This document shows, piece after piece, positions 1 to 64,000 of a stretch of 64,000 nucleotides of DNA; the first letter of the stretch is position 1; each line of letters opens with the position of its first letter. Source of the stretch: Stomorhina lunata (lineage: Eukaryota > Arthropoda > Insecta > Diptera > Rhiniidae); NCBI GenBank assembly GCA_933228675.1, contig OW121744.1, positions 96,767,008 through 96,831,007 on the forward strand. Reading direction: 5' to 3'. Made by a program: the position numbers and the translations under genes. The notes beneath the pieces are model-generated. The model was not told the DNA's origin. It was given only the letters and a program-made list of their open reading frames with translations, and did no database searches.

Positions 1-1376
1 TTTTATTTCATTAACAAATTTGGTCGAAAATTTTTGTATCCAGAAAAATTTAATCGAAAGTTTTTCTACATAGAAAAAATTTGGTAGAAAATGTTTCTAC
101 ATTGAAAAAAATCGGTGGAAAATTTTTCTGAATAAAAACAAATTTGTCGAAAATTTTTCTATATAGAAAAATTTTGGTAGAAAATTTTAGTAGAATTTTA
201 GTCGAAAATTTTTTTGTATAGAAAAATTTAGTCGAAAATTTTTCTAATTATATAGAAAAAATTTGGTCGAAAATTTATCAATATTGAAAAATTTTGGTAG
301 AAAAATTTCTACCATAGTAAAAAATTTTCAATATAGACAAATTTTGGTCAAAAATTTTTCTATATAGAAAAATTTTGGTCAAAAATTTTTCTATATAGAA
401 AAATTTTGGTCAAAAATTTTTCTATATAGAAAAATTTTGGTCAAAAATTTTTCTATATAGAAAAATTTTGGTCAAAAATTTTTCTATATAGAAAAATTTT
501 GGTCAAAAATTTTTCTATATAGAAAAATTTTGGTCAAAAATTTTTCTATATAGAAAAATTTTGGTCAAAAATTTTTCTATATAGAAAAATTTTGGTCAAA
601 AATTTTTCTATATAGAAAAATTTTGGTCAAAAATTTTTCTATATAGAAAAATTTTGGTCAAAAATTTTTCTATATAGAAAAATTTTGGTCAAAAATTTTT
701 CTATATAGAAAAATTTTGGTCAAAAATTTTTCTATATAGAAAAATTTTGGTCAAAAATTTTTCTATATAGAAAAATTTTGGTCAAAAATTTTTCTATATA
801 GAAAAATTTTGGTCAAAAATTTTTCTATATAGAAAAATTTTGGTCAAAAATTTTTCTATATAGAAAAATTTTGGTCAAAAATTTTTCTATATAGAAAAAT
901 TTTGGTCAAAAATTTTTCTATATAGAAAAATTTTGGTCAAAAATTTTTCTATATAGAAAAATTTTGGTCAAAAATTTTTCTATATAGAAAAATTTTGGTC
1001 AAAAATTTTTCTATACAGAAAAATTTTGGTCAAAAATTTTTCCATACAGAAAAATTTTGGTCAAAAATTTTTCTATACAGAAAAATTTTGGTCAAAATTT
1101 TTTCTATATAGAAAAATTTTAGTCAAAATTTTTTCTATATAGAAAAATTTTGGTCAAAATTTTTTCTATATAGAAAAATTTTGGTCAATAATTTTTCTAT
1201 ATAGAAAAATTTTGGTCATTAATTATTCTATATAGAAAAATTTTATTCAAAAATTTTTCTATATAGAAAAAATTAGGTCGAAAAATTTTTGGTCGAAAAA
1301 TTTTTGGTTGAAAAATTTTTGGCCGAAAATTTTGGTATATAGAAAAATTTTGGTCGAAAATTTTTTTGCTTAGAAA
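1..1376. repeat. 31-bp AT-rich palindromic satellite (family A)
   Basis: Tandem array with a 31-bp period, nearly uniform from about 341 to 1180 and degenerate at both edges. Each unit holds the 18-bp perfect palindrome TTTTTCTATATAGAAAAA joined by a TTTTGGTCAAAAA linker. Late units drift (CTATACAG near 1010-1080, AATTATTC near 1215). The array runs off the left edge of the window. Short reading frames inside it (for example 1197-1490 minus) are repeat translation and not genes. Confidence 0.95.
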
Positions 1377-1679
1377 ACAATAATGCGAGGTTTTCGATCT
1401 ATCTAAAAGTACTCCTCCTGAAGATTGTGGTCTAACCAACCATCGAAACGCTTCGAATAATTGGTTGTCCTTACAAAAATTTTTTAGCATTCATCAATAA
1501 ACTGTCTATTACATTAATAAATAAAATAGACTGGGATCAAATGCGAATAGTTTTTACTTTTGAATAATATTAATATCCCCACAATTTTGTAAATTTTTTA
1601 AATTAAATTTATATTTTAACTGAAAAGAAAAAATTACCACGCCCACTTATTTTGAATTATCTGATTTCGGAAAACGGAT
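1377..1679. other. Intergenic, no gene seen
   Basis: AT-rich sequence between two tandem repeat tracts. No open frame with recognisable similarity and no RNA gene was seen. Confidence 0.5.
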
Positions 1680-2310
1680 ATTAGTAATGTTTGACGATAT
1701 GTGATAAAAAATTGACCTTGTTGACAATTTTTTTGATGATTAATGGTAATTGTTTGATGATTGACTAACAATTGTTTGACGATTGTTTGATATATGTCTG
1801 ATTATAGTTTGACGACTGTACCAAGATTGTTTTAAGACTTTTGTAGATTAATGCTTAACGATTGTTTTTTTTTGATTGTTTGACGATTTAATGACTGGCG
1901 GACGTTTGACGGTTGTTTGTACTTTTTAACGATTATTTTTATATTGTTTGACAACTGTTTGATAGTTGTTTGATTATTTTAAGATTTTTGATGACTGTTT
2001 GTCTGATGATTGTATTGGAGATAGTTAAAGATTTTTGTATTCTTGTTGTCGATATATTGACGGACGATTGTTTGATGATTTAATGACTGGAGATTGTTAG
2101 CTGTTTGTTTGATGATTATTCCAAGATTGTTTGATGATTTTGAAAATTTGTTGACTATTGTTTTACGTTTGTTGATACTGTTTTACTGCTTGATGTTTGG
2201 TTGACTGGCGATTGTTGTTGACGATGATGATTGTTTTAACGGTGTTTGATGATTTTTTTTTGGCAATTTTGTTATGATTAATTGACGATTGGTTAAAAAT
2301 AGTTTTTTGA
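1680..2310. repeat. Degenerate short tandem repeat based on TTTGACGATTG
   Basis: The words TTTGACGATTG and TTTGATGATTG recur about every 10-22 bp over 600 bp with many substitutions. This looks like an old minisatellite with a basic period near 11 bp. No coding potential is seen. Confidence 0.7.
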
Positions 2311-3894
2311 TTATTTGACGATTGATTTGGAGGACCTATCTACCTACATATGTATTTTATTTATTGATCGAATTTCTTTAAAATTTTACAATACGTTTTG
2401 ATATTTACATAAATCAGAAAAATTCTTAGAATCTTAAGTGGGCGCAAAATGTAAAATTCAATCAAATAATTAAAATTTAAAAAAATTTTTCCCAATTTTC
2501 GAAAATAAAAATCTTTTATTATCTTTCGGGCAACGAAGGGTTCAAGTAGCTAGAACTTTATATACATAAGTTCAAAAGTTCATTATTTAATATTCTATGT
2601 CAATCCACACTTTACATTAAAACCACGTGTATGTGTTCAGAAAGCCTCTTATCTAAGGCTTATGGTTTCTGTTCTCTGCTAATGTCACTCATAAGATGGT
2701 TACAAACAAACAAATTTTCTTATTAAATATTGACTTTGGGCATCGATGACATGCATATGCACGTTCAGATATTGACAAACAAACACTTAATATATTGGTC
2801 GGTTGGTCTTCTTCCAATAACCAACACCTTTTCAATTGTCTGCCAAGTTAGCGTGTGAGTTTGGCAGGCAGAAAGACAATATTTGGGTATATGAAGGATA
2901 TGTTTAAGAGTATCCTTGAGACACTTAACACTCGTTTGGCAAATTTGTTAAAAAGGAATAATGGAATAAATTTCGAGAAATTTCGACTAATGGGGAGCAT
3001 TGTAAAGAAAATCAGAAAAAAGATATACTACATACATACATACATATAAATGTATATATATAGGATATAGGTAAATATTTGCCCAAAAAATCATATTATT
3101 AAAATGTCATTTACAGTTTTATTGATACATTAAAAAGACCCTTTTCGTTTGTGTTTGCCTAAAAATATGCAACAAACTCAATAGTTCTGTAAATAAAAGA
3201 TAATGGTGCTAAAAGTGCTAAAAATATTTATTTTTATACATATCTGGTAAATATCGAAAATGATATTAAAAATTATAAACTAATTTGGAAATATATTCTT
3301 TTCAATTTATTGTCTTCACAAGAATCCTGCTGTTTATATTTTCATTTCACTTTTTCGTTTATTATCTGTATTCTATCCAATTTGTTAATGGTTTGATCTT
3401 TGCGTTGCGTTTGCCCCCTCCTCTCCACTTTCTCAAAGAACTAACAATAATAACATAATGTCAAGTCCTTTGTATTTGTTTGGAGTATTTTGTAAGTATG
3501 TGTATTCTATTAATGTTAACAAATACTAGAAACCAATTAACAAAATTAAACGTGTTCTGGTTTTTAAGGGTCATTGTCACCAAATGTTGTTGTATATGCA
3601 GCCAACCGTTAAATATTTTCCAAAACATGTCATTTAACAGGACAATTATCAAATTGAAATAAAAAATACAACACAAAAAAAAAACTAGAGAAATGAATTG
3701 CCAAATAAAATTTTTATGTGTTTATTAATGATGATTAATAAAAATTGTTAAATTTTTTGGAAAGAATTTTATGGTATGACATAAAAAATTTGTTTGCTAT
3801 TGAGTTAATTAAAATTAGTCATCTGCTGTAAAGGGAAAAGCAAGGGATGAACTACGAAACAAATTTGTTGACAAAAATATTTAGAGACCAACAA
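2311..3894. other. Intergenic, no gene seen
   Basis: AT-rich sequence with short ACATACATACAT-type simple repeats near 3030-3060. Small reading frames (2855-3049 plus, 3461-3676 minus and 3480-3662 plus, the last two overlapping on opposite strands) show no recognisable domain and are not called. Confidence 0.5.
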
Positions 3895-3972
3895 TTTTTT
3901 ATATGGTAAAATTTGAGACTATAACTTGTCTATATATTTGGGACCAAAATTTGTCTATATAGCATTTTTAGA
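3895..3972. repeat. Isolated fragment of the TTGTCTATATAG satellite (family E)
   Basis: Two to three decayed units with ACTTGTCTATATA and AATTTGTCTATATAG match the family E array that begins at 6555. It is a dispersed remnant about 2.6 kb from the main array. Confidence 0.6.
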
Positions 3973-4003
3973 TTTGTTGTAAACAGCTTTTAGAGCTCTT
4001 CGG

Positions 4004-4070
4004 TCACTGTTGCCAGATTTACATTTTTCTTCATACAATCAAGCAAAAAATTATAATCTGGCAGCACTGA
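4004..4070. repeat. Short inverted repeat, possible tiny MITE
   Basis: GTTGCCAGATT at about 4009-4019 is mirrored by AATCTGGCAGC at about 4055-4065, and the match to flanking CACTG/CACTGA is imperfect. At under 70 bp it could be a hairpin-like MITE remnant or a chance inverted repeat. No target duplication was established. Confidence 0.35.
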
Positions 4071-4121
4071 CTTTAAAAAGACCACTGACTTTGCAAAGTC
4101 AATTTTACGTAAGTGCGACCA

Positions 4122-4735
4122 GGGCCCTATTTCACGAAACAACTTATCAACTTTTCACTTTGCACTATCAAATTGTATTTTTTGGCAAAGTGATAACTGT
4201 TTCTGTTCTCTTAGTACCAATAAAGTTTTTGGTCTCTTTGTAAAGTCTTTGAGCGTTCTTGCAAAGTTTTTGCGCTCACTTGAAAAGTGAATGTAAAAAG
4301 TTTTCCACAAAGCATTTAACCTACTTTGCATTTGCGTGTTATCACTTTTCACTTTGCGTTAAAGATTAATTGTTAAATGAGCCGCGAGATAAAAATGAAA
4401 AAAAAAACTTGCAGTGATCTCGCATGATCCATACTAATAAGGGTATCGTTCCCTTCTTCAGCATTTTCTAGATCTAATTCATCTATTTCACCGTCAGTGT
4501 CTTCAGTGGACTTCATGTTTTCACTACTTCTTCTAGTGCTACAGGCAATATTGTGTAAGATGGCACAAACAATAACTACATTTCCTGCAAACTCAGGCCT
4601 TAGTCGCAGGTAATTTAGATACGGAAATCTTTCTTTAAGAATGCCAAAACTATTTTCAATTATGCGCCGTGTTTTTTGTGGCAACGGTTGAAAGCATCTT
4701 CAGCAGCGTTATCAGGATTTCGGCAAAACTTCTTA
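4122..4735 (-). mobile_element. PIF/Harbinger-type transposon remnant
   Basis: This holds the 3' end of a Harbinger nuclease gene (4373-4730, minus). On its 3' side, about 230 bp of non-coding sequence contains repeated TTTTCACTTTGC words and ends in GGGCCCTATTTCACGAAAC at 4122. That G/C-rich end is a plausible terminus, but no partner inverted repeat is visible because the other side abuts LINE sequence near 4735. The limits are inferred and a target duplication was not found. Confidence 0.5.
4373..4730 (-). pseudogene. PIF/Harbinger (HARBI1-like) transposase C-terminal fragment
   Basis: The minus strand reads RRIIENSFGILKERFP, then an arginine/proline-rich step, then VVIVCAILHNI. This is the family signature around the third catalytic residue (Glu in IENSFG) and the conserved ILHN end of the nuclease. 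An acidic, serine-rich tail follows. Upstream, residues matching AEDAFNRCHKK lie in another frame, so a frameshift sits in the A-run near 4666-4671. Both catalytic Asp regions are absent. The fragment is about 120 codons, against roughly 350 for a full HARBI1-like protein, so it is a dead relic. Confidence 0.8.
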
Positions 4736-5345
4736 AATTTTCTTCTTTTGTTGACACTGTCAAAAGCCTTCATAAAGTCGATAAACGCATGGTACATGGT
4801 GGTGCGGAATTCATAACATTGCTGTAGTGCTTTTCTTTCTGTGTCGATAAGATCAACACAAAATCGATTCTCTCTTAAGCCAAACTGATTTTCGCGGAGT
4901 GTAGCGAAAACTGCATCAGATGTTCTATTTAAAATTACTCGACTTAGTTTTTTGATCGGTACTGGAAGAAGTGTTATACTCCTATAGTTATTGCAGTCTT
5001 TGGAGTTACCTTTTTTTTGTATTTTGACTCACAAATGGATGCCATAGTCTTGCCAATCCTTCAACATCACATAAAAGCATTTCCGCTGAGATATTGTCAT
5101 TTTGGTGGATTGTCTGATATATATTCCATTGAATATACAGCTATGGTTGCTTTAATTATGTACTACTCATTGAAAGGATACCATCTATCATGGCTAAAGC
5201 TATTTTTTAGTTATCAGAAATACCACATCTTTACTATGCTAATCACCCTCCGGGCGACCGACTAAACTGTTCTAGTTTGCCAATTTCGTATAAAGTGCGC
5301 ACGTTCCATGTCGCAAACTTCAAACTTTCCTTCATGGCTATAGTA
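4736..5345 (-). pseudogene. Non-LTR retrotransposon fragment (RTE-like endonuclease and RT pieces)
   Basis: Read on the minus strand, 5329-5267 encodes LKFATWNVRTLYEIGKLEQ, the start of an APE-type endonuclease. Then 5111-5040 reads NISAEMLLCDVEGLARLW, and about 5010-4740 reads SKDCNNYRSITLLPVP ... RENQFGLRENRFCVDLI ... FIDFMKAFDSVN. The last part covers RT domain motifs up to motif A, with the catalytic Asp in AFDSV. Most of the endonuclease and everything after motif A are missing, and the pieces are in different frames. The gene order fits an RTE/BovB-like LINE. The element abuts the Harbinger relic. Confidence 0.8.
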
Positions 5346-6554
5346 GGTTTTATAGTCCAATATCTTCGGATAGAATTGGTTTCTCTCATCATAATGTTCT
5401 TGCATAGATTAGGCACCTCCAAAATTCTTGTGCCAACTGCAGTAGCAGGGATTACCCCTTGGAGTAGTATATTCTGTAATATTGTTTATTTTCATACTTA
5501 AAACATCGTAAGTGCTACGCCGATGGGTTATGAGTCCAAAGGCACGAGCCACGTTTGTAAAGCGAGCCGCTCGATCCGAGGCAGACGCCGGCTTGCAGCT
5601 GCAACTAACATGTCGAAAAGACGCTGCATTTTCGTACTTTAAAAAATTTGTCTCTATAAACACATTTTGTTTAAAAATTTTAATATATCGACAAATGTTT
5701 TAGAAATATTTTTTAATGCATAAATTTAGGTCGAACATTTTAAGTCATATGTTTTAATTGATAAATGTACCCCAATAAAATATAAACAAGTACGTCGTCA
5801 TATTGTTTCAACTTATGTATGTATGTTCAAAAATATTCTTTCGCTTACAAATTAACACTAAAAATATCATTTAGCATTAGAAATTTAATTAATATGTAAA
5901 AATTAAAATAAACTACAAAAACATTGTTAAGGACTTGTATGATACAACCAAAAGATAGTTCCACTAAATAAATTACAAATAATAATCATAAAATAAATGA
6001 AATGAGACAAACGAACAACGACGACAACAATTTGAATAATGAATTTTTCAGGAATAAACCAGAAGAACTAGGGGATGATACCCAGCAACAATCGTCTTCC
6101 CGGAAAAAATAAAATGTTACAAAAAAAATGGTGCTTAACACTTAATGCACATCATAATGAGACCTATTAGTTACAGGACATAAACAATACAGCCTAAGTA
6201 TGAAGAACCACTACAATAGGAATATGTTTCAACACAGAGATAATATAGGGAAATAAGGAATTTTTGAACTTTTTTTTATGTGTATGTAAGTAAATTCTAA
6301 AAGTATAGGGGAAGTATCAACCTAAATGATGACAGCGATCATCATATTTAATTGTAAAACAGACAGTTTTGTTACAAATATCTGGGAAAGGGGATGTTTG
6401 GTATCAAGTAAATAGGAACAAATTAAAAAAAGCCAAGATAGTCTTTAAACAGGAAAAAAATTATTTTTATTTATATGTGTTATTAAAGGTACAAATTTTT
6501 CGTATTACTGGGAGCGTAATCGCAGTCAACTAAGCAAGTTATCTACTGCGAACA
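5346..6554. other. Probable LINE leader, then intergenic
   Basis: 5346-5660 is more GC-rich than its surroundings and lies directly upstream (minus strand) of the endonuclease start, so it may be the LINE 5' leader. That is inference. 5664-6554 is AT-rich with nothing recognisable. Small frames at 5409-5663 and 5512-5703 overlap each other on opposite strands and are not called. Confidence 0.4.
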
Positions 6555-6879
6555 CACAGAGAGAAATAATCGTTATATATAGACAAAATTGGAACAAATT
6601 TAAATATATAAATATAGACAAAATTGGGACCAAATTTCCCTATATCGACAAATATGAGCCAAAAATTTGACTATATAGACAAATTTGAGACAAAAAATTT
6701 TCTATATATTGAAACTTGGGACAAAATATTGTCTATATAGACAAATTTGGGAAAAAAGATTGTCTATATAGACAAATTTGGGACAATAATTTTTCATGAT
6801 AGACAAATTTGGAACCAAAATTTGTATTTGTAAACAAATTTGGGACAAAATATTGTCCATATAGAAAAATTTGAAACAA
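6555..6879. repeat. 31-bp TTGTCTATATAGACAA satellite (family E), left block
   Basis: Decayed tandem units of about 31 bp with TTGTCTATATAGACAA and TTTGGGACAAAA linkers. The palindrome differs from family A by paired C/G substitutions that keep it palindromic. The block is interrupted at 6880 by a transposon-like element. Confidence 0.9.
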
Positions 6880-7019
6880 CCCAACAAAACTTTGGTAATG
6901 GTAAGTACTCTGATAACTGGTTACCTTGTAACGACTACAACATACCATCCGAATAAATAATAAGTTATTACAGAAGTACTTATTTCTAATTAAGATGGTA
7001 ATTTAAACTGAATGGCCCC

Positions 7020-7053
7020 GGTTCAAATCCCACCAAGGGCAACAATTTTTTTT
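7020..7053 (+). promoter_or_regulatory. tRNA-like 3' module: B box plus T-run
   Basis: GGTTCAAATCC at 7020-7030 matches the Pol III B box. Next comes CACCAAGGGCAACA, which resembles a tRNA T-stem/acceptor end, then eight T residues at 7046-7053 that could terminate Pol III. No matching 5' half or A box was found. The same module lies on the minus strand of copy 2 (B box 9387-9397). Confidence 0.55.
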
Positions 7054-7811
7054 AGTTTTTTTTTTTATTAAAAGAGTCTTTTTAAATGATTTCTGTAAAA
7101 AAAATTTGTAAAACTAACTCACGTTAATGAAAAAATACCATCATGAGTCAATTTTGATTATGTAGGGGATGTTGAATACCAAACACGATTCTAATTGGTC
7201 TTAACTTGGTAAGCCCAACTTATCTGGGTCATCCTTCATCTCAACTGTGGACACACACCTTCTCATGGTATCACCCGGGGAGATAGTTTAACACCCATTA
7301 ATATTGTGAGTTAACATGTTCCGAGAGTTGTCCCATAAGATCGATAAAAATGGGTTAGGATTACGGGCTAGTAACCCTCTCTTGAAAAAAAAATACAATG
7401 AAGAGGATAAAATTAGAATTGAAATGTCCCACTACCTAATGTTAGAGAAGGATGTCCGAAACTTCGATAGAAAGACCAAGTAGAGGAACATTTTTCAAAG
7501 CTTGGCCTATAAAATTGGAGAATATTCGCACAAGATCGAAATCCATGGAATTCTAAAATATGCTCGGACTTTGACCTTAACAGGTTGTAACATTTAAGTA
7601 AGTAAGAGTCAATCTTATGTAAAAACTTATACAAAAAAGAAGAGTTAAATTGTTTAAGTTTTAAAATAATTACAAAAAATCGTATAAAAATATTTTTCCA
7701 AAAATTACAACAAAGCAAAAAAAAGCAGGGAAAAACAAAGTTATTTTCACATGATTTTGGATCTAAAAATAAAAATTGTTTATATTAATTATAAGCTCCT
7801 AAGTTTTCAAC

Positions 7812-7896
7812 ATATGAAGTAGCTCAGTGGAAGAGTCTCTGCCTAGCAGTCGGAGGGTCTGGGTTCGAGCCCCCATGGGATCATAAAAAAATTTTT
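7812..7896 (+). promoter_or_regulatory. tRNA-like module with A and B boxes
   Basis: TAGCTCAGTGG (7820-7830) is a near-ideal A box and GGTTCGAGCCC (7862-7872) a near-ideal B box at tRNA-like spacing, followed by TTTTT at 7892-7896. A D-arm can form, and so can an anticodon-like arm with AGC at the anticodon position. The acceptor strands do not pair and the T-stem is only about 3 bp. I therefore call it a tRNA-derived Pol III promoter, not a functional tRNA. Confidence 0.65.
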
Positions 7897-8132
7897 GTAT
7901 TTCGTTTAAAAATATATGTTTTTAATAAAACAACAACAAAAAAGTTGTTGTTGTTGTTGTTGTTGCTTTCAAATTGCTTACCCAAGTCATAACTTTTCTG
8001 CAATTGGTAAGTACTTGCCTCCAATGACATCCCCATGTTAATGTAATGACTTAAACAGCGAATGAGTAAGTAGTTCGTGTTCAATAGTTTAACTGTTTAA
8101 CTCATTATATGGTAATGAAAAGTTTTACTGGG

Positions 8133-8249
8133 AAAATTTTGTTTATATAAGCAAATTTTGGACAAAATTTAGGGCAAAAATTTGTCTATATAGGCAAATT
8201 TAGGACAAAAACTTGTCTATACAGGCAAATTTGAGACAATAATTTTGTC
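8133..8249. repeat. Family E satellite spacer between the two elements
   Basis: Three to four 31-bp units (TTGTCTATATAGGCAAAT and variants) lie between the inverted element copies. They show that both elements landed in the same array and are not arms of a single palindrome. Confidence 0.85.
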
Positions 8250-8512
8250 TACCCAGTAAAACTTTTCATTACCAAATAATGAGTTAAACAGTTAAACTAT
8301 TGAACACGAACTACTTACTCATTCGCTGTTTAAGTCATTACATTAACATGGGGATGTCATTGGAGGCAAGTACTTACCAATTGCAGAAAAGTAATGACTT
8401 GGGTAAGCAATTTGAAAGCAACAACAACAACAGCAACAACTTTTTTGTTGTTGTTTTATTAAAAACATATATTTTTAAACGAAATACAAAATTTTTTTTT
8501 ATGATCCCATGG

Positions 8513-8565
8513 GGGCTCGAACCCAGACCCTCCGACTGCTAGGCAGAGACTCTTCCACTGAGCTA
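8513..8565 (-). promoter_or_regulatory. tRNA-like module (A and B boxes) in copy 2
   Basis: The complement of the 7820-7872 module: A box at 8555-8565 and B box at 8513-8523, both intact, followed on the minus strand by a run of nine T residues. Both boxes survive in both copies although the linking sequence has diverged elsewhere. Confidence 0.6.
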
Positions 8566-9386
8566 CTTCATATGTTGAAAACTTAGCAGCTTATAATTGA
8601 TATAAACAATTTTTATTTTTAGATCCAAAATCATGTGAAAATAACTTTGTTTTTCCCTGCTTTTTTTTGCTTTGTTGTAATTTTTGGAAAAATATTTTTA
8701 TACGATTTTTTGTAATTATTTTAAAACTTTTTTAAAATTATTTTAAAACTTAAAAAATTTAAATCTTCTTTTTTGTATAAGTGTTTACATAAGATTGACT
8801 CTTACTTACTTAAATGTTACAACCTGTTAAGATCAAAGTCCGAGCATATTTTAGAATTCCATGGATTTCGATCTTGTGCGAATATTCTCCAATTTTGTTC
8901 CTCTACTTGGTCTTTCTATCGAAGTTTCGGACATCCTCCTCTAACATTAGGTAGTGGGACATTTCAATTCTAATTTTATCCTCTTCATTGTATTTTTTTT
9001 CAGGAGAGGGTTACTAGCCCGTAATCCTAACCCATTTTTATCGATCTTATGGGACAACTCTCGGAACATGTTAACTCACAATATTAATGGGTGTTAAACT
9101 AGCTCCCCGGGTGATACCATGAGGAGGTGTGTGTCCACAGTTGAGATGAAGGTTGACCCAGATAAGTTGGGCTTACCAAGTTAAGACCAATTAGAATCGT
9201 GTTTGGTATTCAACATCCCCTGCATAATCAAAATTGACTCATGATGGTATTTTTTCATTAAGGTGAGTTAGTTTTACAAATTTTTTTTACAAAAGATAAT
9301 ATTTAAGTTCTTAAAATTCAAAAATCATTAAAAAAGACTCTTTTAATAAAAAAAAAAAAACTAAAAAAAAAATGTTGCCCTTGGTG

Positions 9387-9397
9387 GGATTTGAACC
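9387..9397 (-). promoter_or_regulatory. B box of the second tRNA-like module in copy 2
   Basis: GGTTCAAATCC on the minus strand, followed by CACCAAGGGCAACA and a T-run, as at 7020-7053 in copy 1. Confidence 0.5.
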
Positions 9398-9539
9398 GTG
9401 GCCATTCAGTTTAAATTACCATCTTAATTACAAATAAGTACTTCTGTAATAACTTATTATTTATTCGGATGGTGTGTTGTAGTCGTTACAAGGTAACCAG
9501 TTATCAGAGTACTTGCCATTACCAAAGTATTGCTGGGTA

Positions 9540-10870
9540 TATAGACAAATTTTGACAAAAACTTGTCTATATTTGGGACATAAATGTGTCTATATAGACA
9601 AATTTGGGACAAAAATGTGTCTACATAGAAAAATTTGGGACAAAAATGTGTCTTTATAAAAAAATTTGGGACAAAAATTTGTCTATATTTGTAAATTTGA
9701 GATAATAATTTTGTCTATAAAGACAAATTTAGGACAAAAATTTTTCTATATAGACAAATTTGGGACAAAAATTTGTCTATATAGACAAATTTGGTACACA
9801 AATGTGTCTATAAAGACAATTTTGGGACAAAAATTTGTCTATATAAACAAATTTGGGACAAAAATGTGTCTATATAGAATAATTTGGGACAAAAATTTGT
9901 CTATAAAGACAAATTTGAGACAATAATTTTGTCTATATAGACAAATTTGGGACAAAAATATGTCTATTTAGACAAATTTTGGACAAAAATTTGTCTATAT
10001 AGACAAATTTGGGACAAAAATTTGTCTATATAGATAAATTTGGGATAAAAATTTGTCTATATAGGTAAATTTGAGACAATAATTTTGTCTATATAGACAA
10101 ATTTGGGACACAAATTTTTCTATATAGACAAATTTGGGACAAAAATTTTTCTATATAGACAAATTTGGGACAAAAATGTGTCTATATAGAAAAACTTGGG
10201 ACAAAAATGTGTCTATATAGAACAATTTGGGACAAAAATTTGTCTATATAGGTAAATTTGAGACAATATTTTTGTCTATATAGACAAATTTGGGACAAAA
10301 ATTTTTCTATATAGACAAATTTGGGACAAAAATGTGTCTATATAGAAAAATTTGGGACAATAATTTTTCAATATATACAAATTTGAAACCAAAATTTTTA
10401 TTTGTAGACAAATTTGGAACCAAAATTTGTATTTGTGGACAAATTTGGGACAAAATATTTTCCATATAGACAAATTTTGACAAAAATTTGCCTTTATAGA
10501 TAAATTTGCGACAAAAATTTGTTTATAAAATATTTTCCATATAGACAAATTTTGACAAAAATTTGTCTTTATAGATAAATTTGCGACAAAAATTTGTCTA
10601 TATAGACAAATTTGGGACAAAAATTTGTCTATATACATACAAATTTGGTTCAAAAATGTGTCTATATAGACGAATTTGGGACAAAAATTTGTCTATACAG
10701 ACAAATTTTGTCTATATAGACAATTGTGTGGCAAAATTTGTCTATATAGACAAATTTGGGACAACCATTTTTCTATATAGACAAATTTTGGACAAAAAAT
10801 TTTCTATATTGACAAATTTGGGACAAAAATTTTTCTATATAGACAGATTTGGAGCCAAAATTTATGAAAA
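9540..10870. repeat. 31-bp TTGTCTATATAGACAA satellite (family E), main block
   Basis: About 40 units with period near 31 bp and much unit-to-unit divergence (TTTTTCTATATAG, GTGTCTATATAG and others), so this block is older or less homogenised than families A, B, C and F. Reading frames at 9666-9926, 10276-10653 and 10581-10922 are translations of the repeat. Confidence 0.92.
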
Positions 10871-11470
10871 AAGTGTTGTCTGGTCGTATTTTGGACGTAG
10901 CCTAGTCATAATCTGGTCATAGTCTGTCTTGTCATAGTCTGATCATAGCATGGTTACATTGTGGTCATAGGCTGGTTCTATTATTGTCATAGTCTGGTCA
11001 TGTTTTGAATATAATATATTAATAATCTTGTCATAGTCTGGTCATAGGTTGGTCTTAGTATAGTCATAGTGTGGTCATAATCTGGTCATAATCTGGACAT
11101 AGTCTGGCAAAGGCTTCCATAGTCTGATCATAGTGTAGTTACATGATGGTTATATGATGGTCTATTTATTGCCGTAGTCTGGTTGTCTTTTGGGTATAGT
11201 ATAGTGATAATCTTGTCATAGTCTGGTCATATTTTGGTCATTGTCTTGTCATCTTGTTCTCATAATTTGGACTTTGTATGATCTTTTGTCTTGTCAGAGT
11301 CTGGTCATATTTGAATCAAAGTTTGATCATAGTCTGGTCATAGTTTAGTTACAGTCTGGTAATGTTTAGTCATTGTCTTCTTATAATATCTTAAGGTATG
11401 ATCATAGGAGATATATTGTTTTGCCATAGTCTGTTTTTTAATCTGTTCATAGTCTGGTCCTTTATACCCC
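10871..11470. repeat. Degenerate 11-bp repeat (CATAGTCTGGT)
   Basis: Words such as GTCATAGTCTGG recur at multiples of about 11 bp with many changes. The unit differs by one base from the homogeneous 11-bp array at 52606-56932 (CATAGTCTAGT), so the two are probably one satellite family of different age. Confidence 0.75.
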
Positions 11471-13099
11471 AGGTCGGAACTCTTAATATTGTGGTAGTCA
11501 TAATCAAGTTTTAGTCGACTTATTCAACCTAATTCTGGCAATATTCTGGACAAAGTTGTATCATTGTATATAGTGCTCAGAAAACAATCACTTTTTTGTT
11601 TTCCTTTAAAATAAAACTATGTGAACTATATGGATTTTGATACTGAGGAAGTATTTAATAGTTTGATCGTCTAGTTTAAGACAATATAATATGAAGATAT
11701 TGTACTCCATACATTTTTTTCTGACAAATGTGACATTTAAGTGGATAAAGAACAATGAAAAACACGTGAACGCACAAACAAACATACATTTTATGACCAC
11801 GTGTGTGTGCCTTAGCTTTTTCTCATTGGATAATTGTCTCCATAAGTTGTTTCCGAACTAGAGTAAAAGCGGTTTATGGAGTTTTCAAAACGACCATACG
11901 GTAAATCAATATATGGAAGTACAACGTCTTTTTATATAGAGTCTTTGTCATATTTCCTCACTTTTTGTTTAATATTTCTCTAAGTGTATTGTATATTTCA
12001 CTGAAAGCATATATCAAAGAGGAAAGGCAAGTACCCAGATAGGACACGTGTTTCATCTACATTAGTAAAACTAAAGCCACAGGAGATCACTGCGGTAAAT
12101 ACTCCAAAGGACTCTTTCACTACAATACAACATTTTTTAACTGGGTAAAATAGCACAAGACCAACAAAAAGCTCTTTGCACTGTTTCTGGCTACGTATGA
12201 GCCTGTCGCAGGCACACGTGGGTCAAATTCATTTGTTTAGTTAAATATTCACTCTGCTGTGGCCCTTCGTCGAATGAGCTGTTAGCGTGTTGTAAGGTAT
12301 TTGATGTTGCAACTAGACATAATGGGGACAATAATTCAATGCGACCAAAAAGTCAATAAAACAAGATAGAAAAGAAATCTCGTGTAAAATAAAAATGATT
12401 ACTAAATATGAATCTACTAGAGAATTGTCTTGTGCAAGGGGACTAAAGTCCATTTGGCTCGGCGATTGTAGTTGTAGTCGTAATGTAGCTCATTAATTTC
12501 ATTATTATCAATTGGGGTGTTTTTTTTTTTTGTTCTATATTTTATTCTTTAGATTCATTTCTGTTGTATATCTTTGGTTTACCTTTGTATTTTGTCGTAT
12601 TTATTGTATTGTTTATAGCATGACTTCATGACAATGAGATAGACGATATTGAAGACATCGTCATTCTCATCATCATCATCATGATTTGTTCCCATCATGG
12701 TCGTCCATTGTTATTGGTGTTGTAAATGATGATGTCCTATTTTTTTTCTAGCTTTGACTATGGTCTTTCCTTTTTTATTTTCCTTGAAATGAATTGCAAA
12801 TGGTTTGAATTGGATTGCAGGTAATTCATTTTCATAAGGCTAGTCTAAGGAAGTGGAAATGAAACAAAGGGAGAGGCATGAAAATTAGCTAAAGGAAGAA
12901 TGTGGGTCATTTAAAAGGAATTGTATAATAAGAATTAGCTTTAAGGTTCTAGGGATGTTTAAGTTTTTAAATTATGAGAAAATTATGTTGATAAAGTTTC
13001 GTAAAGAGATATTAACTCACAAATTCATTAGTATTATCACATATCATTACAATCTTCACCACCATAGGTGGAAAGGGTATTACAAGTTTGTGTTGATGT
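11471..13099. other. Intergenic, no gene seen
   Basis: AT-rich sequence with a short CATCATCATCATCATGAT simple repeat near 12670. The frames at 11606-11800 (minus) and 12955-13140 (plus) show no recognisable domain. No RNA gene was found. Confidence 0.5.
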
Positions 13100-13912
13100 A
13101 TGTAACGCATAGAAATATTTGTCCTAGACCCACCTTTTAGTATACAAATAGGCTTAGAATCACTTTCTGAGTCGATTTAGCTATGTCCGTCCGTCCGTCT
13201 AGCTGGACGTCTGGACCCCCATGTAAACCTTGTAATCAAACTACAGGTCGCAATTCTAAAGATAATTTGATGAAATTTGGCACAGATCATTTATTTGATA
13301 ATGGGACCATGAATATTGAAATTTATCAAAATCGGTCCTTTATTTGTGGTACCTCCCATAGGTCCCACTTCCCGGAATTGATATATTGGCCACAAATATC
13401 AATATTTTTTCATGAAATTTAAAACAAATACTGCTTATGTAAACTTAAATCGCTGCACGAAATTTCATTGCAATCGGTTCACATTTGAACATAGCTCCCA
13501 TACAAACCCTTCTGTCAGTAACACACTAAAAGGGGCAAAAATCACTAAAACGCTCGTAAATCTGAAGACAATGAGAATATTAAGTTTCTTTTTTGCATAC
13601 ATAATTTTTATAACAACTATAATCAATTTGCCAAATTTCGAGATAATCGGTCCACATTTGACCCTAGCTCTCATAAAAGTCCAAATGACGAAAACAGCTT
13701 AAATATATAAGTTTTGAGAAAATGTTTGTATGATGGCAAAATTTAGCAAACATTTGTCTTTATACATGAAAAAGAACACCTTTGACCTCAATGGTGAAGG
13801 GCATCATGTGGTCGGGCTTGACCGACCAGGATAACAAACACCTTTGACTTTAGTGGTGAAGGGTATCTTTTAGTTGGGCTTGATCGACTACAGCACTTTC
13901 TCACTTGTTTTT
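13100..13912 (-). mobile_element. Dispersed fly repeat, copy 1 (possible Helentron-like)
   Basis: Read on the minus strand it starts with ACAAGTGAGAAAGTGC near 13912, then GATACCCTTCACC, then units with AACCGATT and GGAGCTATG-like words. It reaches a GGAC tetranucleotide run (13183-13197) and ends near a GGTGGGTC sequence. The same order of parts is seen on the plus strand at 29638-31615 and 62727-64000. Non-coding. A Helentron/DINE-1 relation is only a guess from the central microsatellite and terminal hairpin layout. Confidence 0.6.
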
Positions 13913-14434
13913 ATATAGCTCTTTAAAAAGTCTAATTCACGTTCCTCTTCTAATACAACACCTTTTCCCAAACGAACATTTAATATTCTCCAATAATAAC
14001 CTTTTAATCACTACCTTAACTTGTTTATTTCCTACTTGTTGTCACGTTTTTCTTATAAAATCCCATTTTATTGTTTTCCCGTATAAGTATTTATTTCCTC
14101 TTCACTATAAAAACTAAAAACCTTTATAAAACTTTTTAACCTATTTCCGAAAGTTTTAAATTATTTACTGCATTTGAGATGTGATGTGTAATATCATTAA
14201 GAAAACACCTTAAAACTGAATTTTTTCGCCTTTCGTAATCTAAGATATACAAAAAAGGGTCACAAGCTTTAAGTTGTGAAGTTTTATGACAACATTTTAT
14301 ATGATTTAGGCAAGCATTTTTGTGCGTAGTGACCCCATATTGTATGCTCTTACTCGTATTAAAGATTTGGGTTAGTTTTATGTTATTTTGTATGTGAGTG
14401 TATTCTTTTAATTTCAGTTTCTGTTTAAAGTGAG
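13913..14434. other. Intergenic, no gene seen
   Basis: AT-rich spacer between the dispersed repeat and the family B satellite. No feature could be supported. Confidence 0.5.
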
Positions 14435-15893
14435 TTCTATAGAATAATTTTTATTAGAAATATTTTTCTATAGAAAATTTTTCATTAGAAATATTTTTCT
14501 ATAGAAAAATTTTCATTAGAAATATTTTTCTATAGAAAAATTTTCATTAGAAATATTTTTCTATAGAAAAATTTTCATTAGAAATATTTTTCTATAGAAA
14601 AATTTTCATTAGAAATATTTTTCTATCGAAAAATATTTCTAACGAAAATATTTCTATAGGAAAATATTTCTTTTAAAAAATTTTCTATAGAAAAATATTT
14701 CTTTTGAAAATTTTTCTATAGAAAAATATTTCTTTTGAAAATTTTTCTATAGAAAAATATTTCTTCTGAAAATTTTTCTATAGAAAAATATTTCTAATGA
14801 AAATTTTTCTATAGAAAAATATTTCTAACGAAAATTTTTCTATAGAAAAATATTTCTAACGAAAATTTTTCTATAGAAAAATATTTCTAACGAAAATTTT
14901 TCTATAGAAAAATATTTCTAACGAAAATTTTTCTATAGAAAAATATTTCTAACGAAAATTTTTCTATAGAAAAATATTTCTAACGAAAATTTTTCTATAG
15001 AAAAATATTTCTAACGAAAATTTTTGTATAGAAAAATATTTCTAACGAAAATTTTTGTATAGAAAAATATTTCTAACGAAAATTTTTCTATAGAAAAATA
15101 TTTCTAACGAAAATTTTTCTATAGAAAAATATTTGTAACGAAAATTTTTCTATAGAAAAATATTTCTAACGAAAATTTTTCTATAGAAAAATATTTCTAA
15201 CGAAAATTTTTCTATAGAAAAATATTTCTAACGAAAATTTTTCTATAGAAAAATATTTCTAACGAAAATTTTTCTATAGAAAAATATTTCTAACGAAAAT
15301 TTTTCTATAGAAAAATATTTCTAACGAAAATTTTTCTATAGAAAAATTTTTCTATAGAAAAATATTTCTAACGAAAATATTTCTATAGAAAAATATTTCT
15401 AACGAAAATATTTCTATAGAAAAATATTTCTAACGAAAATTTTTCTATAGAAAAATATTTCTAACGAAAATTTTTCTATAGAAAAATATTTCTAACGAAA
15501 ATTTTTCTATAGAAAAATATTTCTAACGAAAATTTTTCTATAGAAAAATAATTCTAACGAAAATTTTTCTATAGAAAAATAATTCTAACGAAAATTTTTC
15601 TATAGAAAAATATTTCTAACGAAAATTTTTCTATAGAAAAATATTTCTAACGAAAATTTTTCTATAGAAAAATATTTCTAACGAAAATTTTTCTATAGAA
15701 AAATATTTCTAACGAAAATTTTTCTATAGAAAAATATTTCTAACGAAAATTTTTCTATAGAAAAATATTTCTAACGAAAATTTTTCTATAGAAAAATATT
15801 TCTAACGAAAATTTTTCTATAGAAAAATATTTCTAACGAAAATTTTTCTATAGAAAAATATTTCTAACGAAAATTTTTCTATAGAAAAATATT
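14435..15893 (+). repeat. 31-bp CTAACG satellite (family B), left block
   Basis: Units of 31 bp with core TTTTTCTATAGAAAAATATT and linker CTAACGAAAA. The first ten or so units carry a different linker (CATTAGAAATA), then TTTTGAAAA units, then the uniform CTAACG type. The block is cut at about 15894 by the ribozyme-bearing element and resumes at 20291. Confidence 0.95.
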
Positions 15894-15980
15894 TCTGAAA
15901 GAAATTAATTTTTAGTTGAACCAGAAATTTATGTTGATGGTCGTGGGTTCGAGTCGGGCTCAGGTTCATGTCATAAATTA

Positions 15981-16293
15981 CACAGGCCTACAAATATTGG
16001 GGTCATGGAAGTTGTTGGAAAATGGAGGGTCATTTCCGAAGTAATTTTTTCCGTAGAATCCGAATCCGGGGTCCGAATTGCTCTATCACGTCAGGATTTT
16101 GAGATATTTGAGGTTTTTTACCCAAAAAATGGCGTTTTTGGCTACTTTTGAGGTTATGTACAGAAGAGACAAAATTTTTTGGGAGTTTTTTTTTAGTTGC
16201 ATCTTATAGCACTACTCTTCCTCTTTAATTTAAGAGTCGCAGAGTTCAATTACGATTTTTCTACACCAAGTTACGTCAATTTGAAATTACGAG
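15981..16293 (+). repeat. Left terminal inverted repeat of the TTA transposon
   Basis: About 313 bp mirrored at 18907-19208. The inner 250 bp look almost identical, with one visible C/G change near 16053. The outermost 50 bp are more diverged. Such similarity between arms suggests recent movement or gene conversion. Confidence 0.88.
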
Positions 16294-16696
16294 ATATGTC
16301 CTATTAATTGCATGACCATTTGCATTGAATACGTTGAGGCAGACATTTGTCTACTGGGTATTTTCTCTTCAAAATTTTTACTTGGGGATTTTTGGGGTTA
16401 CTGATTACGAATATGAAGTTGAGATATTAAAATTATCAAATTCAAGATGGCGGATTCAAAATGGCGTATAAAAATTTTCAAAAAACATTGCAAATATGAA
16501 ACATATTTTCATTTTCTGCTATCTAATAAGTTTTGTTGTTACGATAAACATAATACATTATAGTAATTTATATTTACACAGGTATCGTGACATTGAATTT
16601 GACCTTCAGCTTGATCTTCAAGTGCATTTCAAGTTAAACTTTTTTTTACATTTAGCATTACGTGAGTCCCCTCGCCTCTCACGATTAGAAACTATT

Positions 16697-18409
16697 TCAG
16701 TTTAACTTATGAAATCTTTTTTTTTGATCTAGTAAAGATCTTGACCCAGACCGTCTTTTATGACGAACATTTAGCTCATCTCGTTGAAGACACCAGCAAT
16801 AGTCCGCTAACATTGTTGGAGACCATTTACCCTGATAACGTCTTTCCATTTCTTTGAGGTCCTGATGAGATCGCTCACCTTGCTCTTCGCTGACGGCACC
16901 TAGATTTTCTGGAAACCATTCTAAATGAGAGTGTAAATAATGCAATTTTACGCTCATATTGCAACCTAAATTCTGAAATTTTTTAATCATATCGTCAACT
17001 ATTTCTTTGTAATCACTAACTTTATTATTACCCAAAAATCCTTTAACAACTTTTTTAAAGCTAATCCAGGCTTCTTTTTCTACATTTGTCATAACCTGTT
17101 CAACCTCTGTTGTTTTCATTAATTCTCTTATTTGTGGTCCAACAAATATTCCTTCTTTTATCTTCGCCTCACTTAAATAAGGGAATTTATCTCTAAGATA
17201 TTGAAATAATGCACCATCGGTATCAAGAGCCTTTACAAATTGCTTCATTAATCCTAATTTTATATGAAGCGGAGGCAACAAAACTTTTTTAGAGTCAATT
17301 AACGGTTGTTGAATAATGTTGGGATCTCCAGGTTTTAAAGTTTTACGAAGAGGCCAATCCTTTGTAACGTAATGCTTAACTCTATCTCTGCTATCCCACA
17401 AACATATAAAGCACGGATATTTTGTATAACCCAATTGTTGTCCAAGCAGCATTGAAACCATTTTTAAGTCTCCGCATACTTCCCATTTATGCTGTTCATA
17501 TTTTATTGCTTTAAGAATAGTTTCTACATTTTCATATGATTCCTTTAGGTGTACAGAATGAGCAATAGGTATTGACGCATATTTATTTGAGTTATGCAAT
17601 AAAACTGCTTTCAAACTTGTTTTTGAGGAATCAATAAACAATCTCCATTGATCAGTATCATAAGGAAGTTCTAATTTTTCAATTAAGCCTTTAACATCAT
17701 TACAAAAAACATATTCATCACATGCAGAATAATACTCAACTAATTCCTTCTCTCGATTACGATACCAACTAAAAGTAGTTCTTGGAGCAAGAAGGTGTTT
17801 CTCTTGAAGTCTTGATCCTAACAACTCAGATTTTTCTTTCGACAAGCCTAAATCTCTGACTAAATCATTTAAAGAAGCCTGATCAAATAAAATAGGAGCA
17901 TCAGAGGTTGATTCGATGTCTTCAAAATCCTGATTTTCAATATCGTCACAGACTGTATGGTCTTCAGCATTTATTCTTACAAATGGAGGGCTTGGAGGAA
18001 CATCACCAGATGCAAAAGGAATAGGCTTCGTTACGCTTGCTACATTCGGATATTTTATATTACAAGCATTTTTAATATTATATCCAAATGTTTTGGTTAA
18101 ACAGAAATAACATTCATTGTGGCTAACAGGTTCACACCAAATTGCAGGAGTTTTGAAAGGCATTGGTGTTACTTCTTTATGGGCATTATACCAACGTCTT
18201 AATGTTTCAACACATGATTTACAAGCCGTATGTGGAACCCAAGACTTATCCTGATTACTTATCGAAATATTGAAGTAATTAAGATAAAATATTTTTATCG
18301 TTTCATTGATTTTCATCGCATTTTTTGTGAACACGAAGCGACTACAAATGTAGCAAAAGCTGTCAGGATTATTTAAACACTTACGCGAGGTCATTATTGA
18401 AATGATCAA
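16697..18409 (-). CDS. Transposase-like protein, 570 aa, intact
   Basis: A widespread animal family usually annotated as uncharacterised. Its place inside inverted repeats marks it as a transposase. Visible parts: a Cys-rich N-terminal region (C19-x2-C22, C63-x2-C66, C100-x2-C103), likely zinc-binding; an acidic linker at about 145-175; then an RNase H-like core. Candidate acidic residues are D260 in RLFIDSSKTSLKAVLLHN and D314 in CGDLK; C333-x2-C336 is inserted after the second. H490-x4-H495 precedes SEEQGERSHQD with E508/E509/E512 as third-acid candidates. C-x2-C and H-x4-H motifs around the core occur in some eukaryotic cut-and-paste transposases. The C-terminus is basic. Met6 (18394) is an equally likely start. 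No stop or frameshift interrupts it. Catalytic assignments are inference. Confidence 0.85.
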   Translation of the reverse strand: MIISIMTSRKCLNNPDSFCYICSRFVFTKNAMKINETIKIFYLNYFNISISNQDKSWVPHTACKSCVETLRRWYNAHKEVTPMPFKTPAIWCEPVSHNECYFCLTKTFGYNIKNACNIKYPNVASVTKPIPFASGDVPPSPPFVRINAEDHTVCDDIENQDFEDIESTSDAPILFDQASLNDLVRDLGLSKEKSELLGSRLQEKHLLAPRTTFSWYRNREKELVEYYSACDEYVFCNDVKGLIEKLELPYDTDQWRLFIDSSKTSLKAVLLHNSNKYASIPIAHSVHLKESYENVETILKAIKYEQHKWEVCGDLKMVSMLLGQQLGYTKYPCFICLWDSRDRVKHYVTKDWPLRKTLKPGDPNIIQQPLIDSKKVLLPPLHIKLGLMKQFVKALDTDGALFQYLRDKFPYLSEAKIKEGIFVGPQIRELMKTTEVEQVMTNVEKEAWISFKKVVKGFLGNNKVSDYKEIVDDMIKKFQNLGCNMSVKLHYLHSHLEWFPENLGAVSEEQGERSHQDLKEMERRYQGKWSPTMLADYCWCLQRDELNVRHKRRSGSRSLLDQKKRFHKLN

Positions 18410-18635
18410 CAGTTAGAATATTTAATTTAATACTTTATACCTCCAGCGAGTTGTTAACCAACAGATCAAATACAAATATTCACAAAATTTTTTCCAAAAA
18501 ATAAGGCACCATGAACGAACAATTAAGAGCTATCTAGTAAATTGTTGCTTAAAATGTTATTAAAAAAATGATTTATTTGCGATTACAAGAAATACAGAAT
18601 CAATACAAATGGTCTTTTTTGTACAAACAATAAAA

Positions 18636-18871
18636 AATTGTATATCAATAAGACGGGGAAAAATTATACTAAATGATTCACACTAAAGAAATGTATGCTT
18701 AAAGGAATTCCAAAGTGAGACGGGGCAAAATTAAAATTAAAATTTAAAATAAAATTAAAAAAAAAATTAAATTGTATATCAATAAGACGGGGAAAAATTA
18801 TACTAAATGATTCACACTAAAGAAATGTATGCTTAAAGGAATTCCAAAGTGAGACGGGGCAAAATTAAAAA
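18636..18871. repeat. Tandem 134-bp duplication in the transposon 5' region
   Basis: About 100 bp containing AAGACGGGG and TGAGACGGGGC is repeated at 134-bp spacing (18636 and 18770), separated by A-rich sequence. It lies upstream of the minus-strand gene and may hold promoter or transposase-binding sites, which is speculation. Confidence 0.8.
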
Positions 18872-18906
18872 GAAAACATGTTTTAATATTGGCGAAGGGA
18901 CTCCCG

Positions 18907-19208
18907 CTCGTAATTTCAAATTGACGTAACTTGGTGTAGAAAAATCGTAATTGAACTCTGCGACTCTTAAATTAAAGAGGAAGAGTAGTGCTATAAGATG
19001 CAACTAAAAAAAAACTCCCAAAAAATTTTGTCTCTTCTGTACATAACCTCAAAAGTAGCCAAAAACGCCATTTTTTGGGTAAAAAACCTCAAATATCTCA
19101 AAATCCTGACGTGATAGAGCAATTCGGACCCCGGATTCGGATTCTACGCAAAAAATTACTTCGGAAATGACCCTCCACTTTTTGACAACAAAACCATGTT
19201 GGCCTGTG
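18907..19208 (-). repeat. Right terminal inverted repeat of the TTA transposon
   Basis: Reverse complement of 15981-16293, ending GGCCTGTG next to the TTA duplication. It is slightly shorter because of small differences in the outer 50 bp. Confidence 0.88.
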
Positions 19209-19317
19209 TTATTTTTTTTTTAATTTATGATTTTTAAATTAGATGAATAAATTTTAGGAATACTGAAAAAACTATGTGACACTTAGCAGTGTGGAATGCT
19301 GCATTTTCTGTCTTCAT

Positions 19318-19884
19318 TCTTTGTCTTCATTACCAGCTGACAGTTGGTTAAAGTACAAAGTAAATGTAGATTAATAAAGGATAGGGATACAAAACATAAA
19401 GGAAAAAACTATGGTGGATAAGTTCGTCTAACTGAATCGATCATATGGTCATAGGTGAAATAGAAATGAGTGTTAACATAATTCTCGTTTTCAATTTCGC
19501 TTAAGAATTCAGTTAAATAGATGATCTTAACTACTGGCATCTAACAGTTGGTGACACAGTGTGCTGATGAAGTCCGTAGCGGGACAGAAAATGCAGCATT
19601 CCACACTGCTAAGTGTCACATAGTTTTTTCAGTATTCCTAAAATTTATTCATCTAATTTAAAAATCATAAATTAAAAAAAAAATAATTTATGACATGAAC
19701 CTGAGCCCGACTCGAACCCACGACCATCAACATAAATTTCTGGTTCAACTAAAAATTAATTTCTTTCAATTAAATTGCATGGGCACCGCGATTTACATGT
19801 TTTCATTAACTCTTTCAAGTTGATACTAAATTCAAAATTTGCATTAACGTAAAAGAATAAAACAAAACTTGTCAAAAACAAAAA
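19318..19884 (+). repeat. 567-bp ribozyme repeat, full unit
   Basis: A complete unit of a 567-bp tandem repeat; the next unit starts at 19885 with the same TCTTTGTCTTCATTACC. It carries a predicted hammerhead ribozyme at 19551-19619, then an A-rich tract. The complement of GGTTCGAGTCG follows at 19710-19720. No coding region was seen. A non-coding tandem unit with a hammerhead resembles animal retrozymes or ribozyme satellites. A Penelope-type terminal repeat is an alternative. Confidence 0.8.
19551..19619 (+). ncRNA. Predicted type I hammerhead ribozyme, copy 1
   Basis: The core CTGATGA (19564-19570) and GAAA (19587-19590) are both present. Stem I: 19551-19556 pairs with 19614-19619 (6 bp) and 19557-19563 with 19602-19608 (7 bp), with a 5-nt CTAAG bulge on the 3' strand. 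Stem II: GTCC (19572-19575) pairs with GGAC (19582-19585), with an A-A mismatch next to the core. Stem III: AATG pairs with CATT around a CAG triloop. The cleavage triplet is TTC, predicting cleavage after C19601. Short stem III and bulged stem I are usual for animal type I hammerheads. The A-A mismatch at 10.1/11.1 is atypical and could lower activity. Confidence 0.82.
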
Positions 19885-20290
19885 TCTTTGTCTTCATTAC
19901 CAGCTGACAGTTGGTTAAAGTACAAAGTAAATGTAGATTAATAAAGGATAGGGATACAAAACATAAAGGAAAAAACTATGGTGGATAAGTTCGTCTAACT
20001 GAATCGATCATATGGTCATAGGTGAAATAGAAATGAGTGTTAACATAATTCTCGTTTTCAATTTCGCTTAAGAATTCAGTTAAATAGATGATCTTAACTA
20101 CTGGCATCTAACAGTTGGTGACACAGTGTGCTGATGAAGTCCGTAGCGGGACAGAAAATGCAGCATTCCACACTGCTAAGTGTCACATAGTTTTTTCAGT
20201 ATTCCTAAAATTTATTCATCTAATTTAAAAATCATAAATTAAAAAAAAAATAATTTATGACATGAACCTGAGCCCGACTCGAACCCACGA
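19885..20290 (+). repeat. 567-bp ribozyme repeat, truncated second unit
   Basis: About 406 bp matching 19318-19723 almost exactly. It ends abruptly at CGAACCCACGA, where family B satellite resumes. The high identity to unit 1 suggests a recent tandem duplication or insertion as a dimer. Confidence 0.85.
20118..20186 (+). ncRNA. Predicted type I hammerhead ribozyme, copy 2
   Basis: All core and stem positions are as in copy 1, offset by exactly 567 bp: CTGATGA at 20131-20137 and predicted cleavage after C20168. Cleavage at both copies would release a 567-nt RNA. Confidence 0.82.
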
Positions 20291-23200
20291 AAAATATTTC
20301 TAACGAAAATTTTTCTATAGAAAAATATTTCTAACGAAAATTTTTCTATAGAAAAATATTTCTAACGAAAATTTTTCTATAGAAAAATATTTCTAACGAA
20401 AATTTTTCTATAGAAAAATATTTCTAACGAAAATTTTTCTATAGAAAAATATTTCTAACGAAAATTTTTCTATAGAAAAATATTTCTAACGAAAATTTTT
20501 CTATAGAAAAATATTTCTAACGAAAATTTTTCTATAGAAAAATATTTCTAACGAAAATTTTTCTATAGAAAAATATTTCTAACGAAAATTTTTCTATAGA
20601 AAAATATTTCTAACGAAAATTTTTCTATAGAAAAATATTTCTAACGAAAATTTTTCTGTAGAAAAATATTTCTAACGAAAATTTTTCTATAGAAAAATAT
20701 TTCTAACGAAAATTTTTCTATAGAAAAATATTTCTAACGAAAATTTTTCTATAGAAAAATATTTCTAACGAAAATTTTTCTATAGAAAAATATTTCTAAC
20801 GAAAATTTTTCTATAGAAAAATATTTCTAACGAAAATTTTTCTATAGAAAAATATTTCTAACGAAAATTTTTCTATAGAAAAATATTTCTAACGAAAATT
20901 TTTCTATAGAAAAATATTTCTAACGAAAATTTTTCTATAGAAAAATATTTCTAACGAAAATTTTTCTATAGAAAAATATTTCTAACGAAAATTTTTCTAT
21001 AGAAAAATATTTCTAACGAAAATTTTTCTATAGAAAAATATTTCTAACGAAAATTTTTCTATAGAAAAATATTTCTAACGAAAATTTTTCTATAGAAAAA
21101 TATTTCTAACGAAAATTTTTCTATAGAAAAATATTTCTAACGAAAATTTTTCTATAGAAAAATATTTCTAACGAAAATTTTTCTATAGAAAAATATTTCT
21201 AACGAAAATTTTTCTATAGAAAAATATTTCTAACGAAAATTTTTCTATAGAAAAATATTTCTAACGAAAATTTTTCTATAGAAAAATATTTCTAACGAAA
21301 ATTTTTCTATAGAAAAATATTTCTAACGAAAATTTTTCTATAGAAAAATATTTCTAACGAAAATTTTTCTATAGAAAAATATTTCTAACGAAAATTTTTC
21401 TATAGAAAAATATTTCTAACGAAAATTTTTCTATAGAAAAATATTTCTAACGAAAATTTTTCTATAGAAAAATATTTCTAACGAAAATTTTTCTATAGAA
21501 AAATATTTCTAACGAAAATTTTTGTATAGAAAAATATTTCTAACGAAAATTTTTCTATAGAAAAATATTTCTAACGAAAATTTTTCTATAGAAAAATATT
21601 TCTAACGAAAATTTTTCTATAGAAAAATATTTCTAACGAAAATTTTTCCATAGAAAAATATTTCTAACGAAAATTTTTCTATAGAAAAATATTTCTAACG
21701 AAAATTTTTCTATAGAAATATTTCTAACGAAAATTTTTCTATAGAAAAATATTTCTAACTAAAATTTTTCTATAGAAAAATATTTCTAACGAAAATTTTT
21801 CTATAGAAAAATATTTCTAACGAAAATTTTTCTATAGAAAAATATTTCTAACGAAACTTTTTCTATAGAAAAATATTTCTAACGAAACTTTTTCTATAGA
21901 AAAATATTTCTAACGAAACTTTTTCTATAGAAAAATATTTCTAACGAAACTTTTTCTATAGAAAAATATTTCTAACGAAAATTTTTCTATAGAAAAATAT
22001 TTCTAACGAAAATTTTTCTATAGAAAAATATTTCTAACGAAAATTTTTCTATAGAAAAATATTTCTAACGAAAATTTTTCTATAGAAAAATATTTCTAAC
22101 GAAAATTTTTTTATAGAAAAATATTTCTAACGAAAATTTTTCTATAGAAAAATATTTCTAACGAAAATTTTTCTATAGAAAAATATTTCTAACGAAAATT
22201 TTTCTATAGAAAAATATTTCTAACGAAAATTTTTCTATAGCAAAATATTTCTAACGAAAATTTTTCTATAGAAAAATATTTCTAACGAAAATTTTTCTAT
22301 AGAAAAATATTTCTAACGAAAATTTTTCTATAGAAAAATATTTCTAACGAAAATTTTTATATAGAAAAATATTTCTAACGAAAATTTTTCTATAGAAAAA
22401 TATTTCTAACGAAAATTTTTCTATAGAAAAATATTTCTAACGAAAATTTTTCTATAGAAAAATATTTCTAACGAAAATTTTTCTATAGAAAAATATTTCT
22501 AACGAAAATTTTTCTATAGAAAAATATTTCTAACGAAAATTTTTCTATAGAAAAATATTTCTAACGAAAATTTTTCTATAGAAAAATATTTCTAACGAAA
22601 ATTTTTCTATAGAAAAATATTTCTAACGAAAATTTTTCTATAGAAAAATATTTCTAACGAAAATTTTTCTATAGAAAAATATTTCTAACGAACATTTTTC
22701 TATAGAAAAATATTTCTAACGAAAATTTTTCTATAGAAAAATATTTCTAACGAAAATTTTTCTATAGAAAAATATTTCTAACGAAAATTTTTCTATAGAA
22801 AAATATTTCTAACGAAAATTTTTCTATAGAAAAATATTTCTAACGAAAATTTTTCTATAGAAAAATATTTCTAACGAAAATTTTTCTATAGAAAAATATT
22901 TCTAACGAAAATTTTTCTATAGAAAAATATTTCTAACGAAAATTTTTCTATAGAAAAATATTTCTAACGAAAATTTTTCTATAGAAAAATATTTCTAACG
23001 AAAATTTTTCTATAGAAAAATATTTCTAACGAAAATTTTTCTATAGAAAAATATTTCTAACGAAAATTTTTCTATAGAAAAATATTTCTAACGAAAATTT
23101 TTCTATAGAAAAATATTTCTAACGAAAATTTTTCTATAGAAAAATATTTCTAACGAAAATTTTTCTATAGAAAAATATTTCTAACGAAAATTTTTCTATA

Positions 23201-23757
23201 GAAAAATATTTCTAACGAAAATTTTTCTATAGAAAAATATTTCTAACGAAAATTTTTCTATAGAAAAATAACGAAAATTTTTCTGTAGAAAAGTATTTCT
23301 TTTGAAAATTTTTCTATAGAAAAATATTTCTTTTGAAAATTTTTCTATAGAAAAATATTTCTTTTGAATATTTTTTTTATAGAAAAATATTCTTTTTTGA
23401 AAATTTTTCTATAGAAAAATATTTCTTTTGAAAATTTGTCTATAGAAAAATAATATCGAAAATTTTTCTATAGAATAATATTTCTATCGAAAATTTTACT
23501 ATAGAAAATTATTTCTAACGAAAATTTTTCTATAGAAAAATATTTCTAACAAAAATGTTTCTATAGAAAAATATTTCCTTTGAAAATTTTTCCATAGAAA
23601 ATATTTCTTTTAAAAATTTTTCTATAGAAAAATATTTCTTTTGAAAATTTTTCTATAGAAAAATATTTCTATCGAAAATTTTTCTTTAGAAAAATATTTC
23701 TATCGAAAATTTTTCTATATAGAAAGACATTGCTGTCGAAAATCTTTCTATAGAACA
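20291..23757 (+). repeat. 31-bp CTAACG satellite (family B), right block
   Basis: About 110 units, extremely uniform from 20291 to 23270, with scattered single-base variants and one short cluster of four units carrying CGAAACTTTTTC (near 21855-21960). The last 480 bp degrade into TTTTGAAAA and TATCGAAAA linkers, mirroring the linker types at the left edge of the left block. Confidence 0.96.
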
Positions 23758-25189
23758 GAATTGCTTTTTAAATAACCATTGCCTACACTGAGGCGCTATT
23801 AAAATTTCAATCACTATTTTCATATTTAAAATTCTTTGTGCATCCTTTAAAATCTTTTTAATCAATATAACTGCATTGAAGGTCTTTTAATTTAATTTTT
23901 AATATTTATATCAGTTTTTCTTTTTTGTATTTTTGTTAAATAATACTTTATTATATTAAAATGTTTTAATAAAAATTGTTTTTAACAATCTCTACTCTCA
24001 ATTGTCTCGTTGTCAAGGACTTAATGGTGGTACTTTATGCATATGCTATGAATGAACTTGTAAAAAAGATTACTCAAAAAAAAAAAAAAAAAAAAATGCA
24101 GGGACAAAAGCCAGACCAAATCGCAAAAACCTGACAGTAGATGGCATGTATCCAATAGTGCAGTGGTTCAGAAATATGTGCATTTATATATGAATACGAG
24201 TACACATGTGTTAAACATGTGTCTGAATACAAGGTATACTACTCGTTTTATATATTGATAGTTGTTAAAAGTGGCAGACAAAATGTCATCATTGTCAACA
24301 TGTCTGGCTTATCCTGTACCGTTGTCATTCTATACATTTTCTCATATTCATATGCACCAGCTCTAACTATTGTCATGTTCCCTTAAGCTTTTCTTTCTTT
24401 TTTCCATAATATTTTTCCATTTTCTGTTATTTTTTTTTTAGTTAAGTTTTCGTTATACGTGTTTTGGTACCTTCGCCTCTTTTTTGCTCATGTTGGGCTT
24501 CACATCACATTGTGATGCAGATTGGCATATTCGATTTATTTTGTAGTTGTCACAAAAATATAGTATCTGGTAGAATATGTATATGAATTTATGATGACTA
24601 TATTATGCTACAAGGAAATGATTGTCAAATCTAGTATGCATTTGGAAAAAAAACCTTGGAAATAGCATTACGTTAGAAGGAGACACGTGTTAAAATATAA
24701 TTGATAGAAAAGACAAAGGATTTGAAAGAAAAATATGAAAATAGAGTTATAACAAAATCATAATCAGAACAAAAAATTAATCATGGCAATAGGAAAACAT
24801 AGTAATTTAATTTGGGTATAAGACTTTAATTACTTTTCAGATTTGTAGAGAACAAAATGAATTGAAGACTTTTTCAAGGTCTACTAGACCTTGAAAACTT
24901 CTTTATATTCTTCTTTATATTATCTTCTTTATATTGCTTAAGGTAAGTGTTACAATTGTCGCAGTCTTGTTAAATACTTGCAGACTTTTCCCTCACAAAG
25001 AACATCATACTTCATCACCCTGGGCCGTGAATCATGCTTATACCAAATGTTGAATTCTTTAATGCACCTTAATGTAGGCAACATATTAATATGTTATTAT
25101 ATTAGTAAATAATGTCGACCATCCTGGGTAATGACGCTTGAATATAAACCATTTAAAATTGTTCAAAGCTCCTAGATATAGGCAATATA
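23758..25189. other. Unique spacer between satellite families B and C
   Basis: No gene seen. It holds a run of about 22 A (24075-24096) and ordinary AT-rich sequence. It separates two satellite blocks that are related in inverted orientation. Confidence 0.55.
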
Positions 25190-28100
25190 TATATATAAAT
25201 TTTCTATAGAAAATTTTTCGAAAAAAAAATTTTCTATAGAAAATTTTTCGTTAAAAAAAATTTCTATAGAAAATTTTTCGTTAAAAAAAATTTTCTATAG
25301 AAAATATTTCGTTAAAAAAAATTTTCTATAGAAAATTTTTCGTTAAAAAAAATTTTCTATAGAAAATTTTTCGATAAAAAAATTTTCTCTAGAAAATTTT
25401 TCGATAAAAAAATTTCTCTATAGAAAATTTTTCGGTAAAAAAATTTCTCTATAGAAAATTTTTCGGTAAAAAAATTTCTCTATAGAAAATTTTTCGGTAA
25501 AAAAATTTCTCTATAGAAAATTTTTCGGTAAAAAAAATTTTCTATAGAAAATTTTTCGTTAAAAAAATTTTTTATAAAAAATTTTTCGTTAAAAAAATTT
25601 CTCTATAGAAAATTTTTCGTTAAAAAAAATTTTCTATAGAAAATTTTTCGTTAAAAAAAATTTTCTATAGAAAATTTTTCGTTAAAAAAAAATTTTCCAT
25701 AGAAAATTTTTCGTTAAAAAAAAATTTTCTATAGAAAATTTTTCGTTAAAAAAATTTTCTGTTGAAAATTTTTCGTAAAAAAAAATTTCTATAGAAAATC
25801 TTTAGTTAAAAAAATTTTTCTATAGAAAATTTTTCGATAAAAAAATTTTTCTACAGAAAATTTTTCGATAAAAAAATTTGTCCATAGAAAATTTTTCGAT
25901 AAAAAAAATTTTCTATAGAAAATTTTTCGATAAAAAAATTTTCTCTAGAAAATTTTTCGATAAAAAAATTTCTCTATAGAAAATTTTTCGGTAAAAAAAA
26001 TTTTCTATAGAAAATTTTTCGTTAAAAAAATTTTTCTATAGAAAATTTTTCGTTAAAAAAATTTTTCTATAGAAAATTTTTCGTTAAAAAAATTTTTCTA
26101 CAGAAAATTTTTCGTTAAACAAATTTTCTATAGAAATTTTTTCGTTAAAAAAATTTTCTATAAAAAATTTTTCATTATAAAATAATTTTCTGTAGAAAAT
26201 TTTTCGTTAAAAAAATTTTCTATAGAAAATTTTTCGTTAAAAAAATTTTCTATAGAAAATTTTTCGTTAAAAAAATTTTCTATAGAAAATTTTTCGTTAA
26301 AAAAATTTTCTATAGAAAATTTTTCGTTAAAAAAATTTTCTATAGAAAATTTTTCGTTAAAAAAATTTTCTATAGAAAATTTTTCGTTAAAAAAATTTTC
26401 TATAGAAAATTTTTCGTTAAAAAAATTTTCTATAGAAAATTTTTCGTTAAAAAAATTTTCTATAGAAAATTTTTCGTTAAAAAAATTTTCTATAGAAAAT
26501 TTTTCGTTAAAAAATTTTCTATAGAAAATTTTTCGTTAAAAAATTTTCTATAGAAAATTTTTCGTTAAAAAAATTTTCTATAGAAAATTTTTCGTTAAAA
26601 AAATTTTCTATAGAAAATTTTTCGTTAAAAAAATTTTCTATAGAAAATTTTTCGTTAAAAAAATTTTCTATAGAAAATTTTTCGTTAAAAAAATTTTCTA
26701 TAGAAAATTTTTCGTTAAAAAAATTTTCTATAGAAAATTTTTCGTTAAAAAAATTTTCTATAGAAAATTTTTCGTTAAAAAAATTTTCTATAGAAAATTT
26801 TTCATTAAAAAATAATTTTCTGTAGAAAATTTTTCGTTAAAAAAATTTTCTATAGAAAATTTTTCGTTAAAATAATTTTCTATAGAAAATTTTTCGTTAA
26901 AAAAAATTTTCTATAGAAAATTTTTCGTTAAAAAAATTTTCTAAGAAAATTTTTCGTTAAAAAAATTTTCTATAGAAAATTTTTCGTTAAAAAAATTTTC
27001 TATAGAAAATTTTTCGTTAAAAAAATTTTCTATAGAAAATTTTTCGTTAAAAAAATTTTCTATAGAAAATTTTTCGTTAAAAAAATTTTCTATAGAAAAT
27101 TTTTCGTTAAAAAAATTTTCTATAGAAAATTTTTCGTTAAAAAAATTTTCTATAGAAAATTTTTCGTTAAAAAAATTTTCTATAGAAAATTTTTCGTTAA
27201 AAAAAAATTTTCTATAAAAAATTTTTCGTTAAAAAAAATTTTCTATAGAAAATTTTTCGTTAAAAAAAATATTTCTATAGAAAATTTTTCGCTAAAAAAA
27301 ATATTTCTATAGAAAATTTTTCGCTAAAAAAATTTTTCTACAGAAAATTTTTCGTTAAAAAAATTTTTCTATAGAAAATTGCTCGTTAAAATTTTTCAAT
27401 AGAAAATTTTTCGTTAACAAAATTTTTCTATAGAAAATTTTTCGTGAAAAAAATGTTCTATCGAAAATTTTTTGTTAAAATTTTTCTATAGAAAATTGTT
27501 TGTTAAAATTTTTCTATAGAAAATTTCTTGTTAAAATTTTTCTAAAAAAATTTTTCGTTAAAGCTTTTCTATGGAAAATTTTTCGTTAAAATTTTTTTAT
27601 ATAGAAAATATTTCGTTAAAAAGATTTTTCGATATAAAATTTTTCGTTAAAAAATAATTTTCTATAGAAATTTTTTCAAAAAAAAATTTTCTATAGAAAA
27701 TTTTTCAATAAAAAAATGTTTCTATAGAAAATTTTTCGTAAAACAATTTTTCTATAGAAAACTTTTTGTTAAAAAAATTTTTCTATAAAAAATTTTTCGT
27801 TAAAAAAATTTTTTTTTTAACGAAAAATTTTCTATAGAAAATTTTTCATAAAAAAATTTTTCTATAGAAAATTTTTCGTTAAAAAAATTTTTCTATAGAA
27901 AATTTTTCGTTAAAAAAAATTTTCTATAGAAAGTTTTTCGTTAAAAAAAATTTTCTATAGAAAGTTTTTCGTTAAAAAAATTTTTCTATAGAAAGTTTTT
28001 CGTTAAAAAAATTTTTCTATAGAAAATTTATCGTTAAAAAAATTTTTCGTTAAAAAAAATTTTTCTATAGAAAATTTTTCGGTAAAAATATTTTTCTAGA

Positions 28101-28372
28101 GAAAATTTTTCGTTAAAAAATTTTTCTAGATAAAATTTTTCATTAGAAAATTTTTCGATACAAAATTTTTTGTTACAAAAATTTTTGGATACAAAATTTT
28201 TCGTTAAAAAATGTTTCTATAGAAAATTTTTCGTTACAAAATTTTTCCATAGAAAATTTTTCGTTAAAAAATTTTTCGATAGAAAATTTTTCTATAAAAA
28301 AATTTTGCTACAGAAAATTTTTCTATAAAAAAATTATTCTGTAGAAAATTTTTCGTTAACAAAATTTTTCTA
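25190..28372 (-). repeat. 30-bp CGTTAAA satellite (family C)
   Basis: About 105 units, mostly with an exact 30-bp period, core TTTTCTATAGAAAATTTTTC and linker GTTAAAAAAA. Its reverse complement reads TTTAACGAAAA next to the core, so it is the family B unit on the opposite strand. It is homogeneous at 26220-27200 and degenerate on both sides, especially after 27370. Confidence 0.95.
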
Positions 28373-29312
28373 TTGTTTTATAGTCCCAGTCCTGAGAAAT
28401 TCTTAGCCCTATTAAAAATGTACGCACAGACTTAACACCTAATATTAAATTTTTAAAGCGCCTTATTGTAGGCAACATTTATTAGACTTCAAAATTCTCA
28501 AGAATTGTTAAGAGATTATTGAAAATTCCTTACAATTTTGTCCTTCAATGAAATATTTTCTACCAACTTATTAAAACTTCAAAGCTCTTGACAAAATTAA
28601 ATTCACTTCAAAAAATTAAATTCTCTCAGCTTTAAGAGCCACAAAGTATACAAAGAAAAGAATGTAATTTTCTATTATTAAGATGTTTCAATATATTTTA
28701 CCTTGATCTCATTTTGTATTGTTACTTAAATAACAAATCTACCATAATTTGTTAACTTCAAGTATTGATTTTAACTTGAAACCTACAGAAAAGTAGCATA
28801 AAGTAATGAGAACAAAATTCCTTGACATAAGTCTACTAAACAACGAAATAAAACTGTCTACGAGACAATTGTAACAATTCTATTTCTGAATTGAAGAAAA
28901 TAAGTAGAGAAAAACCCACACAAAAACCGTAAAATGAAAAAAAAAACAGGAGGAAATAAAACAAGAATTCATCACCAACGAAACGAGCAAGATGAAGAAG
29001 AAAAATGGCCAACGATTTTTCACCATAACACGAATACAATAAAAATGTATGTCAGAGACACAAACCCATAGTCGAACTCAAAACAAAAAGAAGCTTGAGT
29101 TCTTGCAAAAATATTGTATGTACTAATGTATGTAGAGCGGACATAACGGAAACGGATGTAAAACATTCATAGAGTAACAACTAACACTCACTCGTTCACT
29201 TACATACATAAATACTTGGAAATAATGGAAACTGTTACACTTGCACGCAATAATCGAGTGAGGGATTGTTTGACACACTGAAAAACAAATAGGGAAAACT
29301 GTAACAAATACA
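28373..29312. other. Intergenic, no gene seen
   Basis: AT-rich unique sequence. Two small minus-strand frames (28836-29039, 29123-29323) have hydrophobic or Ser-rich composition with no recognisable domain and are not called. Confidence 0.5.
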
Positions 29313-29558
29313 TTGGCAGACATAAATATTACACATGTCTATGATATCTTACATATACAAAAGTAAGAAGTATGTGTTTGGTTGTAAATTGTTGTATTAT
29401 ATTTCCTAAAAAAGAAAACATCAAGTCATAAATACGTCTGTATTTATATGCCTTAATAAGGCTCATAGTTTTCTAGATAGCGTCTTAGAAAATTTGCAGA
29501 AAATAGTGTAGCATACTTTTAAGAGGTTTTAGAAATTGAAGTCTTTTTATGTTTTTTT
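29313..29558 (+). repeat. 245-bp direct duplication, copy 1
   Basis: Starts at CATTGGCAGACATAAATATT and ends in GAAATTGAAGTCTTTTTAT. A near-identical copy lies at 30184-30432 inside the neighbouring dispersed repeat. Only a few substitutions and a small indel near 30230 are visible. Confidence 0.85.
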
Positions 29559-29716
29559 TCAACAATTTAGGGAAAGAAATAAGATCGACCTTTCTTCTGA
29601 CGTCCAAGACTTATTAATATTTTAAATATTAACATTAACAAGTAAGAGTGTTATATTCGGATGTGCCGAATCTTATATACCCACCATCAAGTTGTGTTAA
29701 CCCTTAATCGAATACC

Positions 29717-29924
29717 AGGGCCTGGCCAGGCATTTTTGAAGATTTTTATAGTTTTTTACTGAGATATCTTAGGCGGAGCGCCATAACCTTTTATGAGTTC
29801 CTCAATGAAGGTGTTTTGTACAAAAAAAAAATCAAAAAACCTACAACTTTTTATCTGTGGGCGTGGTAATTACTCTCCGAAAATTTTTGTTCATGTTTGT
29901 GACACCATTGCCCAGCCAGGCCCT
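29717..29924. mobile_element. 208-bp MITE candidate
   Basis: The ends AGGGCCTGGCCAGGCA (29717) and TGCCCAGCCAGGCCCT (to 29924) are inverted repeats of about 16 bp with two mismatches. The sequence breaks the dispersed repeat just after its TATACCC start. No clear target duplication was found and no coding capacity. Confidence 0.55.
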
Positions 29925-30183
29925 ATACTATTATGTAGAGAATGCAGCAAATAAAATCAAATAGTTAATGATTTATCATATGAAAATGATAAGGATAAAC
30001 AGCGGGTTTGGAATCCAATGACTATGGAAGACCTGGATGGTTTTAAAGGTATCTAAATTTGCGGCGGGCAACATACAACAACACACGCTACTTTAGACCT
30101 ATGGAACAGAAATCGACAAATATAATTTAGTAACTTTTTACTGGCTTTTGCTACATTTTTTTGGTTTCCGCGAGTAACAGATA

Positions 30184-30432
30184 CATTGGCAGACATAAAT
30201 ATTACACATGTCTATGATATCTCACATATATATAAAAGTAAGAAGTATGTGTTTGGTTGTGAATTGTTGTATTATATTTCATAAAAAAGAAAACATCAAG
30301 TCATAAATACGTCTGTATTTGTATGCCTTAATAAGGCTCATAGTTTTCTAGATAGCGTCTGAGAAAATTTGCAGAAAATTGTGTAGCATACTTTTAAGAG
30401 GTTTTAGAAATTGAAGTCTTTTTATATTTTTG
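30184..30432 (+). repeat. 245-bp direct duplication, copy 2, inside the dispersed repeat
   Basis: It is bracketed by two copies of a GCTACATTTT...GGTTTCCGCGAGT sequence (30150-30176 and 30438-30465). Outside flanking sequence was therefore copied into the element together with a short piece of the element itself. Confidence 0.8.
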
Positions 30433-31362
30433 GCCTTTGCTACATTTTCTTGGTTTCCGCGAGTGTTTTTTATATCAAAGCTTTAGTCAAATATGGACCG
30501 ATTCCTATAAAATTTGATATACTGACCAATAGTTGCATAAAACTTCTCTATTCTAAATTAAGTCGTCATAGCTATTACAATTGTATTCAATTTATCAACT
30601 TCTGTTACATATCAAAAATACTTTTGTTCAATTTTGTCTCTCTAGGTCTTGTAGTTAAGGAGCTATCGCACTTTTATCTGACGGACAGACGGACATAAAC
30701 CGTCTTTTCTTTTTGTATTTTTATGTTTCCGTTAGTTTTTTATATGGGAGCTATGGTCAAATGATGACCGATTGTAACAAAATTTTGTACACTGACTGGC
30801 ATTCACATAAGACTTCCTTTTGTAAAATGTTCTTGCTGTAGCCCTTTTCGTTAAGGCGCATTTATCTGACGGACAGAACATAAACCCACATTTCTTTTTG
30901 TATTTTTTGTTTTTCCGTAAGTTTTTTATATGGGAGCTATTGCCAAATGGTGACCGATTGTGACAAAATTTTGCACACTGGCTGGTATTCACATAAGAAT
31001 TCCATGTGCCAAAGCTATTACAGTTTATCATTTATTAACATTTAAGTATATTTCCGGTGGAATTTAGGCTGTTTCCGTAAGTTTTTTGTATTGGAGCTAT
31101 GGTTAAATGTGAACCGATTTCGATGTAATTTTATACGGTGCCTAGTGCTTATGTAAAACTTCTAGATACCAAATTTTGTCATCACAGCTGTTATAATTTG
31201 TCATTTATTAGCAAATAAGCAATTAGCCTAAACCGGAGCTATGGTCAAATGTAAACCGATTTTGCCCGATTTCAATATAAACATTTTCAAAGAAATGAAG
31301 AATATTTGTGCCAAATTTCAGTAATCTATATCCTTTCGTTAAGGTTTTATCGTGCCGACAAC

Positions 31363-31414
31363 AGACAGACAGACAGACTGATAGACAGACATACAGACAG
31401 ACGTACAGACAGAA

Positions 31415-31454
<40 letters not shown>

Positions 31455-31487
31455 GTACAGACAGAAAGACAGACAGACAGACATCGC
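31363..31487 (+). repeat. (CAGA)n microsatellite
   Basis: Tandem ACAGACAGACAG repeats with a few TACAGA and AAAGA variants. Long reading frames on both strands here are simple-sequence artefacts. Confidence 0.95.
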
Positions 31488-31615
31488 TCGTCTTGGAATT
31501 TTATAAGAATTCAGAATATACTTAAATTTTGGTTTTTGAGCCAATATTAAGGACATGACAGACGAAATGACAATCGCAATATACCCCCCATTCTTTTTGA
31601 TTGTGGGTATAAACA

Positions 31616-32231
31616 TTTATTTTACATTTACTCTTCATACCCCTAAATTTGCAAACCCCTTTTTGAGAATCCCCCTAATAAAAAGCTCTACTATATTACA
31701 ATATTCTAACTTTTATGTTTTGGACTTTAGAGTAATATATGAAAAGACAGCCAGTGGAGATTTATCACAATGAAATACAAAACAAATGCCTTTTGTTACA
31801 AATGATAAATTACACACTCACGAAAACAACAGCAAAACAAACTACATCTACAATAAACAACAAAATAAGGATATATTACAACTAAAAATATGTTATACGA
31901 AAAAATATAAAAATGTAGAAAAATTTGGGGGAAGAGCTTTAATATATAAGTTAAAGATAAAGATTTTAAGGCCTAAAATCGTCAGCTTTAACTTGGCAAT
32001 ACAATGTCAAATTTTTAAAATTATCTTATACATGAGCAAAAAAATTTGACCCATTTACTAAGATCGGATTAAAAACCCACAAACATTTCATTATTTGCTT
32101 TCAAAAGTGAGCCATGTACTAAGTGCAATCAAGTCTTTAATTTTAAATCACCTAGACCGGATATAATAGCAGCTGGTGAACCAGAGTGTCTAGATCGCTA
32201 AAGAAATTAGAACCTGAAAAAAACTTCGATT
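31616..32231. other. Intergenic, no gene seen
   Basis: AT-rich sequence. The frame at 31786-32049 (87 codons, Lys/Asn/Tyr-rich) has no recognisable domain. Confidence 0.5.
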
Positions 32232-34917
32232 GCAATATTTTTCTATATAGAAAAATTTTCAATAGAAATATTTTTCTATATAGAAAAATTTTCGATAGAA
32301 ATATTTTTCTATATAGAAAAATTTTCGATAGAAATATTTTTCTATATAGAAAAATTTTCGATAGAAATATTTTTCTATATAGAAAAATTTTCGATAGAAA
32401 TATTTTTCTATATAGAAAAATTTTCGATAGAAATATTTTTCTATATAGAAAAATTTTCGATAGAAATATTTTTCTATATAGAAAAATTTTCGATAGAAAT
32501 ACTTTTCTATATAGAAAAATTTTCGATAGAAATATTTTTCTACATAGAAAAATTTTCGATAGAAATATTTTTCTATATAGAAAAATTTTCGATAGAAATA
32601 TTTTTCTATATAGAAAAATTTTCGATAGAAATATTTTTCTATATAGAAAAATTTTCGATAGAAATATTTTTCTATATAGAAAAATTTTCGATAGAAATAT
32701 TTTTTTATATAGAAAAATTTTCGATAGAAATATTTTTCTATATAGAAAAATTTTCGATAGAAATATTTTTCTATATAGAAAAATTTTCGATAGAAATATT
32801 TTTCTATATAGAAAAATTTTCGATAGAAATATTTTTCTATATAGAAAAATTTTCGAAAGAAATATTTTTCTATATAGAAAAATTTTCGATAGAAATATTT
32901 TTCTATATAGAAAAATTTTCGAAAGAAATATTTTTCTATATAGAAAAATTTTCGATAGAAATATTTTTCTATATAGAAAAATTTTCGATAGAAATATTTT
33001 TCTATATAGAAAAATTTTCGATAGAAATATTTTTCTATATAGAAAAATTTTCGATAGAAATATTTTTCTATATAGAAAAATTTTCGATAGAAATATTTTT
33101 CTATATAGAAAAATTTTCGATAGAAATATTTTTCTATATAGAAAAATTTTCGATAGAAATATTTTTCTATATAGAAAAATTTTCGATAGAAATATTTTTC
33201 TATATAGAAAAATTTTCGATAGAAATATTTTTCTATATAGAAAAATTTTCGATAGAAATATTTTTCTATATAGAAAAATTTTCGATAGAAATATTTTTCT
33301 ATATAGAAAAATTTTCGATAGAAATATTTTTCTATATAGAAAAATTTTCGATAGAAATATTTTTCTATATAGAAAAATTTTCGATAGAAATATTTTTCTA
33401 TATAGAAAAATTTTCGATAGAAATATTTTTCTATATAGAAAAATTTTCGATAGAAATATTTTTCTATATAGAAAAATTTTCGATAGAAATATTTTTCTAT
33501 ATAGAAAAATTTTCGATAGAAATATTTTTCTATATAGAAAAATTTTCGATAGAAATATTTTTCTATATAGAAAAATTTTCGATAGAAATATTTTTCTATA
33601 TAGAAAAATTTTCGATAGAAATATTTTTCTATATAGAAAAATTTTCGATAGAAATATTTTTCTATATAGAAAAATTTTCGATAGAAATATTTTTCTATAT
33701 AGAAAAATTTTCGATAGAAATATTTTTCTATATAGAAAAATTTTCGATAGAAATATTTTTCTATATAGAAAAATTTTCGATAGAAATATTTTTCTATATA
33801 GAAAAATTTTCGATAGAAATATTTTTCTATATAGAAAAATTTTCGATAGAAATATTTTTCTATATAGAAAAATTTTCGATAGAAATATTTTTCTATATAG
33901 AAAAATTTTCGATAGAAATATTTTTCTATATAGAAAAATTTTCGATAGAAATATTTTTCTATATAGAAAAATTTTCGATAGAAATATTTTTCTATATAGA
34001 AAAATTTTCGATAGAAATATTTTTCTATATAGAAAAATTTTCGATAGAAATATTTTTCTATATAGAAAAATTTTCGATAGAAATATTTTTCTATATAGAA
34101 AAATTTTCGATAGAAATATTTTTCTATATAGAAAAATTTTCGATAGAAATATTTTTCTATATAGAAAAATTTTCGATAGAAATATTTTTCTATATAGAAA
34201 AATTTTCGATAGAAATATTTTTCTATATAGAAAAATTTTCGATAGAAATATTTTTCTATATAGAAAAATTTTCGATAGAAATATTTTTCTATATAGAAAA
34301 ATTTTCGATAGAAATATTTTTCTATATAGAAAAATTTTCGATAGAAATATTTTTCTATATAGAAAAATTTTCGATAGAAATATTTTTCTATATAGAAAAA
34401 TTTTCGATAGAAATATTTTTCTATATAGAAAAATTTTCGATAGAAATATTTTTCTATATAGAAAAATTTTCGATAGAAATATTTTTCTATATAGAAAAAT
34501 TTTCGATAGAAATATTTTTCTATGTAGAAAAATTTTCGATAGAAATATTTTTCTATATAGAAAAATTTTCGATAGAAATATTTTTCTATATAGAAAAATT
34601 TTCGATAGAAATATTTTTCTATATAGAAAAATTTTCGATAGAAATATTTTTCTATATAGAAAAATTTTCGATAGAAATATTTTTCTATATAGAAAAATTT
34701 TCGATAGAAATATTTTTCTATATAGAAAAATTTTCGATAGAAATATTTTTCTATATAGAAAAATTTTCGATAGAAATATTTTTCTATATAGAAAAATTTT
34801 CGATAGAAATATTTTTCTATATTATATATTTCTATCGAAAATTTTTCTATATAGAAAAATATTTCTATAGAAAATTTTTCTATATAGAAAAATTTTCGAT
34901 AGAAATGTTTTTCTATA
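32232..34917. repeat. 33-bp CGATAGAAATA satellite (family F), left block
   Basis: About 81 units of exactly 33 bp with core TTTTTCTATATAGAAAAA and linker TTTTCGATAGAAATA, very uniform. Since 33 is a multiple of three and the unit lacks stops in one frame on each strand, frames of about 894 and 902 codons stay open on both strands (an 11-residue repeat such as RNIFLYRKIFD). These are artefacts of the repeat. The last units, 34820-34905, include a local inversion. Confidence 0.97.
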
Positions 34918-35025
34918 TAATGGGTGTTTTTTTTAGAGGTATAGAACTTCGAATTGAAATAAAACACAAGAAAATCGTTTTAATGTCCATCAATTTGGCT
35001 TTATTGGAAGTATAATTTTATGACA

Positions 35026-35325
35026 TTAATGTTTAAATATGATTTCGGGCATGTGGCCGCCGCGGCTGGCTCGAAAAAAGCCAATTCTACAGGTCAAATT
35101 TTTAACTACTTTTTCGAGCATATGGGGCCGTATGTTGGCAATAACGCCACGAATGTTGGCTTCCAAGTCCCCTAACGTTTCTGGTTTGTTGGCGTAGACG
35201 AGCGACTTCACATATCCCCGAAGAAAATAATCCAGTGGTGTCAAATCGCACGATCTTGGTGGCCAATTGACAGGTCCATTCCGCGAAATTATGCGCTCAT
35301 CGAATGTTTCCTTCAATAAATCAAA
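35026..35325 (-). pseudogene. Mariner transposase, C-terminal fragment
   Basis: The minus strand encodes LLKETFDERIISRNGPVNWP then PPRSCDLTPLDYFLRGYVKS, containing the third catalytic Asp in the CDLTPLDYF motif. It runs on through a helical tail to RASRGGHMPEIIF, the normal end of this mariner family, about 100 residues in all. The 15 residues in front of LLKETF derive from the inserted repeat. The catalytic core before this point, with the first two Asp, is absent from the window. Confidence 0.85.
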
Positions 35326-35327
35326 AT

Positions 35328-37157
35328 TCAAAACGGAGCCGGTAAACAAGAAAAAAATATTAGACACGTGTTTGGTACTTTTTTGATTCAGGGTTCAAAA
35401 AGGGGGAAAAGCTGGGAAAAAAATTTAGGATAGGTCCATTTTTCTTTTTCTTTGTATTTGACTTGAACCAATAAAGCTACCAATAAAATTTATAGGGAGG
35501 TCGATTGCCCAGTACATAATATTATATATGTGTTTGGTACTTTTTTCAATTAAAAGGGTAAAAAAGAGAAAAATCGGTAACATTATATCTCCTTAACCAA
35601 CAGCGATAGAAGCGAAAATTAAATTGGCTTGAGATTAGCACTAAAAATTAAGTGACACGTGTTCGGTACTTTTTTGAAAATCGGCCGCCTAGCGGGCAAA
35701 ACAGGGTAGAAAAGGGAGAAATTAGTAACATCATATCTCCGAAACCAACATAGACAGAAACAAAGTTGAAATTGGATTTGAATCGCCTACAAAAATAAGG
35801 GGACACGTGTTTGGTACTTTTTTGAAAATGGCACTAATAAGGATAAAAAGGGTAAAAACTATATTTTGGTACTTTTTTTAACCCATATGTATCTTTTGAA
35901 CTAATAAACATAGAAACACATTTTATATCGCAACCGATAGATATTAAAAAAAAACTAAATACTTATTTGGTACTTTTGCGATTAATGGGGTACAAAAGGG
36001 TAAAAAAAGGGAAAATATTCAAGATTAGGTTTTTTGGTTTTTAGCCATGGATATCTTTAAGGCTAATGAAGCCAGAAGTATAATTTATTGACTGGTCGAT
36101 GGACATTGAAAAAAGTAAACTACGAGTTTGGTACTTTTTTTTTAATTTTGGGGGTAAAAATCTGTAAAGTATATCTTCTAAACCAAAAGTGATAGAAACA
36201 AAAACTAAATTGGTCTGAGATCGGCACTTAAAACCAAGGGACACGTGTTCGGTACTTTTATGAAATTCAACCTCCTAGAAGGTAAAACAGGGTAGAAAAG
36301 GGAGAAATCAGTAACATCATATCTCCGAAACCAATACAGATAGAAACAAAGTTGAAATTGGATTTAAATCGGCTAGAAAAATAAGGGGACACGTGTTTAG
36401 TACTTTTTTGAAAATGGCACCAATAAGGATAAAAAAGGGTAAAAACTATATTTTGGTACTTTTTTTTAACCCATATGTATCTTTTGAACTAATAAACATA
36501 GAAACATATTTTATATCGCAACCGATAGATATTAAAAAAGAACTAAATACGTATTTGGTACTTTTGCGATTAATGGGGTACAAAAGGGTAAAAAAGGGAA
36601 TATATTCAAGGATAGGTTTTTTGCTTTTTAGCCATGGATATCTTTTAGGCTAATGAAGTTAGAAGTATAATTTATTGACTGGTAGATTTACATTGAAAAG
36701 AAATAAGCTACGTGTTTGGTACTTTTTTTTAATTTTGGGGGTAAAAATCGGTAAAGTATATCTTCTAAACCAAAAGTGATAGAAACAAAAACTAAATTGG
36801 TCTGAGATTGGCACTTAAAATTAAGGAACACATGTTTGGTATTGTTTTGAAGTTCAGCCTCTTAGAAGGTAAAACAGGGTAGAAAAGGGAGAAATTAGTA
36901 ACATCATATCTCCGAAAATAACATCGATGCAAACAAAGTTGAAATTGGATTTGAATCGGCTAGGAAAATAAGGAGACACGTGCTTGGTACTTTTTTGGAA
37001 ATGGCATTAATAAGGATAAAAAAGGGTAAAAACTATATTTTGGTACTTTTTTCAACTAATATGTATCTTTTGAACTAATAAACATAGAAATATAATTTAT
37101 ATCGCAACAGATAGATATTAAAAAACAATTAAATACGCATTTGGTACTTTTGCGATT
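35328..37157. repeat. Higher-order repeat of about 586 bp (GGTACTTTTTT family), left block
   Basis: Submonomers of roughly 100-165 bp, each marked by GGTACTTTTTT preceded by ACACGTGTTTGG or a variant, group into a higher-order unit of about 586 bp (markers at 35701, 36287, 36874). Recurrent words are CATATCTCCGAAACC and GATAGAAACAAA. The block starts exactly at the mariner junction and ends in the assembly gap. Non-coding. Confidence 0.85.
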
Positions 37158-37357
37158 NNNNNNNNNNNNNNNNNNNNNNNNNNNNNNNNNNNNNNNNNNN
37201 NNNNNNNNNNNNNNNNNNNNNNNNNNNNNNNNNNNNNNNNNNNNNNNNNNNNNNNNNNNNNNNNNNNNNNNNNNNNNNNNNNNNNNNNNNNNNNNNNNNN
37301 NNNNNNNNNNNNNNNNNNNNNNNNNNNNNNNNNNNNNNNNNNNNNNNNNNNNNNNNN
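37158..37357. other. Assembly gap (200 N)
   Basis: Undetermined bases at the border between the 586-bp higher-order repeat and the 125-bp satellite. A round length of 200 suggests a placeholder, so the true distance is unknown. Confidence 0.99.
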
Positions 37358-40300
37358 AGCAGAGATAGAGCAATTTGGGCAATAATCTGTGATCACTAAA
37401 AAAATTTTCAAAATTCGTACTAAAACTCAATTTTTTGAAAATTTTTATATGAAAATATAAAACCTTAATTATCTTGGAAACTAGCAGAGATAGAGCAATT
37501 TGGGCAATAATCTGTGATCACTAAAAAAATTTTCAAAATTCGTACTAAAACTCAATTTTTGAAAATTTTTATATGAAAACATAAAACCTTAATTATCTTG
37601 GAAACTAGCAGAGATAGAGCAATTTGGGCAATAATCTGTGATCACTAAAAAAATTTTCAAAATTCGTACTAAAACCCAATTTTTTGAAAATTTTTATATG
37701 AAAACATAAAACCTTAAATATCTTGGAAACTAGCAGAGATAGAGCAATTTGGGCAATAATCTGTGATCACTAAAAAAATTTTCAAAATTCGTACTAAAAC
37801 TCAATTTTTTGAAAATTTTTATATGAAAACATAAAACCTTAATTATCTTGGAAACTAGCAGAGATAGAGCAATTTGGGCAATAATCTGTGATCACTAAAA
37901 AAATTTTCAAAATTCGTACTAAAACTCAATTTTTTTAAAATTTTTATATGAAAACATAAAACCTTTATTATCTTGGAAACTAGCAGAGATAGAGCAATTT
38001 GGGCAATAATCTGTGATCACTAAAATAATTTTCCAAATTCGTACTAAAACCCAATTTTTTGAAAATTTTTATATGAAAACATAAAACCTTAATTAACTTG
38101 GAAACTAGCAGAGATAGAGCAATTTGGGCAATAATCTGTGATCACTAAAAAAATTTTCAAAATTCGTACTAAAACTCAATTTTTTGAAAATTTTTATATG
38201 AAAACATAAAACCTTAATTATCTTGGAAACTAGCAGAGATAGAGCAATTTGGGCAATAATCTGTGATCACTAAAAAAATTTTCAAAATTCGTACTAAAAC
38301 TCAATTTTTTGAAAATTTTTATATGAAAACATAAAACCTTAATTAACTTGGAAACTAGCAGAGATAGAGCAATTTGGGCAATAATCTGTGATCACTAAAA
38401 TAATTTTCAAAATTCGTACTAAAACTCAATTTTTTGAAAATTTTTATATGAAAACATAAAACCTTAATTATCTTGGAAACTAGCAGAGATAGAGCAATTT
38501 GGGCAATAATCTGTGATCACTAAAAAAATTTTCAAAATTCGTACTAAAACTCAATTTTTTTAAAATTTTTATATGAAAACATAAAACCTTTATTATCTTG
38601 GAAACTAGCAGAGATAGAGCAATTTGGGCAATAATCTGTGATCACTAAAATAATTTTCCAAATTCGTACTAAAACCCAATTTTTTGAAAATTTTTATATG
38701 AAAACATAAAACCTTAATTAACTTGGAAACTAGCAGAGATAGAGCAATTTGGGCAATAATCTGTGATCACTAAAAAAATTTTCAAAATTCGTACTAAAAC
38801 TCAATTTTTTGAAAATTTTTATATGAAAACATAAAACCTTAATTATCTTGGAAACTAGCAGAGATAGAGCAATTTGGGCAATAATCTGTGATCACTAAAA
38901 AAATTTTCAAAATTCGTACTAAAACTCAATTTTTTGAAAATTTTTATATGAAAACATAAAACCTTAATTAACTTGGAAACTAGCAGAGATAGAGCAATTT
39001 GGGCAATAATCTGTGATCACTAAAATAATTTTCAAAATTCGTACTAAAACTCAATTTTTTGAAAATTTTTATATGAAAACATAAAACCTTAATTATCTTG
39101 GAAACTAGCAGAGATAGAGCAATTTGGGCAATAATCTGTGATCACTAAAAAAATTTTCAAAATTCGTACTAAAACTCAATTTTTTGAAAATTTTTATATG
39201 AAAACATAAAACCTTAATTATCTTGGAAACTAGCAGAGATAGAGCAATTTGGGCAATAATCTGTGATCACTAAAAAAATTTTCAAAATTCGTACTAAAAC
39301 TCAATTTTTTGAAAATTTTTATATGAAAACATAAAACCTTAATTATCTTGGAAACTAGCAGAGATAGAGCAATTTGGGCAATAATCTGTGATCACTAAAA
39401 AATTTTTCAAAATTTGTTCTAAAACTCAATTTTTTGAAAATTTTTATATGAAAACATAAAACCTTAATTATCTTGGAAACTAGCAGAGATAGAGCAATTT
39501 GGGCAATAATCTGTGATCACTAAAAAAATTTTCAAAATTCGTACTAAAACTCAATTTTTTGAAAATTTTTATATGAAAACATAAAACCTTTATTATCTTG
39601 GAAACTAGCAGAGATAGAGCAATTTGGGCAATAATCTGTGATCACTAACAAAATTTTCAAAATTCGAACTAAAACTCAATTTTTTGAAAATTTTTATATG
39701 AAAACATAAAACCTTAATTATCTTGGAAACTAGCAGAGATAGAGCAATTTGGGCAATAATCTGTGATCACTAAAAAAATTTTCAAAATTCGTACTAAAAC
39801 TCAATTTTTTGAAAATTTTTATATGAAAACATAAAACCTTTATTATCTTGGAAACTAGCAGAGATAGAGCAATTTGGGCAATAATCTGTGATCACTAAAA
39901 AAACTTTCAAAATTCGTACTAAAACCCAATATTTTGAAAATTTTTGTATGAAAACATAAAACCTTAATTATCTTGGGAACTAGCAGACATAGAGCAATTT
40001 GGGCAATAATCTGTGATCACTAAAAAAATTTTCAAAATTCGTACTAAAACACAATTTTTTGAAAATTTTTATATGAAAACATAAAACCTTAAATATCTTG
40101 GAAACAAGCAGAGATAGAGCAATTTGGGCAATAATCTGTGATCACTAAAAAAATTTTCAAAATTCGTACTAAAACCCAATTTTTTGAAAATTTTTATATG
40201 AAAACATAAAACCTTAAATATCTTGGAAACTAGCAGAGATAGAGCAATTTGGGTAATAATCTGTGATCACTAAATTCGTACTAAAACTCAATTTTTTTAA

Positions 40301-42137
40301 AATTTTTATATGAAAACATAAAACCTTAAATATCTTGGAAACTAGCAGAGATAGAGCAATTTGGGCAATAATCTGTGATCACTAAAAAAATTTTCAAAAT
40401 TCGTACTAAAACCCAATTTTTTGAAAATTTTTATATGAAAACATAAAACCTTAAATATCTTGGAAACTAGCAGAGATAGAGCAATTTGGGCAATAATCTG
40501 TGATCACTAAAAAAATTTTCAAAATTCGTACTAAAACCCAATTTTTTGAAAATTTTTATATGAAAACATAAAACCTTAAATATCTTGGAAACTAGCAGAG
40601 ATAGAGCAATTTGGGCAATAATCTGTGATCACTAAATTCGTACTAAAACACAATTTTTTGAAAATTTTTATATGAAAACATAAAACCTTAAATATCTTGG
40701 AAACAAGCAGAGATAGAGCAATTTGGGCAATAATCTGTGATCACTAAAAAAATTTTCAAAATTCGTACTAAAACCCAATTTTTTGAAAATTTTTATATGA
40801 AAACATAAAACCTTTATTATCTTGGAAACTAGCAGAGATAGAGCAATTTGGGCAATAATCTGTGATCACTAAAAAAACTTTCAAAATTCGTACTAAAACC
40901 CAATATTTTGAAAATTTTTGTATGAAAACATAAAACCTTAATTATCTTGGGAACTAGCAGACATAGAGCAATTTGGGCAATAATCTGTGATCACTAAAAA
41001 AATTTTCAAAATTCGTACTAAAACACAATTTTTTGAAAATTTTTATATGAAAACATAAAACCTTAAATATCTTGGAAACAAGCAGAGATAGAGCAATTTG
41101 GGCAATAATCTGTGATCACTAAAAAAATTTTCAAAATTCGTACTAAAACCCAATTTTTTGAAAATTTTTATATGAAAACATAAAACCTTAAATATCTTGG
41201 AAACTAGCAGAGATAGAGCAATTTGGGCAATAATCTGTGATCACTAAAAAAATTTTCAAAATTCGTACTAAAACACAATTTTTTGAAAATTTTTATATGA
41301 AAACATAAAACCTTAAATATCTTGGAAACAAGCAGAGATAGAGCAATTTGGGCAATAATCTGTGATCACTAAAAAAATTTTCAAAATTCGTACTAAAACC
41401 CAATTTTTTGAAAATTTTTATATGAAAACATAAAACCTTAAATATCTTGGAAACTAGCAGAGATAGAGCAATTTGGGTAATAATCTGTGATCACTAAATT
41501 CGTACTAAAACTCAATTTTTTTAAAATTTTTATATGAAAACATAAAACCTTAAATATCTTGGAAACTAGCAGAGATAGAGCAATTTGGGCAATAATCTGT
41601 GATCACTAAAAAAATTTTCAAAATTCGTACTAAAACCCAATTTTTTGAAAATTTTTATATGAAAACATAAAACCTTAAATATCTTGGAAACTAGCAGAGA
41701 TAGAGCAATTTGGGTAATAATCTGTGATCACTAAATTCGTACTAAAACTCAATTTTTTGAAAATTTTTATATGAAAACATAAAACCTTAAATATCTTGGA
41801 AACAAGCAGAGGTAGAGCAATTTGGGCAATAATCTGTGATCACTAAAAAAATTTTCAAAATTCGTACTAAAACCCAATTTTTTGAAAATTTTTATATGAA
41901 AACATAAAACCTTAAATATCTTGGAAACAAGCAGAGATAGAGCAATTTGGGCAATAATCTGTGATCACTAAAAAAATTTTCAAAATTCGTACTAAAACCC
42001 AATTTTTTGAAAATTTTTATATGAAAACATAAAACCTTAAATATCTTGGAAACTAGCAGAGATAGAGCAATTTGGGCAATAATCTGTGATCACTAAAAAA
42101 ATTTTCAAAATTCGTACTAAAAATCAATTTTTTGAAA
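37358..42137 (+). repeat. 125-bp satellite with higher-order structure
   Basis: About 38 monomers of 125 bp, each with AGAGATAGAGCAATTTGGGC and TAATCTGTGATCAC. Variants recur in register: a TTATTATC/CCAAATTC/TTAATTAAC set repeats after 625 bp (5 monomers, 37961 and 38586), and an ACTTTCAA...TTTGTATG set repeats after 974 bp (39901 and 40875), equal to 8 monomers less two 13-bp deletions. Several monomers after 40260 share that 13-bp deletion. Copies differ by only a few percent. Confidence 0.96.
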
Positions 42138-45100
42138 AATTTTATATCTATATATATAAAACTCTAACGTGACTGACTGACTGACTGATTGACTGACTCA
42201 TCATCGCACAGCCCAAACGGCTAAAGCTAGAGAGCTGAAATTTTGACAGCTGGTACCTTTTTTAAAGTATAGATCCACTAAGACGGGATTTTTGGAAATT
42301 CGGCCTCTAAGGGGGTAAAAAAGGGAAAAATTAGTAATGCTGTATCTTCGGAAGTAAACGTCATAGGCCCAAAATTGAAATTGCGTTGGGATCAGCTGCA
42401 AAAATAAGTAGACACGTATTTGGTACTTTTTAGCAGATGGGACAAATAGGGGGTAAAAAGGGTAAAAATGAAATGTTGGTACTTTTTTAAACCCATGTGT
42501 ATCTTTTGAACCAATCAACAGAGTAACAAAATTCAAAACGGAGCCGGTAAACAAGAAAAAAATATTAGACACGTGTTTGGTACTTTTTTGATTCAGGGTT
42601 CAAAAAGGGGGAAAAGCGGGGAAAAAAATTTAGGGTAGGTCCATTTTTCTTTTTCTTTGTATTTGACTTGAACCAATAAAGCTACCAATAAAATTTATAG
42701 GGAGGTCGATTGCCCAGTACATAATATTAAATATGTGTTTGGTACTTTTTTCAATTAAAAGGGTAAAAAAGAGAAAAATCGGTAACATTATATCTCCTTA
42801 ACCAACAGCTATAGAAGCGAAAATTAAATTGGCTTGAAATTAGCACTAAAAATTAAGTGAGACGTGTTCGGTACTTTTTTGAAAATCGGCCGCCTAGCGG
42901 GCAAAACAGGGTAGAAAAGGGAGAAATTAGTAACATCATATCTCCGAAACCAACATAGACAGAAACAAAGTTGAAATTGGATTTGAATCGCCTACAAAAA
43001 TAAGGGGACACGTGTTTGGTACTTTTTTGAAAATGGCACTAACAAGGATAAAAAGGGTAAAAACTATATTTTGGTACTTTTTTTAACCCATATGTATCTT
43101 TTGAACTAATAAACATAGAAACACATTTTATATCGCAACCGATAGATATTAAAAAAAAACTAAATACTTATTTGGTACTTTTGCGATTAATGGGGCACAA
43201 AAGGGTAAAAAAAGGGAAAATATTCAAGGATAGGTTTTTTGGTTTTTAGCCATGGATATCTTTAAGGCTAATGAAGCCAGAAGTATAATTTATTGACTGG
43301 TCGATGGACATTGAAAAAAGTAAACTACGAGTTTGGTACTTTTTTTTAATTTTGGGGGTAAAAATCTGTAAAGTATATCATCTAAATCAAAAGTGTTAGA
43401 AACAAAAACTAAATTAGTCTGAGATCAGCACTAAAAATTAAGGGACAAGTATTCGGTACTTTTTTGAAATTCGACCTTTTAAAGGGTAAAACAGGGTAGA
43501 AAAGGGAGAAATTAGTAACATCATATCTCCGAAACTAACACCGATGCAAACGAAGTTTAAATTGGATTTGAATCGGATAAAAAAATAAATGGCCACGTAT
43601 TTGGTACTATTTCAAAAATGGTACTAATAAGAATATTTTGGTACTTTTTTTAACACATATATATTTTTTGAACTAATAAACATAGAAACATAATTTATAT
43701 CGCAACTGATAGGCATTAAAAAACTATTAAACACGTATTTGGTACTTTTGCGATTAATGTGGGACGAAAGGGTAAAAAAAGGGAATATATTCAAGAGTAG
43801 GTTTTTTGCTTTTTAGCTAAGAATATCTTTTCGGCTAATGAAGCCAGAAGCATAATTTATTGGCTGGTAAATTGACAATGAAAAAAGTAAAATAAGTGTC
43901 TGGTACTTTTTTAATTTTGGGGGTAAAAATCGGTAAAAATATATCTTCTTAGCCAAAAGTGATAGAAACAACAACTAAATCGGTCTAAAATCGGCACTTT
44001 AAATTAAGGGACATGTATTCGGTACTTTTTTCTTTGATTCGGCCGTTTTGGGGTTAAAACAGGGAAAAAATGGGAAATATTAGTAACGTCATATCTCCGA
44101 AATTCAAAACGATAGGAATAGAGTTGAAATTTGCTTCGGATGGGCTGAAAAAAAACGAGAAACGTATTTGGTACTTTTTTGAATATGGTACTAATAAGGG
44201 TAAAAAAGGGCAAAAACTATATTTTGGTACTTTTTTTGAACCCATACGTATCTTTTGAAATAACAAACATAGAGAAACAGTAAACGTCACAATTGATAAG
44301 TAACAAAGAATTATTAGACACGTATTTGGTACTTTTACGATAATTGAGGTAAAAAAGATAAAAAAAATATTCAAGGGTAGGTTTTTAACTAATGAAGCCA
44401 GAACTATAATTTACAGACGGGTGGATTCATATTGAAAAAGTAAATTGAAAAAAATTGAAAAAGAAAATGGATAAATTAGTAACATCATATCTCCGAAATT
44501 TACATCGTTAGAAACAAAGTTGAAATTGGATTTGGATCATCTTGCAAAAAAAGGGGACACGAGTTTGGTACTTTTTTGGAAATGGAACTAATAAGGGAGA
44601 AAAAGGGAAAAAACTATATTTTGGTACTTTATTAACCCTATAAGTATCTCTTGAACTAATAAACATAAATACTCTATTTACATCACAATTGATAAGGACT
44701 AACAAAAATTAAGAAGGTGCTTGGCGCTTTTACGATAAATGAGGCACAAAAGAGTAAAAACTATGAATATCATTTAAACAAATAAAGCCAGAAGTATAAT
44801 TTACAGACAGGTCTATTCACATTGCAGAAGTATAAGACACGCGATTGATTCCTTTTTTTAATGTTTGGAGTAAAAAGGGGGAAAGTAGGTAACGTAATAT
44901 CTCATAAATCAAAAGTGATAGAAACAAAGATTAAATTGGTCTATGATCAGCATTAAAAATTAAAGGACACGGGTTCGGTATTTTTTTTTTAATTTGGCCG
45001 CTTATGGTTAAAACAGGCTAGAAAATGAAAGGGACATGTGTTCTGTACTTTTTTTGGAAATGGCACTAATAAGGGCAAAAAGGGTAAAAACTATATTTTT

Positions 45101-46190
45101 GTACTTTTCTTTAACCCATGCGTATCTTTTGAACTTATAAACATAAAGACTCACTTTATGCCACAATCAATAAGTATTAACAAAATATTAAACATGTGCT
45201 TGGTACTTTTACGATAAATGGGGTTCCAAAAGGTGAAAACGGGAAAATATTTATTTAAGCTAATGAAGTCAGAAGTATAAATTAGAGATGTGTCAATCAA
45301 AGGTGTAAAAAAGGGAATAATCGATGACATTATATCTTCTAAACCTAATGGATGGAAACAAACACTAAAATGGTCTAAGATCAGCCCTAAAAATTAAGGG
45401 ACTTTTCAGTACTTTTTGCAAATTAAACAGTTTTGGGGTTAAAATAGGGTAGAAAATAAAAACATTAGTAAAGTTATATCTCTGATACTAATATCGACAG
45501 AAAAAAAATTTAAATTGGATTTAGATCGAATAGAAAAATAAAAAGTCATGTTTTTAGTAGGTACTTTTAGTAAATGAGCTAAAAATAGGGAATAAAAAGG
45601 ATAAAAACTAAATTTTGGTACTTTTTTGACCCATATATAATTTTTGAATCAATTATTATAGAAACAAAATTTATACCGCAATCGAAAATAACAAAAACGG
45701 GTCAAAAATTTAAAGATAGGTTTTTTCCTTTTAAACTGTGCATGTTGTTTAAATCAATAAAATAATAAATAAATCAATGATTTATGGACTGTTCTATTGA
45801 CATTGAAGAAATATGTGACAGGTGTTTGGTATTTTTTTCAATTAACAAAAATGGAGTTAAGATCAGCAATAAAAATATTAGGACATGTATCCGGATTTTT
45901 TTTTTTAATTTGGCTGATCAGGGGTAACCAACGGGTAAAAAAAGGAAACTTTTGTAAAATATTCAAAATCAAAAGCGACAAGAACAAGATTTAAATTGGG
46001 TTAGCAATCAAAATTGGGTCAGATACAAAAATAAGGGAGGCGTGTGTAGTACTTTTTTGAAAATGTAGAGGGTAGGTACTTATTTTGTCCTATATGTATC
46101 TTAAGAACCAATAAGTATTTAATTTAATTTATATCGGAATTGATAAATAAGTGAAAAAGTTATTTTAGTAAATTTTGTAACTTTGTCAAT
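42138..46190. repeat. GACT-repeat start and 586-bp higher-order repeat, right block
   Basis: Begins TATATATATAAAACTC with a (GACT)n run (42171-42198) and CATCATCGCACAGCCC, then the same GGTACTTTTTT submonomers as the left block, with markers at 42906, 43491 and 44059. Decay increases to the right, and by 45,500 the units are hardly alignable. The GACT-plus-CATCATCGCACAGCC start looks like the edge of a dispersed element, which I cannot name. Confidence 0.8.
42528..43378 (+). repeat. 850-bp direct duplicate of 35328-36175
   Basis: Near-identical to the sequence that starts at the left mariner junction, beginning AAAATTCAAAACGGAGCCGG. Here it continues smoothly from the preceding repeat, so this copy is in its original context. 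The left copy abuts the transposase fragment. The two copies bracket the 125-bp satellite. Confidence 0.85.
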
Positions 46191-46227
46191 TCAAATGGTG
46201 CCGCTAACGAAGTAGCGGGTTATAAAG

Positions 46228-46571
46228 CTAGTCTTCCATAAAGTTGATGGACAAAGCTCCAATTGCTGTGCACGGTAGCGAATTGATTCATTCGGGTCCT
46301 CTTCAACACTTTGCTCTACAGCGGCAATTGTTTCTTCGGTGCACACTGTTCGACGTCGCTGCTGATGCGTATTATCACATAGAGTAAACGTAGTGCGAAA
46401 ACGATCCATGGTTAACCGAATTAATTGCTCTGATGGACGATTATGTCGACCATAAAATGGACGGAGCTTGCGGTAAACTTCGCGAACTGAACCATTATTT
46501 TCGAAATAAATTTGCACGATTTGCAAGCGTTGTTCTTTTGTCAACCTGTTCATGATGAAATGGCAAACCAA
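46228..46571 (-). pseudogene. Mariner transposase, N-terminal fragment
   Basis: About 110 residues on the minus strand from MNRLTKEQRLQIVQIYFE (Met at 46553; a Met six codons upstream is also open). Two helix-turn-helix regions follow, with RKLRPFYGRHNRPSEQLIRL and a second part ending ELCPSTLWK. This is the DNA-binding half typical of this mariner family. Similarity stops near 46228, where repeat sequence begins and the frame continues only into unrelated residues. With 35026-35325 it makes up less than two thirds of a transposase. Confidence 0.85.
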
Positions 46572-46667
46572 ACTAAATATTAATCACTTAACAGCTGACA
46601 AAATGGCCGCCAGTTAAAAAACTGATGCCAACTTAAAGTTCTATACCTCAATAAAAAACACCCGATA

Positions 46668-47822
46668 GAAAAATTTTCGATAGAAATATTTTTCTATATA
46701 GAAAAATTTTCGATACAAATATTTTTCTATATAGAAAAATTTTCGATAGAAATATTTTTCTATATAGAAAAATTTTCGATAGAAATATTTTTCTATATAG
46801 AAAAATTTTCGATAGAAATATTTTTCTATATAGAAAAATTTTCGATAGAAATATTTTTCTATATAGAAAAATTTTCGATAGAAATATTTTTCTATATAGA
46901 AAAATTTTCGATAGAAATATTTTTCTATATAGAAAAATTTTCGATAGAAATATTTTTCTATATAGAAAAATTTTCGATAGAAATATTTTTCTATATAGAA
47001 AAATTTTCGATAGAAATATTTTTCTATATAGAAAAATTTTCGATAGAAATATTTTTCTATATAGAAAAATTTTCGATAGAAATATTTTTCTATATAGAAA
47101 AATTTTCGATAGAAATATTTTTCTATATAGAAAAATTTTCGATAGAAATATTTTTCTATATAGAAAAATTTTCGATAGAAATATTTTTCTATATAGAAAA
47201 ATTTTCGATAGAAATATTTTTCTATATAGAAAAATTTTCGATAGAAATATTTTTCTAAATAGAAAAATTTTCGATAGAAATATTTTTCTATATAGAAAAA
47301 TTTTCGATAGAAATATTTTTCTATATAGAAAAATTTTCGATAGAAATATTTTTCTATATAGAAAAATTTTCGATAGAAATATTTTTCTATATAGAAAAAT
47401 TTTCGATAGAAATATTTTTCTATATAGAAAAATTTTCGATAGAAATATTTTTCTATATAGAAAAATTTTCGATAGAAATATTTTTCTATATAGAAAAATT
47501 TTCGATAGAAATATTTTTCTATATAGAAAAATTTTCGATAGAAATATTTTTCTATATAGAAAAATTTTCGATAGAAATATTTTTCTATATAGAAAAATTT
47601 TCGATAGAAATATTTTTCTATATAGAAAAATTTTCGATAGAAATATTTTTCTATATAGAAAAATTTTCGATAGAAATACTTTTCTATATAGAAAAATTTT
47701 CGATAGAAATATTTTTCTATATAGAAAAATTTTCGATAGAAATATTTTTCTATATAGAAAAATTTTCGATAGAAATATTTTTCTATATAGAAAAATTTTC
47801 GATAGAAATATTTTTGTATAAA
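46668..47822. repeat. 33-bp CGATAGAAATA satellite (family F), right block
   Basis: About 35 units identical in type to 32232-34917, so one array of at least 3.8 kb was split by the mariner. A frame of about 408 codons on the minus strand is again only repeat translation. Confidence 0.97.
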
Positions 47823-48530
47823 ACTGATTTTCTTAAGCCCATTAATTGCATTTTTTATAACAATCACTCAAAAAGCTCTCTCACCTGATAACAAATTCAA
47901 TTAACTGATAACATTTTATTATAATTGCTAAAACAAAACTAAGTTTTAATTGATTTTTTTTTAAATATATGACCATTTAAACGCATTTATATATTACATT
48001 TTCATTTGCATTACAAATTTTAATTAATTTTTATGATTTAAAGCTTTTTAGCTGCTTTATCTCAACTGGGGAGCAAGCACAAAATAAAAATAGCTAAGTA
48101 GCCTAAAAGTAGGCAATAAAATGTATTTTATAATAAACTTTATCAATGTAGGTTTCCGCTAACACCGCGAGTACCACTTAAAATACCCATACTCTTACCT
48201 ATTTTATTCCACTTTTTATATGTTTTAATTGTGTATTTACTTTTACTCTTTACACGAGTGTTTTTGTGTACACGCTTAACCAAGTGCTAATGCCAAGATA
48301 AGCTTTATGACATTTCCAGAGAATGAGTGAAAAAGAGGGAGATTGAGAAAACAAAGTTAAAAATAATATTAAATAGAAAATAAAATACATACAAAGCTGC
48401 TGTATAATTGGTTAACCCTTTGAAGGCCACCTTTATCGTAAGGCAACATTGCACAAATTTTATAAACATTTGTTTAGCATACTTTTAAGGTAATCTAAAT
48501 AGTCTGAATCTCATGGCCCATACATGAGCA
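47823..48530. other. Intergenic, no gene seen
   Basis: AT-rich sequence. Near 48455-48505 begins a copy of the dispersed repeat described at 48946-52605, interrupted by the LINE fragment. Confidence 0.5.
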
Positions 48531-48945
48531 GGATGCTTCAAAGTCTTATTTAGAGTTACTTGACCGTATACAGGTGAGGGCGGAGGTGCTTATCGGTGAC
48601 AGTAGGGTAGCCAACTCTATTGACTCACTGACGCACTGTCTCAATGTTGGTTGTGTTTCACTGTTCTATTGCTACTACAATGTCATGTGCTTAAACGAAA
48701 TAGAGATCTTGTTCCTGAAGCCCGTATATTCCTTCGTAGTACACGAAACTCTACAAGGGTTCATTCCTTTGTAGTCGATTGACCAGTGGATCGCACAACT
48801 CACTAGTGGAAAAATTTGTTCCTTAGCTGCACAGTACGAATGTGGAACAAACTCCCTGCAGAGGTCTTTCCTACCAATTATGACATCAAAAGGTTCAAAT
48901 CAAGTATCCACAAACACTACAAACACTATCCCCCTACCTAAAGCT
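48531..48945 (+). pseudogene. LINE reverse transcriptase C-terminal fragment (jockey/CR1-like)
   Basis: The plus strand reads SYLELLDRIQVRAEVLIGDS then SIDSLTHCLNVGCVSLFY, and after stop codons and a frameshift VRMWNKLPAEVFPTNYDIKR followed by FKSSIHKHY and a natural stop. This is the conserved tail of ORF2 in jockey/CR1-like LINEs (the LWN.LP..VFP motif), followed by about 50 bp and an AATAAAAAAAAA tail near 49008. It is 5'-truncated, as LINE insertions often are, and degenerate. Confidence 0.8.
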
Positions 48946-51900
48946 TATTTCCGAGTTTCATCACAATGCAATGCATAAATAGGGGTCAATCCCCTGAGTG
49001 TTGGTCCAAAATAAAAAAAAATTAACTTAATTAAACTTTTTACAATAGAAATATATTATTCTGAACATCCCTAAAGTATGCTACAAAATATTATCTAAAA
49101 AGTCTTTGCTTTCAACTAATACCGAATGCTAGACATCGCAAGAAAAATGGAATCTTTTATAAATACTCAAAACATTCAATTTTATATTATTTCCGATTAA
49201 AATATTTGGCCACGAAAGGGTTAAGTTAATGTGTTTGCTTAGAATATTATTTTAGCCAGGTGTAATGAAAAACAAGGTTAATTTATATACTTTCTAGCAT
49301 TAAGTCGCGAAATATTTTGAAGGTGTTCGAGTTAAATTTTAATTAGCTTAAATTGTAAAAATAAAGATAGTAAACGAAAAAAAACTTATAATTTTCAATT
49401 CCAAAAAATATTTGTTAAAAACTTCAAAAAAACAACATTTTTTTGTTTTGCCCGAACATAATTTTTGTAACTTAACCTCTGCTTCTGAAACTGGGGCCTA
49501 ATTGGCGCATTTGATATCGTTCAAAATGTAAGATATTTCAGAAGCTATTGTGTAGCATACTTTTAGGATACTCTGTATAATATATAACATATAATGTTCA
49601 CTTCATTGTAACTTATTTGTCAAAAGTTTCCTGATAGTGAAAGAATTTCATTTAAATTAAATATTTTGACAAGCAATCGGCTATCAAATTTAACATCAAA
49701 TTTCTTTAAACTTTTTGAAAATTTAATTATTTTGAAAATCCCTAAGGTATGTTAAACAATATTTGCTTTTATATAAGACTGAGCTTTCGATACCGAATGA
49801 GACAATTTGGCCTGGGGCCAAATTACGGAATTCGATATCGATCGATATCTTACATATTTTCAAAACATTTGTGTTGCATACTTTAAGGATAATCAAAATT
49901 ATTTAAAAGATGCACAGTTTACTGTATTTTTTTTAAGTTATTTGCCAAAAGATGATCAATAGTAAAAGAGTTTTAATTGAACTATATATATTTTTCAAAA
50001 CAAATAAAAATGGATACCAAATTTCAATAAACGAAGTAACTCTGAACATCCCTAAAGTATACTTCACAATATTCGCTCAAAAGTCTAAATTTTCGTTCGA
50101 TATCGAATGAGACAATTTGGCCCCTGGTATCCTAGTGATCGGAAAACTCTAACTAAAAATGTAAAAATTTGTTCGTTGCCAAACTTAAGAAGACCTTGTG
50201 TGTGAGTGGGAATATTTCTATTCTAAAATTAATGGATATGTTTTAATTACCAACAAATTGTTATCTTTATAATACACAACACACACATTCTAAAGACAGG
50301 GTATCACAGGAGCAGTAAAATTAAGTGGATTTGTTATAAAAAAAATTCTATAAAATTTTTATAGACTAGGAAAAAAATTTAAAAATTTTTCAAGAGGCTA
50401 AAGCCTCCAAATGGAAGTAAATAAAAAATAAATAAATATTTTAAAAAATACTTTTAGGATTAAAAAAAAATTTTTAATACAAAAAATTCAAATGACAAAA
50501 TATTATTTTAATTCTTCAAACTATGGCTAAGGTTAAATGAATATATATTTCAAATCCTTCTTTTTTTTAATAAATGTCTAAAATATTTGATCAAGTTTTT
50601 TCAACCACCTAAAACTAAGCTTTTATTGTCATAAACTATTGACTCGCTAACATATGCTATAGTATTTTTTAATAAATATATCAATACTAAAGCATAACTT
50701 AAAACCATCACAAATGCTCGTTACTAAATCCTTTTGCATTTTTAAAACTATAGCCAAATATATAGTTTTAATTCTCTGCATATATCTTTGTTTATTTAAT
50801 TGAATTTAAATAATATTTTTTCCATATTTTTCACGCTACTCAAATATTCACAAAAACCAAAACTGTCAATGAAAAAACGAAAATGTTGTTTTGTTACTAA
50901 AAAAAAATTTTAGATTTATGCCATCAAAATATAAAAAGTAATACTTCAAATTTTGGAAAACTGGGTCATTTTAATATGAAAAATAAATACAATAAAAAAA
51001 TAGTTTTATAGTAAAACTAACATTGAATCAAAGTGATAAATATTGAATAGATTCAAAAAAATATTTGTATTCATAAATAGTAGCTGCCTGTAGCAGAAAA
51101 AAAAAACTAGCGCATAAACTAGAAAATAATAAAAACATTGTTGAAAAAATATTGACGAAATTTTGTTTTAAATTAAAGCTAAATCCATTAGAAAAAGTAA
51201 AAAAATATTGAATTTAAAATTGAGAAAATTGAGATCCAAATTTTTTTATTATTTCAAATTCAAATTTTAGTTACTCCTAAAAGTATGCAATTGGCTTGTA
51301 AGTCTTTTATAGTTTCCAAGGGCCAATTTACGGCATTCGATATCGATCGAAATCTTAGATATTTTCAAAACAGTTGTATAGCATACCTTAAGGATAATCA
51401 AAATTATTTAAGAGATGCACAGTTTACTATATTTTTTTGAGGTTATTTTCCAAAACATGAACAACAGTAAAAGAGTTTTAATTGAACTATATGTTTTTAA
51501 AAACGAATCAAAATGGATTCCAAATTTCAATAAACTTTAAGCATTGAAGTAACTTTGAACATCCCTAAAGTATACTTCACAATATTTGCTTTGGATCGAT
51601 ATTGAATGTGGTAATTTGACCCCAGATATGCTCGATCGATTGTATGGTACTGTTTTTAGGTAAATTTAGTTATTTTATGAGTGAAATCTTCTCATATTTA
51701 TAGATTTTCTTCCATCGGCTGTCCGATGGAAGAGTACTTCTTTATTGCATATATTAAAGCTCAATTCAATTCCTTTTTCTTCGTTAAAATATTAAAGCAT
51801 TACGTACTATAACATTCATTCTGTGGATTGGTGCTAATAGAGCCCATGTCAAAAAAAATAGTTTTGAGAAAATTTGATTTAAAGTTTTTATTTTCCATAC

Positions 51901-52605
51901 AAAGTCATTGTAACATTACCCAGAAAACCCCTTATAAATATGTTCCGAGTTAAAATAGAAATTAGTTGTTGGAGCCAAATAAAAGGGTATAAAAAAGGGA
52001 ATCTAATACAGAGATTAACTCAAAACAGCCAAAGACTAACATTGGCCCTTTTGCCACCAAGCCACAGCAATTTAGGGTACTTTACAAATATTTCCTAATA
52101 TTCTCTTTCTCTATCAAAAATATTGTACATGTTCAAATAGAAAAATATTTAAATATTGCAAGGACATGTATAACTTTTTTTTTGTCACAACAAACAGCTG
52201 AGCCTTAAACAAAAACAAATACTTTCATATATTTTTTTTAGTATATGAATTTATCAATATTTAATTATTAATTTTTTGTAAATGTATATCATACTTTTAT
52301 AGCTTACAAACACTTTTATATAAACGTATAAAAAAGGCTAACTTTTTGTTCAAAGTACTTATGTGAGCAAAAGGAATGTACAAAATAACAGTTTAACATT
52401 TTTAAATTTTCAGTATTTATGAAAGTAAATTTCCCAAAAGGTTGTCATCTCGACATTTTATGGTATTTTTTTTTGCAGGAACACACATACACACATACCT
52501 AAATACGTCTAAAGGCCATGTCACCGTATAACCGGCTATAATTTTGAAAAACGTTGATAAAAGCAGTGAAAAAGTTGATAAATACAGGTATCCAATAAAT
52601 ATCTA
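48946..52605. repeat. AT-rich region with four copies of a ~300-bp dispersed repeat
   Basis: Related units lie at about 48455-49140 (split by the LINE), 49545-49830, 49860-50130 and 51370-51630. Shared words are TAGCATACTTTTAAGG or TTAAGGATAATC, GAACATCCCTAAAGTAT and GAATGAGACAATTTGG. Between two units, GATATCGATCGATATC (49834-49849) is a 16-bp perfect palindrome. 50140-51300 and 51640-52605 show no recognisable feature. No coding region. Confidence 0.6.
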
Positions 52606-55600
52606 CAGTCATAGTCTAGTCATAGTCTAGTCATAGTCTAGTCATAGTCTAGTCATAGTCTAGTCATAGTCTAGTCATAGTCTAGTCATAGTCTAGTCAT
52701 AGTCTAGTCATAGTCTAGTCATAGTCTAGTCATAGTCTAGTCATAGTCTAGTCATAGTCTAGTCATAGTCTAGTCATAGTCTAGTCATAGTCTAGTCATA
52801 GTCTAGTCATAGTCTAGTCATAGTCTAGTCATAGTCTAGTCATAGTCTAGTCATAGTCTAGTCATAGTCTAGTCATAGTCTAGTCATAGTCTAGTCATAG
52901 TCTAGTCATAGTCTAGTCATAGTCTAGTCATAGTCTAGTCATAGTCTAGTCATAGTCTAGTCATAGTCTAGTCATAGTCTAGTCATAGTCTAGTCATAGT
53001 CTAGTCATAGTCTAGTCATAGTCTAGTCATAGTCTAGTCATAGTCTAGTCATAGTCTAGTCATAGTCTAGTCATAGTCTAGTCATAGTCTAGTCATAGTC
53101 TAGTCATAGTCTAGTCATAGTCTAGTCATAGTCTAGTCATAGTCTAGTCATAGTCTAGTCATAGTCTAGTCATAGTCTAGTCATAGTCTAGTCATAGTCT
53201 AGTCATAGTCTAGTCATAGTCTAGTCATAGTCTAGTCATAGTCTAGTCATAGTCTAGTCATAGTCTAGTCATAGTCTAGTCATAGTCTAGTCATAGTCTA
53301 GTCATAGTCTAGTCATAGTCTAGTCATAGTCTAGTCATAGTCTAGTCATAGTCTAGTCATAGTCTAGTCATAGTCTAGTCATAGTCTAGTCATAGTCTAG
53401 TCATAGTCTAGTCATAGTCTAGTCATAGTCTAGTCATAGTCTAGTCATAGTCTAGTCATAGTCTAGTCATAGTCTAGTCATAGTCTAGTCATAGTCTAGT
53501 CATAGTCTAGTCATAGTCTAGTCATAGTCTAGTCATAGTCTAGTCATAGTCTAGTCATAGTCTAGTCATAGTCTAGTCATAGTCTAGTCATAGTCTAGTC
53601 ATAGTATAGTCATAGTCTAGTCATAGTCTAGTCATAGTCTAGTCATAGTCTAGTCATAGTCTAGTCATAGTCTAGTCATAGTCTAGTCATAGTCTAGTCA
53701 TAGTCTAGTCATAGTCTAGTCATAGTCTAGTCATAGTCTAGTCATAGTCTAGTCATAGTCTAGTCATAGTCTAGTCATAGTCTAGTCATAGTCTAGTCAT
53801 AGTCTAGTCATAGTCTAGTCATAGTCTAGTCATAGTCTAGTCATAGTCTAGTCATAGTCTAGTCATAGTCTAGTCATAGTCTAGTCATATTCTAGTCATA
53901 GTCTAGTCATAGTCTAGTCATAGTCTAGTCATAGTCTAGTCATAGTCTAGTCATATTCTAGTCATAGTCTAGTCATAGTCTAGTCATAGTCTAGTCATAG
54001 TCTAGTCATAGTCTAGTCATAGTCTAGTCATAGTCTAGTCATAGTCTAGTCATAGTCTAGTCATAGTCTAGTCATGGTCTAGTCATAGTCTAGTCATAGT
54101 CTAGTCATAGTCTAGTCATAGTCTAGTCATAGTCTAGTCATAGTCTAGTCATAGTCTAGTCATAGTCTAGTCATAGTCTAGTCATAGTCTAGTCATAGTC
54201 TAGTCATAGTCTAGTCATAGTCTAGTCATAGTCTAGTCATAGTCTAGTCATAGTCTAGTCATAGTCTAGTCATAGTCTAGTCATAGTCTAGTCATAGTCT
54301 AGTCATAGTCTAGTCATAGTCTAGTCATAGTCTAGTCATAGTCTAGTCATAGTCTAGTCATAGTCTAGTCATAGTCTAGTCATAGTCTAGTCATAGTCTA
54401 GTCATAGTCTAGTCATAGTCTAGTCATAGTCTAGTCATAGTCTAGTCATAGTCTAGTCATAGTCTAGTCATAGTCTAGTCATAGTCTAGTCATAGTCTAG
54501 TCATAGTCTAGTCATAGTCTAGTCATAGTCTAGTCATAGTCTAGTCATAGTCTAGTCATAGTCTAGTCATAGTCTAGTCATAGTCTAGTCATAGTCTAGT
54601 CATAGTCTAGTCATAGTCTAGTCATAGTCTAGTCATAGTCTAGTCATAGTCTAGTCATAGTCTAGTCATAGTCTAGTCATAGTCTAGTCATAGTCTAGTC
54701 ATAGTCTAGTCATAGTCTAGTCATAGTCTAGTCATAGTCTAGTCATAGTCTAGTCATAGTCTAGTCATAGTCTAGTCATAGTCTAGTCATAGTCTAGTCA
54801 TAGTCTAGTCATAGTCTAGTCATAGTCTAGTCATAGTCTAGTCATAGTCTAGTCATAGTCTAGTCATAGTCTAGTCATAGTCTAGTCATAGTCTAGTCAT
54901 AGTCTAGTCATAGTCTAGTCATAGTCTAGTCATAGTCTAGTCATAGTCTAGTCATAGTCTAGTCATAGTCTAGTCATAGTCTAGTCATAGTCTAGTCATA
55001 GTCTAGTCATAGTCTAGTCATAGTCTAGTCATAGTCTAGTCATAGTCTAGTCATAGTCTAGTCATAGTCTAGTCATAGTCTAGTCATAGTCTAGTCATAG
55101 TCTAGTCATAGTCTAGTCATAGTCTAGTCATAGTCTAGTCATAGTCTAGTCATAGTCTAGTCATAGTCTAGTCATAGTCTAGTCATAGTCTAGTCATATT
55201 CTAGTCATAGTCTAGTCATAGTCTAGTCATAGTCTAGTCATAGTCTAGTCATAGTCTAGTCATAGTCTAGTCATAGTCTAGTCATAGTCTAGTCATAGTC
55301 TAGTCATAGTCTAGTCATAGTCTAGTCATAGTCTAGTCATAGTCTAGTCATAGTCTAGTCATAGTCTAGTCATAGTCTAGTCATAGTCTAGTCATAGTCT
55401 AGTCATAGTCTAGTCATAGTCTAGTCATAGTCTAGTCATAGTCTAGTCATAGTCTAGTCATAGTCTAGTCATAGTCTAGTCATAGTCTAGTCATAGTCTA
55501 GTCATAGTCTAGTCATAGTCTAGTCATAGTCTAGTCATAGTCTAGTCATAGTCTAGTCATAGTCTAGTCATAGTCTAGTCATAGTCTAGTCATAGTCTAG

Positions 55601-56932
55601 TCATAGTCTAGTCATAGTCTAGTCATAGTCTAGTCATAGTCTAGTCATAGTCTAGTCATAGTCTAGTCATAGTCTAGTCATAGTCTAGTCATAGTCTAGT
55701 CATAGTCTAGTCATAGTCTAGTCATAGTCTAGTCATAGTCTAGTCATAGTCTAGTCATAGTCTAGTCATAGTCTAGTCATAGTCTAGTCATAGTCTAGTC
55801 ATAGTCTAGTCATAGTCTAGTCATAGTCTAGTCATAGTCTAGTCATAGTCTAGTCATAGTCTAGTCATAGTCTAGTCATAGTCTAGTCATAGTCTAGTCA
55901 TAGTCTAGTCATAGTCTAGTCATAGTCTAGTCATAGTCTAGTCATAGTCTAGTCATAGTCTAGTCATAGTCTAGTCATAGTCTAGTCATAGTCTAGTCAT
56001 AGTCTAGTCATAGTCTAGTCATAGTCTAGTCATAGTCTAGTCATAGTCTAGTCATAGTCTAGTCATAGTCTAGTCATAGTCTAGTCATAGTCTAGTCATA
56101 GTCTAGTCATAGTCTAGTCATAGTCTAGTCATAGTCTAGTCATAGTCTAGTCATAGTCTAGTCATAGTCTAGTCATAGTCTAGTCATAGTCTAGTCATAG
56201 TCTAGTCATAGTCTAGTCATAGTCTAGTCATAGTCTAGTCATAGTCTAGTCATAGTCTAGTCATAGTCTAGTCATAGTCTAGTCATAGTCTAGTCATAGT
56301 CTAGTCATAGTCTAGTCATAGTCTAGTCATAGTCTAGTCATAGTCTAGTCATAGTCTAGTCATAGTCTAGTCATAGTCTAGTCATAGTCTAGTCATAGTC
56401 TTGTCATAGTCTAGTCATAGTCTAGTCATAGTCTAGTCATAGTCTAGTCATAGTCTAGTCATAGTCTAGTCATAGTCTAGTCATAGTCTAGTCATAGTCT
56501 AGTCATAGTCTAGTCATAGTCTAGTCATAGTCTAGTCATAGTCTAGTCATAGTCTAGTCATAGTCTAGTCATAGTCTAGTCATAGTCTAGTCATAGTCTA
56601 GTCATAGTCTAGTCATAGTCTAGTCATAGTCTAGTCATAGTCTTGTCATAGTCTAGTCATAGTCTAGTCATAGTCTAGTCATAGTCTAGTCATAGTCTAG
56701 TCATAGTCTAGTCATAGTCTAGTCATAGTCTAGTCATAGTCTAGTCATAGTCTAGTCATAGTCTAGTCATAGTCTAGTCATAGTCTAGTCATAGTCTAGT
56801 CATAGTCTAGTCATAGTCTAGTCATAGTCTAGTCATAGTCTAGTCATAGTCTAGTCATAGTCTAGTCATAGTCTAGTCATAGTCTAGTCATAGTCTAGTC
56901 ATAGTCTAGTCATAGTCTAGTCATAGTCTAGT
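52606..56932. repeat. 11-bp satellite (CATAGTCTAGT)n
   Basis: About 393 units of 11 bp with almost no variation. Rare variants such as CATATTC (53889, 53953, 55197), CATGGTC (54074) and CTTGTC (56400, 56642) are visible. TAG occurs in every frame, so it is not translatable. The array is split at 56932 by the BEL/Pao element and resumes at 61196. Confidence 0.98.
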
Positions 56933-57311
56933 TGTTCAATCTTATAGAAGTATAAATTCTATATTATAAGATTTACCATGCTGTGCACTGAATTATACAT
57001 TTGGAAAATGTTTGTATACTTAAAATAGTATTATCAAAGGATATTTTTACCTACTGTTGATCTTATCAATGGTAATTTTCCACACAAGACTGGTGTGTGT
57101 AAGTTAAGCTATTTTAGGTAATTTCAGTATACATAAGTATTGTAACAACACATGCTTGCCACATGTGTTGTTAGATAAATTTAGATAAAATTAGATAATA
57201 AGAGTTTTAGTTTACCTTAGTTTAAGTTTTGTAAATAAAATTTGAGTTCTAAAATCGACGTCAGATCGATAGGTTGTTTTTTTTGTAGTTTACGTCTCGC
57301 CTCGCCTAACA
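56933..57311 (+). repeat. 5' LTR of the BEL/Pao element
   Basis: Starts TGTTCAATC and ends GCCTAACA, the normal TG...CA boundary. Compared with the 3' LTR it has one T/A difference near 57109, one extra T in a T-run and a final A instead of G. Confidence 0.92.
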
Positions 57312-57314
57312 TTT

Positions 57315-57327
57315 TGGTGACCCCGTG
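57315..57327 (+). promoter_or_regulatory. Primer binding site
   Basis: TGGTGACCCCGTG lies 3 bp after the 5' LTR. TGG at its start complements a tRNA CCA end, and this type of site is usual in insect BEL/Pao elements. I do not identify the primer tRNA. Confidence 0.75.
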
Positions 57328-57595
57328 TTTTTGTGTGCGTAACCTTAAGTTATGTCATAAATTTGTTTTTGATAATTTAAAAATCATAAAAGTATTTTAA
57401 AATATAATTTAATAACGAAAAATAAGTGAAAGATTGTTTTTTCGTGTTTTCTCGTTCTTAAAAAAAAATTTAACTATCGGTTCGCGAAATTAAAAAAAAA
57501 TAATATTTATTAACTTTATATTAAAAAAAAAATTATAAAATATAACAATTTATTAAAAAAAAAATTGTTTAATTAATTTTAAATAAAAAGTAAGA

Positions 57596-59044
57596 ATGAA
57601 TCAGGTAGATTTAGTTAAAGAACAGGAGAAGTTAGGTTATGAGGTAGTAGAATTATATAATAATTTAAATAAATTAGCCGAGCATGAGATTCCCAGCCAT
57701 GAATTTAAGAAAGCTGTTATGGAACTTAGGGCTAGATTTAATTACGTAAAAGAAAAATTTATAAAGAATGACTTAGGGCTCCATCCTCCTTCAGTTACTA
57801 TTGAAAATAGTTCATATTTCAAAACGAATTTTGTAGCTGAAATAAAGGAGGCTATACAAAATTTTGACATTGTGTATAGTCAATTGAAAAATAAATTAGT
57901 GATAGAGAAATTAGAAGTTGATCTTCAGCCAAAAGTTCAAAGTGGTCTTATGAGACAATTCCAATACGTTTTGAATGAATTGGAGGAAAAAATAAATAAA
58001 TTTAAGATGAGACAGGCTTCTATAGAAGTAGTTAGGGAAAAATATAAAGTAGCTGAAAATATATTTTTAGAATATTTGGGCCAGTTTCCTGACGACGAAC
58101 TTACGGAAGTGTTTTATTCTTTAAAAGATTTGTATTTAAACATTCCAGCCATAGAATATTATACTACAAATCTTCCGTATACATTACCAAAAATAGAAAT
58201 TCCTATATTTAGTGGAAGCTATACAGAGTGGAATACGTTTAGTGAGCTTTTCGAGCAACTAATTATTGACCAACCAATTTCTAATACACAAAAAATGTGT
58301 ATTCTAAAAGCTAAGTTAACTGGTGATGCACTTAAGTTGGTTGCAAAATTGCCAGTTAAAGCTGAAAACTTTGAATTAGCCTGGGATATTTTAAGAAAAT
58401 ATTATTCCAATAAAAGAGCCATTACGTCTATTTATTTTAAAAGCATTTTGGATGCACCACAAGTCTGTTTTAATTTAGAAAGCATAAAAACTTTTATGGA
58501 TGAGGTAAATGAGAGTTTACAGGCACTTGATGCTACAAAAATTAGCTCTGAAGAAATGCAACAAGCGTTTCTTTGCTTTGTTCTTCAAAGGAAGATGGAC
58601 GACAATTTAAGAGTCCAATTCGAACAGTATTTGGGAGGATCTAGGGAACTTCCGAAAGTACACAAATTAGTAGAGTTTTTAGAGCAAATGCACTATTCTT
58701 TAGAGGCAAGTCGACAGTTTATTAACCATGATGAGCAAATGGAATGTCGAAAAAAGATATCTCTAGAATCAGTTAAAAGCGCTCAGACAAAAAGAAACAG
58801 CAATTATAAATGCTTTTCAAATTGTGACCACAAAAATAATTTGTATAAGTGTTCTAACTTTAAAAGCCTCTCAATCAAAGAAAAATGGAAAAAAACGAAA
58901 GAACACGTTGTTTGCTATAAATGTTTAAATTCTGGTCATTTGTATAAGGAATGTTCTAGAAATATTAGATGCAAATTATGCAATAAGCAGCACAATACCT
59001 TATTGCATAAAGCAAAAGTTAAAAGTCCATTTAGCAAAAAATAA
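57596..59044 (+). CDS. BEL/Pao Gag polyprotein
   Basis: 482 residues. The N-terminal half is helical and Lys/Glu-rich. At about 195-215, LPKIEIPIFSGSYTEWNTF opens the conserved BEL/Pao gag domain (DUF1759-like), continuing with NTQKMCILKAKLTGDALKL. Near the C-terminus is a nucleocapsid zinc knuckle, C440-x2-C-x4-H-x4-C453, and a second Cys/His cluster at 459-471. Gag forms the particle and binds the RNA. The start ATG follows a long AT-rich leader. The frame ends at TAA (59042-59044), but the same frame carries the protease downstream. Confidence 0.9.
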   Translation: MNQVDLVKEQEKLGYEVVELYNNLNKLAEHEIPSHEFKKAVMELRARFNYVKEKFIKNDLGLHPPSVTIENSSYFKTNFVAEIKEAIQNFDIVYSQLKNKLVIEKLEVDLQPKVQSGLMRQFQYVLNELEEKINKFKMRQASIEVVREKYKVAENIFLEYLGQFPDDELTEVFYSLKDLYLNIPAIEYYTTNLPYTLPKIEIPIFSGSYTEWNTFSELFEQLIIDQPISNTQKMCILKAKLTGDALKLVAKLPVKAENFELAWDILRKYYSNKRAITSIYFKSILDAPQVCFNLESIKTFMDEVNESLQALDATKISSEEMQQAFLCFVLQRKMDDNLRVQFEQYLGGSRELPKVHKLVEFLEQMHYSLEASRQFINHDEQMECRKKISLESVKSAQTKRNSNYKCFSNCDHKNNLYKCSNFKSLSIKEKWKKTKEHVVCYKCLNSGHLYKECSRNIRCKLCNKQHNTLLHKAKVKSPFSKK

Positions 59045-59569
59045 AATAACAAAACTAAGTCTTCCATTTTACTACCAACAGCTGTAGTAGAAGTAATGAA
59101 TGCTGATAACCAGTGGGTTAACACTCGAGTTCTTCTAGACAGTGGGTCTCAGGTTTGTCTTATGACCAAACGATTTAAGAATAAATTAAAATTAAAAAGT
59201 TTGAAGTCCGACAATACAATTGAAGGTTTAGGTAAGAATAGGTCTAATGTAGATGGAAAGGTTTCAATAAAGCTAAGATCTAAAGAGTCAAATTATAATA
59301 AGAATATTGAGGTATTAGTTATTCAAGAAATTATGTCCAATGTTCCAGAACAGAAGTTTGTGGTTGGGAATATGGAAGGAATCAATTTAGCTGACCCGAA
59401 TTATAATATTCCAGGAGCTATCGACATGGTAATTGGGTCAGAGATATTTTTTGATCTATTAAGTGTAGGTCAAATAAAATCGAAATGTAAGAGAATAGTG
59501 TTTCAAAATACTAAGCTAGGCTGGATAGCCACAGGATCAGTTGAGCCTGTAAAAGTGACAAATGTTTAA
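59045..59569 (+). CDS. BEL/Pao aspartic protease, in frame with gag after one stop
   Basis: Directly after the gag stop the same frame reads through SSILLPTAVVEV to RVLLDSGSQVCLM, the Asp-Ser-Gly active site of a retroelement aspartic protease (DUF1758-like). It ends with KLGWIATG near 59515-59540. The first Met is at 59096. In intact BEL elements gag, protease and pol form one long frame, so the TAA at 59042 is either an inactivating mutation or a readthrough stop; nothing here proves readthrough. The frame ends at 59569 with no RT. Confidence 0.85.
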   Translation, partial: NNKTKSSILLPTAVVEVMNADNQWVNTRVLLDSGSQVCLMTKRFKNKLKLKSLKSDNTIEGLGKNRSNVDGKVSIKLRSKESNYNKNIEVLVIQEIMSNVPEQKFVVGNMEGINLADPNYNIPGAIDMVIGSEIFFDLLSVGQIKSKCKRIVFQNTKLGWIATGSVEPVKVTNV

Positions 59570-60817
59570 TGTGATGGTAGTCAGAAATTTTATTTTAAAA
59601 GATTTTTTTAATATTTTTCCTCCTAAAATGTTGGAGGGGGGAGGGTCATCCGAACCACATTAGGTTCAGATGGCTTATTCATATGATAGACGTAAGAATC
59701 AACAATGAAGATATGAGGCAAAATATCATCAATGTTCATTCTTTTCCTATCAATGAATTTAAATTTGTATTAATAAATATTTAACAATGATTTACATCAT
59801 TAATGAAAAGTAATAGAATTCTGTTAACATTTTATTAAAAAGTAATGTAATTCTATAATATTGTAAAGAAATGTTAAAAATTAATAATTAATTAATTAAT
59901 ACATATTTTATAAGTAAATAATTAATTAAAATACTAACTCTAACATTTAAGGTGAAAATTAATATTATGAAAAAATATATATTTTACAATATTTAAATAC
60001 TAAGAGAGATTCATCAGAGGGAGTGTCTGTGAAGAAGTTGGTGAAGGAGTTGGTGAAGTATTACCGAAGAAACAGCAAGAAAGAAGGAAAGAACTGCATA
60101 TTAGTATTAAATGACGAGAAGTATTAAATTTAATGAGCATGAATCAAAGAGAAGAGGAATTACAGCAATGTTTAAAATATGAATACAAAGACATATGGAT
60201 CATAAGAAGAATCCAAAATGTATGTGGAACAATATTCATCCAACCAAAATATTTTAGATGATTTAGAAAAATAGAACAAACCAATCAATCTATTGAAGAC
60301 CTTGAAGAAAAATTAAAACAATTTATGAAGACAATGACAAAAGCTTTGTTATTTTATAAAAACAAGCAAGTCATAACGACAATTATAATAAGCTGTATGA
60401 GGAATTCCAGCTATCTGAAGCAAGAAATATTTACAAGATTTAAAAATATGTGTTGTTGTTGCTGAGTTGGCAGCCTTGGCAAAACTTCTCAGGCCGTTTC
60501 GATACATTGAGCCGGTAGTATACAAATCAATCATTTGAAATGCTGTTATCTCAAAGCTGAATATACTATAAATATGTATCTATTCTGGTCGTAATATAAA
60601 AACCTTCCTACTAGTTTCATGCAGTGGTACTAAGGCCGTAAAATATGCTGGGTTTTCATCGCCATCTCATCATAAAAGCCTATACAGTCAAAAATCAACT
60701 AGATGTCCAACTAAGAAGAACTAAGAACTGTCTTTCCTGAGTATTTTATTATTACGTATATGTACAAAACATATTTTTTTTTTGTTGAAAGATTATGATC
60801 TTTCAAGGCCGGCAGTA
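59570..60817 (+). other. Non-coding remainder of the BEL/Pao element
   Basis: Where pol should be there is AT-rich sequence with a purine tract GGAGGGGGGAGGG (59633-59645), ATTAATTAATTAAT runs and a slightly GC-richer segment at 60430-60540. No RT or integrase motif is visible. The sequence before the 3' LTR (AAGGCCGGCAGTA) is not a good polypurine tract. The origin of this segment is unknown. Confidence 0.6.
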
Positions 60818-61195
60818 TGTTCAATCTTATAGAAGTATAAATTCTATATTATAAGATTTACCATGCTGTGCACTGAATTATACATTTGGAAAATGTTTGT
60901 ATACTTAAAATAGTATTATCAAAGGATATTTTTACCTACTGTTGATCTTATCAATGGTAATTTTCCACACAAGACTGGTGTGTGTAAGATAAGCTATTTT
61001 AGGTAATTTCAGTATACATAAGTATTGTAACAACACATGCTTGCCACATGTGTTGTTAGATAAATTTAGATAAAATTAGATAATAAGAGTTTTAGTTTAC
61101 CTTAGTTTAAGTTTTGTAAATAAAATTTGAGTTCTAAAATCGACGTCAGATCGATAGGTTGTTTTTTTGTAGTTTACGTCTCGCCTCGCCTAACG
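60818..61195 (+). repeat. 3' LTR of the BEL/Pao element
   Basis: Same sequence as 56933-57311 with about three differences, ending GCCTAACG before the CTAGT duplication. It contains TAAATAAAATTTGAG, a possible polyadenylation context. Confidence 0.92.
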
Positions 61196-61557
61196 CTAGT
61201 CATAGTCTAGTCATAGTCTAGTCATAGTCTAGTCATAGTCTAGTCATAGTCTAGTCATAGTCTAGTCATAGTCTAGTCATAGTCTAGTCATAGTCTAGTC
61301 ATAGTCTAGTCATAGTCTAGTCATAGTCTAGTCATAGTCTAGTCATAGTCTAGTCATAGTCTAGTCATAGTCTAGTCATAGTCTAGTCATAGTCTAGTCA
61401 TAGTCTAGTCATAGTCTAGTCATAGTCTAGTCATAGTCTAGTCATAGTCTAGTCATAGTCTAGTCATAGTCTAGTCATAGTCTAGTCATAGTCTAGTCAT
61501 AGTCTAGTCATAGTCTAGTCATAGTCTAGTCATAGTCTAGTCATAGTCTAGTCATAG
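61196..61557. repeat. 11-bp satellite, right block
   Basis: About 33 units of CATAGTCTAGT continuing the array at 52606-56932 after the BEL/Pao insertion, ending at 61557 in unique sequence. Confidence 0.97.
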
Positions 61558-62726
61558 AGATTTTCAAATTCTTTCTAATCTGAAATTTTTCTACTGCTGC
61601 TCGTATTCATAAGCTTTTCAGTTTGTATATGTTTCTATATTTCTGCTGGTGTGACATGTGAATGTATGTATCATTTCAGTTTATATGCCCCTAAAGAGAT
61701 GTTTTTAAATTTTTAATACAATTTTCATCTTTGTTTTTTTTTTGAAAACAAACTCGTAAGGACATTTTTGTTATAGCTTAGGCAGAATTAGAACAAATTT
61801 TCTTTTACTTGAGTAACAAAATAGAGAGCCAGATGAAATAAATATTAAGAAGAATAATCCAATGAATTTAAAAATATAAATTTTGTAAGTAATGTATTTC
61901 GATGGAAGGATGTATGCCTTGAAATGCCATTGAAATCTGTCAGTTGGGAAAATTTATCACAAATTCGAATGTTTATTAAATATTAAAATTTGGCAAATGT
62001 GAGATATGCCTATACCTATTTATACAAAATAATGTGTATGTGTTGAAAACTCTTTGGCCTATTTAGGGTATTTTGAATTTTTTTTAAATTTTAAATTATA
62101 GGATGCTAGATTTTAGAAACTTTTACTGTTCTATCATTCTCTCACACTTTGTTTTTGTCGTATTTTATTGCCTAATTTTAGGCAACTTTTTCTAGAACCT
62201 TTTGCTTGTTTGTATGTTTCTCTATTTCAGGGGAAATTATTATTATGATTATATTTTTCTAACCTTTATCATCATAACAACTGATATTTATGGCTGGGGC
62301 CATTTATGGACAAATACAATAACAACAACAGCAAAAACAACACGAGCAACAAAATAATATTTTGTAGTAAATGCCATAATGACATAACAATATCGATGAC
62401 AATCAACTAGAATCGGTAGAGGCTAAAAAAATTATATCTGAAAATTATACTTTCCTAGAAAATTATTACCAAATGACAATAAGTAGCAAAGAAAAGAAAA
62501 TCATTTACATTTTTATTAGCAAATCTTATTGGGTATTTGAAAAAATTGTTAGTTTGTTTTTGTTAAGACCTACAATTTTATTTGTGCCAAAAAAAGTCTG
62601 AGTGTTTTTTTTTTTGATATTGAAAGGAAAAAAGCTTTAATAGGCTTAAAATATTTCTGAAAATGTAAAGAAATTTTGAGGGAAAAATTTAATGAAAACC
62701 CACACTAAAAAACGAATTAAAGTAAC
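61558..62726. other. Intergenic, no gene seen
   Basis: AT-rich sequence with an (AAC)n-like stretch near 62320-62350. No reading frame or RNA gene could be supported. Confidence 0.5.
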
Positions 62727-64000
62727 AACAAGTAAGAGTCTTATATTCGGCTGTGCCGAATCTTATATACCCACCATCAAGTTGTGTAGATATATCTCAT
62801 ATATCTACGAGGGTGCAGCAAATTCAAAACGTGGACCAAATTGCAGTTGCTGGATAGTTCAACATTCAAAAGTGTGTAAGTGGTTTCCCTAGTATTTATT
62901 TACTTTGAAAAGATTCGTTATCGTAACTGGGTATGGTTTAACATCAAGTTGTTAAATACTTTTCGTTTAGCTTAATATTTAGTTAGGATAAAGAAGTTGA
63001 TAGTAATACGACAGGTCCATATATTTTGCTAGGAGTTCCTAATGCATCTACCATGTACATAATCTTAATATTCTGCTTGTACCTCAGAATCTTTTTGATT
63101 GTAGATATAAAAAAGGGGATGTAATATATATAAGAATTATAGCCAAATGTTGACCGATTGTAAGAAAATTTCACACACTGGCTGGTATTTATATAAAGCT
63201 TATTTTTGCTAAATTTAGTGGCAATAGCTGTCATAGTTTCTAATTTACTAGCTTTTAACTGGTCCTTGCTAAATATTTTTTGGTTTCCGGGAGTGTTTTT
63301 TATATGAAAGCTATAGTCAAATATGGACCGATTCCTACAAAATTTGATATACTGACCAATAGTTACATAAAACGTCTTTATTCCAAATCTACTCATCATA
63401 GCTATTACAATTGTACTTAATTTATCAGCATTCATGTGTTTAACTGGTCCTTGCCAAATATTTTTTGGTTTCCGGGAGTGTTTTTTATATGAAAGCTATA
63501 GTCAAATATGGACCGATTCCTACAAAATTTGATATACTTACCAATAGTTGTATAAAACGTCTTTATTCTAAATCTACTCGTCATAGCTATTACAATTGTA
63601 CTCAATTTATCAGCATTCATGTGTTTCCCGGGGCGGGGTTATATTGGAGCTCTAACTAAATGTGAACCGATTTCGCCCATTTTCAGTGCACAACTTTTGT
63701 TACATATCAAAAATACTTTTGTAAAATTTTCTCTCTCTAGTTTTTGTAGTTAAGGAGCTATCGCGCTTTTATCTAACGGACAGACGGACATAAACCCCCT
63801 TTTCTTTTTGTATTTTTGTGTTTCCGTAAGTTTTTTATATGGAAGCTATGGTCAAATGTTGACCGATTGTAACAAAATTTTGTACACTGACTGGCATTCA
63901 CATAAGACTTCCTTGTACTAAATTTAGTGGCCAAAGCTATTACAGTTTATCATTTATTGGCATTTAAGTGAATTTCAGGTGGAATTTAGGCTGTTTTCGT
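62727..64000 (+). mobile_element. Dispersed fly repeat, copy 3 (runs off the window)
   Basis: Starts AACAAGTAAGAGTCTTATATT with the hairpin ATTCGGCTGTGCCGAAT (7-bp stem, TGT loop) and TATACCCACCATCAAG. Internal units near 63140, 63300, 63482, 63645 and 63830 carry GAAAGCTATAGTCAAAT or a similar word plus GACCGATT or AACCGATT. Two adjacent units (63260-63436 and 63437-63620) are near-identical, a local tandem duplication of about 183 bp. Small frames here translate the repeat. Confidence 0.65.

Follow-up and report, generated by a model that had tools for sequence, protein, structure and literature searches.

Animal retrozyme units have been reported at ~150-450 bp, with circles of 150 to over 1000 nt (PMC7229834), and Cervera & de la Pena 2020 (PMC7229834) named Penelope-like elements (PLEs) as strong candidates for mobilising the animal non-LTR retrozymes. 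As far as the accessible text of the two sources goes, PLEs as the retrozyme machinery are an expectation and not a result (PMC7229834, PMC7761336). In vitro, the purified Anolis PLE protein is reported to cut both strands of AT-rich DNA, to extend both, and to start inside the RNA at two sites, which correspond to the 30-40-bp tail (PMC11167929). Rotifer Penelope elements are described with head-to-head inverted pLTRs, a 31-bp tail, 8-10-bp duplications and ORFs of 830-842 aa (PMC3846280). The word Penelope does not occur in the accessible text of a Calliphora paper (PMC3630058). The mobiliser of animal retrozymes and the cause of head-to-head Penelope insertions are open questions in these papers.

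Here, we analysed a 64,000-nt stretch of the genome of the fly Stomorhina lunata (contig OW121744.1, positions 96,767,008 to 96,831,007; from here on, the window). The window contains a head-to-head insertion in which a minus-strand left arm is followed by a plus-strand right arm (Table 1). The repeat at 19318-19723 recurs at an offset of +567 nt with 0 mismatches, so that the second copy ends at 20290, and 19209-19312 is a perfect 104-nt inverted repeat of 19583-19686 and 20150-20253. An earlier note on this DNA had described 19318..20290 as a tandem element. The tandem is real and corresponds to the right arm, while the start of the element is at 19209, and the inverted arm and the head-to-head architecture had been overlooked. 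The proposed 567-bp unit holds in the window, where the offset is mismatch-free; elsewhere, the unit measures 561-581 nt. We number the unit from the first position past the predicted cut, i.e., u1 is 19602. On this scale, the outer (3') end of the left arm lies within an A-run near u85, and the right arm has a 5' truncation at u284. ORFs of at least 150 aa overlapping 19209-20290 were not found.

Table 1. Features of the insertion and of its target in the window
Feature	Coordinates	Strand	Unit positions or basis
Left arm	19209..19312	-	u549-567 + u1-85, inverted; perfect 104-nt inverted repeat
Joint between head-to-head arms, 5 nt	19313..19317	.	Gap between arm borders
Right arm, 973 nt	19318..20290	+	u284-567, u1-567 (one full unit), u1-122
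Predicted type I hammerhead, copy 1, cut after 19601	19551..19619	+	Descriptor scan; two-copy fold
Predicted type I hammerhead, copy 2, cut after 20168	20118..20186	+	Descriptor scan
A-run ~u76-88, minor 3'-end site; left arm of the window stops here	19677..19689	+	
3'-end hot spot 1, u123-140, break after CCATCAA (u129/130)	19724..19741	+	15/47 arms end at u129-140
3'-end hot spot 2, u164-175, break after TTTCA/A (u168)	19765..19776	+	19/47 arms
31-bp AT-rich satellite array, target DNA outside the element	20291..23755	.	TRF array 20289-23755; junction

Both copies of the predicted hammerhead have CTGATGA (at 19564/20131), GAAA (at 19587/20154) and a TTC cut (at 19601/20168). Stem I comprises 6 + 7 bp around a 5-nt bulge, stem II has 4 bp and contains an A.A, and stem III has 4 bp. 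At the stem II position that is A.A here, hammerheads usually have G-C. Scanning the window with a full descriptor (three stems + core) gave 2 matches, and 100 dinucleotide shuffles gave 0, both strands included. These matches are exactly the two type I hammerheads, 567 nt apart and with cuts after 19601 and 20168, that had been proposed from the sequence, and the CTGATGA and GAAA cores, the 13-bp stem I with its 5-nt bulge and the 4-bp stem III read from the letters are likewise as proposed. By itself, the short word CTGANGA..GAAA is at chance level (5 found vs 4.98 expected). A covariance match, the lack of which the earlier note had listed as refuting its reading, was not obtained, as Rfam 15 gave no hammerhead in the window at the gathering score nor at E<=10. 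This negative result says little because Rfam also recognised none of four hammerhead-like stretches in PLEs of the same genome (L068, L070, L075, and L076, from three families), and its models may miss hammerheads of this kind. Exact copies of the 27-nt core were absent from a viral sequence collection.

Using the 38-nt core with <=3 mismatches as a query against the genome (728 Mb in 104 contigs), we found 1554 places (762 + 792), while the reversed control gave 0. The 100 matches listed are all exact, all on contig C1, and fall into 67 clusters by our own grouping. The first 35 of these clusters by position were fetched and, together with the window, make up the 36 loci analysed below; all fetched loci were selected by the exact core, and core conservation among them is therefore meaningless. 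Among the 100 matches listed, 17 same-strand spacings of 561-581 nt were present (562-566 nt in 11 of the 17); the genome thus holds further tandem copies, for which the earlier note had proposed a search. With its 1554 cores and no ORF of at least 150 aa, the element is also supported as a tandem, dispersed and non-coding type I hammerhead element in the manner of animal retrozymes. Copies within one array are nearly identical, and their variation is too small to show whether a circle or an uncut tandem served as the template. Again among the 100 matches listed, neighbours on opposite strands and within 3 kb are 15 in -/+ order and 1 in +/- order; the sole +/- pair (L055) is 936 nt apart and consists of two separate insertions.

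The ends of the arms follow a distinct pattern. Of 47 core-bearing arms, 34 have their 3' ends in two 12-nt windows (15 at u129-140 and 19 at u164-175), where ~2 would be expected if ends were spread evenly over 567 positions. Another 8 end at u62-83 and 5 elsewhere (u2, u107, u122, u124, and u154), some of these u62-83 and stray ends lying further on (L033 and L049), as the aligner halts early in long A-runs and diverged tails. We infer that hot spots 1 and 2 are two internal reverse-transcription start sites, 39 nt apart, that would form a 'tail'. The 5' starts are scattered (46 arms, KS p = 0.08), and 16 of the 47 arms are longer than one unit, the longest having 2323 nt. Counting segments of >=50 nt with >=80% identity, abutting arm pairs are present in 17 of the 36 loci, all 17 in minus-left/plus-right order, and the other 19 loci are without an abutting pair; further arms at L055 (575 nt off) and L057 (213 nt off) were not counted as abutting. 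In all 17 pairs, the 5' starts of the two arms are unequal. For L031, L046, L051, L053 and the window, a BLAST start at u1 reflects that the alignment does not wrap round the unit, and these starts were re-read by eye as ~u559, ~u553, ~u564, ~u563 and ~u549 (19312), respectively. After re-reading, none of the five starts at the cut, and all are still unlike their partners. In a post hoc count, 5 of 34 paired-arm 5' starts lie within 20 nt upstream of the cut, against 1-2 expected. An enzyme stopping at the folded ribozyme could explain 5' starts just upstream of the cut.

A reverse-strand B-box-like word, GGGTTCGA(G/A)TC, lies at 19700-19725 and at the same place in L033, L035, L040, L045 and L047. 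It is kept in two subfamilies, the 3' parts of which differ by ~15%, and the part upstream of the hammerhead is 92-100% alike (five copies). In terms of sequence, this subfamily pattern suggests that 3' modules may have been exchanged.

The flanks of the arms point to a preferred target. The satellite word TTTCTATAGAAAA (<=1 mismatch) occurs in 30 of 47 3' flanks of 150 nt, a count that would if anything be lowered by early aligner stops, which leave element sequence in the flank. Its background is ~19%, based on 74 of 398 stretches taken >1.2 kb away within these loci and 182 of 973 stretches of the window. Duplication-like 12-nt words in non-satellite DNA were clear only at L037 and, by eye, at L053, most flanks being periodic satellite. 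In the window, AT-rich arrays of related, partly palindromic repeats of 30-33 bp are located at 319-1290, 14435-15913, 20289-23755, 25197-28373, 32218-34919 and 46665-47820. Such 30-33-bp AT-rich arrays are the apparent target of the element and of several PLE families.

Other features of the window are two nearly perfect 11-bp arrays, AGTCATAGTCT with 393 copies at 52607-56932 and CTAGTCATAGT with 33 copies at 61196-61557, and a 570-aa ORF on the minus strand (16697-18409) from a repetitive family that has named relatives in an ant and a frog. A gag-like ORF and, by eye, a protease-like ORF lie on the plus strand at 57596-59569. For the gag-like ORF, the top two matches come from Lucilia cuprina, which supports the fly origin inferred in the earlier note and makes a calyptrate fly likely. 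Lucilia gag relatives carry PF03564; we take the two ORFs to be part of what is probably a BEL/Pao-like element.

A Pfam GIY-YIG search gave two matches, one of which (L067, above the Pfam cut-off) led to PLEs of the same genome, its GIY-YIG domain appearing by eye to resemble a PLE endonuclease. With L067 as the query, 150 scored matches were obtained, some of them fragments of one copy, and open frames reach 864 aa. PLE endonuclease neighbours within 8 kb are arranged as 26 -/+, 14 --, 6 ++ and 0 +/-. We assigned the PLEs to families A-I (our own letters; L067-L079) and read one 3' flank per family. By eye, a hammerhead-like motif in families A, C, D, E and F is followed after ~80-120 nt by AT-rich satellite of the kind found beside the element, and the flanks of B, G, H and I do not run into AT-rich satellite. 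Single copies of E and F, which are near relatives in the 3' region, end 36 nt apart, again by eye. Families A, B, D, G and H have an intact CTGA(T/A)GA core, which is degenerate in the other four (C, E, F and I). The 3' region of the element gave no convincing alignment with the nine PLE families (at best, 31 of 500 shuffles were as good, in ten tries), and an autonomous PLE with the element's sequence was not found in the sampled PLE 5' and 3' regions of these families. Two small likenesses are leads only: an 11-mer common to the element and L069, and a resemblance by eye (GGTTCAACTA / GGTCAACTA) between the element and family E at the same place of the tail. At L080 (G000:C1:47212700-47218700), two cores are 5123 nt apart and both copies have identical borders. 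The pair is a possible duplication, but its flanks are alike only in part, with ungapped agreement at 176 of 282 letters upstream and at 68 of 220 letters downstream. As a candidate for the two ends of an autonomous element, this pair was rejected on account of the same borders in both copies and a longest open frame of 120 aa.

The predicted folds bear on how the ribozyme might work. As a 70-nt monomer, the RNA has a lowest-energy fold of -21.8 kcal/mol that is not a ribozyme, the ribozyme fold being at -18.8 kcal/mol with a stem III probability of 0. For two hammerhead copies, the lowest-energy fold is a double hammerhead with stem III formed between the copies from AAUGCAGCAUU. We count this match of the predicted two-copy fold with a double hammerhead as modest support, and under such a fold the tandem arrangement would serve a purpose. 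In energy, the gain of the dimer is ordinary (equalled in 226 of 300 shuffles), and following this control it was dropped as evidence. Among the 58 cores in the fetched loci, which were picked by the exact core, 46 are letter-identical over 76 nt. The other 12 include 3 with a truncated or shifted frame, and most of their stem changes break pairs. Compensatory changes, by which the earlier note would have judged the stems, gave a divided answer: L063, the only core changed on both sides of pairs, keeps one pair (G-C to A-U) and breaks another, and most single changes break pairs. Such mostly pair-breaking changes lend no support to the idea that stem pairing is under selection, with the caveat that the copies are young. 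Core conservation is no better than that of a control 38-mer (100/1554 vs 78/1156, as exact matches to C1:83.8 Mb over genome-wide matches with <=3 mismatches). Genome-wide, 1 copy has its 5' end at the predicted cut, vs 6 at a control position that lies six bases further along, 2 of which look like small deletions of u1-6. The insertions carry no direct sign of cleavage. The missing pile-up of 5' ends at the cut fits circles or uncut multimers as templates, and not linear monomers copied to their 5' end. On balance, the predicted ribozyme is somewhat more likely than not to cut in the fly, a judgement in which our confidence is slightly lowered by the stem changes, as these mostly break pairs.

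Could the family be a conventional satellite, expanded by unequal crossing-over, with a ribozyme-like motif by chance? Its tandem units, in or beside AT-rich satellite arrays, would suit such an origin; 1554 dispersed copies, clustered 3' ends with scattered 5' ends, the strict -/+ order of abutting arms and the complete lack of the full motif in the 100 shuffles do not, nor does the shortness of the arrays (<=4 cores per arm in the fetched set, and a run of six control words at C1:92.23 Mb), and we regard this origin as very improbable. A SINE-like element moved by a LINE is also improbable, if less so. It draws on u98-125, which when reverse-complemented resembles a tRNA T-arm/B box (GGTTCGANTC) and is present as a B-box-like word in both subfamilies, and on the 5' truncation and preferred 3' end, which suit LINE-type target-primed reverse transcription too. 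Of the Pol III A and B boxes that a tRNA-derived SINE has at its 5' end, only this B-box-like word was seen, on the strand opposite to the element and close to its 3' end. Against such an origin, ARAGORN finds 0 tRNA in the window, and the flanks inspected have no obvious poly-A or short-repeat tail. Moreover, the pair of main internal 3' ends separated by 39 nt, the tandem read-through and the head-to-head pairs at 17 of 36 loci fit PLEs better.

Two further alternatives concern the mechanism and the ribozyme rather than the nature of the family. In the model put forward for rotifers (PMC3846280), head-to-head structures arise by snap-back self-priming of one cDNA on an antisense template, and the observed head-to-head order is what this model predicts. 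It would also lead one to expect mirror arms at the joint. Instead, each of the 17 pairs has unequal 5' starts, most differences being in the tens to hundreds of nt (the smallest is 15, at L041), and in 16 of the 17 the two arms overlap or are separated by <=24 nt, the remaining pair having an alignment overlap of 53. We therefore see little prospect for snap-back here. More weight, though still on the unlikely side, goes to the possibility that the hammerhead is a dead relic, in which case uncut, PLE-bound RNA would be the spreading form and the motif would remain only through the youth of the copies. This would agree with 5' ends not accumulating at the cut, with a core without extra conservation, with mostly pair-breaking stem changes, with the poor monomer fold, and with the report that ribozyme mutants of the Anolis PLE left insertion in vitro unaffected and that the ribozyme needed protein (PMC11167929). 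Against a relic, 46 of the 58 cores, from loci chosen by the exact core, keep all core residues, the 13-bp stem I and the near-palindromic stem III by which a double hammerhead can form.

We consider it probable that the element is a ~563-567-nt non-coding retrozyme with a type I hammerhead RNA that is reverse-transcribed in trans by PLEs, since the family shows the published insertion marks of PLEs without a long ORF. The head-to-head architecture and the Penelope signature say more about the mechanism than the features singled out in the earlier note. In the mechanism that we propose, a tandem copy would be transcribed, and neighbouring hammerheads would pair via the near-palindromic stem III into a double hammerhead that cuts the RNA to unit length, perhaps aided by the PLE protein; host ligases may then circularise the unit-length RNA. 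Judging from the target preference, the PLE protein would open AT-rich DNA on both strands. Reverse transcription would begin inside the RNA, 129 or 168 nt past the cut, as seen in the 3'-end clusters, and synthesis would cross the cleavage junction in the 5' direction and in some cases continue over several units, as seen in arms of up to 2323 nt. Because synthesis passes the junction, the template would be a circle or an uncut multimer; circles in particular are close to an even proposition, on which we lean marginally to the negative. Often, both DNA ends would be extended and the cDNAs joined head-to-head, as seen in the order of the arms, with the unequal truncation points of paired arms pointing to two separate cDNAs. 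Only tentatively do we suggest that the family records the whole of an in vivo PLE reaction, from circular hammerhead RNA through rolling copying from a fixed internal start and use of both ends of one staggered break to the head-to-head joining of the cDNAs. If true, animal retrozymes would be tied to PLEs, and the long-noted inverted Penelope insertions would result from two-ended priming and not from snap-back. With >1000 short, young, non-coding copies, the questions of the mobiliser and of the head-to-head insertions come within reach of ordinary data.

In comparison with known systems, the element has in common with animal non-LTR retrozymes the non-coding tandem units, the type I hammerhead, the AT-richness and the high copy number (PMC7229834), and both are presumed to be non-autonomous (PMC7229834). 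Its unit of 561-581 nt is longer than the ~150-450 of animal retrozymes, which is a reported range and not a definition (PMC7229834), and the accessible text of that source does not describe animal retrozymes with two-armed head-to-head insertions or with a pair of fixed internal 3' ends (PMC7229834). Different from PLEs, the element is without an RT/GIY-YIG ORF, and beyond the hammerhead motif it has no convincing sequence similarity to the nine PLE families of the same genome. The open frames of these S. lunata PLEs, at up to 864 aa, are near the 830-842 aa reported for rotifer Penelope (PMC3846280). The hammerheads of PLE families G and H have CTGATGAAG in common with the element, and by eye stem III is palindromic in PLEs (ACGU or AUAU) as well as in the element. 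Compared to the minimal S. lunata PLE hammerheads, that of the element differs in its longer stem I and in a stem III that is also able to close within one molecule, and among ten two-copy folds only the element's is, by eye, plainly a double hammerhead. With the published Penelope/Poseidon PLEs, the element shares a hammerhead upstream of the 3' end and alternative ends 30-40 nt apart (PMC11167929), as well as an AT-rich target with both strands extended or head-to-head copies, tandem and partial-tandem copies, and duplication-like words at the borders, which in the element were seen at two loci (PMC11167929, PMC3846280).
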